Source: Bacteroidota bacterium (lineage in GTDB: Bacteria; Bacteroidota; Bacteroidia; Bacteroidales; F082). From it: 39,194 nt of DNA. Position 1 is the first letter of the stretch. Each line of letters starts with the position of its first letter. Location of the stretch: contig QMPA01000006.1 of the NCBI GenBank assembly GCA_003650365.1, positions 1-39,194 on the forward strand, read 5' to 3'. Of the stretch, positions 1 through 39,194 are shown piece by piece. The notes under the pieces were generated by a model, which was not told where the DNA came from, searched no databases, and saw only the letters and a list, made by a program, of their open reading frames with translations. Position numbers and translations under genes: made by a program.

Positions 1-416
1 AGGGCGACATGCTTTTACTTGGTGCCGACCTGAAAAAAGATCCCAAAATTATTACCGCTGCTTATAATGATCCCCATGGGATTACTGCTTCTTTTAACCT
101 GAACCTACTTAGCAGGATGAACCGCGAACTGGGAGCAGATTTCGATCTACAACATTTTATGCACCATACTTTTTATGAGCCGGTTTCGGGAGAAGTTTTG
201 AGCTATATTGTTTCCTTACAAAAGCAAAGTGTCAATTTTGAAGCACTTAACTGGAAAACAAATTTTGATGCTTTTGAAATCATCCATACCGAAATATCAA
301 AAAAATACAGCATTCCCGAATTGGAATCCCTGGCAAAAGAGCAGGGATATATAGTAAAGGAACATTTTACCGATGATAAAAAATACTTCCTGGATACGCT
401 TTGGGAAGTAAAATAA
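1..416 (+). CDS. EgtD-like SAM-dependent methyltransferase (3' part only)
   Basis: This is the C-terminal ~137 codons of a gene cut by the left window edge; the reading frame is open to base 3, so the ATG at 9 is internal. The block LLGADLKKDP, then AAYNDPHGITASFN and NRELGADFD, is characteristic of the EgtD / DUF2260 family (L-histidine N-alpha-methyltransferase, first step of ergothioneine synthesis), which is normally about 310-330 residues. The SAM-binding half lies outside the window. Where mycobacterial EgtD has an IEM-type motif with a substrate-binding Glu, this protein reads VLSY, so the Glu seems absent and histidine may not be the substrate. It could therefore be a Bacteroidota-specific methyltransferase of unknown substrate. 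An intergenic repeat begins right after the stop codon. Confidence 0.8.
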   Translation, partial: GDMLLLGADLKKDPKIITAAYNDPHGITASFNLNLLSRMNRELGADFDLQHFMHHTFYEPVSGEVLSYIVSLQKQSVNFEALNWKTNFDAFEIIHTEISKKYSIPELESLAKEQGYIVKEHFTDDKKYFLDTLWEVK

Positions 417-567
417 CCCCTCTGCCCTGCGGGCATCTCCCCCATGGGGAGAATAGGGGTTGCTTAACAAATCTTAGGAAACCCCGTTCTCCCCCTTGGG
501 GGGAGATGTCCTCCTGAGCGGAGTCGAAGATGTCTTCCTGAGCGGAGTCGAAGGAGACAGAAGGGGT
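416..567. repeat. Composite intergenic repeat with inverted GC-rich arms (MITE/REP-like)
   Basis: Two G/C-rich blocks (417-459 and 482-510) are near-perfect inverted copies of each other, each built around CATCTCCCCC and a GGGGAGAA-type arm. The outer ends ACCCCTCTG and AGAAGGGGT-like sequence are also inverted. The element fills nearly the whole gap between the EgtD-like stop codon and the next gene. Similar CTCCCCC...GGGGGAGA and CTGAGCGGAGTCGAAG repeats are, from general knowledge, common between genes in Bacteroidota. No coding capacity is seen. It may be a non-autonomous mobile element or a transcript-end structure. Confidence 0.65.
505..553 (+). repeat. Two tandem 24-bp units containing CCTGAGCGGAGTCGAAG
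   Basis: Units at 505-528 and 529-552 are both GATGTC + two variable bases + CCTGAGCGGAGTCGAA, differing at one or two positions. They are nested inside the larger inverted repeat at 416-567. Only two copies occur, without unique spacers, so this is not a CRISPR array. Confidence 0.8.
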
Positions 568-580
568 CAAAAAACAAACC

Positions 581-988
581 ATGAACCTTACAGAAATAGC
601 CATTATTTTTACCCCCCTTACTTTCCTTCCGGGAATTGGTATGCTTATCATGTCAACTTCGCGCAGGTATATTGAATTGATTAACCAAATGCAGCGGGTT
701 TTTCAGCAAGAACAAAAATACACACAACACTTTTTTTCCTGTCAACAGCAACGCCTACGCATGTTTAAATGGGCACTTACTTTTTTGTACTTATGTGTTG
801 GTTTAGTCCTTTTGGGCAGTCTTCTTGGGGGCATCACTATTTCTAGTCATCCCCTTTCGGAGTATTTACTGCTTTCGTTTGTGATTCTTGCCGTACTCTC
901 CGCTTTGTTAGCTGTTGGAGTTTTAATCCGCGAGTCATTTGTCTCGGCTAGTCTGATTAATGAACAATTCGATATTTATCTTGATTAA
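581..988 (+). CDS. DUF2721-like integral membrane protein
   Basis: This is a 135-residue protein with three predicted membrane helices (about residues 7-24, 63-84 and 95-116). Between helices 1 and 2 lies a charged amphipathic stretch (SRRYIELINQMQRV) that should face the cytoplasm. The size, the early TP...P-containing helix and the polar loop fit the small DUF2721 family of bacterial inner-membrane proteins, whose function is unknown. It starts 14 bases after a composite intergenic repeat and ends about 40 bases before the promoter of the next gene. It may be read through from the EgtD-like gene upstream, since no other promoter is evident. The family assignment rests on pattern recognition only. 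Confidence 0.6.
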   Translation: MNLTEIAIIFTPLTFLPGIGMLIMSTSRRYIELINQMQRVFQQEQKYTQHFFSCQQQRLRMFKWALTFLYLCVGLVLLGSLLGGITISSHPLSEYLLLSFVILAVLSALLAVGVLIRESFVSASLINEQFDIYLD

Positions 989-1030
989 GCATCTGTATAA
1001 GAAAAAGATTCTTCTTATTCTTTTCGCACT

Positions 1031-1064
1031 TTTGTGACAAACACCATTTTTCATACTAATTTTG
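1031..1064 (+). promoter_or_regulatory. Bacteroidota-type promoter (TTTG -33, TAATTTTG -7)
   Basis: TTTG at 1031-1034 and TAATTTTG at 1057-1064 match the TTTG / TAnnTTTG consensus of the Bacteroidota primary sigma factor, with a 22-base spacer. The ATG of the secreted protein gene follows 30 bases downstream. Confidence 0.6.
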
Positions 1065-1094
1065 CACTCCGAAAACCATAAAACACAATTACAA

Positions 1095-4000
1095 ATGAAA
1101 AAATTCAAAATTTTACTTCTAGTTTTTACCCTTGGATTTGTTACTTTTAGTGTCAATTGGGCAGTTAGTGATTCAACACCAACAGAGCGCGAGCGCCGAA
1201 GTAAAGTAATAGGCTGGGTTGATAATAATGCTTATTGGAAACGGATGGCCGATCAGGGCCTTGCCGTTCTTAATCCTGATGTTAGGGTTCCTGAAGTTAT
1301 TTTTACCGGCAGCCAGATTAAGGCAACAACAGTAATAACCGATGACTCTCCCGATGTACCTGTGATTGATGTTGGAAGCAGTACACAAAGCGAAAACTCA
1401 GTTTTTGTTGATCCCAACAATCCTGATGTCATGCTAAATTCTAATAATTCTACTTCCGTAACAGGTCCTCCATCCTACGGGGCAAATAATTTATATACCT
1501 TCGATTTTGCAGAAACATTTGAAGGTAGCAAATTTGGTACAAACGGTAACAACAGCGGTGACCCAACTACAGCTATCGGAACTGACGGACGTTGGTATGT
1601 GGGTTATATCAACAATGGAGGAATGGGAGTGTCTTATTCTGACAACCAGGGAGAATCCTGGATACGCAAACAATCGGGGCCAAATCCCGGCGGGTCGGGT
1701 GCAGATAAAAACCACCTCTGGATAGACACTAAAGAAGGTGGTACATACGAAAACAGGGTTTACAATGCCTGGTCCGATTTTGGCGGTTCTTATAATAACC
1801 AAATTGTAGCAACCTACTCTGCCGATAATGGCGAAACATGGGAAAGCAGACAGCGTATCAGCCTTGGTGTCGCTGCAGGAAACCACAACCAGGGTGTAAA
1901 TCTGAGCACCGGCCCCAATGGTGAAGTTTATGCCGTTTGGGCAATTTACGATGCTTGGCCTCAGGATGAAAAATCACTCGGTTTTGCAAAATCTTTAGAT
2001 GGCGGCGAAACATGGGAAGATTCTTATCGCATCATCAATAACATACGTGGCATCCGGCAAAGTGGTGTGCCACAAAATATGCGGGTAAACAGTTTTCCTG
2101 CCATGGCCGTCGATGTAAGTGGAGGTAGTAAAAATGGAACCATTTATGTTGTTTGGACCAATGTGGGAGTACCGGGTGAAAATTCTGGTAGCGACCGTGA
2201 TATTTATCTTATCAAATCTGATGATGGAGGGGACAGTTGGTCAGAAGAACCTATCAGAATAAATCAAGATCCCATCGGGCAGGGAAAAGCACATTATATG
2301 CCATGGATTGCTTGCGATCCTACAAATGGAACGGTGAGTGTAGTTTGGTACGACAACCGCAATACAAGTAATACTCAAGCCGAAGCTTGGGTAGCAACTT
2401 CTAACGATGGCGGCGAAACATGGGAAGACTTTAAAGTAAGCGATGTAGCTTTTACACCATCACCTATCCCAGGAATGGCCACTGGATATTTTGGCGATTA
2501 TCTCGGAATTACCGCCCTCAACGGCAAAGTTTATCCTTGTTGGACTGACAACCGCTCGGGCCATGCCATGACCTATGTTTCTCCTTTTGTAACTATTTCT
2601 GTAACAAATCCTTTTAACCTGCAAGCCAGTGTTGATCAGGAAACAGGTGCTTGCGACTTAAGCTGGAATTTCAATGAAGGATCAGGATTTATGAATTTCA
2701 GGATTTATCGCGATGACGTTATGATTGCCGAAACTGAAGCACTGACTTATACCGACCAAATTCCTGAGTTTGGTTACTATACTTATAAAGTTACTGCTTA
2801 TTACGGTGGTACAACCGAGTCATCGGCAACTGTTAAAGAAACCCAATGGGGTTCATCAACAATGGAGGTCATCCCAGGTGAATACACCGCTAATTTACTC
2901 ATCGATGATTCTGTTACCCAAATAATGAAAATAAAAAATACCGGTGTCCTCGATCTTGATTTTTCTGTTTCACCGTTCTTCATTCCTATCAATACAATAA
3001 ATTATAAAGCCGCCAATGGTGGAGGTGATGAATTTATCAGTAGAGTTATACTAGCTGGCATTAACAACACTTCCGGCTTCGAAAATTACAGTGATTATTC
3101 CAATGACTTTGCCCAAATGCAAGCTGGGGAATCCTACCAAATTCAGGTATTCAATGGCAATGCTTACAATGGTGATCAATGTGCTGTTTGGGTTGACTGG
3201 AATGCCAATGGTGAATTTGAGGAACAAGCAATCGTGCTTCAAGCTGATGAAACTTCGCAGGTATTTACAGGATCAATAACTCCGCCTGAAGGTAGTGTTC
3301 AGGGAACAGTTTTAATACGTATACGGCTTGCCGGTCCGGGAAATATGTCGGCCTATGGCGAAACACAATATGGTGAAGTAGAAGATTATTCCATCTTGAT
3401 TGCTTCCTGGTTGACACTCGATCCGGACGAAGGTACTGTAGCCGCAGGCGATTCATTGCTAATCGATCTTAAATTTAATGCCACTGGGCTTGAAACAGGA
3501 ACTTATAGCGATATCATTAAATTTGTTTCCAACGATTTAGACAATCCTTTCTACAGTATTCCTGTGACATTAAACATTACCGACCTTGCCGTTGTTGCTA
3601 CTGCCGAACCAACTGATATTTGCCTGGGATCAAGTGCACAGCTCAGTGCAAATCCACAAGGGGGTTCAGGAACTTATACTTATGCATGGAGTTCTATTCC
3701 CGAAGGTTTTTCTTCCGATGAACAAAATCCAATTGTCGAACCAATTGAAAACACAAAATACTTTGTTGCTGTAAATGATGGCATACTAAGCATGACTGAT
3801 TCAACGGAAGTTGCAGTTCATGCGCTGCCCATTGCCGATCTTGGTGAAGACCTGGTATTGTGTGGCGAAACACAACACTTTATGGATGCAGGAAATCCAG
3901 GGGCAACTTACCTATGGTCAAGCGGTCATACAACACAAACTGTTGTGGTTGTGGGTGAAGGTGAAAACCAATATTGGGTATTAATTACCAACGAAAATAA

Positions 4001-4550
4001 TTGCACTGATAGCGACACTGTTAATATTAATTTCGCTACAATTCCACTGGTTGATCTGGGTGTTGATACTGTCATATGCCAGGATCAGACTTATACTATT
4101 GATGCCGGAAATCCCGGAGCAAGCTATTTGTGGTCCACCGGAGAAACAACGCAAACTATCATTGTCGATACATCTAAATATAACTTTGGACTTCATACTT
4201 TCTCCGTCCAGGTTACCAGCCAATATCTTTGTGAAAGTGGTGATGAAGTTTCCATCGATATTAAAGACTGTACAGGTATTGACGAATATGACAGGGTAGT
4301 TTCCCTTGGCCTGTTTCCGAATCCAACTTCTGGTGTTTTTGAACTGGAACTGGAAAGCGACAGAAACCAGAAAATCAACATTATTGTAATGTCAATTTCG
4401 GGCAGCCTGGTTTATGAAAAAACCGATATTGTAATTAATGGCTTCTATTCTCAACAGATTGATCTTTCTGCATTTACTTCAGGAATTTATACTGTTTTTA
4501 TTGTTGGGGATAGTTATATTGAAAATAAAAAAATTGTTCTAAATAATTAG
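1095..4550 (+). CDS. Giant secreted Asp-box (BNR) beta-propeller protein with T9SS sorting domain
   Basis: The start is taken at ATG 1095, which directly opens a signal peptide (MKKFKILLLVFTLGF); an in-frame TTG at 1062 lies on the promoter and is rejected. The product has 1151 residues. Residues ~100-500 form a sialidase-like propeller with five Asp-boxes (near 183, 243, 300, 375 and 436, such as SADNGETW and SNDGGETW). An Fn3-like domain follows (~505-590), then a GEVED-type domain (~640-770, DWNANGEFEE and GEVEDY), a beta-sandwich, three Ig-like modules (~829-1057) and a type A T9SS sorting domain (~1072-1151, FPNPTSGVFEL). The sialidase FRIP motif was not found, so glycan cleavage is not supported. 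It should be exported by the T9SS and attached to or released from the surface. A paralogue follows directly at 4745. Confidence 0.85.
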   Translation: MKKFKILLLVFTLGFVTFSVNWAVSDSTPTERERRSKVIGWVDNNAYWKRMADQGLAVLNPDVRVPEVIFTGSQIKATTVITDDSPDVPVIDVGSSTQSENSVFVDPNNPDVMLNSNNSTSVTGPPSYGANNLYTFDFAETFEGSKFGTNGNNSGDPTTAIGTDGRWYVGYINNGGMGVSYSDNQGESWIRKQSGPNPGGSGADKNHLWIDTKEGGTYENRVYNAWSDFGGSYNNQIVATYSADNGETWESRQRISLGVAAGNHNQGVNLSTGPNGEVYAVWAIYDAWPQDEKSLGFAKSLDGGETWEDSYRIINNIRGIRQSGVPQNMRVNSFPAMAVDVSGGSKNGTIYVVWTNVGVPGENSGSDRDIYLIKSDDGGDSWSEEPIRINQDPIGQGKAHYMPWIACDPTNGTVSVVWYDNRNTSNTQAEAWVATSNDGGETWEDFKVSDVAFTPSPIPGMATGYFGDYLGITALNGKVYPCWTDNRSGHAMTYVSPFVTISVTNPFNLQASVDQETGACDLSWNFNEGSGFMNFRIYRDDVMIAETEALTYTDQIPEFGYYTYKVTAYYGGTTESSATVKETQWGSSTMEVIPGEYTANLLIDDSVTQIMKIKNTGVLDLDFSVSPFFIPINTINYKAANGGGDEFISRVILAGINNTSGFENYSDYSNDFAQMQAGESYQIQVFNGNAYNGDQCAVWVDWNANGEFEEQAIVLQADETSQVFTGSITPPEGSVQGTVLIRIRLAGPGNMSAYGETQYGEVEDYSILIASWLTLDPDEGTVAAGDSLLIDLKFNATGLETGTYSDIIKFVSNDLDNPFYSIPVTLNITDLAVVATAEPTDICLGSSAQLSANPQGGSGTYTYAWSSIPEGFSSDEQNPIVEPIENTKYFVAVNDGILSMTDSTEVAVHALPIADLGEDLVLCGETQHFMDAGNPGATYLWSSGHTTQTVVVVGEGENQYWVLITNENNCTDSDTVNINFATIPLVDLGVDTVICQDQTYTIDAGNPGASYLWSTGETTQTIIVDTSKYNFGLHTFSVQVTSQYLCESGDEVSIDIKDCTGIDEYDRVVSLGLFPNPTSGVFELELESDRNQKINIIVMSISGSLVYEKTDIVINGFYSQQIDLSAFTSGIYTVFIVGDSYIENKKIVLNN
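3828..4265 (+). repeat. Duplicated ~72-residue Ig-like module inside the first giant secreted protein
   Basis: Residues ~912-982 and ~984-1057 repeat one module with the shared core DAGNPGA-YLWS-G-TTQT, preceded by LG-D---C. The neighbouring paralogue has only one copy of this module, near 7474-7700, so copy number differs between the two genes. Confidence 0.8.
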
Positions 4551-4558
4551 CGAAAAGA

Positions 4559-4593
4559 ATATGGATGTGAGAAAATCACGTCCATATTTTTTT
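4559..4593 (+). terminator. Rho-independent terminator
   Basis: A 12-bp stem (ATATGGATGTGA with TCACGTCCATAT, one G-T pair) has a 5-base loop and is followed by a run of T. It begins 8 bases after the stop of the first giant secreted protein gene. Confidence 0.85.
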
Positions 4594-4696
4594 GTATCAG
4601 GCAACCAATACAAATATTTCTGTCTTAGGAATAAGCGCTAAATCCTAAGAAAATGTTAATCTAAAGTGCTTTACCAAGTTGTAAATAAATGTTTAC

Positions 4697-4704
4697 TATC
4701 TTGC
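4697..4704 (+). promoter_or_regulatory. Possible promoter -7 box
   Basis: TATCTTGC lies 40 bases before the ATG of the second giant secreted protein gene and resembles TAnnTTTG imperfectly. A TTG at 4679-4681 is closer than the usual -33 spacing. The upstream terminator means this gene needs its own promoter, but this box is only a candidate. Confidence 0.35.
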
Positions 4705-4744
4705 GGCGCAAAAATCCTGAATTATTCACAAATCATTAAATCAC

Positions 4745-7700
4745 ATGAAAAAATCTAAACTTTTTATTGTTCTTGTTTTACTGGGCACTTTTGCCATTGG
4801 TGTAAACTGGGCGATTAGTAATGGGAAAAAATCGGAGCGCGAAAAACGCAATTCGTTCAATACCAGTATTGATAACATCAACTACTGGGTTAAAGCTGCC
4901 GAAAAAGGGATCATCCCATTTAACCCGGAAATAAAAACCAAACCAGCGGTCTTTACCGGAAGTAATATTCGGGCATTCAGTACCATTACAGAAGACTCAC
5001 CCGATGTACCGGTTACCGAAATTAATTCGACACAAAGTGAAAACTCCATTTTTGTGGATCCCAATGATCCGAGTGTTGTACTGAATTCCAATAACTCAAC
5101 GCAAAACCCTGTTGGTCAATTATACGGTGCCAACGATTTCTTTTCTTTCGATGCAGCCGAAAGCTGGGAAGGAGAAGTTCAAGGTGCCGGTGGAAGCAAT
5201 AGTGGCGACCCCACAACAGCCATTGGCCTTAATGGCAGGTGGTATGTAAATTACATCGACAATCCAGGTGGAATGGGCTGCTCCTATTCTGACGACCAGG
5301 GAGCAAGTTGGACAACAGTGACCGTTGCCCCCAACCCGGGAGACCTTGCCGATAAAAACCATATGTGGATCGACAACAGCTCCACCAGTCCTTACGAAGG
5401 CTATCTTTACATTGCCTGGACAAATTTTGGTGGTGGCAATGACAGAGAAATCGCTATCGCATATTCTCACGATAATGGAGAAAGCTGGACGATTAACAAC
5501 AACATCAGTAGTGCAGTAAATGCAGGAAGTCACAACCAGGGTGTAAACCTGAGTACTGGTCCTAATGGGGAAGTTTATGCACATTGGGCCATTTACGATG
5601 GTTGGCCTTCTGACGAGTCAGCCATTGGTTTTGCCAGATCATTGGATGGTGGTGTCACCTGGGAACCAGCTACCAGAGCTGTCACAAATATTCGGGGTAT
5701 CCGTAATTCGGAGACTTCTAAACATATGCGCGAAAATTCATTTCCTGCTGCAACTGTTGATAACAGTAATGGCCCTGACAGGGGAAGTATTTATGTAACC
5801 TGGGCCAATATCGGCACACCTGGTATAAATACAGGAAATGACATGGATGTGTATATTTCAAAATCAACTGATGGTGGTGACACATGGTCTGATGCTATTC
5901 GTGTAAACCAGGATCCTGCCGGACTTGGAAAAGAGCATTATTTCCCATGGATTACCTGCGATCCGGCCAATGGAATTTTAAGTGCTATTTTCTATGACGA
6001 CCGCAATGTGAGCAGTTTAGACATTGAAGTTTATTGTGCCAACTCAGACGATGGTGGCGAAACCTGGGAAGATTTTAAAGTGAGTGATGTTTCAACTACA
6101 CCTTCTCCAATTCCCGGTTTAGCTAGTGATTACTTTGGTGACTACATCGGTATTATTGCACAAGATGGTTGGGTGTACCCAACATGGACAGACAACCGTT
6201 CGGGTTCAGCCATGACCTACGTTTCACCCTACCAAACCAATCCTCTAAATAAGCCTTCAGACTTAAATGCTATTGTTACATTTGAAACAGGTGCGGTTGA
6301 TTTAACATGGCTTTATGAGACCGGTGAAAATTTCCTGCACTTTAATGTCTATCGTGATGGTGAGTTTATTGCAGAAACAGCTGATGTTACGTATACTGAT
6401 CAGCTCCCTGATTATGGTGATTTTTCCTACCAGGTATCTGCATTCTACACCGAAGATATGGAATCAGGTGCAGTAAGTACTGCAGTACGATGGGGAGATC
6501 CACACATTAGTGTTTCTCCTACAAGCTTGTTCGAAAACCTGGTTATTAATACACAATCTACCCAATACCTTACAGTGATTAATACAGGCCAATTGGATCT
6601 TGATTATTCAATCTCTGCATTTGTTAACGAGAGCCGCTCAGTTTTGGATTACTGTACAGCCGGTTCTACCGAAGGAGATGAATACATTTCCCGGGTTCAG
6701 GTTGGAGACATTGATAATGAGACGGGCAGTAATTTTTATCAGGATTATACAAACTTGGTTACAAGTATGCGTACCGGCGAATCTTATCCCATCACTATTA
6801 CAAATGGAAACTCATACATCAAAGATTACTGTGGTGCATGGATTGACTGGGATGGAAACGGTGAATTTGACGAAGAGATGATTGAATTTTCCGGAAGCCC
6901 CGGACATGGCCCCTACACAGCCAATATATCACCACCTGTTGGTGCAAAAACAGGAATGACACGCATGCGCATTCGTATCAGGTACGATGGAGAGCTTTAC
7001 CCTTGTGAATATACACAATATGGGGAAGTAGAAGATTACGGCATTAATGTTCAGGGTTGGTTGGGTATTGAGCCAGTTAACGGCACAGTACTTCCCGGTG
7101 ATACAAGTATGATTGCTGTAAATTTTGATGCAACAGATATGGAAGCCGGTACATACAATGCCACAGCACAATTCTCTTCTAACGACCCGGATGCAAATGA
7201 GGTTGACGTTGAAATTCAGCTAAATATTAGCCAAATTCTGGCAACGGTATCTGCCGATAAAGAAGCTATTTGTATTGGAGACAGTGTACAAATGAGTACT
7301 AGCATTGCTGGATCATCTGATACTTTGATTTATTCATGGTATTCTGTTCCTGAAGGATTTACTGGTGATAAAGATGAGGTTAAGGCCTATCCCGAAATAT
7401 CTACCTGGTATTATGTGAATGTTTCAGATACAAGTGAGCATTCTTCAATCGATTCTGTTTTTGTTGAAGTTTACGCCCAACCTGTTATTGCACTCGGTGC
7501 CGATACCAGTATTTGTGGTGTAAATACCTGGACATTGGATGCGGGCAATCCGGGTTCAACTTATTTGTGGTCAACCGATGAAACGACTCAAACAATCGAA
7601 ATCAGTACAGATGGCGTTTATGAAATCATTGAATATATGGTTACTGTTACCAACGAGAATGCATGTAGCAGTACAGCCGGTATTGTTATTGAATGGGTAG

Positions 7701-7981
7701 ATTGTACCAGTATTGACGAATTAAGCAGCAATGTTTCGCTCAGCATTTTCCCCAATCCTAACAACGGTGAATTTAGTTTAAAACTTAACGCACTAAAGGA
7801 TGAAATTGTAAGTGTTACTGTTGTAAACGAATTGGGTGCAATAGTGTACACCAAAGAAGACATTAGCATACGCGAAGTGCTTACTTTGAAAATAAATCTG
7901 CAAGAAAAAGCAGCAGGTATTTACTCTATTGTAGTACGTTCCGACAATGGAATGATTAACAAAAAGGTTGTTGTAAAATAA
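4745..7981 (+). CDS. Giant secreted Asp-box (BNR) protein with T9SS sorting domain, paralogue of the upstream gene
   Basis: This 1078-residue protein is clearly related to the preceding one along its whole length: both carry VNWA-S after the signal peptide, then FTGS-I, DSPDVPV, TQSENS-FVDPN-P and LNSNNST. It has a signal peptide (~1-20), a propeller at ~100-500 with Asp-boxes such as SHDNGESW, STDGGDTW and SDDGGETW, an Fn3-like domain, a GEVED-type domain (DWDGNGEFDE, GEVEDY), a beta-sandwich, two Ig-like modules and a type A T9SS sorting domain (FPNPNNGEFSL). It has one Ig-like module fewer than its neighbour. No FRIP motif is visible. The pair arose by tandem duplication, and each copy has its own terminator. 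A role in adhesion or polymer binding is possible, but the substrate is unknown. Confidence 0.85.
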   Translation: MKKSKLFIVLVLLGTFAIGVNWAISNGKKSEREKRNSFNTSIDNINYWVKAAEKGIIPFNPEIKTKPAVFTGSNIRAFSTITEDSPDVPVTEINSTQSENSIFVDPNDPSVVLNSNNSTQNPVGQLYGANDFFSFDAAESWEGEVQGAGGSNSGDPTTAIGLNGRWYVNYIDNPGGMGCSYSDDQGASWTTVTVAPNPGDLADKNHMWIDNSSTSPYEGYLYIAWTNFGGGNDREIAIAYSHDNGESWTINNNISSAVNAGSHNQGVNLSTGPNGEVYAHWAIYDGWPSDESAIGFARSLDGGVTWEPATRAVTNIRGIRNSETSKHMRENSFPAATVDNSNGPDRGSIYVTWANIGTPGINTGNDMDVYISKSTDGGDTWSDAIRVNQDPAGLGKEHYFPWITCDPANGILSAIFYDDRNVSSLDIEVYCANSDDGGETWEDFKVSDVSTTPSPIPGLASDYFGDYIGIIAQDGWVYPTWTDNRSGSAMTYVSPYQTNPLNKPSDLNAIVTFETGAVDLTWLYETGENFLHFNVYRDGEFIAETADVTYTDQLPDYGDFSYQVSAFYTEDMESGAVSTAVRWGDPHISVSPTSLFENLVINTQSTQYLTVINTGQLDLDYSISAFVNESRSVLDYCTAGSTEGDEYISRVQVGDIDNETGSNFYQDYTNLVTSMRTGESYPITITNGNSYIKDYCGAWIDWDGNGEFDEEMIEFSGSPGHGPYTANISPPVGAKTGMTRMRIRIRYDGELYPCEYTQYGEVEDYGINVQGWLGIEPVNGTVLPGDTSMIAVNFDATDMEAGTYNATAQFSSNDPDANEVDVEIQLNISQILATVSADKEAICIGDSVQMSTSIAGSSDTLIYSWYSVPEGFTGDKDEVKAYPEISTWYYVNVSDTSEHSSIDSVFVEVYAQPVIALGADTSICGVNTWTLDAGNPGSTYLWSTDETTQTIEISTDGVYEIIEYMVTVTNENACSSTAGIVIEWVDCTSIDELSSNVSLSIFPNPNNGEFSLKLNALKDEIVSVTVVNELGAIVYTKEDISIREVLTLKINLQEKAAGIYSIVVRSDNGMINKKVVVK

Positions 7982-8002
7982 ACTTTTTCTATCAAAAATA
8001 AT

Positions 8003-8046
8003 AATCCCCCAGGCTGATTATCACAATTGGTCGGGGGATTTTTTTT
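8003..8046 (+). terminator. Rho-independent terminator
   Basis: An 8-bp stem, AATCCCCC (8003-8010) with GGGGGATT (8033-8040), encloses a 22-base loop and is followed by TTTTTT. It lies 22 bases after the stop of the second giant secreted protein gene. Confidence 0.8.
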
Positions 8047-8150
8047 GGTTGAGAAAAGTGAAATACAGCATAAACGAGAACATATCTAGATATGTTAATT
8101 TATAATAGTTCTAATTAAGACCATTGGTTACTAAAAGCTTCACAAATAGT

Positions 8151-8158
8151 TAATTTTG
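8151..8158 (+). promoter_or_regulatory. Promoter -7 box TAATTTTG
   Basis: This is an exact TAnnTTTG match 40 bases upstream of the ATG at 8199, and it is identical to the -7 box of the first giant secreted protein gene. A TTG at 8124-8126 is a weak -33 candidate with a slightly long spacer (24 bases). Confidence 0.5.
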
Positions 8159-8198
8159 TCGCGAAAATTTAATTTTTTAATCAAAAAAATAGAATGCT

Positions 8199-9710
8199 AT
8201 GAAAAAATTTACTCTTACCCTTTTTGCAGCCTTTGCTTTCTTTAGCCTTTTTGCACAGATGGACAGGGAGTTGGTATTGGTTGAAATGGGCACAGGTACA
8301 GGATGCCCGTATTGTCCTGCTGCTGCTACTGGCCTTGATGATCTTTATGCCAATGGTGATCCGGTTGCAGGTGTTGAATATCATTCCTACAATGCAGGAG
8401 ATCCTTTCAACACTCCGGAAGCTGCGCAACGTAATTCTTATTACAGCATCACCGGTTATCCTACCACATGGTTCGATGGTTCTTACTCCAAGCATATAGG
8501 TGGAGGTGCTTCTGGCAGCCTGTACACAACCTTTAAACCAAAGGTAGATGCAAGGATGAATGTTCAGACTGCATTTAAAATTGAGATTTTCGGGACAAAC
8601 ATTGGTGACAACTATACCATCACAGTCAGGATGAAAAAAGTATCTGCATATTCAGGTACCAACCTCAAACTGCGTTTTGCCTTAACAGAATCTGAAATTC
8701 CTTATAGCTGGCAGACCTTAACAAAAATTGACCATACCGAAAGGTTAATGGTTCCCGGTGCCAACGGAACACCCATCACCTTCAGTATGGTTGGTGCCGA
8801 AATTGAGGAAGAACTTTTGTTTACCTTCAATAATTCCTGGGATGAAGAACATTGTGAAGTAATCGCCTGGATACAGGATGATGGCAACAAAGAAGTAATG
8901 CATTGTGATGGTGTAATGCTTTTAGATCTGGAAGGACCCGAACCAACTTTCCTGGCAGATTTTCATGCTGATAATACTGATTTGTGCGAGCCCGGACTGG
9001 TACATTTTTTCGAGGACTGCATTGGAGACCCAAATTCATTTAAATGGACTTTTGAAGGCGGTAACTGCCAAAACCCATACGACCCCAACCCAAGTGTTTA
9101 TTATCCCACAGAGGGAAGTTTTGATGTTACTTTAATCATTTCTGATGGTGTTGAAAAAGATACAGCCATCAAAGCAAAATACATCACCGATCACGGATAT
9201 CCAGAAGTTACCTTTTCTGCAGTAGAACCTTTGTGTAACGAAGACTGGGATCCTTATACCTTGACAACAGGTGAACCTGAAGGTGGAGAATATACCGGTG
9301 ATTATGTTAGCGATGGTATGTATTTTCATCCAACAGAATCTGGTGTTGGTGATTTTAGTGTTACTTATTCTTACACCGACGAATTTGGTTGCGGTGCTTC
9401 TGATGGGCAAACAGTTACAGTTGTAAACTGTGTTGGTGTAGGCGAAAATGCTGAAAATACTACACTCAACATTTATCCTAACCCAAGTAAAGGAATATTC
9501 AACCTTGATATCAGTTCTGAAAAATTAAACAATGCCGACCTGAAAGTAATTGACGCCCTCGGGAAAGTTGTTTATGAACAACAAGGAATAAATATTCAGG
9601 GATCATACAAAAGTAGTATCGACCTATCAAACAATCCACAAGGCATTTATTTTGTGATTGTTTCTGGTGATGACTACCGTTCTGTGAAGAAAGTATTCTT
9701 ACAGAAATAA
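8199..9710 (+). CDS. Secreted Omp28-related thioredoxin-fold protein with PKD domain and T9SS sorting domain
   Basis: The 503-residue product has a signal peptide (MKKFTLTLFAAFAFFSLFA, ~1-19). A thioredoxin-like domain follows, with CPYC at residues 36-39 just after a beta strand (LVLVEMGTGTG) and a candidate cis-proline loop in ITGYPTTWFDG near residue 90. This arrangement matches Omp28-related outer-membrane proteins of Bacteroidota. A PKD-like domain lies at ~255-330 (FKWTFEGGNCQNPYDPNPS), and a type A T9SS sorting domain at ~425-503 begins with YPNPSKGIFNL. The redox-active-looking motif suggests thiol-disulfide exchange on secreted or surface proteins, but activity is inferred. The gene has its own promoter box and a strong terminator, and follows two other T9SS cargo genes. 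Confidence 0.8.
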   Translation: MKKFTLTLFAAFAFFSLFAQMDRELVLVEMGTGTGCPYCPAAATGLDDLYANGDPVAGVEYHSYNAGDPFNTPEAAQRNSYYSITGYPTTWFDGSYSKHIGGGASGSLYTTFKPKVDARMNVQTAFKIEIFGTNIGDNYTITVRMKKVSAYSGTNLKLRFALTESEIPYSWQTLTKIDHTERLMVPGANGTPITFSMVGAEIEEELLFTFNNSWDEEHCEVIAWIQDDGNKEVMHCDGVMLLDLEGPEPTFLADFHADNTDLCEPGLVHFFEDCIGDPNSFKWTFEGGNCQNPYDPNPSVYYPTEGSFDVTLIISDGVEKDTAIKAKYITDHGYPEVTFSAVEPLCNEDWDPYTLTTGEPEGGEYTGDYVSDGMYFHPTESGVGDFSVTYSYTDEFGCGASDGQTVTVVNCVGVGENAENTTLNIYPNPSKGIFNLDISSEKLNNADLKVIDALGKVVYEQQGINIQGSYKSSIDLSNNPQGIYFVIVSGDDYRSVKKVFLQK

Positions 9711-9732
9711 TTGTTTTTTCATAGTTTGTATT

Positions 9733-9768
9733 GGGCCTTCTGCAAGTGTGCAGAAGGCCCTTTTTTTT
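9733..9768 (+). terminator. Rho-independent terminator
   Basis: A 12-bp GC-rich stem, GGGCCTTCTGCA with TGCAGAAGGCCC, is closed by a 4-base loop and followed by eight T. It ends the Omp28-related gene. Confidence 0.92.
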
Positions 9769-9847
9769 AACTTCACCCTAACTTTCATCACGAGAGATAG
9801 GGAAATATATCCCTAGAATTTTATGCCAAAAATCTCTAATTAATATT

Positions 9848-9855
9848 TACTTTTG
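9848..9855 (+). promoter_or_regulatory. Promoter -7 box TACTTTTG
   Basis: This is an exact TAnnTTTG match 68 bases before the ATG of ornithine aminotransferase and 80 bases after a terminator. No clear -33 TTTG was found. Confidence 0.45.
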
Positions 9856-9923
9856 CTTTCGCTTTTCAAGCATGATTCGGCTTGAATAAAAATAGTTTGT
9901 TTCACCTCAAAAAAATTAAAAAA

Positions 9924-11147
9924 ATGGCAGAAAAACTCACCTCAAAAGGAGCCATCGCGCTCGAAGATAAATATGGGGCACACAATTACCACCCACTGGC
10001 AGTGGTACTTTCCAAAGGAAAAGGTGCCAAAGTATGGGATGTTGAAGGAAAAGAATATTTTGATTTTCTCTCAGCTTATTCCGCAGTTAATCAAGGACAT
10101 TGTCACCCGAAAATTGTAGGTGCCATGGTCGATCAGGCACAAACATTGACACTTACTTCGCGTGCTTTTTACAGCGATGCATTGGGTACTTATGAAAAAT
10201 ACATCACCGAATTTTTTGGTTACGATAAAGTATTGCCAATGAATACCGGTGCCGAAGCGGATGAAACAGCACTTAAACTTTGTCGCCGCTGGGCTTACGA
10301 TGTGAAGGGAATAGCAAACAACCAGGCAAAAATTATCGTTTGTGCCGACAACTTCCACGGAAGGACGATCTCCATTATTTCCATGTCAACCGACCCGGAA
10401 TCGAAAGCCGGATTTGGTCCCTACACTCCGGGATTTGAAGTAATTCCTTATAATGATTTAGATGCTTTGGAAAAAGCCTTAGAAGACCCCAATGTTGCAG
10501 GATTTTTGGTTGAACCCATACAGGGAGAAGCCGGTGTTGTTGTTCCTGATGAAGGCTACCTGACAAAAGCTTTCGCCATGTGCAAAGCAAAAAACGTACT
10601 TTTTATTGCCGATGAGGTGCAGACAGGAATTGCCCGTACAGGAAAATTACTGGCCTGCGATCATGAAGGTGTCCGTCCCGACGTACTCATTCTTGGAAAA
10701 GCCCTTTCTGGAGGTGCTTATCCTGTTTCGGCAGTATTGGCCGATGACGAAGTTATGCTAACCATTAAACCCGGACAACACGGTTCTACTTTTGGTGGAA
10801 ATCCTGTTGCAGCCAAAGTAGCTGTTGCTGCATTGGAAGTGGTAAAAGAAGAAGGACTGGCAGAAAGGGCACAGAAACTTGGTGAAATCTTCAGGACAGA
10901 AATGAGAAATATCGACTCGGGTATGGTTGAACTGGTTCGCGGAAAAGGTTTGCTGAATGCAGTGGTCATCCGCCCGAAAGGTGGAAAAACTGCCATGGAT
11001 GTTTGTATTAAAATGGCTGAAAACGGATTGCTTGCCAAACCCACTCACGATCACATCATCCGCTTTGCGCCACCGCTCGTCATTAGCGAAGAAGAGTTAA
11101 TGGAAGCCGTTGAGGTGATTAAGAAATCGATACTTTCGTTTGATTAG
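9924..11147 (+). CDS. rocD: Ornithine aminotransferase (ornithine-oxo-acid transaminase)
   Basis: This PLP-dependent class III aminotransferase converts ornithine and 2-oxoglutarate to glutamate-5-semialdehyde and glutamate, linking arginine and proline metabolism in the cytoplasm. The start is ATG 9924, giving 407 residues; an in-frame TTG at 9882 would add an unlikely lysine-rich tail. Visible marks are [11 protein letters not shown] near 52, [18 protein letters not shown] near 106, NFHGRT near 143, EPIQGEAGV near 197, the cofactor Asp230 in IADEVQTG, the Schiff-base Lys259 in [10 protein letters not shown], and [11 protein letters not shown] near 284. The length is typical. The gene is monocistronic, set between a terminator upstream and a bidirectional terminator downstream. 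Confidence 0.95.
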
Positions 11148-11197
11148 GAAGACAAAAACTATGGGTGCAGGCAAGACCTTCACTACAAAGTGAAAAT

Positions 11198-11233
11198 AAA
11201 AAACCCCGTCCTTAAAAAGGTACGGGGTTTTTT
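11198..11233. terminator. Bidirectional terminator between convergent genes
   Basis: AAAAAACCCCGTCCTT pairs with AAGGTACGGGGTTTTTT, with one unpaired base. It has A/T runs on both sides, so it can end both rocD (+) and the T9SS cargo gene arriving on the minus strand, whose stop is at 11247. Confidence 0.88.
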
Positions 11234-11246
11234 ATTGTGTGTATTA

Positions 11247-12824
11247 CTATTTGTTTACAATAAATCGTTGTTCGCTAATTGTTCCATTAACATCTGCCCT
11301 GATAAAATAGACTCCCCCTTTGAGTTTTGCAGTTTTCAAACCAAGGGTATTTGTACCATTCTGTAGATTCAATTGCTGACTTATAAGCTTTCTTCCTTGG
11401 AGATCAAATACATCAATTTCAGCCATGAGATAAGCAGTAGCTTCAATATTCAGATATATCAAATCTGTAGCCGGATTTGGATAAGGAATACCTAAAAAAT
11501 TATCTTTTGCAAAACTTATATCAGGATCAATACCATCAATGTTTCCCGGGATCAGAATAATTTCAACATCTACAACATCCGGCTCGTCAATGGTTACTTC
11601 AACTCTTCTTTTTTCTTGCGTTAGCCCAGTAACTTCCGGATAAAGCCAATACGTACCCAAAGCAACATTTGGAAAAACAAAAGATCCATCTACGTCAGAA
11701 TAATGGCTAACAAGTGTTTGATTTTCAGTGTCAGTCACATAAATATCGATACCCTGGGCCGGAAGATCATAATCCCCTCCTTCAGAAATTTCAATATACT
11801 TCACGTTTCCGCTAATATTCCCATTTCCTGAGTTAATTCCTGCTCCATCAACAAAATTAACATGATACCCCCAATAAGTATGATTGTTCTCAATTTGAAT
11901 CGCTTCTTCCCAAAAAATAACATCCCCATAATAAGTTGGCATCATTTCTCCATATAAATCAGAAGACTTTGTCGGTTGAACTTTTATATAATATTTTCCT
12001 GAAGGCACCTGGTAAAAGCTAAAATAACCCAGGGGGTCAGTCATAATGGTATCAACCGGAATTACGTTTTGATTGGTATCGATATAGTACAAATAAGAAA
12101 TACAGTTGTTGGCAGGAAATACTGCGTAAGCATGTCCTCCCATATCAAAAAACGATCTGTCGGCGATGTAAACAACCCGCAACATTGTATTTGTTTGTTC
12201 AATACCTTCAATTACTGCTGTTGTAGTAAGCCTTACTTTGTACATACCTGGACCGGGAAATGTGTGGTCAGGGTTCTGGAGATCTGATGTTGTCCTATCT
12301 CCAAAACTCCAATGCCAGCTTATAATTTCATCATTTTTCGTTTGGTCAATAAAACGAAAGCGATTGAGGTCGCCAGTCATTTTTTGTTCATATTTAAAAC
12401 GTGATTGCAGTAAATCAGCTTGAATTGGCATGAATATATCGAAATTTGTAATAAAGATATTGCTGTTGGCATAAGAAACAAATCGATAATACTTTAGCGT
12501 GTCAACTACAACATCAAAAAAGTCATTTGTATAAACCAAAAGAGAACCTTTTGAAGTTTTTGTTGGGATGGTATCGTAATAAAAACCTTCATCATCGGTT
12601 ACCACTTCAGTTAATAGTGGTCCCGAATCAATTGTTACCGTTGAGTCCTTCAAAAAATAAACAGTATGATTTTTAACAACATTTCCATATTCACTATTGG
12701 TAATCTGCCCCGAAATTATAATGTAATTATCTGTTATCTGTGCTACCAGATTTAGCTGTAAAAATCCGATACTTATCAGTACCCACACAGTTTTCATTAA
12801 AGTTGAGAATATATATGTTTTCAT
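11247..12824 (-). CDS. T9SS-exported PKD / regulatory-like beta-sandwich protein, third gene of sigma factor operon
   Basis: The 525-residue product has an N-terminal signal sequence (hydrophobic ~12-28, ending LVAQ) from ATG 12824; ATG 12797 is an alternative that leaves a more compact signal peptide. A carboxypeptidase-regulatory/Cna-B-like domain at ~36-110 is followed by a PKD domain at ~150-215 (WHWSFGDRTTSDLQNPDHTF). Two more beta-sandwich segments lie at ~228-330 and ~336-422 (DVDGSFVFPNVALGTYWL). A T9SS type A sorting domain at ~446-525 begins with YPNPATDLIYL. No catalytic domain is seen. The gene starts 14 bases after the preceding stop, so it is probably co-transcribed with the ECF sigma factor and its membrane partner. 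It may be the surface output or sensor component of that system. Confidence 0.82.
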   Translation of the reverse strand: MKTYIFSTLMKTVWVLISIGFLQLNLVAQITDNYIIISGQITNSEYGNVVKNHTVYFLKDSTVTIDSGPLLTEVVTDDEGFYYDTIPTKTSKGSLLVYTNDFFDVVVDTLKYYRFVSYANSNIFITNFDIFMPIQADLLQSRFKYEQKMTGDLNRFRFIDQTKNDEIISWHWSFGDRTTSDLQNPDHTFPGPGMYKVRLTTTAVIEGIEQTNTMLRVVYIADRSFFDMGGHAYAVFPANNCISYLYYIDTNQNVIPVDTIMTDPLGYFSFYQVPSGKYYIKVQPTKSSDLYGEMMPTYYGDVIFWEEAIQIENNHTYWGYHVNFVDGAGINSGNGNISGNVKYIEISEGGDYDLPAQGIDIYVTDTENQTLVSHYSDVDGSFVFPNVALGTYWLYPEVTGLTQEKRRVEVTIDEPDVVDVEIILIPGNIDGIDPDISFAKDNFLGIPYPNPATDLIYLNIEATAYLMAEIDVFDLQGRKLISQQLNLQNGTNTLGLKTAKLKGGVYFIRADVNGTISEQRFIVNK

Positions 12825-12838
12825 AATACTTTTTTTTT

Positions 12839-14188
12839 CTACTCATTTAATTTGTAAACCAGTCCAAAGCGCAAGCCCAAACCTGACAATGCTGTTTTGT
12901 AGTTGCTCTCTTTGTAAACGGGCTTAAAATAATAACGATAATTGGGCTCGAATGCCAAAGAAAGCCTTTGCCCAATTCTAAAATCGATGCCTGCACCAAC
13001 CCATAATTGCAAGGAATAGTCAACGCGTTGCGGCAAATTATTTTCTAAATCTATAATTTTAATGTGCTCAATACTTGACTTTGGATCTTCAATTTGCTTG
13101 CTTATAGAAATATTCATAGCAGGACCAGTATAAAAATACCATTTAAACTTATCGGTACTGTTATGGTAACCAAACATTAGAGGTATTTGCAAAAAGTAGT
13201 ATTCATTGGTTACTTCTGAAATTACAAAATGCCTGACTGAATCCCAGATTTCAACTTCCTGGGTGTGATAAATCCGATGAAGTTCGTTATCGATGGTTTC
13301 AAATGTTACATAAAGAACACTGTCGTAGGAGCCTAAATAATCATTACTTGTATAATCTACTTCCGCAAAACCGCGGTCGCGAACATAAGAAATACCAGCC
13401 CCGAAACGCATAAACCAATGCTTGTTAAAATACCAGGATGGCTCTATGTTTAAGGAATAAGTATTCATTATCGTTACTGAATCGAAATTATTCAGTATAA
13501 TTTCAGGAGTAAAATACAAACCAATATTCCAATAGTTTTTAAAATGCTTTATTCCACTTTCGCTTGCAATAGAAGCTTCAGTAGCAGCACTTTCTCCCTT
13601 TTTCAGGTAAGCGAAAATATCATTATTAATTTCAGAAAATTCGTTTTTCGTGTCGGATAATTGAACTGACGAATAGCTTTTGCTATCAAGATGAGACAAA
13701 GCGTATAAGCTGCCATCATTCCCATCAATTGATTTTAGCTGGTCTTTTGCATTGTTTGGATGGTTGTTTTCCACTACTGTACCACTTGAAATATTTTTTG
13801 CGCCATTATTATCAGCAACGATTTCATTGTCAAGGTCGTCAATAGTTGGTTCAACAGCAGGTTTTATTTCAGTTTGCATTTCCTGACTTCCTTGTTCTTC
13901 CGGATAAACAATGCTTTCTGATTCCAATTGCTCAGCTTCATTTAGTGTTTCAATTTCACCAATTTGATCCATTTCACTGACCGGGAAAACATACCAAAAT
14001 ACCAGTGCTAAAAAAACGAGTACAGCAGCTGCAATAAACTGTTTGGCATATTGGAAAACAAAAACCGGCTTTTCTTGATCTGCAAGACCCTGCTCAATTC
14101 CTGTCCACACATGCCCAGGAGGCGTCGGCTGGAACTGCTCAAATTTGTCCCTGACCAGTTGATCGATGTGTGTTTGATTATTATCCAT
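12839..14188 (-). CDS. Putative dual membrane-spanning anti-sigma factor with outer-membrane beta-barrel
   Basis: The start is taken at ATG 14188 (449 residues); a GTG at 14197 is an alternative. Residues ~5-40 form a short cytoplasmic segment with PTPPGHVWTGIEQGL, a pattern found at the N-termini of Bacteroidota proteins encoded beside ECF sigma genes. One hydrophobic helix follows at ~50-68 (FIAAAVLVFLALVFWYVF), then ~145 acidic, Asn/Ser-rich, probably disordered residues. A C-terminal PorT-like barrel occupies ~218-449 (YWNIGLYFTPE, FGAGISYV, YYFLQIPLMFGY, FEPNYRYYF). The order matches the dual membrane-spanning anti-sigma (Dma) class described in Bacteroides thetaiotaomicron. It overlaps the sigma gene by 8 bases, implying translational coupling. 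Sigma binding is inferred, not shown. Confidence 0.8.
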   Translation of the reverse strand: MDNNQTHIDQLVRDKFEQFQPTPPGHVWTGIEQGLADQEKPVFVFQYAKQFIAAAVLVFLALVFWYVFPVSEMDQIGEIETLNEAEQLESESIVYPEEQGSQEMQTEIKPAVEPTIDDLDNEIVADNNGAKNISSGTVVENNHPNNAKDQLKSIDGNDGSLYALSHLDSKSYSSVQLSDTKNEFSEINNDIFAYLKKGESAATEASIASESGIKHFKNYWNIGLYFTPEIILNNFDSVTIMNTYSLNIEPSWYFNKHWFMRFGAGISYVRDRGFAEVDYTSNDYLGSYDSVLYVTFETIDNELHRIYHTQEVEIWDSVRHFVISEVTNEYYFLQIPLMFGYHNSTDKFKWYFYTGPAMNISISKQIEDPKSSIEHIKIIDLENNLPQRVDYSLQLWVGAGIDFRIGQRLSLAFEPNYRYYFKPVYKESNYKTALSGLGLRFGLVYKLNE

Positions 14189-14729
14189 TGTTGTCACTGT
14201 CCTTTATTGACTTTATTCTTCTTCTAAGCGTTAAACGGGCCCTTGAAAGTTGCGATTTAGAAGTGCTTTCTGAAATGTCCAACATCTCTCCTATTTCTTT
14301 GTGTGAAAACCCTTCAATCACATTCAGGTTAAAAACGGTTCTGTAACCTTCCGGTAATTCCCTGATTAATTTTAACAACTCATCGGCCGACATTTTTTCG
14401 ATAACAAAGGTTTTTCTATCGGTACTGGGTTTTAAATATTCCAGGTCAACTTTTATCCCTCGTTTAATGCGTTTTTTGTAGAAATTAATTGCTGTATTTA
14501 CAATTGTTTTCCTCACCCAACCTTCAATCGAACCTTCACCTCTAAAACCTTTTAGGTGTGTAAATACCCTAATAAACCCTTCCTGTAAAATGTCATCTGC
14601 ATCGGCACGATTTGTCGAAAACCGAATACACACACCATACATTTTAGGTGCAAGAGCCTGATAAAAAAGTTCTTGTGCTTTTTTATCTTTTCCCTTTAGC
14701 TTTTTTATGAACGACTTGTTAAAGTCCAT
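14181..14729 (-). CDS. ECF-type RNA polymerase sigma-70 factor
   Basis: The 182-residue protein has a region 2 domain (~10-85, with DADDILQEGFIRVFTHLKGF and GWVRKTIVNTAINFYKK) and a region 4 helix-turn-helix (~120-172, LPEGYRTVFNLNVIEGFSHKEIGEMLDISESTSKSQLSRAR). There is no long region 1 or 3, as expected for the extracytoplasmic function group. It is the first gene of a probable three-gene operon: its end overlaps the anti-sigma/barrel gene by 8 bases, and a T9SS cargo gene follows. It should direct RNA polymerase to envelope-related promoters when released by its membrane partner. The regulon cannot be read from this window. An inverted repeat sits just before the start codon. Confidence 0.93.
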   Translation of the reverse strand: MDFNKSFIKKLKGKDKKAQELFYQALAPKMYGVCIRFSTNRADADDILQEGFIRVFTHLKGFRGEGSIEGWVRKTIVNTAINFYKKRIKRGIKVDLEYLKPSTDRKTFVIEKMSADELLKLIRELPEGYRTVFNLNVIEGFSHKEIGEMLDISESTSKSQLSRARLTLRRRIKSIKDSDNNG

Positions 14730-14732
14730 AGA

Positions 14733-14774
14733 AGGTCATTCACTCCGTTTTTGAAGTTGTTTAATTAATGACCT
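14733..14774 (-). promoter_or_regulatory. Inverted repeat in the leader of the ECF sigma gene
   Basis: AGGTCATT (14733-14740) and AATGACCT (14767-14774) are perfect inverted copies with a 26-base spacer. The proximal arm ends three bases before the sigma factor start codon. It could be an operator or an RNA stem affecting translation; the arms are short, so chance is possible. Confidence 0.35.
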
Positions 14775-14914
14775 GCAATGTACAAAATAACCTTTAAAGT
14801 ATTAGGGATGACAACAGGTGATGGTAAAAGGTTGCATTAAAACCAATTAAACTTCAAGGAAATAAAATAAATAATTGCGATTGCGACAATTAAATTGAAG
14901 GGAAAAGGAATGGG

Positions 14915-15319
14915 TTAATTTGCGATAAGGCTTTCCGCTAAACGATCTGCCCAGTCGACAATGCTTTGTTTTTCTTCAGCCGACATCACTTTTTCAGGAT
15001 GTTTTTTAATGTATTTCTTTGGCGGCATTTGCTCGTCTTTTACTTCATCGCTAATTTTTGCCAATTTACTAAGAAATTTGGACGTTTTCAGCCCACTCAT
15101 CTTATCAAAATTCCATTTGAATTTGGCTTTACCAGATCCCTCGGTTCCATGGCATTGCAGGCAGTAATTATCAAGAATCTTCTGAACGTCATCCGGTACC
15201 TGAAAATTATTTTGCTGACTTTGCGCTACATTGTTAAAAAAAGTTGATGGTAGATTACGAAAACTACTGAACCCAATCAGAAGAAAAGCTGCGACAAATA
15301 CAAGTATTATTTTTTTCAT
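14915..15319 (-). CDS. Small exported heme-binding (cytochrome c-like, CxxCH) protein
   Basis: The 134-residue protein starts with a signal sequence (MKKIILVFVAAFLLIGFSSF) and has a single heme c motif, CLQCH, at residues 53-57. This is followed by GTEGSGKAKFKWNFDKM, a likely Met ligand in DEQMPPKKY, and a final helix VDWADRLAESL. This layout fits the haem-binding domain family of Bacteroidota periplasmic proteins rather than a classical soluble electron carrier. The redox partner is unknown. It is transcribed on the minus strand, with 185 bases between its stop and the ECF sigma start. An 87-base gap separates it from the methyltransferase gene upstream. No terminator was recognised on either side. 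Confidence 0.78.
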   Translation of the reverse strand: MKKIILVFVAAFLLIGFSSFRNLPSTFFNNVAQSQQNNFQVPDDVQKILDNYCLQCHGTEGSGKAKFKWNFDKMSGLKTSKFLSKLAKISDEVKDEQMPPKKYIKKHPEKVMSAEEKQSIVDWADRLAESLIAN

Positions 15320-15406
15320 TTTATTTTGATCTGATTATTTAGCAATATTACAAAAACCTCTGACATTTTAAAAACTCTTCCATTTTTTCAAATTCCTAAT
15401 TCTTGA

Positions 15407-16018
15407 TTATTTGTCATCTCTTTTTCTCATCAGGCATACCCAAATTTTAGCGGGGCGTTCACTCTCGCTACCAAAATAACTAGCTGATAACGAAAGTATT
15501 TTAAAATAGGGTTCCACAGCTTTTAATATATCCAGGGCAGATCGTTGTGGTGGACCTTCGCCCTTCCTACGTGGTAAATCATCGGAACTGCCAATTAAAG
15601 AAAGCCATAAGCCTTTTTCAGATAATGTTTTTGAAACCCTTTCCGCAATTATTTTCCTGTCGATTAATTTCTCAAACGAATGAAAAAATCCACGGTCAAA
15701 AACAAAATCAAATGGTGCCCCTTCTATTTTATCATTCATAAAATCACATACATCAAATCGGCATTTACTTTTTACTTTCTTTGCATGCTTCTTGGCAATA
15801 TCAATTACAATATCGGATGAATCGATTGCCACGGTATTAAATTTTTGCGATGCTAACCAAATTGCATCTGTTCCTGTTCCACAACCGATTTCAGCTGTTT
15901 TGCAAACTTTTATGGGCCAGTTTTGAACCATTTCAATTAAATTGAAATCAGCGTTTTCGTGTGCCCAGGGCATATAACCCTCTTCATACCTTTTAATAAA
16001 CTTGTCTTTTACTTCCAT
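15407..16018 (-). CDS. Class I SAM-dependent methyltransferase (TehB/thiopurine methyltransferase-like)
   Basis: The 203-residue protein has the Rossmann-fold motif I AEIGCGTGTDAIWLA at ~42-56, an acidic end to strand 2 (NTVAIDSSD, ~68) and the motif FDFVFDRGFFHSFEK (~105-120). This arrangement is seen in TehB-like and thiopurine S-methyltransferase-like enzymes. The N-terminus RYEEGYMPWAHENADFNL agrees with that group, which often begins with a W-containing cap over the SAM site. The substrate cannot be inferred. A role in detoxifying chalcogen or thiol compounds is only a family-level possibility. The neighbours (a heme-binding protein and a small T9SS cargo gene) give no clear pathway link. 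Confidence 0.82.
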   Translation of the reverse strand: MEVKDKFIKRYEEGYMPWAHENADFNLIEMVQNWPIKVCKTAEIGCGTGTDAIWLASQKFNTVAIDSSDIVIDIAKKHAKKVKSKCRFDVCDFMNDKIEGAPFDFVFDRGFFHSFEKLIDRKIIAERVSKTLSEKGLWLSLIGSSDDLPRRKGEGPPQRSALDILKAVEPYFKILSLSASYFGSESERPAKIWVCLMRKRDDK

Positions 16019-16075
16019 GTTGGTACTTTATTAAATGGATAATAAACAAAATATAAAGTTAAAATTAAGATTTTT

Positions 16076-16741
16076 TCAAAGCACAATCATTTTTAAAATG
16101 ATTTGCCCCACACCTTCAGTATTTTTCCCGTCAACAACAACACGCATAAAATAAGTTCCGGATGGCATAAAAAATAGGGGGAAGGTCTCTTGTTGAAAAC
16201 GACCAACTTTCTTTTCAACTTGAAAAGGAGCTACAACTTCATGGCCATTTATGTTAAAAATATATAAAGTTAAGTTTCTTGCATTGATGTTTACTGCCCA
16301 GTCGATTGAGACACTTATCTTTCTGTTTATCACTGGATTTGGAGCTATTTGGACAATTATTCCCTTATTTGGGGGCGTTTTTGTAAAAAAGTTGGATATG
16401 GCCGACCAATCACTAACTTTCCCGTTTTTATAAATCACACGGGTAATCCAATAATACCACCTGTCAGCTATCAGGTTCATTTCTATTGCAGTGGTGTCGC
16501 CGCTAGTTTTGCGTTGGCGAGTATCTCCCGGACAGGTCTCAAAACATGCCCGATTGTTACTCATTACATATTCATAATCTATTGCCCCAGGCTCTTCTGA
16601 CCACTTGATAACAAAAGAGTTAGCGGCAGTCCCTGCTATACCATCCGTACCACTCACCGGATATAGATGCGTTTGAGTCATCAACTGTTCAGCCAACAAA
16701 ACAACAAAAAGTAACACCAATATCTTTCCTCTAAAAACCAT
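16076..16741 (-). CDS. Small secreted protein with Fn3-like domain and T9SS sorting domain
   Basis: The start is set at ATG 16741 (MVFRGKILVLLFVVLLAEQL), giving 221 residues and a clean signal peptide; the longer frame begins with an unconvincing TTG at 16759. After the signal peptide comes one Fn3-like domain (~25-115; IVKW-type strand FVIKWSEEPGAIDYEYVMS, then WYYWITRVIYKNGKVSDWS). A type A T9SS sorting domain follows at ~125-221 (IAPNPVINRKISVSI, LYIFNINGHEV, MPSGTYFMRV). It contains four internal cysteines, including the pair in ACFETCPGD, which might form a disulfide. It is divergent from the glycogen synthase-like gene. Function is unknown; it is among the simplest possible T9SS cargoes. 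Confidence 0.75.
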   Translation of the reverse strand: MVFRGKILVLLFVVLLAEQLMTQTHLYPVSGTDGIAGTAANSFVIKWSEEPGAIDYEYVMSNNRACFETCPGDTRQRKTSGDTTAIEMNLIADRWYYWITRVIYKNGKVSDWSAISNFFTKTPPNKGIIVQIAPNPVINRKISVSIDWAVNINARNLTLYIFNINGHEVVAPFQVEKKVGRFQQETFPLFFMPSGTYFMRVVVDGKNTEGVGQIILKMIVL

Positions 16742-16910
16742 TGTTTTGCTCAAAATCAATCTTGTATTTAGTCGTTAAATAAAAGGTATCCTTACATTTT
16801 TCTCAGATAGAATTACAAAAAAATAGCAAATCAAATTTAGCCATCTCGCTGTGGGGCTTATTGCTAAGCGGTTTTGTGTCTGTTACTTACTCAAGTAGTC
16901 CATTTTTTAC

Positions 16911-16918
16911 TATTTTTG
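16911..16918 (+). promoter_or_regulatory. Promoter -7 box TATTTTTG
   Basis: This is an exact TAnnTTTG match 29 bases upstream of the ATG at 16948, in the divergent intergenic region. No clear -33 element at normal spacing. Confidence 0.45.
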
Positions 16919-16947
16919 CACCCTTTAACTCACCAATACATTTCAAG

Positions 16948-17760
16948 ATGGAAAAGAAGAGGGTACTTTATGTTAATCAGGAGATTATGCCTTATCTACC
17001 TGAGACTCCAATGAGCAAGATAGGCCGAAACCTGCCACAGAAAACACAGGAAAGAAACAAGGAGATAAGGACTTTTATGCCCCGATATGGTGTAATCAAC
17101 GAGCGCAGAAACCAGCTTCATGAGGTGATTCGTCTTTCCGGGATGAACTTAATTATTGATGATATTGACCATCCTTTAATTATTAAGGTAGCTTCGATTC
17201 AACAAGCCAGAATGCAGGTGTATTTTATTGATAACGAAGATTACTTTAAACGAAAGTTTATCTTCAGGGATAAGGATGGGAAGTTTTTTAAAGACAATGA
17301 TGAGCGAACGGTTTTTTTCTCAAAAGGTGTATTAGAAACAGTTAAAAAACTGGGATGGGCTCCTGATATAATCCATTGCAATGGATGGTTCTCCAGCCTG
17401 GTTCCCTTGTTTGTAAGAACTGCATATAAAGACAGTCCGATTTTTCAAGATGCGAAAATAATTTTTTCATTATACGACGATGATTTTTCTGAAAAATTCA
17501 AGAAAGATTACGAAGAAAAAGTTTTAATGAATGGTCTGGAAAAAAGTGATTTTGGACACTTTTTAAGTGGCGATTACGTTTCGCTAATGAAAGGTGCCAT
17601 TGATCGGTCTGATGCATTAATTATTGCAAGTCCTGAAATTAATACCGAATTGATGGAATATGCACTGGCCTCTGGAAAACCAATCCTCAATTATTCAGAC
17701 AATGAAGATTATTTTGATACCTACAATGAGTTTTATGATCAGATTATTGAAGGCAATTAA
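16948..17760 (+). CDS. One-domain glycogen/starch synthase-like protein
   Basis: ATG 16948 is chosen because it starts MEKKRVLYVNQEIMPYLPET, the usual first strand of the family; the upstream TTG frame runs across the promoter box. The 270-residue product aligns with only the N-terminal Rossmann domain of GT5 glycogen/starch synthases (EIRTFMPRYGVINERRNQLHEV, IIHCNGWFSSLVPLFVRT). The C-terminal nucleotide-sugar domain is absent, and the KxGGL ADP-glucose motif is replaced by SKIGRNLP. There is no frameshift or remnant downstream. Short forms like this are, to my knowledge, conserved in Bacteroidota. Normal glycogen synthesis is therefore doubtful, and a binding or regulatory role is possible. 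It overlaps the next gene by 26 bases. Confidence 0.8.
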   Translation: MEKKRVLYVNQEIMPYLPETPMSKIGRNLPQKTQERNKEIRTFMPRYGVINERRNQLHEVIRLSGMNLIIDDIDHPLIIKVASIQQARMQVYFIDNEDYFKRKFIFRDKDGKFFKDNDERTVFFSKGVLETVKKLGWAPDIIHCNGWFSSLVPLFVRTAYKDSPIFQDAKIIFSLYDDDFSEKFKKDYEEKVLMNGLEKSDFGHFLSGDYVSLMKGAIDRSDALIIASPEINTELMEYALASGKPILNYSDNEDYFDTYNEFYDQIIEGN

Positions 17761-19087
17761 ATTGCTTATCAAACATTCGCTTATTATTTTTTCTTTAATC
17801 TTCTTATTATTTTCTTGTTCAAAACCTCCTGGAAAGATTGGTGCGGTTATTCAACCGGAGCAAAGTAAACTTGAAGTTTATTGGAGCGATAGTAGTTCAG
17901 TGTTTGCTTATTCCTTGCCGGATGATTCAATTCGAACAGATGAAAAATCAGTAAACTTATTGGGAAGTATAATGGATCCCGTGTTTGGTAGTTCGGTGGC
18001 CGGTATTTATTCTCAGTTTTTACTTTCTGCCAGTGCGCCTAATTTTGGCCCAAATCCTGTTTTAGATTCTTTAATACTCCAATTATTATACAAGGGTGAT
18101 CCTTATGGAGACTCCGTCACACCTCTTGTCTTACATGCCTACGAATTAATAGAAGATATCGGTTTTTTAGAAGACTATTATTCTAACACTGTTATTCCTG
18201 TTGCATCAACGGATTATGGTAATATCCAGTTTGTTCCCCGACCAAATGACAGTGCCGTAGTTGGTGAAGATACTTTAGCACCAATGCTTCGGATCAACTT
18301 AAGTGATGCCAGTACCGATCTGGGCTATAAATTTTTAAATGCTGACACTTCAGAAATGAAGGATAACGAAGCTTTTGTTAAATTTTTCAAAGGTTTATAT
18401 TTAGTAACTGAACCCGTGAACGAAGGAGGATCAATAAGTTACTTTAACCTGGTTAGTGGTAATGTAAATAGCTCAAAAATGATCATGTATTACCACAACG
18501 ATACTGTGGATTCTTTGAATTTTCATTTTATTGTCGGGCAATATAGCGCACGTTTTAATAAATATGAGCATGATTTTACATTTGCAGAAAGTGATTTTAA
18601 AAACCAGGTAGTAGATGGTGACACAATGCTTGGCTTGCAAAAGTTTTACACCCAGGGAATAGCCGGGGTTAAATCGATTGTCAGGTTTCCGTATATTCGA
18701 AATTGGGCATCACTTGGAAATATTGCCATTAACGAAGCCAAACTAGTATTTTCTGGCTTTGAAGAGAAGCCGTTCAATGGTGCTCCGCCCCAGTTGGCAA
18801 TGGTTGAGATACAAGAAGATGGCACCTATTTGCCATTGATTGATGAACAGGAAGGTTTAAATTATTTTGACGGATCGTATAAGTCTTCTTCCAATGACTA
18901 TACATTCAGGGTTACCCGGCACATTCAATCGCTAATTTCCGATACTACCAAACCCAACAATGGTTTGTATATGTTTGTCAGGGGTGAATCTACAATACCC
19001 GAACGCTTCATCTTTAACGGAAATCAACCGGTTTCCGATACTGCTTGGCCTTTCAGGTTAGAGATTATTTACACCCAGCTAAAATAA
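17735..19087 (+). CDS. DUF4270 family lipoprotein
   Basis: The start ATG 17735 lies inside the end of the glycogen synthase-like gene (26-base overlap, different frame) and gives 450 residues. It opens with a basic then hydrophobic stretch ending in the lipobox LLFSC, with the lipidated Cys at residue 28. The body matches the DUF4270 family: IGAVIQPEQSKL, LLGSIMDPVFGSSVAGIYSQFLLS, then LDSLILQLLYKGDPYGDS and a beta-rich remainder. Domain function is unknown; lipidation and family distribution suggest an outer-membrane-anchored protein. The overlap implies translational coupling with the preceding gene, and glmS follows with its own promoter box. The association of a short glycogen synthase-like gene with DUF4270 recurs in Bacteroidota as far as I know. 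Confidence 0.85.
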   Translation: MIRLLKAIKLLIKHSLIIFSLIFLLFSCSKPPGKIGAVIQPEQSKLEVYWSDSSSVFAYSLPDDSIRTDEKSVNLLGSIMDPVFGSSVAGIYSQFLLSASAPNFGPNPVLDSLILQLLYKGDPYGDSVTPLVLHAYELIEDIGFLEDYYSNTVIPVASTDYGNIQFVPRPNDSAVVGEDTLAPMLRINLSDASTDLGYKFLNADTSEMKDNEAFVKFFKGLYLVTEPVNEGGSISYFNLVSGNVNSSKMIMYYHNDTVDSLNFHFIVGQYSARFNKYEHDFTFAESDFKNQVVDGDTMLGLQKFYTQGIAGVKSIVRFPYIRNWASLGNIAINEAKLVFSGFEEKPFNGAPPQLAMVEIQEDGTYLPLIDEQEGLNYFDGSYKSSSNDYTFRVTRHIQSLISDTTKPNNGLYMFVRGESTIPERFIFNGNQPVSDTAWPFRLEIIYTQLK

Positions 19088-19190
19088 TTTGAATAGCTTG
19101 TTTTCAAATTTTCAAATCTAACAGATAATTCTTAATAAAAACTTCTTTTAATTCCCCCGGACATTTTCTCTGAATCAAGTGTTGTTTTTA

Positions 19191-19198
19191 TACATTTG
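19191..19198 (+). promoter_or_regulatory. Promoter -7 box TACATTTG
   Basis: This is an exact TAnnTTTG match 21 bases upstream of the glmS ATG. No glmS ribozyme core was recognised in the 132-base gap, and that riboswitch is not expected in Bacteroidota. Confidence 0.45.
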
Positions 19199-19219
19199 CA
19201 TCACTAAAAAAATAAAACT

Positions 19220-21058
19220 ATGTGTGGAATAGTAGCCTATTTAGGACCAAAACAAGCTTATCCTATCTTAATAAAAGGCTTGCAAAGACTGGAATACAGA
19301 GGATATGATAGTGCTGGAATTGCACTTTTTAACGGAGGTCTTGAAATTCATAAATCGAAGGGGAAAGTTTCTGAACTCGAAGCAGCTGTGAAAGATAAAA
19401 ATCTTTCAGGAACAATTGGAATTGCACACACACGTTGGGCTACCCATGGCGAACCAAATCAAACAAATGCACACCCTCATTTTTCACAAAAAAAATCGCT
19501 GGCCATAATCCACAATGGAATTATAGAAAACTACTTGACGCTGAAAGAAGAATTGATCAATCGAGGATATCATTTTGAGTCAGATACAGACACAGAGGTG
19601 CTTATTAACCTCATCGAAGACATTCAAGTCAACGAAAACGTTTTGCTGGATGAAGCAGTGCGAATAGCATTAAACCAGGTTGTTGGTGCCTATGCCATTG
19701 TTATTATTTCAGATAAACATCCCAATACTTTAATTGTAGCCCGCAAAGGCAGTCCGCTGGTTATTGGTATCGGAAAAGATGAGTATTATGTTGCTTCCGA
19801 TGCTACACCTATTATTGAGTACACCAAAAATGTCATCTATCTTGAAGATGAAGAGGTGGCTGTTTTGTCAAGAAACGAAGAAATCAAATTAAGGAGTATA
19901 AAGAATAAAGTAAAAACACCTTATGTTCAGGAGCTGGAATGGAATTTGAGTGAATTGGAAAAAGGTGGTTACGATCATTTTATGATCAAGGAAATTTATG
20001 AGCAGCCCCGTTCAATAAAAGACAGTATGCGTGGGCGTTTAAATGCCCGAAAAGGGATTGTTTCCTTAGGAGGTATTGTAGATTATGAGCAAAAGATGGC
20101 AAGGGCAAAGCGAATAATTATCATTGCTTGTGGTACTTCGTGGCATGCCGGACTTGTTGGTGAATATTTGTTTGAAGACCTTGCCCGTATTCCGGTCGAA
20201 GTAGAATATGCATCTGAATTCAGATACCGCAATCCAATTATTGGTGAATCGGATGTTGTTCTGGCAATCTCCCAATCAGGAGAAACAGCAGACACACTTG
20301 CTGCCATTGAAATGGCGAAAGAAAAAGGTGCAACTATTTTAGGTATTTGCAATGTTGTCGGATCTTCTATTCCAAGGGCTTCGCATGCCGGATCGTATAC
20401 ACACGCCGGACCCGAAATTGGAGTTGCCTCGACCAAAGCTTTTACAGCCCAGGTTACCATACTTACTTTGATGGCATTGCGAATGGCACAAATAAAAGGC
20501 ACCATTCCAAAATCAAGGTTTATGCAGCTGTTGCACGAATTGGAAAACCTGCCTAAAAAAGTTGAAGAAGCCCTCAAAGATGATGGAATAATAAAAGAAA
20601 TTGCTGAAAAGTATAAAGATGTAAGCAACTTTTTATACCTCGGAAGAGGTTATAATTTTCCGGTAGCCCTGGAAGGTGCACTAAAATTGAAGGAAATTTC
20701 CTATATTCATGCTGAGGGTTATCCTGCTGCCGAGATGAAACACGGGCCAATTGCATTGATTGATGAAAATATGCCTGTTGTTTTTATCGCTACGCGAAAA
20801 GGTATTTACGAAAAAGTGGTAAGCAATATTCAGGAAGTAAAAGCACGCAATGGTAAAATAATTGCTATTGTAACCAAAAATGACAAAATCGTTCGAAATA
20901 TTGCAGATTACGTGATTGAAATACCGGAGACAGAAGAAATGTTTGTGCCCATATTGGCAACTATCCCCCTACAAAAACTGGCCTATTACATTGCTGTCTT
21001 GCGTGGATGTAATGTTGATCAGCCAAGAAACCTGGCAAAATCTGTTACAGTGGAGTAA
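19220..21058 (+). CDS. glmS: Glutamine-fructose-6-phosphate aminotransferase (isomerizing)
   Basis: This enzyme makes glucosamine-6-phosphate from fructose-6-phosphate and glutamine, the entry step to UDP-GlcNAc for peptidoglycan and lipid A. The 612-residue length is standard. Cys2 (MCGIVAYLG) is the N-terminal glutaminase nucleophile, followed by LEYRGYDSAGIA and HTRWATHGEPN. The first SIS domain (~295-430) has IIACGTSWHAG and SQSGETADT. The second (~460-605) has LGRGYNFPVALEGALKLKEISYIHAEGYPAAEMKHGP, with the isomerase His and Glu/Lys residues in place. The protein ends AKSVTVE, the typical C-terminus. It is convergent with the HMG-CoA reductase gene, only 32 bases away, with no clear terminator between. 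Confidence 0.97.
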   Translation: MCGIVAYLGPKQAYPILIKGLQRLEYRGYDSAGIALFNGGLEIHKSKGKVSELEAAVKDKNLSGTIGIAHTRWATHGEPNQTNAHPHFSQKKSLAIIHNGIIENYLTLKEELINRGYHFESDTDTEVLINLIEDIQVNENVLLDEAVRIALNQVVGAYAIVIISDKHPNTLIVARKGSPLVIGIGKDEYYVASDATPIIEYTKNVIYLEDEEVAVLSRNEEIKLRSIKNKVKTPYVQELEWNLSELEKGGYDHFMIKEIYEQPRSIKDSMRGRLNARKGIVSLGGIVDYEQKMARAKRIIIIACGTSWHAGLVGEYLFEDLARIPVEVEYASEFRYRNPIIGESDVVLAISQSGETADTLAAIEMAKEKGATILGICNVVGSSIPRASHAGSYTHAGPEIGVASTKAFTAQVTILTLMALRMAQIKGTIPKSRFMQLLHELENLPKKVEEALKDDGIIKEIAEKYKDVSNFLYLGRGYNFPVALEGALKLKEISYIHAEGYPAAEMKHGPIALIDENMPVVFIATRKGIYEKVVSNIQEVKARNGKIIAIVTKNDKIVRNIADYVIEIPETEEMFVPILATIPLQKLAYYIAVLRGCNVDQPRNLAKSVTVE

Positions 21059-21090
21059 AATTATAACACCAAATAGTCGTCAAAAGCCAA

Positions 21091-22428
21091 TTAGTTACCA
21101 CGCATTTCCTGCATAAATTTACTGACGTTAGAAAAGGTAACTTTGTGAACAACAAAATACTCAACGGCTTTTGCTTTTTCTGCTTTGGTGGCATCAAAGT
21201 GGTTTAAAATATTCATCAAGTGCATTTTCATATGACCGATTTGTATTCCTTTGGTCACCAACGAGCGGATAGCAGCAAAATTATTAGCAAGTCCGAGTGA
21301 TGCTGTAATCATCATCAATTCTTTAGCCGACGGTTTACCCAGCATCTCCAGTGAGTGTTTCGCCAAAGGGTGTAGCGAAGTTAACCCACCAACCGTACCC
21401 ATGGCCAGGGGAATAGTTAAAAAATATTTGAATTTTCCGTCCTTGATCTCAACATGCGACAGGCTTCGGTATTTACCATCTCTGGCAGCATAAGTATGCC
21501 CTGCCGCTTCAATTGCCCTGAAATCGTTTCCGGTAGCAATGGCAACGGCATCTACTCCATTGAATATACCCTTGTTGTGGGTAGTGGCACGGTAAGTATC
21601 GACTTCAGCAATTTTTACCGCCAGTGCAAATTTTTCGGCGAATTCTTGTCCGGTTAAATCTTTATCCACATTTTCCAGCTCATCAAGACTGCACTCTACC
21701 CAAGCTTTTACAAGACAATCGGGCGTGTAGTTTGACAAAATAGACATGATAATTTGGCATTCTTTTTCTTGTTTGGTAAAGGAATTATTATTTCTACAGA
21801 AGCTTTGTAGCGCACCTGCAAATTCTTCTAAACATGAGTTAATGAAATTGGCACCCATTGAATCAACCGTGTTAAACGATACCCTGATTTGGTAGTAGTT
21901 CTCTATTTCGGATGTCATGTCGATCAGTTCCATATCCACAATTCCCCCTCCACGTGATTCCATATTGGCAGTAATATCAGAAGCTGCGCCCCTCAAATAC
22001 TGCTTTACCTCTTCAAAAATTCCCTGAAACTTTTTCATTTTTCCTTTCCACAGAAAATGAAGCTGTCCGATCTTAATGTCATCAATTACTTCGGCATGAA
22101 ACCCGCCACGTTCCGACCAAAACCGAGCACTCGAAGAAGCTGCTGCCACAACCGAACTTTCTTCAATAACCAAGGGAACCAGATGATTACGGCCATTAAC
22201 AACAACATTAGGAGCTACACCATAAGGAATATAAAAATTAGAAATGGTATTTTCGCTGAACTCATCAAATACCTTTTGTTTGGATTGATCGTTGTGCCAA
22301 AAACTTTTCATCAGATCCATAGCTTCAAGCTGATTGTCCATTAGTTCGGAAACAATTTTCAGCTTGTCTTCTTTAAGCAGCTTCGAAAAGCCCTTAATAA
22401 TTATGTCTCTTTTTCTTCTTCTTGGCAT
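21091..22428 (-). CDS. mvaA: Hydroxymethylglutaryl-CoA reductase, class II
   Basis: The 445-residue protein belongs to the class II HMG-CoA reductases, often labelled degradative. Key features are ENTISNFYIPYGVAPN (~59), the catalytic Glu in VIEESSVVAAASSS (~88-100), DSMGANFINSCLEE (~189), catalytic Lys286 in THNKGIFNG, Asp302 in ATGNDFRA, and His399 in IQIGHMKMH. All four catalytic positions are present. Enzymes of this group interconvert HMG-CoA and mevalonate. In Bacteroidota the likely direction is mevalonate synthesis for isoprenoids, but other pathway genes are not in the window, so a catabolic role is not excluded. A DUF4468 gene lies 23 bases upstream and probably shares the transcript. 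Confidence 0.93.
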   Translation of the reverse strand: MPRRRKRDIIIKGFSKLLKEDKLKIVSELMDNQLEAMDLMKSFWHNDQSKQKVFDEFSENTISNFYIPYGVAPNVVVNGRNHLVPLVIEESSVVAAASSSARFWSERGGFHAEVIDDIKIGQLHFLWKGKMKKFQGIFEEVKQYLRGAASDITANMESRGGGIVDMELIDMTSEIENYYQIRVSFNTVDSMGANFINSCLEEFAGALQSFCRNNNSFTKQEKECQIIMSILSNYTPDCLVKAWVECSLDELENVDKDLTGQEFAEKFALAVKIAEVDTYRATTHNKGIFNGVDAVAIATGNDFRAIEAAGHTYAARDGKYRSLSHVEIKDGKFKYFLTIPLAMGTVGGLTSLHPLAKHSLEMLGKPSAKELMMITASLGLANNFAAIRSLVTKGIQIGHMKMHLMNILNHFDATKAEKAKAVEYFVVHKVTFSNVSKFMQEMRGN

Positions 22429-22451
22429 GTTTTTGTTGTTCGACCCTCAGC

Positions 22452-22991
22452 TTACCAATCGTCCTTGGTCTTTTTAACTTCCGGTTTCATTTTTGTTTTC
22501 AGACTGCTGCTCCATTCTGCAAAAAAATCAGCAATCTGTTGCAAATATTCATCCCAATGTGGACTGTAGTCGGGATCATTTTTATTCAACCATTTTTCAG
22601 CTGGAGTTCTTGTTTTTGTATGGATTTTTAAATCAGTAATTGTGTAACGGTATTTGTCGTGTTTCAATTCAATATTAAAAACGTAGTCAACTGTTCCTGC
22701 TTGCTTTTTTGCACTGTCATTTGTATAAGTATAAATACTGATATTGTGCTTACCTTCAATTCTTCCCGAATTGTAATCCCTGATGGTAGTCACCCTTGTG
22801 GGGTTGGCATAAAAATCGTTAACCCAATAAATACAACGGTTGAACAATTCATTTTGCGTACCTTTTTCGTCAACTACTTCCCGAAATTTAATTAAGCCCG
22901 TTTCGGGATCAACAGGTACAATTGGCTGCTCTTCTTGTGCCATAAGCTGGAAACCTGCAAAGACGATGATGAGAGAAATAAAAACCTTCAT
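22452..22991 (-). CDS. Secreted DUF4468 domain protein
   Basis: The 179-residue protein has a signal peptide (MKVFISLIIVFAGFQLMAQ). A DUF4468-type domain with a TBP-like fold follows (~28-130): PVDPETGLIKFREVVDEKGTQNELFNRCIYWVNDFY, then SGRIEGKHNISI and a YVFNIELKHDKYRYTITDLKI core. The C-terminal ~50 residues are a helical, Lys/Trp-rich tail. It is expected in the periplasm or outer envelope; its function is unknown. It stands first in a two-gene unit with HMG-CoA reductase, 23 bases before it, and a promoter box lies 29 bases upstream. No functional link to mevalonate metabolism is evident, so the pairing may be only positional. Confidence 0.82.
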   Translation of the reverse strand: MKVFISLIIVFAGFQLMAQEEQPIVPVDPETGLIKFREVVDEKGTQNELFNRCIYWVNDFYANPTRVTTIRDYNSGRIEGKHNISIYTYTNDSAKKQAGTVDYVFNIELKHDKYRYTITDLKIHTKTRTPAEKWLNKNDPDYSPHWDEYLQQIADFFAEWSSSLKTKMKPEVKKTKDDW

Positions 22992-23019
22992 GAGTTTTAT
23001 TATAGCTAATTAAGAAAAG

Positions 23020-23027
23020 CAAAGTTA
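23020..23027 (-). promoter_or_regulatory. Promoter -7 box TAACTTTG
   Basis: This is an exact TAnnTTTG match on the minus strand 28 bases before the DUF4468 start. TTTG and TTG triplets occur 11-15 bases further upstream, a short spacing for a -33 element. Confidence 0.45.
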
Positions 23028-23137
23028 CATGAAAAAAACAAACAACTAATGTAGGTTAATTTGAGAGGAATTTGAGGTTCGAGACTGAAACGCAGAAACT
23101 GTCTTAACTTCATTTTTAGATAGATTTTTACCAACTT

Positions 23138-23180
23138 AAAAAGAAAAGGCTGTTCATCATATGACGAACAGCCTTTTCTT
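23138..23180 (-). terminator. Rho-independent terminator of groESL
   Basis: A perfect 15-bp stem, AAGAAAAGGCTGTTC (23141-23155) with GAACAGCCTTTTCTT (23166-23180), is followed on the minus strand by a T-rich tail. It begins 22 bases after the groEL stop. Confidence 0.88.
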
Positions 23181-23201
23181 CAATAAGTTCTTTGAAAAAT
23201 A

Positions 23202-24854
<1,653 letters not shown>

Positions 24855-24878
24855 TTAAGTTTTAAATTATTTCGAGGA

Positions 24879-25154
24879 TTAAATAACAGCGAGGATGTCT
24901 GTCTCGCTCATAATAAGGAAGTCGGTACCATCAATACTGATTTCAGTACCTGCAAATTTTCCATAAAGTACGGTATCGCCAACTTTTACAGTTACCTCAC
25001 TGTCTTTACTTTCTGGAACAGCTACTACTTTTCCTTGCTGTGGTTTTTCTTTGGCTGTATCAGGAATAATGATTCCTGAAGATGTTTTTTCTTCAGCTTT
25101 CTCAGGTTCAATTACTACCCTGTCACCAAGTGGCTTAATATTTAATTTTTTCAT
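24879..25154 (-). CDS. groS: 10-kDa co-chaperonin GroES
   Basis: The start is set at ATG 25154 ([18 protein letters not shown]), giving 91 residues, the normal size; an in-frame ATG at 25169 would add MKDNA and cannot be excluded. The mobile loop [23 protein letters not shown] (split by its SSGI tip), the core [14 protein letters not shown] and the ending SETDILAVI are diagnostic. It caps GroEL as a heptamer. It is the first gene of the groESL operon and is separated from the upstream secG gene by a terminator, so a promoter should lie between about 25160 and 25215, though no convincing box was found. Confidence 0.97.
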
Positions 25155-25214
25155 TGCGTTATCTTTCATTCATATTGGCTTCTCAATGTCACATTTTATG
25201 CCAAACAGGAGTGT

Positions 25215-25254
25215 AAAAAAAAATGTCAGAATGTTATGACATTCTGACATTTTT
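25215..25254 (-). terminator. Rho-independent terminator of the lptE-secG operon
   Basis: A perfect 16-bp hairpin, AAAAATGTCAGAATGT (25219-25234) with ACATTCTGACATTTTT (25239-25254), has a 4-base loop. On the minus strand it ends in a run of nine T, 22 bases after the secG stop. Confidence 0.92.
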
Positions 25255-25275
25255 GGTCTTTTAAATCTTGTAAAA

Positions 25276-25617
25276 CTATTCAGCACCTTCGCCATCACGT
25301 GCAGGTGGCAATTGGTAATCAATAGGTGCATTCTGGACATCTTCAATTTGTTCCTGGATTTCGGATTCCTGGACACCATCACTTTCAATGGCACGAGGAA
25401 TGATAGTAGTGGAAGCAAGGCTTAGCACTAAAAGCGCAATGGCAAGATACCATGAAGCTTTCTCGAGAAAGTCGGCGGTTTGCCTAACGCCCATAAACTG
25501 TGACGTGCTTCCTGCAAAATTGGCAGCAAGCCCACCACCTTTGGGGTTTTGTACTAAAACAACAAGGCCGAGCAATAAGCTGGCTGCTAAAATGAGAATG
25601 GAAAGAAAAATATACAT
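25276..25617 (-). CDS. secG: Preprotein translocase subunit SecG
   Basis: The 113-residue inner-membrane protein has two helices (~2-22 and ~54-73) flanking the conserved cytoplasmic loop VLVQNPKGGGLAANFAGSTSQFMGVRQTADFLEK, read here in two parts (QNPKGGGLA and the F-G-R-ADFLEK segment), which is diagnostic of SecG. An acidic tail of ~35 residues with QESEIQEQIEDVQNAP follows and is longer than in enterobacterial SecG. It assists SecYEG-SecA export, the step that brings all signal-peptide proteins of this window, including the T9SS cargo, to the periplasm. It is the last gene of a four-gene unit, 11 bases after the tetratricopeptide-like gene, and is followed by a strong terminator. Confidence 0.95.
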   Translation of the reverse strand: MYIFLSILILAASLLLGLVVLVQNPKGGGLAANFAGSTSQFMGVRQTADFLEKASWYLAIALLVLSLASTTIIPRAIESDGVQESEIQEQIEDVQNAPIDYQLPPARDGEGAE

Positions 25618-25628
25618 TGTACTAAATA

Positions 25629-26228
25629 TTAAGATTTTACTTCGTTTTTTGCCTTTTCAATAAGGGCTGCAAAGTAAATACTTTTTTCCGGATATTTCAA
25701 ACTTAATTTTTCGTAAATTTTAATGGCCTTTTCAAAATAGTGTTGATCCAAATATATTTTCGCAAGCGTCTCACTCACAATATTTTCCTCATCAACAATA
25801 CTTTTTCGCGATGCTTCAATTGCACTAAAGAAGGTTTCTTTTCCCCTGCTAATGGACGGTTGATTTTTGATAAACTCATCCAATAGCTCTTGTTTCGTCT
25901 TTTTAGGTTGAGATTGAGGTTCAGGTTGAGGTTGAGGTTCGGGTTGAATTTGAAGTTCAATAGCTATTGGGAGAGGTTTGCGTATTGCGTTTTGTTCTAA
26001 TCGATCTATCTTTTGTTTCAGAACCCGTCTGTCGCCAGCATAAATGGCTGTTGTTTTCAAACTTGCATTGTAGAGAACATTCTCCTCTTTGAATAAATTG
26101 AGTGTAAGCAGTATATGTACCGATTGGCAATAATGAAACCGGCTGACTATTTCAGTCAACTCGCCCACTGAATCAGTTGTCAGATTTTCCGGATTCTGCA
26201 GATAGTTTATAAATTGCTCTTTGTTCAT
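25629..26228 (-). CDS. Tetratricopeptide-like protein with a Gln/Pro/Glu linker
   Basis: The start is ATG 26228 (MNKEQFINYLQNPENL; 199 residues), since the longer frame begins with TTG. An N-terminal helical domain (~1-90) is followed by a repetitive linker, QIQPEPQPQPEPQSQP (~97-112), encoded by hexanucleotide repeats. A helical C-terminus has one clear TPR-like unit (AKIYLDQHYFEKAIKIYEKLSLKYPEKS, ~160-190, given here as its recognisable core). There is no signal peptide or membrane helix, so it is probably cytoplasmic. It sits between lptE (51 bases) and secG (11 bases). That position, conserved in many Bacteroidota to my knowledge, suggests envelope export or assembly, but no function is established. 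Confidence 0.7.
   Translation of the reverse strand: MNKEQFINYLQNPENLTTDSVGELTEIVSRFHYCQSVHILLTLNLFKEENVLYNASLKTTAIYAGDRRVLKQKIDRLEQNAIRKPLPIAIELQIQPEPQPQPEPQSQPKKTKQELLDEFIKNQPSISRGKETFFSAIEASRKSIVDEENIVSETLAKIYLDQHYFEKAIKIYEKLSLKYPEKSIYFAALIEKAKNEVKS
25906..25947 (-). repeat. Seven imperfect hexanucleotide units in coding sequence
   Basis: On the plus strand the seven units read GGTTGA, GATTGA, GGTTCA, GGTTGA, GGTTGA, GGTTCG and GGTTGA in an unbroken row. They encode the Gln/Pro/Glu linker of the tetratricopeptide-like protein. Each unit adds two residues, so gains or losses keep the frame. Confidence 0.85.
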
Positions 26229-26279
26229 TCTTTTCAATTCCAATCAAGGTATTTTTTTCCAAGTCTGCTTTTTAATAAT

Positions 26280-26789
26280 TTACCAATTAACAACAGCTTT
26301 GTTAAAAATATCTGTTGCTAACATCTCATTAATTGCAGTAATTAGTTCAGCACTAACGGAGTTCAGCGGCAGGTCGGACTGATATTCTAAAAACTGTGAG
26401 AATTTCTGCTCAAAATCTTTTTCAGGCTCAAGTTTATTTACAAAGCGTACATTGACAACAATTGTCAGTCTGTTCATCGCAGCAGTTTGATCCGCTTGAA
26501 TGGCCACCGGTGTTGTTTTGTAAGAAACAATTTCACCTTCGAGGGCAATGTCGCCATTTGCCTCTACCATTTCCAAAGTTGTTTGTACCGTAAATATATC
26601 ACGCAGTTTGTTCGTAAAAGTAGGGCTTAATATGGGTTCTACCAACTGTGCCTTATTTGGGAAATATTGCACCGAAACCGTTTTAGCACTAGCCGGGATG
26701 GAGGCTCCGGTAAATGAATAAACACCACAGCCCGAAAACAGGATTGTGACTGTAATGAATAGTATCGAGATGTTGATTAGTGTTTTCAA
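26280..26789 (-). CDS. lptE: LPS-assembly lipoprotein LptE
   Basis: The 169-residue lipoprotein has a signal sequence with lipobox LFSGC (Cys21), then GVYSFTGASIPASAKTVSVQYFPN, LSPTFTNKLRDIF, a strand pair with GEIVSYKTTPVAI, and a C-terminal helix region. This is the LptE-like family of Bacteroidota, thought to plug the LptD barrel in LPS transport to the outer leaflet. The only available start is TTG at 26789: no ATG or GTG lies between it and the in-frame stop at 26808-26810. Two perfect hairpins lie immediately upstream. It is second in a four-gene unit after a sigma-54 activator (55-base gap). Confidence 0.88.
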   Translation of the reverse strand: MKTLINISILFITVTILFSGCGVYSFTGASIPASAKTVSVQYFPNKAQLVEPILSPTFTNKLRDIFTVQTTLEMVEANGDIALEGEIVSYKTTPVAIQADQTAAMNRLTIVVNVRFVNKLEPEKDFEQKFSQFLEYQSDLPLNSVSAELITAINEMLATDIFNKAVVNW

Positions 26790-26791
26790 AT

Positions 26792-26829
26792 TGCTTGACG
26801 AATTATGTCAAGCACGCGAAACATTCGCG
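26792..26829 (-). promoter_or_regulatory. Twin palindromes before the lptE start codon
   Basis: TGCTTGAC (26792-26799) pairs with GTCAAGCA (26807-26814), and CGCGAA (26815-26820) pairs with TTCGCG (26824-26829). The two hairpins abut, lie within 40 bases of the lptE TTG start, and lack a T-run, so they do not look like a terminator. They could control translation or mRNA processing. Confidence 0.5.
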
Positions 26830-26844
26830 CACTAGTTTATGTTT

Positions 26845-28071
26845 CTAATTCCGAATATTATACTCTTTAATTTTACGATACAAAGTCCGTTCCGAAATGC
26901 CCAGTTCTTTGGATGCGTTTTTTCGCTTTCCCTGGTGCTTATCGAGTGCCTTTTCAATCATTTCCTTTTCTTTGACAGCCAGCGAAAGCGATTCTTCTAT
27001 TATTTCAGAAGGATGAAAATTCGTATCACCCCCGGGCATACCAGGAGAAATTTCAACTTCGTGAATTTTGTTTTGAACCTGTTCAATTTCATCGTTAAGG
27101 TCGTTAATCAACAGCGACTTTGTTTGCTCATAATCCTGCTTGTTGTCATCCTTTTCCAAAATATTAACCACGACTTTTTTCAATTCAGTCAGGTCCTTTT
27201 TCATATCGAATAAAAATTTATACAAAAGTTCCCTGTCCGAAAAATGTTCTTCTTGTTCCTTTTTAAACAATACCGGAAGATCAGGGGAAGAAACACCAGG
27301 CAGGTATTTCTTTAAATTGCTGGCATCAATTTCCTTTTCCTGTTCCATAATGGACACCTGCTCGGTAATATTTTTTAATTGCCGTACATTCCCCGGCCAG
27401 TAATAGTTTGATAAAACCCGTACAGCATCAGGTGAAAGTTGTAAAGCGGGCATCCGGTATTTTTCGGCAAAATCGGATGCAAATTTCCTGAATAATAAAT
27501 GAATGTCTTCTTTTCGATCGCGCAATGCAGGGACAAGTATCGGAACGTTGTTGAGCCTGTAAAACAAATCTTCCCTGAATGTACCTTTTTCGAGTGCTTC
27601 CGGAATATTGACATTACTAGCTGCTACAACGCGCACATCGGTTTTTATAACTTTGGAAGAGCCTACTTTCATAAATTCGCCCGATTCGAGTACCCGCAGC
27701 AAACGCACTTGTGTGGCAAGTGGTAATTCGGCAACCTCGTCCAAAAAAATAGTGCCACCATCAGCCACTTCAAAATATCCTTTTCTTTTTTCGTGAGCAC
27801 CTGTAAAAGAGCCTTTTTCGTGGCCAAACAATTCAGAATCGATAGTGCCTTCAGGGATGGCCCCACAATTTACTGCAATAAAATGTCCGTGTTTGCGGGT
27901 ACTCATTTGGTGGATAATCTGTGGGAATACTTCTTTTCCTGTCCCACTTTCGCCGGCAATCAATACAGAAAGATCAGTAGGTGCAACCTGTGCAGCAATG
28001 TTGATGGCACGATTCAATAAGGGCGAATTACCAATAATCCCGAACCGTTGTTTGATCGTTTGCAATTCCAT
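26845..28071 (-). CDS. Sigma-54-dependent transcriptional activator (AAA+ and Fis-type HTH, no receiver domain)
   Basis: The 408-residue protein begins almost directly with the AAA+ domain (~10-240). It has Walker A GESGTGKE (40-47), the sigma-54 contact loop GSFTGA (87-92) in place of the usual GAFTGA, Walker B IFLDE (108-112), and the FREDLFYRLN arginine region near 170. A ~110-residue, charged, partly helical linker follows, then a Fis-type helix-turn-helix at ~370-406 (NASKELGISERTLYRKIKEY). No N-terminal receiver, GAF or PAS domain is present, so its signal input is unclear. It leads the unit with lptE, the tetratricopeptide-like gene and secG, which suggests envelope control. The target promoters are not identified. 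Confidence 0.92.
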   Translation of the reverse strand: MELQTIKQRFGIIGNSPLLNRAINIAAQVAPTDLSVLIAGESGTGKEVFPQIIHQMSTRKHGHFIAVNCGAIPEGTIDSELFGHEKGSFTGAHEKRKGYFEVADGGTIFLDEVAELPLATQVRLLRVLESGEFMKVGSSKVIKTDVRVVAASNVNIPEALEKGTFREDLFYRLNNVPILVPALRDRKEDIHLLFRKFASDFAEKYRMPALQLSPDAVRVLSNYYWPGNVRQLKNITEQVSIMEQEKEIDASNLKKYLPGVSSPDLPVLFKKEQEEHFSDRELLYKFLFDMKKDLTELKKVVVNILEKDDNKQDYEQTKSLLINDLNDEIEQVQNKIHEVEISPGMPGGDTNFHPSEIIEESLSLAVKEKEMIEKALDKHQGKRKNASKELGISERTLYRKIKEYNIRN

Positions 28072-28160
28072 TTTTGTGTATGCGTTTTCGGTTATAAAAT
28101 TAGTTATTTTTCAGCTCAATAAAATATCTACAGATTCAAGAGAAGTCGCATCAGATCCCT

Positions 28161-30620
28161 TTACCTCAATACAGCATTCAATTCGGTTTCCAATGTCTTT
28201 TGAATCCGGTTCATGGCTTTGTCAATTACCTTGTCGGTAAGTGTTTTTTCACTGTCCTGTAACACAAACGATAAGGCATAAGATTTCTTGCCTTCCGGGA
28301 TTTTATCACCCTCATAAATATCAAAAATTCCTACCGATTTCAATAGCCTTCGCTCTGCTTTAAATGCCTGGTTTTTCATTTCTTCAAAACTTACTTCTTT
28401 GTCAATTACCATCGCCAAATCGCGCCTTACGGAAGGAAACTTAGAAACTACCTGATAACTAAGGTCATGTTTGGGCAATAATTTAATGGCTTTCTCCCAG
28501 TTTAAATCAGCAACATAAACATCTTGTTTAATATCAAATTCCTTTAGTAGTTTTTTATTCAATCCGGCAATGACCGCTAGTAACGTATCACCACTAAAAT
28601 ATTCAAGCGCAAATTTACAATTGGCCGAACTACTTTCTTTGATTTCAAGTTTATTCCTATCGATACCCAGTTTGGCAAAGATGCTTTCCACAATTCCTTT
28701 CAGAAAATAGAAATCTGTATTTTCATTCGTGCTATTCCAATTCTCAACTTGCAAAAGTCCTGAAGCAAAAAGTGTGAGGTGCTTTTCTTCAAAGTAATTT
28801 TTCAATCCTTCTTTGTTGTCTTCGGGAAGAAATTTGCGGTAGATTTTTCCAAATTCATAAAGTTTTAAATCACTGATTTTCCGGTTACTGTTGTAGGCAA
28901 TTACTTCGAGCCCGCCGAACAACAATGTCTGACGTAAAATATCGAGGTCTTTGCTCAACGGATTTAGAAGGTTCACACTTTGTGCGCTGTTGAATTCGCT
29001 GTTGCTGTCAATGTAACCCGACTTGGTAAGCGAATTGTTCATGATCTCTGAAAAACCTCGTCCTGTTAAATGGGTTGCAATTTTGTTGTGCAGTTTTTCC
29101 AAATCAGGTTTAGGGCGCAGGCTTACTGAAGAATGGATTTTGTCTTCAAAATCAATATTGTTGTAACCATAAATACGCAAGATTTCTTCAATCACATCTA
29201 CCTCACGGATGACATCAGTTTTAAATGTAGGAATGCGCAATTTCATACCGGCATCTGTTTCTTCCAAAACCTGAATATCCAGATTCGTCAATATCTCACG
29301 GATTATTTCCCGCGGAATTTTCTTACCAATCAAGCGATCAACATTCTTGTAAATGATCTCAATCTCCCAATCGTTAATCGGTTTCGGGTAAATATCTTTT
29401 ATTTCTGATGAAAACTTCCCACCGGCAATTTCCTTAATAAGAAGGGCAGCACGTTTTAGGGCATAGACTGTGATATTGGGATCGGCACCACGTTCAAAGC
29501 GAAAAGAAGCATCGGTTTGGAGTGCGTGTCTTTTGGATGTTTTTCGGATGTGGGTTGATTCAAAAAAGGCACTTTCTAGAAAAATATTGGTCGTCTTTTC
29601 GGTAACACCAGAACTTATTCCACCAAAAACACCGGCAATACACATACCATCTTCTGTGTTACAAATCATTAAATCATCGGCATGCAATTTCCTTTCAGCT
29701 TCATCTAAAGTTACAAAGGGAGAATCCTGCTTCAACTTACGAATAATGACTTTGTTTCCCTTTATCTGGTCAGCATCAAAGGCGTGCAGTGGCTGTCCTG
29801 TTTCGTGCAAAACATAATTGGTGATATCAACAATATTGTTAATGGGACGAAGGCCGATCGCATTTAGACGGTTCTTTAACCATCCGGGAGATTCCTTTAC
29901 CTGAATACCACTAATTGTTATTCCTGAATAACGCGGACAAGCTACAGTATCGTCAACTACAACATCGATGTCAAGTGAATTATCATCTACCCTAAAACTT
30001 TTAACTGATGGTAGTTTGAGTTGGTATTTATTGGTTTCTTTCAAACGGCTTAAACCGGCAACAAGGTCACGTGCCGAACCAATATGCGAAGTGGCATCGG
30101 AACGGTTTGGTGTTAGTCCGATTTCAAAAACAAAATCCGTTTCAATTTTAAAGTATTCATTTGCCGCAGTGCCAATAATCACCTCTTCGGGCAATACCAT
30201 TATGCCATCGTGAGAAGTGCCCAAACCCAATTCATCCTCGGCACATATCATTCCCTGCGACACTTCGCCACGTATTTTTGCTTTCTTGATTTTGAATGAA
30301 TCATCCCCGGAATACAGTGTTGTCCCAACCGTTGCTACCACAACTTTCTGGCCGCTTGCTACATTAGGCGCACCACAAACAATCGGTAACAATTCTTCAC
30401 CCCCCACATCAACAGTAGTAAGGCTCAGTTTATCAGCATTGGGATGTTTTTCGCAAGTTTTTACTTCGCCAATAACAATGCCTGCCAATCCGCCTTTTAC
30501 CGATTGGAATTTTTCAAGGCCTTCCACTTCCAATCCGATATCAGTTAAAATTGGTGATAAATCGTCGGGGCTAATATCCAGATCAATATATTGTTTCAAC
30601 CAGTTGTACGAAATCTTCAT
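28161..30620 (-). CDS. pheT: Phenylalanine-tRNA ligase beta subunit
   Basis: The 819-residue beta subunit of the (alpha-beta)2 enzyme charges tRNA-Phe. It starts MKISYNWLKQYID, as usual. Domains in order are an EMAP-type tRNA-binding domain (~45-150, GEVKTCEKHPNADKLS and VCGAPNV), B3/B4 editing (~215-385, GLRPINNIVDITNYV and ETGQPLHAFDADQI), B5 (~405-475), the catalytic-like core (~485-700) and a C-terminal FDX-ACB anticodon-binding domain (~724-818, SKFPSVRRDLAMVIDKEVSF). Length is normal. The alpha subunit gene is not in the window, which is common in Bacteroidota. It has its own -7 box upstream, next to a short tandem repeat region. Confidence 0.97.
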   Translation of the reverse strand: MKISYNWLKQYIDLDISPDDLSPILTDIGLEVEGLEKFQSVKGGLAGIVIGEVKTCEKHPNADKLSLTTVDVGGEELLPIVCGAPNVASGQKVVVATVGTTLYSGDDSFKIKKAKIRGEVSQGMICAEDELGLGTSHDGIMVLPEEVIIGTAANEYFKIETDFVFEIGLTPNRSDATSHIGSARDLVAGLSRLKETNKYQLKLPSVKSFRVDDNSLDIDVVVDDTVACPRYSGITISGIQVKESPGWLKNRLNAIGLRPINNIVDITNYVLHETGQPLHAFDADQIKGNKVIIRKLKQDSPFVTLDEAERKLHADDLMICNTEDGMCIAGVFGGISSGVTEKTTNIFLESAFFESTHIRKTSKRHALQTDASFRFERGADPNITVYALKRAALLIKEIAGGKFSSEIKDIYPKPINDWEIEIIYKNVDRLIGKKIPREIIREILTNLDIQVLEETDAGMKLRIPTFKTDVIREVDVIEEILRIYGYNNIDFEDKIHSSVSLRPKPDLEKLHNKIATHLTGRGFSEIMNNSLTKSGYIDSNSEFNSAQSVNLLNPLSKDLDILRQTLLFGGLEVIAYNSNRKISDLKLYEFGKIYRKFLPEDNKEGLKNYFEEKHLTLFASGLLQVENWNSTNENTDFYFLKGIVESIFAKLGIDRNKLEIKESSSANCKFALEYFSGDTLLAVIAGLNKKLLKEFDIKQDVYVADLNWEKAIKLLPKHDLSYQVVSKFPSVRRDLAMVIDKEVSFEEMKNQAFKAERRLLKSVGIFDIYEGDKIPEGKKSYALSFVLQDSEKTLTDKVIDKAMNRIQKTLETELNAVLR

Positions 30621-30647
30621 TATTCAATAATTATTTTTAACGAACTG

Positions 30648-30655
30648 CAAAAGTA
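30648..30655 (-). promoter_or_regulatory. Promoter -7 box TACTTTTG
   Basis: This is an exact TAnnTTTG match on the minus strand 27 bases before the pheT start. No -33 TTTG is evident; the upstream side is occupied by the G/A-rich repeat at 30661-30734. Confidence 0.45.
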
Positions 30656-30660
30656 AGGAG

Positions 30661-30734
30661 AAAAGACGAGTAGGCGATAGGGTAAAAAGACGAGTGAATG
30701 ATAGGGCGATAGGGCAAATGGGTGATGGGGTGAA
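30661..30734. repeat. Degenerate short tandem repeats in the pheT-recG gap
   Basis: GACGAGT occurs at 30665-30671 and 30689-30695, and GCGATAGGG at 30674-30682 and 30706-30714. These are followed by related GGGTGATGGGGTGA. The strand bias (purine/G-rich, almost no C) and imperfect copies suggest slippage or an eroded intergenic repeat. The rest of the 160-base gap holds only the pheT promoter box. Confidence 0.6.
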
Positions 30735-30780
30735 ATATAATGATGAAAAGATACCGAATAAAAACTGCAGGCTGATTCAA

Positions 30781-32886
30781 TTATGAAATACGTCCGAAGT
30801 ATGTTTTTTCCTTTTGGATTTTTAGGAGTTGTTGTTTCATCAATTTGTTTTCCACAGCAGAGAGTTTTGGATCCTTACTGAGAATATGTTCTGCAACACG
30901 ACGGGTTTTCGCAATCAGTTCACCGTCTTTCGCCAGGTTGGCAATTTTGAAGTCAAGCAGTCCCGATTGCTTAGTACCCTGAATATCACCCGGACCCCGC
31001 AACTGGAGGTCGGCTTCTGAAATTTCAAAACCATCATTGGTCTTTACCATTATTTCCAAGCGCTTTCTACCTTCGGCTGACAGCTTGTTGCCCGACATTA
31101 ATATGCAGTAAGATTGTTCGGCACCCCGTCCTACCCTGCCCCTCAATTGGTGTAATTGTGAAAGGCCAAAGCGTTCAGCATTTTCAATAATCATTACCGA
31201 AGCATTGGAAACATCGACACCCACTTCGATTACCGTTGTAGAAACCATGATGTCGGTCTTGCCTTCAACAAAACGTTTCATCTCAAAATCCTTGTCTTCT
31301 GGTTTCATTCTTCCATGCAATACACTCACCTGGTATTCTGGTAGTGGAAAATCACGAATAATATTTTCGAAACCATCATTCAGGTTTTTTAAATCAAGTT
31401 TTTCCGATTCTTTAATCAGTGGATATACAATATAAATCTGCCTGCCCTGCTTAATTTGCTCACGTATAAAACCAATAACACGCAATCGTTTTGTCTCCCA
31501 AAAATGAAGTGTTTTGATGGCCTTTCTGCCGGGGGGCATTTCATCAATTATTGAAACATCGAGATTTCCATAAAGTGTCATGGCAAGGGTGCGTGGAATG
31601 GGTGTTGCTGTCATAACAAGTACGTGGGGGGGAGTAGTATTCTTTTTCCAAAGTTTAGCCCGTTGTGCCACCCCAAAACGATGCTGCTCGTCGATAACAA
31701 CAAAGCCCAGGTTTTTAAAACGAACAGTTTCTTCAATCAATGCATGGGTGCCAATCAGTATTTGAAGACTGCCATCTAACAGTTCTGCATGAATTGGTTT
31801 GCGTGCAGCCTTTTTGGTGGATCCTGTAAGCAGAGCTATTCGAACATCCATTTTCCCAAGCATTTTTTTGATGCTGTTGAAATGTTGCGTCGCCAGGATT
31901 TCGGTAGGCGCCATTAAACAGCATTGAAATCCATTGTCAAGCGCAATGAGCATATTCATTAAAGCAACGAGTGTTTTTCCACTTCCAACATCACCTTGTA
32001 ACAATCGGTTCATTTGTTTTCCCGATTTCATATCTAATCTAATTTCTTTAATCACACGCTTTTGTGCATTTGTCAGCTCGAATGGGAGATGTTTTGCGTA
32101 AAAATCGTTGAGATAGTTTCCTACTTTGTCAAAAACCTGTCCGGGAATTCTATCTTGTAAAAATGTTTTTTGTTGCAGTATTTGTAACTGTAAGAACAGT
32201 AATTCCTCAAACTTCAACCGATGAATTGCTTTTTCAATTATTCCCGTCGTCTCTGGAAAGTGAATATTCAAAAGTGCAGTTTTTCTGGGGATGAGTTTAA
32301 AATGACTGATTAATTGATCAGGCAATGTTTCGTATATACTGTCGGCAGCCTGATTTAAAAGTCGCCTCATTAACTTACTGATTCCCCGACTACCCAAACC
32401 ATTGTTCTTCAAGTTTTCGGTCGAACTGTAAACCCCTTCCAATCGCTGTCCACTCACATTTTCTTGCATTGGATCAAATTCTTCTATTTCGGGATGGACA
32501 AAGTTAAAGCTGTTCTTAAAAATTGAAGGTTTCCCAAAAAGGATATACTCTTTATTCGTAGCAAAAGCATTTTTAATCCAGCTCAAGCCGCGAAACCAAA
32601 CCAAACCAATGGTGCCGCTTTCATCAGTAAATGAAGCCGTGATGTATTTCATGCGCTTGTCACCGACCGGTTTAAGCTTAGAAATCTTACCTTTAAGCTG
32701 AAACCAAGTTGTATCAGTTGTTACTTCGCTTACCTTGTATATCTTACTTTTATCGACATATCGAAAAGGGAAACAGTTTAGTAGATCGTCAAAGGAAACA
32801 ATATTTAGTTCCTTTTTCAATAACTCGGCTTTTCGAGGTCCAACGCCTTTTAAATAAACAACCGGTGTTTCAAAAATATTTCGCAT
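30781..32886 (-). CDS. recG: ATP-dependent DNA helicase RecG
   Basis: The 701-residue helicase regresses stalled forks and branch-migrates Holliday junctions. It has an N-terminal wedge/OB region (~1-170, with YLKGVGPRKAELLKKELNI and FPFRYVD) and a superfamily 2 core with Walker A GDVGSGKT (298-305), DEQH box (399-402) and MTATPIPRTLA near 424. The C-terminal helicase domain has LHGRMKPEDKD, STTVIEVGVDV and LRGRVGRG (~581-588). A C-terminal RecG tail (EISEADLQLRGPGDIQGTKQSG) is present. Length and motifs are complete. It is monocistronic, with its own promoter, between pheT and the T9SS operon. Confidence 0.97.
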   Translation of the reverse strand: MRNIFETPVVYLKGVGPRKAELLKKELNIVSFDDLLNCFPFRYVDKSKIYKVSEVTTDTTWFQLKGKISKLKPVGDKRMKYITASFTDESGTIGLVWFRGLSWIKNAFATNKEYILFGKPSIFKNSFNFVHPEIEEFDPMQENVSGQRLEGVYSSTENLKNNGLGSRGISKLMRRLLNQAADSIYETLPDQLISHFKLIPRKTALLNIHFPETTGIIEKAIHRLKFEELLFLQLQILQQKTFLQDRIPGQVFDKVGNYLNDFYAKHLPFELTNAQKRVIKEIRLDMKSGKQMNRLLQGDVGSGKTLVALMNMLIALDNGFQCCLMAPTEILATQHFNSIKKMLGKMDVRIALLTGSTKKAARKPIHAELLDGSLQILIGTHALIEETVRFKNLGFVVIDEQHRFGVAQRAKLWKKNTTPPHVLVMTATPIPRTLAMTLYGNLDVSIIDEMPPGRKAIKTLHFWETKRLRVIGFIREQIKQGRQIYIVYPLIKESEKLDLKNLNDGFENIIRDFPLPEYQVSVLHGRMKPEDKDFEMKRFVEGKTDIMVSTTVIEVGVDVSNASVMIIENAERFGLSQLHQLRGRVGRGAEQSYCILMSGNKLSAEGRKRLEIMVKTNDGFEISEADLQLRGPGDIQGTKQSGLLDFKIANLAKDGELIAKTRRVAEHILSKDPKLSAVENKLMKQQLLKIQKEKTYFGRIS

Positions 32887-32904
32887 GTCAACTTGATGAA
32901 GCTA

Positions 32905-32938
32905 CAAAGTTAATGATCTCATTTGATTTGAAAACAAA
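32905..32938 (-). promoter_or_regulatory. Bacteroidota-type promoter of recG
   Basis: On the minus strand, TTTG (32935-32938) and TAACTTTG (32905-32912) are separated by 22 bases, the same spacing as the promoter at 1031-1064. The recG ATG is 18 bases downstream. Confidence 0.6.
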
Positions 32939-33000
32939 TCTTGCATAAGCAAAGTCAATTTAGTTGAATGACTACTATTCCAATTCAAGAAAAATATAAA

Positions 33001-33022
33001 CTTCCAGCGTGGACGCTGGAAG
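33001..33022. repeat. Perfect hairpin-forming inverted repeat
   Basis: CTTCCAGCG and CGCTGGAAG (9 bp each) flank a 4-base TGGA loop in the gap between gldN and recG. No T-run follows on either strand. It may be a second stop signal for the T9SS transcript or a processing site. Confidence 0.6.
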
Positions 33023-33044
33023 CGAGAGTTCTAAAAAAGTAGGC

Positions 33045-33076
33045 AAAAAAAAACTCCCCAAGATTGAGGAGTTTTT
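33045..33076 (-). terminator. Rho-independent terminator of the T9SS operon
   Basis: A 9-bp stem, AAAAACTCC (33049-33057) with GGAGTTTTT (33068-33076), is followed on the minus strand by a run of T. It begins 20 bases after the gldN stop. Confidence 0.82.
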
Positions 33077-33095
33077 GATATTTAAAAATTGGGGT

Positions 33096-33944
33096 TTAAT
33101 ATTCCCAAAGGTTATTTTCAAATTGAAAGAGACTTTTTTTAATTCTATCAGATTCCAACAATGCATCTACACCAGCGGCATATTGAGAAATTCTACGATC
33201 AAAAACATTTTCTTCTTTGTAAATATAGCTGTCAAACAATCGTTTCCAGAACACTTCATCATAGGTTAATCGTGCAGCCGAATTATATCTATTAAATACA
33301 TATGACTTTGCAAAAACGTTTCTTGCTTCCGGATAATATAACCAGAATAAAGGTTCGGTAATCTCTTCTCCGTTACGTTCTTTGATCATCACCGGACATA
33401 TTGCCTGAATACGTACCATCATTTGCGAACGCTGGCTATCAAAATACCAGTCCTCCTTAATTCTTAAACGCATCACTTTTGTTGGATCAAATTCAGTATA
33501 AATTACTGTATCGTATTCTTCATAAGGAGGCGTTGACCTTCTCATAATTTTTGGTAATGAATCTGTTTGTCGACCAACAACATCATTATAAGTAATCGGC
33601 ACAAGTAATTCATCGGTATTGGAGATGTCGTAAGCCTGCATTTCCCCTTCCTTGAGTGCATCCAGAACAGTTATAATAAATGATTTCCAGTTGGCTTGCG
33701 TTTCAATCGGAAAATAAAACTTCTGGTTAAATTTCTGTCTGAAGTCAACCTCTCTCCAGATTCTCTTCGACCACATAACATCAGCTTCCCGGATAATGGG
33801 TAACGGAACTGGTGTCCGCTCCACGTCCATCTGGTCGGTTGTATTATACAATCCATCAACTGGCCCTTCATCTACAATTTGCGATTTTGCATTAAAAGCA
33901 AACAACAACAAAAATGTCAGCGACACAAGAATTAACTTTTTCAT
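33096..33944 (-). CDS. gldN: T9SS ring protein GldN/PorN
   Basis: The 282-residue protein has a signal peptide (MKKLILVSLTFLLLFAFNAKSQ) and the conserved GldN body: PLPIIREADVMWSKRIWREVDFRQKFNQKFYFP, read here by its core VMWSKRIWREVD, then VMRLRIKEDWYFD, IQAICPVM and LFWLYYPEAR. PorN/GldN partners with the lipoprotein GldK/PorK to form large periplasmic rings beneath the outer membrane. It is the last gene of porP-gldK-gldL-gldM-gldN, 17 bases after gldM, and is followed by a terminator. The length is normal for PorN. Confidence 0.96.
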   Translation of the reverse strand: MKKLILVSLTFLLLFAFNAKSQIVDEGPVDGLYNTTDQMDVERTPVPLPIIREADVMWSKRIWREVDFRQKFNQKFYFPIETQANWKSFIITVLDALKEGEMQAYDISNTDELLVPITYNDVVGRQTDSLPKIMRRSTPPYEEYDTVIYTEFDPTKVMRLRIKEDWYFDSQRSQMMVRIQAICPVMIKERNGEEITEPLFWLYYPEARNVFAKSYVFNRYNSAARLTYDEVFWKRLFDSYIYKEENVFDRRISQYAAGVDALLESDRIKKSLFQFENNLWEY

Positions 33945-33961
33945 GCTAATATTTTTTAGAT

Positions 33962-35617
33962 TTATCTAATTTCAAGGTTAATTGGGTTCAGCACCCTGGT
34001 AGTTCCATCAGGTCCTTTTGCTTGAATATTCTCAAAAAAGAACTTTTGCTTTCTTTTTCCGCTTTTAATAATACTGTTTATTTCACCAGTAAATCTGTTT
34101 CCACGGACGTTCTTCGGCAACCAGTCACCATTTACGATGGTAGCAAATGTGTATGAAGTAACTTCAAAATAAAGGTCAAATTCAAAATCTTTCATATTTG
34201 GAATAATCGCTGCTGCTGCAAGCAAAGTATTTTTATCCATTTGACCACCAGTTTGGCCGGCAATTTCAGCAGTTGGATCAGGTACACGTTTAATCCTGAA
34301 CTCTTTTTTACCAAGTGAAAGGTCTTTGTCACCAACCTTTGCACTAGCACTGATATAGACTTTACTTACTCCTTTAGGCTTTTTGTTGATCCGAACAACC
34401 CAGTCTCCATCTTTGCCTTTTTTAAGTGTTCCCACATCAATTGAGGACTTAATACTTTCATCTGCCAATCCAGGAGATGAGATAGCTACGGGATTATCAA
34501 CGCCAATGTAGAATACGTTCATTTTCAGTGGGGCAACAATTAATGCTGGTGGTGCGACAATATATCCTCCAGAAAAAGGATAACTTACTGTTTGATTTGT
34601 CGCAGGGTCAATCATTTCAATCTGACCAGCATATTTTTGTGGTCCTTCTTTATTTGCAGGAAATTCCAATTTAACAACGCCCGCTTCTCCGGTGATTAAT
34701 TTGGCACGACCAATATTTTTATCTGTTAATTTATCGGCACCATTTAATACACGCACATCTGGTTTACTTTTTGAATCGAAAGCAGCAACAAGAATTTCAG
34801 CTTCGTATTTTTCACCTTTTAGTACGTATGTACTTCTTGGGATAACTCTTGCTGAAACGTTATCAAATTTATAGTCTTTCTCAGAAACAGAACCATACAG
34901 ATAGTTAATCGCATTGTACTCAGCAGATTTTACTTCTCCAATAATTTTATTTAATATTGTAACATCAGCTGCAAGAATAGTGCGGTAAAAATTATGTTGC
35001 TCCCAATTTTGCTTCTGACCATCAGCATCTCTGTAGGTATGCCCCTCTTCATTAGTAAACAAACCAATCTTTGTATCAGTTTCAGGAAGGTTCATTGTGG
35101 TTAAAACTGTCCCACGGAAACTTTTCATACGCGCGCTCAATTCATAAGCTTCACCTTTATTATTAGGTCGTACAAGATAGTTTGTTGTTGCATTGTATTT
35201 ATCCTTGGTTTCAACCTCCGACAACATCAACATACTTGCAGGTTTGCCATTTATAATTGTATCTTTATAAAACAGCGCTTTAACTTCTGCATCTGTTTTT
35301 CGTTCCGATACTTTTACCAATTCAAATTTTAACTGATCAATGTAGGCAATCAAATCGTTTGATTGTGTTCTGATAGTTTGCGCTTTCTGCCAATAAGGTT
35401 CAACCTTGTCTTTGTTCATTTTGTACTGTTGATCGAACTTGGCATACCTTCCTTCAATTCTTGCTGAAAGGCTTTCGTTGGTACTTTCCATAGATTCGTT
35501 TACAACAAGGAAAGCTTCAAGTATTTCTTTAGAAACGTTCAATGCGAGCAGTGCCGTTAGTACAAGGTACATCATGGCGATCATTTTCTGTCGCGGGGTT
35601 TCTTTATATCCGGCCAT
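33962..35617 (-). CDS. gldM: T9SS motor stator protein GldM/PorM
   Basis: The 551-residue protein starts MAGYKETPRQKMIAMMYLVL: one N-terminal membrane helix (~12-28) preceded by Arg9, then ALNVSKEILEAFLVVNESM and a long periplasmic region of four successive domains. GldM pairs with GldL in the inner membrane, and the complex converts proton-motive force into movement that drives secretion or gliding. The periplasmic arm reaches the GldK/GldN rings. The protein is slightly longer than the ~515-residue homologues. It lies 51 bases after gldL and 17 bases before gldN, indicating one transcript. The conserved tail GTTRVLNPINLEIR is present. Confidence 0.97.
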   Translation of the reverse strand: MAGYKETPRQKMIAMMYLVLTALLALNVSKEILEAFLVVNESMESTNESLSARIEGRYAKFDQQYKMNKDKVEPYWQKAQTIRTQSNDLIAYIDQLKFELVKVSERKTDAEVKALFYKDTIINGKPASMLMLSEVETKDKYNATTNYLVRPNNKGEAYELSARMKSFRGTVLTTMNLPETDTKIGLFTNEEGHTYRDADGQKQNWEQHNFYRTILAADVTILNKIIGEVKSAEYNAINYLYGSVSEKDYKFDNVSARVIPRSTYVLKGEKYEAEILVAAFDSKSKPDVRVLNGADKLTDKNIGRAKLITGEAGVVKLEFPANKEGPQKYAGQIEMIDPATNQTVSYPFSGGYIVAPPALIVAPLKMNVFYIGVDNPVAISSPGLADESIKSSIDVGTLKKGKDGDWVVRINKKPKGVSKVYISASAKVGDKDLSLGKKEFRIKRVPDPTAEIAGQTGGQMDKNTLLAAAAIIPNMKDFEFDLYFEVTSYTFATIVNGDWLPKNVRGNRFTGEINSIIKSGKRKQKFFFENIQAKGPDGTTRVLNPINLEIR

Positions 35618-35668
35618 TTTTTTATCGTTTTAGTTTATGGAATAATTTGATAAATCAAAAAATCTGAA

Positions 35669-36670
35669 TTAGCCATTAATATTCATGGCTGTAAGCATGT
35701 TGCCATAAACTTTGTTCAACGATGTCATACGGTTTGTTAAGGTGGCCATTTGATCTGTAAACTCTGTTGTTGAAGCTGTTGAAGCCTCAAGCCTGTCAAG
35801 GAATGCTCCCATTGCTGCTGGTAATTTATCAGTCGATTCAACGGCTTTATTGGTTCCTTGTAATTGAATTTCGTAAATAGTATTTAGAGCAGCCAGATTT
35901 TCTGAAATCCTGCGTAATTGCTCATTATAAGCATCGCCTTCTACAGCTGTAAAATCAAGGGCAGCAACCGATTTACTCAATATTTCAGAAGATTTGGCAT
36001 AACTTTCAGCAAGACTATTTGCTGAGGAAGTTGCCTCCTTTACTGAACTTGAAAACTCTTCAGTAGTATCCAAATCAGATTTTAAAATATCAGCAGCCTC
36101 AAGATAAGCATTTGACAATGATTTGGCGCCATCAGCAACATTTGAAAGGCTTTCGCCATAGCTACTAGTAGCGTCAAGGTCTTTTGATACAATATCACCA
36201 AATTCTTTTGCTGAAACGGCAGCAGTTTGCAGATTACTGGTAAAGTCGTTGGTGGCAGTAGCAGCATCAGACAAATCAGCTAGTTTTACAACATTATCTG
36301 ACATTTTTTCCAGTCCGTCACCTAACCTGCCAATGGTCTCGTTATCAATCTGCGCTTTTTCGAGCATTTCGTCAAGGCGTTGAGTAGGTGATTTTCTTTC
36401 GTTTAAGTCAGTTCCTTTTACACCATGATACATACCACCAAGTTCAGGATAAACCAAACTCCAATCAGGTTCAACGTGGGGTGGCTCCCATGCAGAGAAG
36501 AAGAAAATAAATGCTTCGGTACCTAAACCAATAATCAGCATAATGTCGGCACCTGGATAGTGGTTAATTTTAAACAACGCACCAATCAATACTACTGATG
36601 CACCCAGACCATATACTTTGGCCATAAAATTTCTGTAACGTCTTGTTCTGGTAAAACTTAATAATGCCAT
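35669..36670 (-). CDS. gldL: T9SS motor protein GldL/PorL
   Basis: The 333-residue protein has two membrane helices, ~17-33 and ~43-60, in YGLGASVVLIGALFKINHYPG and IMLIIGLGTEAFIFFFSAWEPP (cores quoted). Glu52 in helix 2 corresponds to the conserved Glu needed for proton-driven rotation in GldL, and Lys34 and His37 flank the short periplasmic loop. The remaining ~270 residues form a long, Ser/Ala/Asp-rich, coiled-coil-like cytoplasmic domain. This makes it the long PorL type (~300 residues in Porphyromonas) rather than the ~215-residue flavobacterial form. It is encoded between gldK (34 bases) and gldM (51 bases). Confidence 0.96.
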   Translation of the reverse strand: MALLSFTRTRRYRNFMAKVYGLGASVVLIGALFKINHYPGADIMLIIGLGTEAFIFFFSAWEPPHVEPDWSLVYPELGGMYHGVKGTDLNERKSPTQRLDEMLEKAQIDNETIGRLGDGLEKMSDNVVKLADLSDAATATNDFTSNLQTAAVSAKEFGDIVSKDLDATSSYGESLSNVADGAKSLSNAYLEAADILKSDLDTTEEFSSSVKEATSSANSLAESYAKSSEILSKSVAALDFTAVEGDAYNEQLRRISENLAALNTIYEIQLQGTNKAVESTDKLPAAMGAFLDRLEASTASTTEFTDQMATLTNRMTSLNKVYGNMLTAMNING

Positions 36671-36704
36671 GATAAATTATTTGTTAATTTAAATTTGGTT
36701 GATA

Positions 36705-38075
36705 CTAATTATAAACGCGTGATGCTTTGTTTGGGTTATCGCCTTTGTTACGACCTAAATATGGTTGAATGGTTCTAAACCCAATATAAGATTTTGCTGT
36801 GTCTTCGTATTCGTAAGCCCGTGTGGTAACCTGCAAATAATGTGCAATGTCTTTCCAGGAACCTCCTCTTATCACTTTTCTTTTCATTACCGGAGGATCA
36901 TCCTCTTTGGCACTGTAGGTGTAATTTGGATTCATATCCCAGGTAAAGTTATAGGAAGAAGGATCAAACGCACTGCTTGTCCATTCCGAAACATTGCCTG
37001 CCATATCGTACAAACCCCAATCGTTAGAAGGATAATGTGCTACAATTAAAGTGCGAATTCCACCATCGGCAAGGTAATTACCCCGAAGTGGTTTAAAGTT
37101 GGCAAGAAAACATCCTTTTTCATTCCTTGTATATGGTCCGCCCCAGGGATATGGGTTAAGTGCATAACCACCACGGGCTGCCCATTCCCATTCTGCTTCT
37201 GTTGGCAAACGAAACTCAGAAAGAGCAACTTGACCTTTCTGGGAGCTTAAGTGGCTATTCAGAAACTCTGTTCTCCAAACGCAAAATGCCCTGGCTTGTT
37301 TCCAGTTTACACCAACAACTGGGTAATGGTCATAAGCTGGATGCCAAAAATATTTTTCAGTAAGTGGATCGTTAAATGAATAGGTGTAATCATGTATCCA
37401 GGCCAATGTATCTGGATAAACACCAATGGTTTCGTTTCGAACATAAACTGAACGATCGCGTAAACCTTGTGGTCGGTTTGCAAGACCCGCATCACGATAA
37501 TCGCCAGCTTCTGAAAAATCTTTCTGAGCAGCAGCATGAAGGTCTACCCAGTAATAGGAGTACATTAGCTTACGTGTGTCAATTTCTTTCCGGCGAAAAT
37601 ACCTTTCGTTTTCAGGAAGGTACATCTCTTCTAACTGATCGCGCACATCCTGATCTTCACTGTTCCAATCAATATCGTTATCCCAGTTTAAATAAGGTGG
37701 GTCGTAAACTTCACCTGTTTTTTCGTTTTCTTCAACCAAAAATTCTTCCGGGTTCACGTCACCAAGCATTCTTCTGGCAATTGAATCTCTAACCCAAAAT
37801 ACAAATTGTCTGTATTCATCATTGGTAATTTCCGTTTCATCCATAAAAAATGCAGAAACAGAAATTGTTTTCGGTTGCACGAGGTAACTGTTAGTAATAT
37901 CTTCATCAGCTGCACCCATGGTATAACTTCCCTGCGGAATAAAAACCATTCCATAAGGATCAGGTTGATAAAATGGTTTGGATTTTTTTCGTGTTCCAAC
38001 CAATTCACCATTACCTGAATTGGAGCAACTAGCCAAAAAGCCAACAACAGACAAATATAATATGAGTCTTTTCAT
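36705..38075 (-). CDS. gldK: T9SS ring lipoprotein GldK/PorK
   Basis: The 456-residue lipoprotein has signal peptide and lipobox FLASC (Cys17). A formylglycine-generating-enzyme-like (SUMF1) fold then occupies ~40-440: GMVFIPQGSYTMGAADED, DETEITNDEYRQFV, RLPTEAEWEWAARGG, WPWGG-type PYPWGGPYTRN, GNVSEWTSSAF and RGGSWKD. The family fold is kept, but this clade works as a structural ring component with GldN rather than as an oxidase. It precedes gldL and follows porP. A -7 box 56 bases upstream of the start suggests that gldKLMN can be transcribed separately from porP. Confidence 0.96.
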   Translation of the reverse strand: MKRLILYLSVVGFLASCSNSGNGELVGTRKKSKPFYQPDPYGMVFIPQGSYTMGAADEDITNSYLVQPKTISVSAFFMDETEITNDEYRQFVFWVRDSIARRMLGDVNPEEFLVEENEKTGEVYDPPYLNWDNDIDWNSEDQDVRDQLEEMYLPENERYFRRKEIDTRKLMYSYYWVDLHAAAQKDFSEAGDYRDAGLANRPQGLRDRSVYVRNETIGVYPDTLAWIHDYTYSFNDPLTEKYFWHPAYDHYPVVGVNWKQARAFCVWRTEFLNSHLSSQKGQVALSEFRLPTEAEWEWAARGGYALNPYPWGGPYTRNEKGCFLANFKPLRGNYLADGGIRTLIVAHYPSNDWGLYDMAGNVSEWTSSAFDPSSYNFTWDMNPNYTYSAKEDDPPVMKRKVIRGGSWKDIAHYLQVTTRAYEYEDTAKSYIGFRTIQPYLGRNKGDNPNKASRVYN

Positions 38076-38130
38076 CTCTAAAGTTTTGATTTATTGCGTT
38101 TAATCTTATTTTTCTTTGATTTTGGAGCAC

Positions 38131-38138
38131 CAAAAGTA
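38131..38138 (-). promoter_or_regulatory. Promoter -7 box TACTTTTG before gldK
   Basis: This is an exact TAnnTTTG match on the minus strand in the 110-base porP-gldK gap. No good -33 element and no terminator for porP were seen, so read-through from porP remains likely. Confidence 0.4.
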
Positions 38139-38185
38139 TAAAAATATACTGATTCGAGCCATTTAAAATGATAATAAATTACGCA

Positions 38186-39151
38186 TTATAAATAACGTGT
38201 ATTCTTATAACTTGTTTTTGATCGGTCGCCTTTTATTTTAAAACAATAGCCTAAACTTACTTCATGACTACCGGGTATACTATATCCCATCATGTTTATG
38301 TCGTAGGCATAACCAATTCTGAAGTCCTTAAAACTGACCCCTACTATTACACCAATCGATTCAAAATCTCCCAAACGACCATTTAGCCCACCCCAAAATC
38401 GACTATTGTAGGTAACGATTGCAGAAAGATTATATTGTGTTGACGCTATGTCGCTAATAACCATTAATGAAGGTTCTATTTCAAAAATTGGATTATTTAA
38501 TACAAAGTTATAGCCCGCATTCACAACAAATGTCCTGTCGTTCTTCATGCCTGCATCCGTACCACTAGGATCAAGTTTTTTATAGTTAGACTCAAGGATG
38601 TTATTGACTGCAAAGCCAAAATAATATCTTCCCGGATTCATCAGAAACAAGCCAAAATTAACATCGGCCCGCATATCGCCTTGTTCAGAAGTAACCAAAG
38701 CCGGGTCTCCACCAACAACCGGATCAAATATTGAACCATCCAGACTCTTATTAATCAGGTTAACCCCTGCACCTATTCCGAGCGTTCCAAAAGCTAAGTT
38801 AGCATGAAAGGAATAAGACAATTGTAGTCCTACATCTTTCAACAAACCACCAGTTACATCCTGAGTGATGGAACCGCCCACACCTCCGTGTAAAACTTTA
38901 ACCGGAGAATCGACAGTAATTAAAAAAGTTTGGGGGCTCACATCATCACCACGCTGCGTATCGGAAAACCCAGCCCATTGCTGCCGCATCAAACCGTTTA
39001 TACAAATGCCTTCTCGCATACCCGCATAGGCCGGATTTGAATACATTATGGTACTTTGATACTGTGTAAAACCTGGCATCTGCTGTGCAGACACACTAAG
39101 AGTTATCAAACTACCAATAATCAATAATATGTACTGTAATCGAATTTTCAC
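38186..39151 (-). CDS. porP: T9SS outer-membrane protein PorP/SprF
   Basis: The 321-residue protein begins with a GTG (MKIRLQYILLIIGSLITLSVSAQ, a signal peptide) and shows the family signature PGFTQYQSTIMYSNPAYAGMREGICINGLMRQQWAGF, quoted by its core YSNPAYAG and RQQWAGF. A 14-strand-type beta-barrel follows (GGVGGSITQD, FGFAVNNILES, FRIGYAYDINMM, HEVSLGYCFKI). PorP/SprF members anchor or present T9SS cargo and can couple type B sorted substrates. Its place upstream of gldKLMN matches the porPKLMN order of Porphyromonas. No ATG near 39151 competes with the GTG. The 43 bases beyond the start, up to the window edge, are A/T-rich, and no clear promoter was recognised there. Confidence 0.94.
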   Translation of the reverse strand: MKIRLQYILLIIGSLITLSVSAQQMPGFTQYQSTIMYSNPAYAGMREGICINGLMRQQWAGFSDTQRGDDVSPQTFLITVDSPVKVLHGGVGGSITQDVTGGLLKDVGLQLSYSFHANLAFGTLGIGAGVNLINKSLDGSIFDPVVGGDPALVTSEQGDMRADVNFGLFLMNPGRYYFGFAVNNILESNYKKLDPSGTDAGMKNDRTFVVNAGYNFVLNNPIFEIEPSLMVISDIASTQYNLSAIVTYNSRFWGGLNGRLGDFESIGVIVGVSFKDFRIGYAYDINMMGYSIPGSHEVSLGYCFKIKGDRSKTSYKNTRYL

Positions 39152-39194
39152 GCGCTAAATAAATATAGGCTAAAATAAAACTTTTATCACAAAT

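Follow-up and report, generated by a model that had tools for sequence, protein, structure and literature searches.

A T9SS surface protein gene kept beside an ECF sigma factor and a Dma-type barrel in Bacteroidales: a candidate extracellular part of a trans-envelope switch

Introduction

The window analyzed here is a stretch of 39,194 nucleotides of Bacteroidota DNA (contig QMPA01000006.1), in which genes encoding an ECF sigma factor, a membrane-spanning barrel protein and a T9SS surface protein follow one another. This locus raises the question of whether the surface protein takes part in the sigma factor circuit, is its output or is only a neighbor. The reading favored here, which is held to be somewhat probable, joins a Dma-type trans-envelope sigma/anti-sigma pair to a dedicated T9SS surface protein that would serve as the extracellular part; a long hairpin of the barrel would dock the operon's own cargo, and the operon would be autoregulated. 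Behind this reading stand the gene trio, the predicted domain architecture, a promoter-like pair, hairpin conservation limited to cargo-linked barrels and co-divergence of the hairpin with cargo domain c1.

Gene organization and domain architecture

The earlier note had described a trio of sigma factor, membrane-spanning barrel and T9SS cargo genes. Their open reading frames and coordinates were as it gave them, and all three lie on the minus strand (Table 1). The sigma factor and barrel genes overlap by 17 bases (GTG start at 14197) or 8 bases (ATG start at 14188), and 14 bases separate the barrel gene from the cargo gene.

Table 1. Features of the locus, with positions in the window
Feature	Extent	Position	Strand	Basis
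ECF-like promoter, 81 bases upstream of sigma gene	TGCAACC-N16-TGTC	14810..14836	-	pair enriched upstream of sigma genes
ECF sigma gene	182 aa	14181..14729	-	Pfam Sigma70_r2 and r4_2, TIGR02937
Dma-type anti-sigma/barrel gene	449 aa from ATG at 14188	12839..14197	-	ORF; AlphaFold
Cytoplasmic N-terminal two-helix segment, presumed sigma-binding	aa 5-39	14072..14176	-	AlphaFold
Inner-membrane helix	aa 45-67	13988..14056	-	AlphaFold
Disordered periplasmic linker	aa 68-218	13535..13987	-	AlphaFold pLDDT mostly about 40
Eight-strand outer-membrane barrel	aa 219-446	12851..13534	-	AlphaFold; PDB fold matches
Long conserved extracellular beta-hairpin	aa 273-328, ~56 residues	13205..13372	-	AlphaFold and conservation
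T9SS type A cargo gene	525 aa	11247..12824	-	Pfam domains; AlphaFold mean pLDDT 85
Cargo N-terminal domain	aa 30-137	12414..12737	-	kept in orthologs and most paralogs; 69/103 trios
PKD region	aa 138-224	12153..12413	-	Pfam; 0 to 9 copies among relatives
Cargo domain c1, candidate docking domain	aa 226-335	11820..12149	-	best hairpin co-divergence
Cargo domain c2, CarboxypepD_reg-like	aa 336-440	11505..11819	-	Pfam
T9SS type A sorting domain	aa 448-523	11256..11483	-	PF18962 E 5.1e-12; TIGR04183

The AlphaFold model of the barrel protein (mean pLDDT 74.6, barrel mostly >90) contains helices at residues 5-17, 25-39 and 45-67. The N-terminal segment, single membrane helix, long disordered tether and C-terminal barrel are those by which Dma proteins are defined (PMC13088901), and the ECF sigma gene adjoining it (ORFs, Pfam, TIGR02937) presumably encodes its cognate partner. 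The disordered linker, put earlier at ~145 residues, spans about 150 in the model. Fold matches of the barrel in the PDB include OmpW, OmpA and Ail, and its long hairpin is formed by strands 264-299 and 302-344.

The cargo protein begins with a helix (AlphaFold residues 2-24) that reads as hydrophobic and may be a signal peptide, and Pfam assigned the domains PKD_4, CarboxypepD_reg and Por_Secre_tail. It is assigned to the T9SS type A cargos by its TIGR04183/PF18962 sorting domain and by the T9SS machinery of the same genome, where PorN, M, L and K and a PorP-family gene lie at 33096-39151. PF18962 was present in 40/40 aligned cargos of about the same length.

Conservation of the trio in relatives

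CTD genes are common in the window (four more among ten window proteins scanned), so a single adjacency of Dma and cargo proves little. The earlier note had proposed examining whether the T9SS gene stays beside the sigma/Dma pair in relatives. It does so in 59/60 examined Dma loci of the window's family and in 54/69 examined loci of the order, where 46 were called by the cargo core and 8 by the N-terminal or PKD profile where the sequence ends early. The 15 cargo-less order loci fall among more divergent Dma proteins. Viewed from the cargo, 79/93 strong cargo cores of the family sit downstream of a Dma. Among 103 nonredundant complete trios the median gap between Dma and cargo genes is 12 bases, and every one of the 103 cargos has a CTD at its end, as judged by an in-house profile or pattern. 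Paralogous trios also retain all parts.

The trio is thus not a chance neighborhood, and recurrence in relatives and paralogous copies strongly supports the dedicated, conserved exported partner suggested at the outset. That relatives keep the three genes together suggests a functional role for the surface protein within the switch, beyond that of a neighbor. Conserved gene order with no functional contact is very improbable. Cargo family members do occur away from any Dma, in loci titled Flavobacteriales, Saprospiraceae and Chitinophaga among others, but this explanation is at odds with a trio that persists in paralogs and in many families within the order. The 11/79 named loci that have the cargo family and no Dma, one of them titled Bacteroidales, and two further orphans within the family (L169 and L170) also count against the favored docking reading.

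A role as general, housekeeping T9SS regulator was also considered and rejected. A PorP-family match was found in 171/173 genomes of the family and this Dma family in 50/173 (single-protein search), so that T9SS is near-universal there but the trio is not.

Hairpin conservation and co-divergence with cargo domain c1

Across 38 diverse trio Dma proteins the hairpin reaches 2.26 bits of conservation, versus 1.02 bits in 38 cargo-less ones, a set that leaves out L122, a trio cut by a contig end. When L141, L144 and L268, which are followed by an unrelated CTD gene, were also removed (35 rows), the values were 2.21 and 1.07 bits. In cargo-linked Dma proteins the conservation of the hairpin is close to that of the membrane strands, whereas this is not so in cargo-less ones. 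The N-terminal segment is equally conserved in both groups (2.02 bits in trio Dma, 2.03 in cargo-less Dma).

Given sigma factor distance, the partial correlation between hairpin and c1 divergence is 0.55 (bootstrap 0.48-0.62), compared with 0.41 for strands-c1, 0.28 for hairpin-c2 and 0.08 for hairpin-CTD; at sigma distances <0.45, hairpin-c1 (0.30) is not above strands-c1 (0.34). When partners were shuffled within sigma groups, hairpin-c1 beat 300/300 shuffles. The hairpin does not stand out in this test, because all 300 were likewise beaten by pairings of the strands (with c1, c2 or CTD) and of the N-terminal segment (with c1 or c2). Co-divergence is not contact; the pairs are non-independent and strands-c1 is also positive. 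A tree of 95 rows, itself poorly resolved, requires no more than 5 changes for trio-type barrels, and the link between hairpin and cargo may therefore rest on about two lineages.

Promoter-like element and the cargo as a possible output

Of 61 distinct matches to the promoter-like pair in 1.23 Mb, 47 lie no more than 250 bases from a sigma gene; the reversed control gave 4 matches. The pair was found in 36/54 of the closest trio upstream regions and, among more distant ones, in 21/46, 6/14 and 5/29. The window holds an exact match; a search there with one mismatch allowed yields no more than chance would give (2 found, 2.67 expected). No wider regulon was found with the exact motif, which occurs at 2 places in its own genome, as does the reversed control.

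These results bear on a reading in which the cargo is output alone: the sigma factor would activate its own operon, Dma would respond to some other input at the outer membrane, and the cargo would be a protective or adhesive product. The pair ahead of the operon and two matches that precede other cargo genes agree with it, as does Bacteroides thetaiotaomicron, where deletion of dma2 raises bt_1557, third in the same operon, by 6 log2 units (PMC13088901). By itself, however, output leaves unexplained why hairpin conservation is limited to cargo-linked groups and why the hairpin co-diverges with c1, and it is considered rather unlikely.

A second architecture with STN barrel and FecR

Related cargo also follows an STN-domain barrel that is served by a FecR anti-sigma factor, and the hairpin is again conserved in these barrels. 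Among 43 STN barrels taken in, six came from genus g11 or contig pieces chosen for a visible core; of the 37 unselected, best-scoring barrels, 31 have the core downstream. Genus g11 carries the STN/FecR version (L175). A Pfam search of the three genes of the window operon gave no FecR or STN match; the FecR/STN arrangement of cell-surface signaling is present in relatives. A closer kinship of STN-type barrels with trio barrels than with cargo-less Dma barrels was considered and rejected, as they match both equally well (hhalign 4.7e-22 versus 5.9e-23), which counts against the docking reading.

The barrel could instead be mainly an anchor or assembly partner keeping the cargo at the surface, with the sigma link matching amounts in the absence of an environmental signal. 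Hairpin conservation, co-divergence and the scarcity of exact promoter matches in the genome would fit an anchor. Against it speak the N-terminal segment, whose conservation equals that seen in cargo-less Dma proteins, and the use elsewhere of a second relay, STN plus FecR, that is typical of signaling; this explanation appears improbable.

A general sensing module of Bacteroidales is tentatively proposed, at slightly less than even confidence. The barrel's long hairpin would read its own T9SS surface protein, which has a constant c1-c2-CTD base and an exchangeable N-terminal head, and would be wired to an ECF sigma factor either directly through the Dma segment or through STN plus FecR.

Proposed mechanism

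In the docking mechanism favored here, the sigma factor would be held by the N-terminal segment of Dma. The cargo would exit via the T9SS, remain near the surface and dock on the barrel hairpin through c1. Docking might be gained or lost by ligand binding, cleavage, pulling or export failure, and this change would alter the anti-sigma segment so that the sigma factor is freed or held; docked cargo could be repressing or activating. The sigma factor would transcribe its own gene, Dma and the cargo from one promoter, and the loop would match cargo supply to surface display or use.

Comparison with known systems

The locus resembles Dma1 and Dma2 with their Das sigma factors in its N-terminal anti-sigma segment, membrane helix, disordered tether, C-terminal barrel and adjacent ECF sigma gene (PMC13088901). 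The suggestion that the three-part version was undescribed holds in part: a sigma/Dma/third-gene operon is already described as dma2 of B. thetaiotaomicron, but the third gene there is annotated as DUF4943 and, in the part of that account drawn on here, is not described as T9SS cargo (PMC13088901). The conserved cargo-linked hairpin is a feature of the window's own group and may set it apart from the B. thetaiotaomicron Dma proteins. The account, in that part, does not state what Dma proteins sense (PMC13088901). Should the hairpin indeed dock the operon's cargo, it would become possible to test what this class of anti-sigma factors receives from outside the cell, with the exchangeable cargo heads (PKD strings, beta-helix, none) as hints to what is sensed.

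The STN/FecR relatives share a sigma factor, a FecR anti-sigma factor and a periplasmic signaling domain on an outer-membrane barrel with FecR/TonB-dependent-transducer signaling such as the Fox system, but they have a small barrel and T9SS cargo in place of a TonB-dependent receptor (PMC11637429). PorA of Porphyromonas gingivalis, upstream of PorXY-SigP, is likewise a CTD-bearing surface protein upstream of an ECF sigma factor (PMC7712824). Unlike the window trio, PorA acts via a sensor kinase and response regulator and affects T9SS genes; in the part of the report drawn on here it is confined to Porphyromonas and no Dma barrel is mentioned (PMC7712824). If the proposed docking is correct, the trio would be a second case beside PorA that ties T9SS cargo to transcription.

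Gene trio and predicted structures

The trio is encoded on the minus strand. Its ECF sigma gene (182 residues) is overlapped by the gene of a protein of the dual membrane-spanning anti-sigma (Dma) type, and a T9SS cargo gene (525 residues) starts 14 bases past the latter. The AlphaFold model of Dma comprises two N-terminal helices, a membrane helix (residues 45-67), a low-confidence stretch (residues ~68-218) and an eight-strand barrel with a long hairpin extending from strands 3 and 4. The strand order and a presumed cytoplasmic N-terminus suggest that this hairpin is extracellular. Among solved folds, the barrel matches mostly bacterial outer-membrane barrels, including OmpW, OmpA and Ail. 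The modelled cargo is a string of beta-strand domains, and the structures it matches, at low TM-scores, are beta proteins of several domains. Other T9SS genes are present in the window (table), and the row of core genes lies ~18 kb from the trio.

Coordinates of T9SS genes elsewhere in the window and of an example linker motif
Feature	Position	Protein residues
PorN, PorM, PorL, PorK and a PorP-family gene (T9SS core genes in a row)	33096-39151	
Four further T9SS type A cargo genes, one Omp28-related	1062-9710 and 16076-16759	
D-T motif linker of an STN-type barrel (example)	L172:2663-3964	156-178

Conservation of the cargo gene beside Dma

The earlier note had proposed that the cargo gene belongs with the sigma/Dma pair, and a search for the trio in relatives agrees: the cargo was kept beside Dma in 59 of the 60 loci examined in the window's family and in 54 of the 69 examined in its order. 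The family sample was the stronger part of the match list (31 ortholog-type and 29 paralog-type loci). Its cargo genes were found by BLAST in 58 loci and by profile in the 59th (L072), a locus with a broken Dma gene followed by a cargo; at the one locus with no cargo seen (L080), the contig ends. The sigma gene is directly upstream of Dma in 55 of these loci, the remaining five being at or near a contig end. The order sample contained 29 loci taken automatically and 40 picked from the match list; for 8 of the 54 cargos the call was made from the N-terminal or the PKD profile only, the available stretch being too short. Dma-profile E values ranged from 5e-105 to 1e-26 for cargo-bearing loci and from 2e-31 to 2e-16 for the 15 cargo-less ones, overlapping at the weak end. 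Across a phylum sample of 296 genomes, the top match beyond the window's own genome had an E value of 5.6e-27, and the 29 fetched loci, viewed with flanks of ~1500 bases, showed no cargo core.

Searched from the cargo side, 79 of 93 strong cores in the family have Dma upstream on their own strand and contig, and 12 of the other 14 either sit at the end of their contig or come right after a gene that does. The last two (L169 and L170) are true orphan cargos without Dma. The cargo is thus nearly always wired to Dma in the window's family. The 79 named cargo loci include 57 linked to Dma, 11 at a contig edge and 11 unlinked; the unlinked ones, including loci titled Flavobacteriales, Saprospiraceae and Chitinophaga and one Bacteroidales, indicate that the cargo family is wider than the trio.

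A second sigma gene is located 3' of the cargo in seven named Dma-linked loci (L204, L215, L216, L220, L224, L234 and L255), and on six contigs the order search gave two Dma matches separated by ~3.6 to 3.8 kb; both arrangements may be tandem trios. Outside the order, three loci (L277, L289 and L292) encode, by reading, a short Dma-like protein of ~250 residues, apparently without a barrel, with the gene of a separate, exported, barrel-like protein coming next, which is perhaps a split version.

Cargo architecture

The 134 complete trios were reduced to 103 nonredundant ones, in which the cargo is a constant base with a variable head. The T9SS sorting domain (CTD) is present in 103/103; domains c1 and c2 are also present in all, by construction, as the trio was defined by the core. 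The N-terminal domain occurs in 69 of the 103, PKD copies number 0 to 9 and length varies from 322 to 1208 residues, the three shortest cargos containing, by reading, a signal peptide, c1, c2, the CTD and nothing else. In 94 of the 103 Dma proteins, a stretch resembling a membrane helix lies close to the N-terminus.

Hairpin and cargo domain c1

Among 38 diverse Dma proteins from trios, the hairpin shows 2.26 bits of conservation, inside the span of their membrane strands (1.60-2.54). The hairpin of 38 Dma proteins that lack a cargo has 1.02 bits, like their linker (1.01), and their strands reach 1.66-2.24. The N-terminal segment is equally conserved in both (2.02 versus 2.03 bits).

Co-divergence was measured as the correlation of sequence distances between regions, corrected for sigma distance; the sequence pairs are not independent. 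Hairpin-c1 gave the top partial correlation (0.55; 0.48-0.62), followed by strands-c1 (0.41), with weaker values for hairpin-N-terminal domain (0.31), hairpin-c2 (0.28), N-terminal segment-c1 (0.19) and hairpin-CTD (0.08). Controlling in addition for the strands and the N-terminal segment left hairpin-c1 at 0.45 and lowered hairpin-c2 to 0.10. As a control, sigma was tracked better by the N-terminal segment (0.50) than by the hairpin (0.29). Several points count against a hairpin-c1 link, namely the non-independence of the pairs, the closest relatives, in which hairpin-c1 is not above strands-c1, the partner shuffles within sigma groups, which several other region pairs also beat, and the tree, in which trio-type barrels form nearly one clade.

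Putative promoter motif

The pair TGCAACC-N16-TGTC is strongly enriched 5' of the sigma genes relative to shuffles. A looser form (TGCAAC-N16-18-TGTC) has 61 distinct matches in 129 loci (1.23 Mb; reversed control, 4), of which 47 are at most 250 bases from a sigma gene and two are ahead of other cargo genes. The exact motif has two matches in the window's own genome, as does the control, and two and three in two congeners (control, two and zero). This pattern is consistent with autoregulation of the operon and a small number of exact targets, as read from motif positions rather than a measured regulon.

STN barrel operons

Weaker cargo cores led to operons in which genes for an ECF sigma factor and FecR are joined by those for a barrel with an STN domain and for a cargo of ~1000 residues whose head is a beta-helix. 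FecR is directly upstream of the STN barrel in 28 of 30 fetched loci, and at least 31 of the 37 best-scoring STN barrels have a cargo core downstream, among the cores listed. Conversely, 37 of 50 weak cores are behind an STN barrel; L174, one of the remaining 13, has no sigma/FecR/STN-barrel operon. The barrel occurs in 71 of 150 genomes searched, and in none of the three from the window's genus among them. Hairpin conservation in 30 STN-type barrels is 2.69 bits, exceeding seven of the eight strands. The periplasmic linker of these 30 proteins carries a repeated D-T motif (2.95 bits), more conserved than the barrel strands.

Comparison with known systems

Literature searches, judged by title and abstract, showed no sigma/Dma/T9SS-cargo trio and no FecR/STN version with a T9SS cargo, and passages of PMC9723704 and PMC12045153 describe no trio like this one. 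Dma proteins and a three-gene dma2 operon have already been described (PMC13088901). The Fox system (PMC11637429) provides a FecR-type comparison case, and PorA is a CTD protein upstream of PorXY-SigP (PMC7712824).
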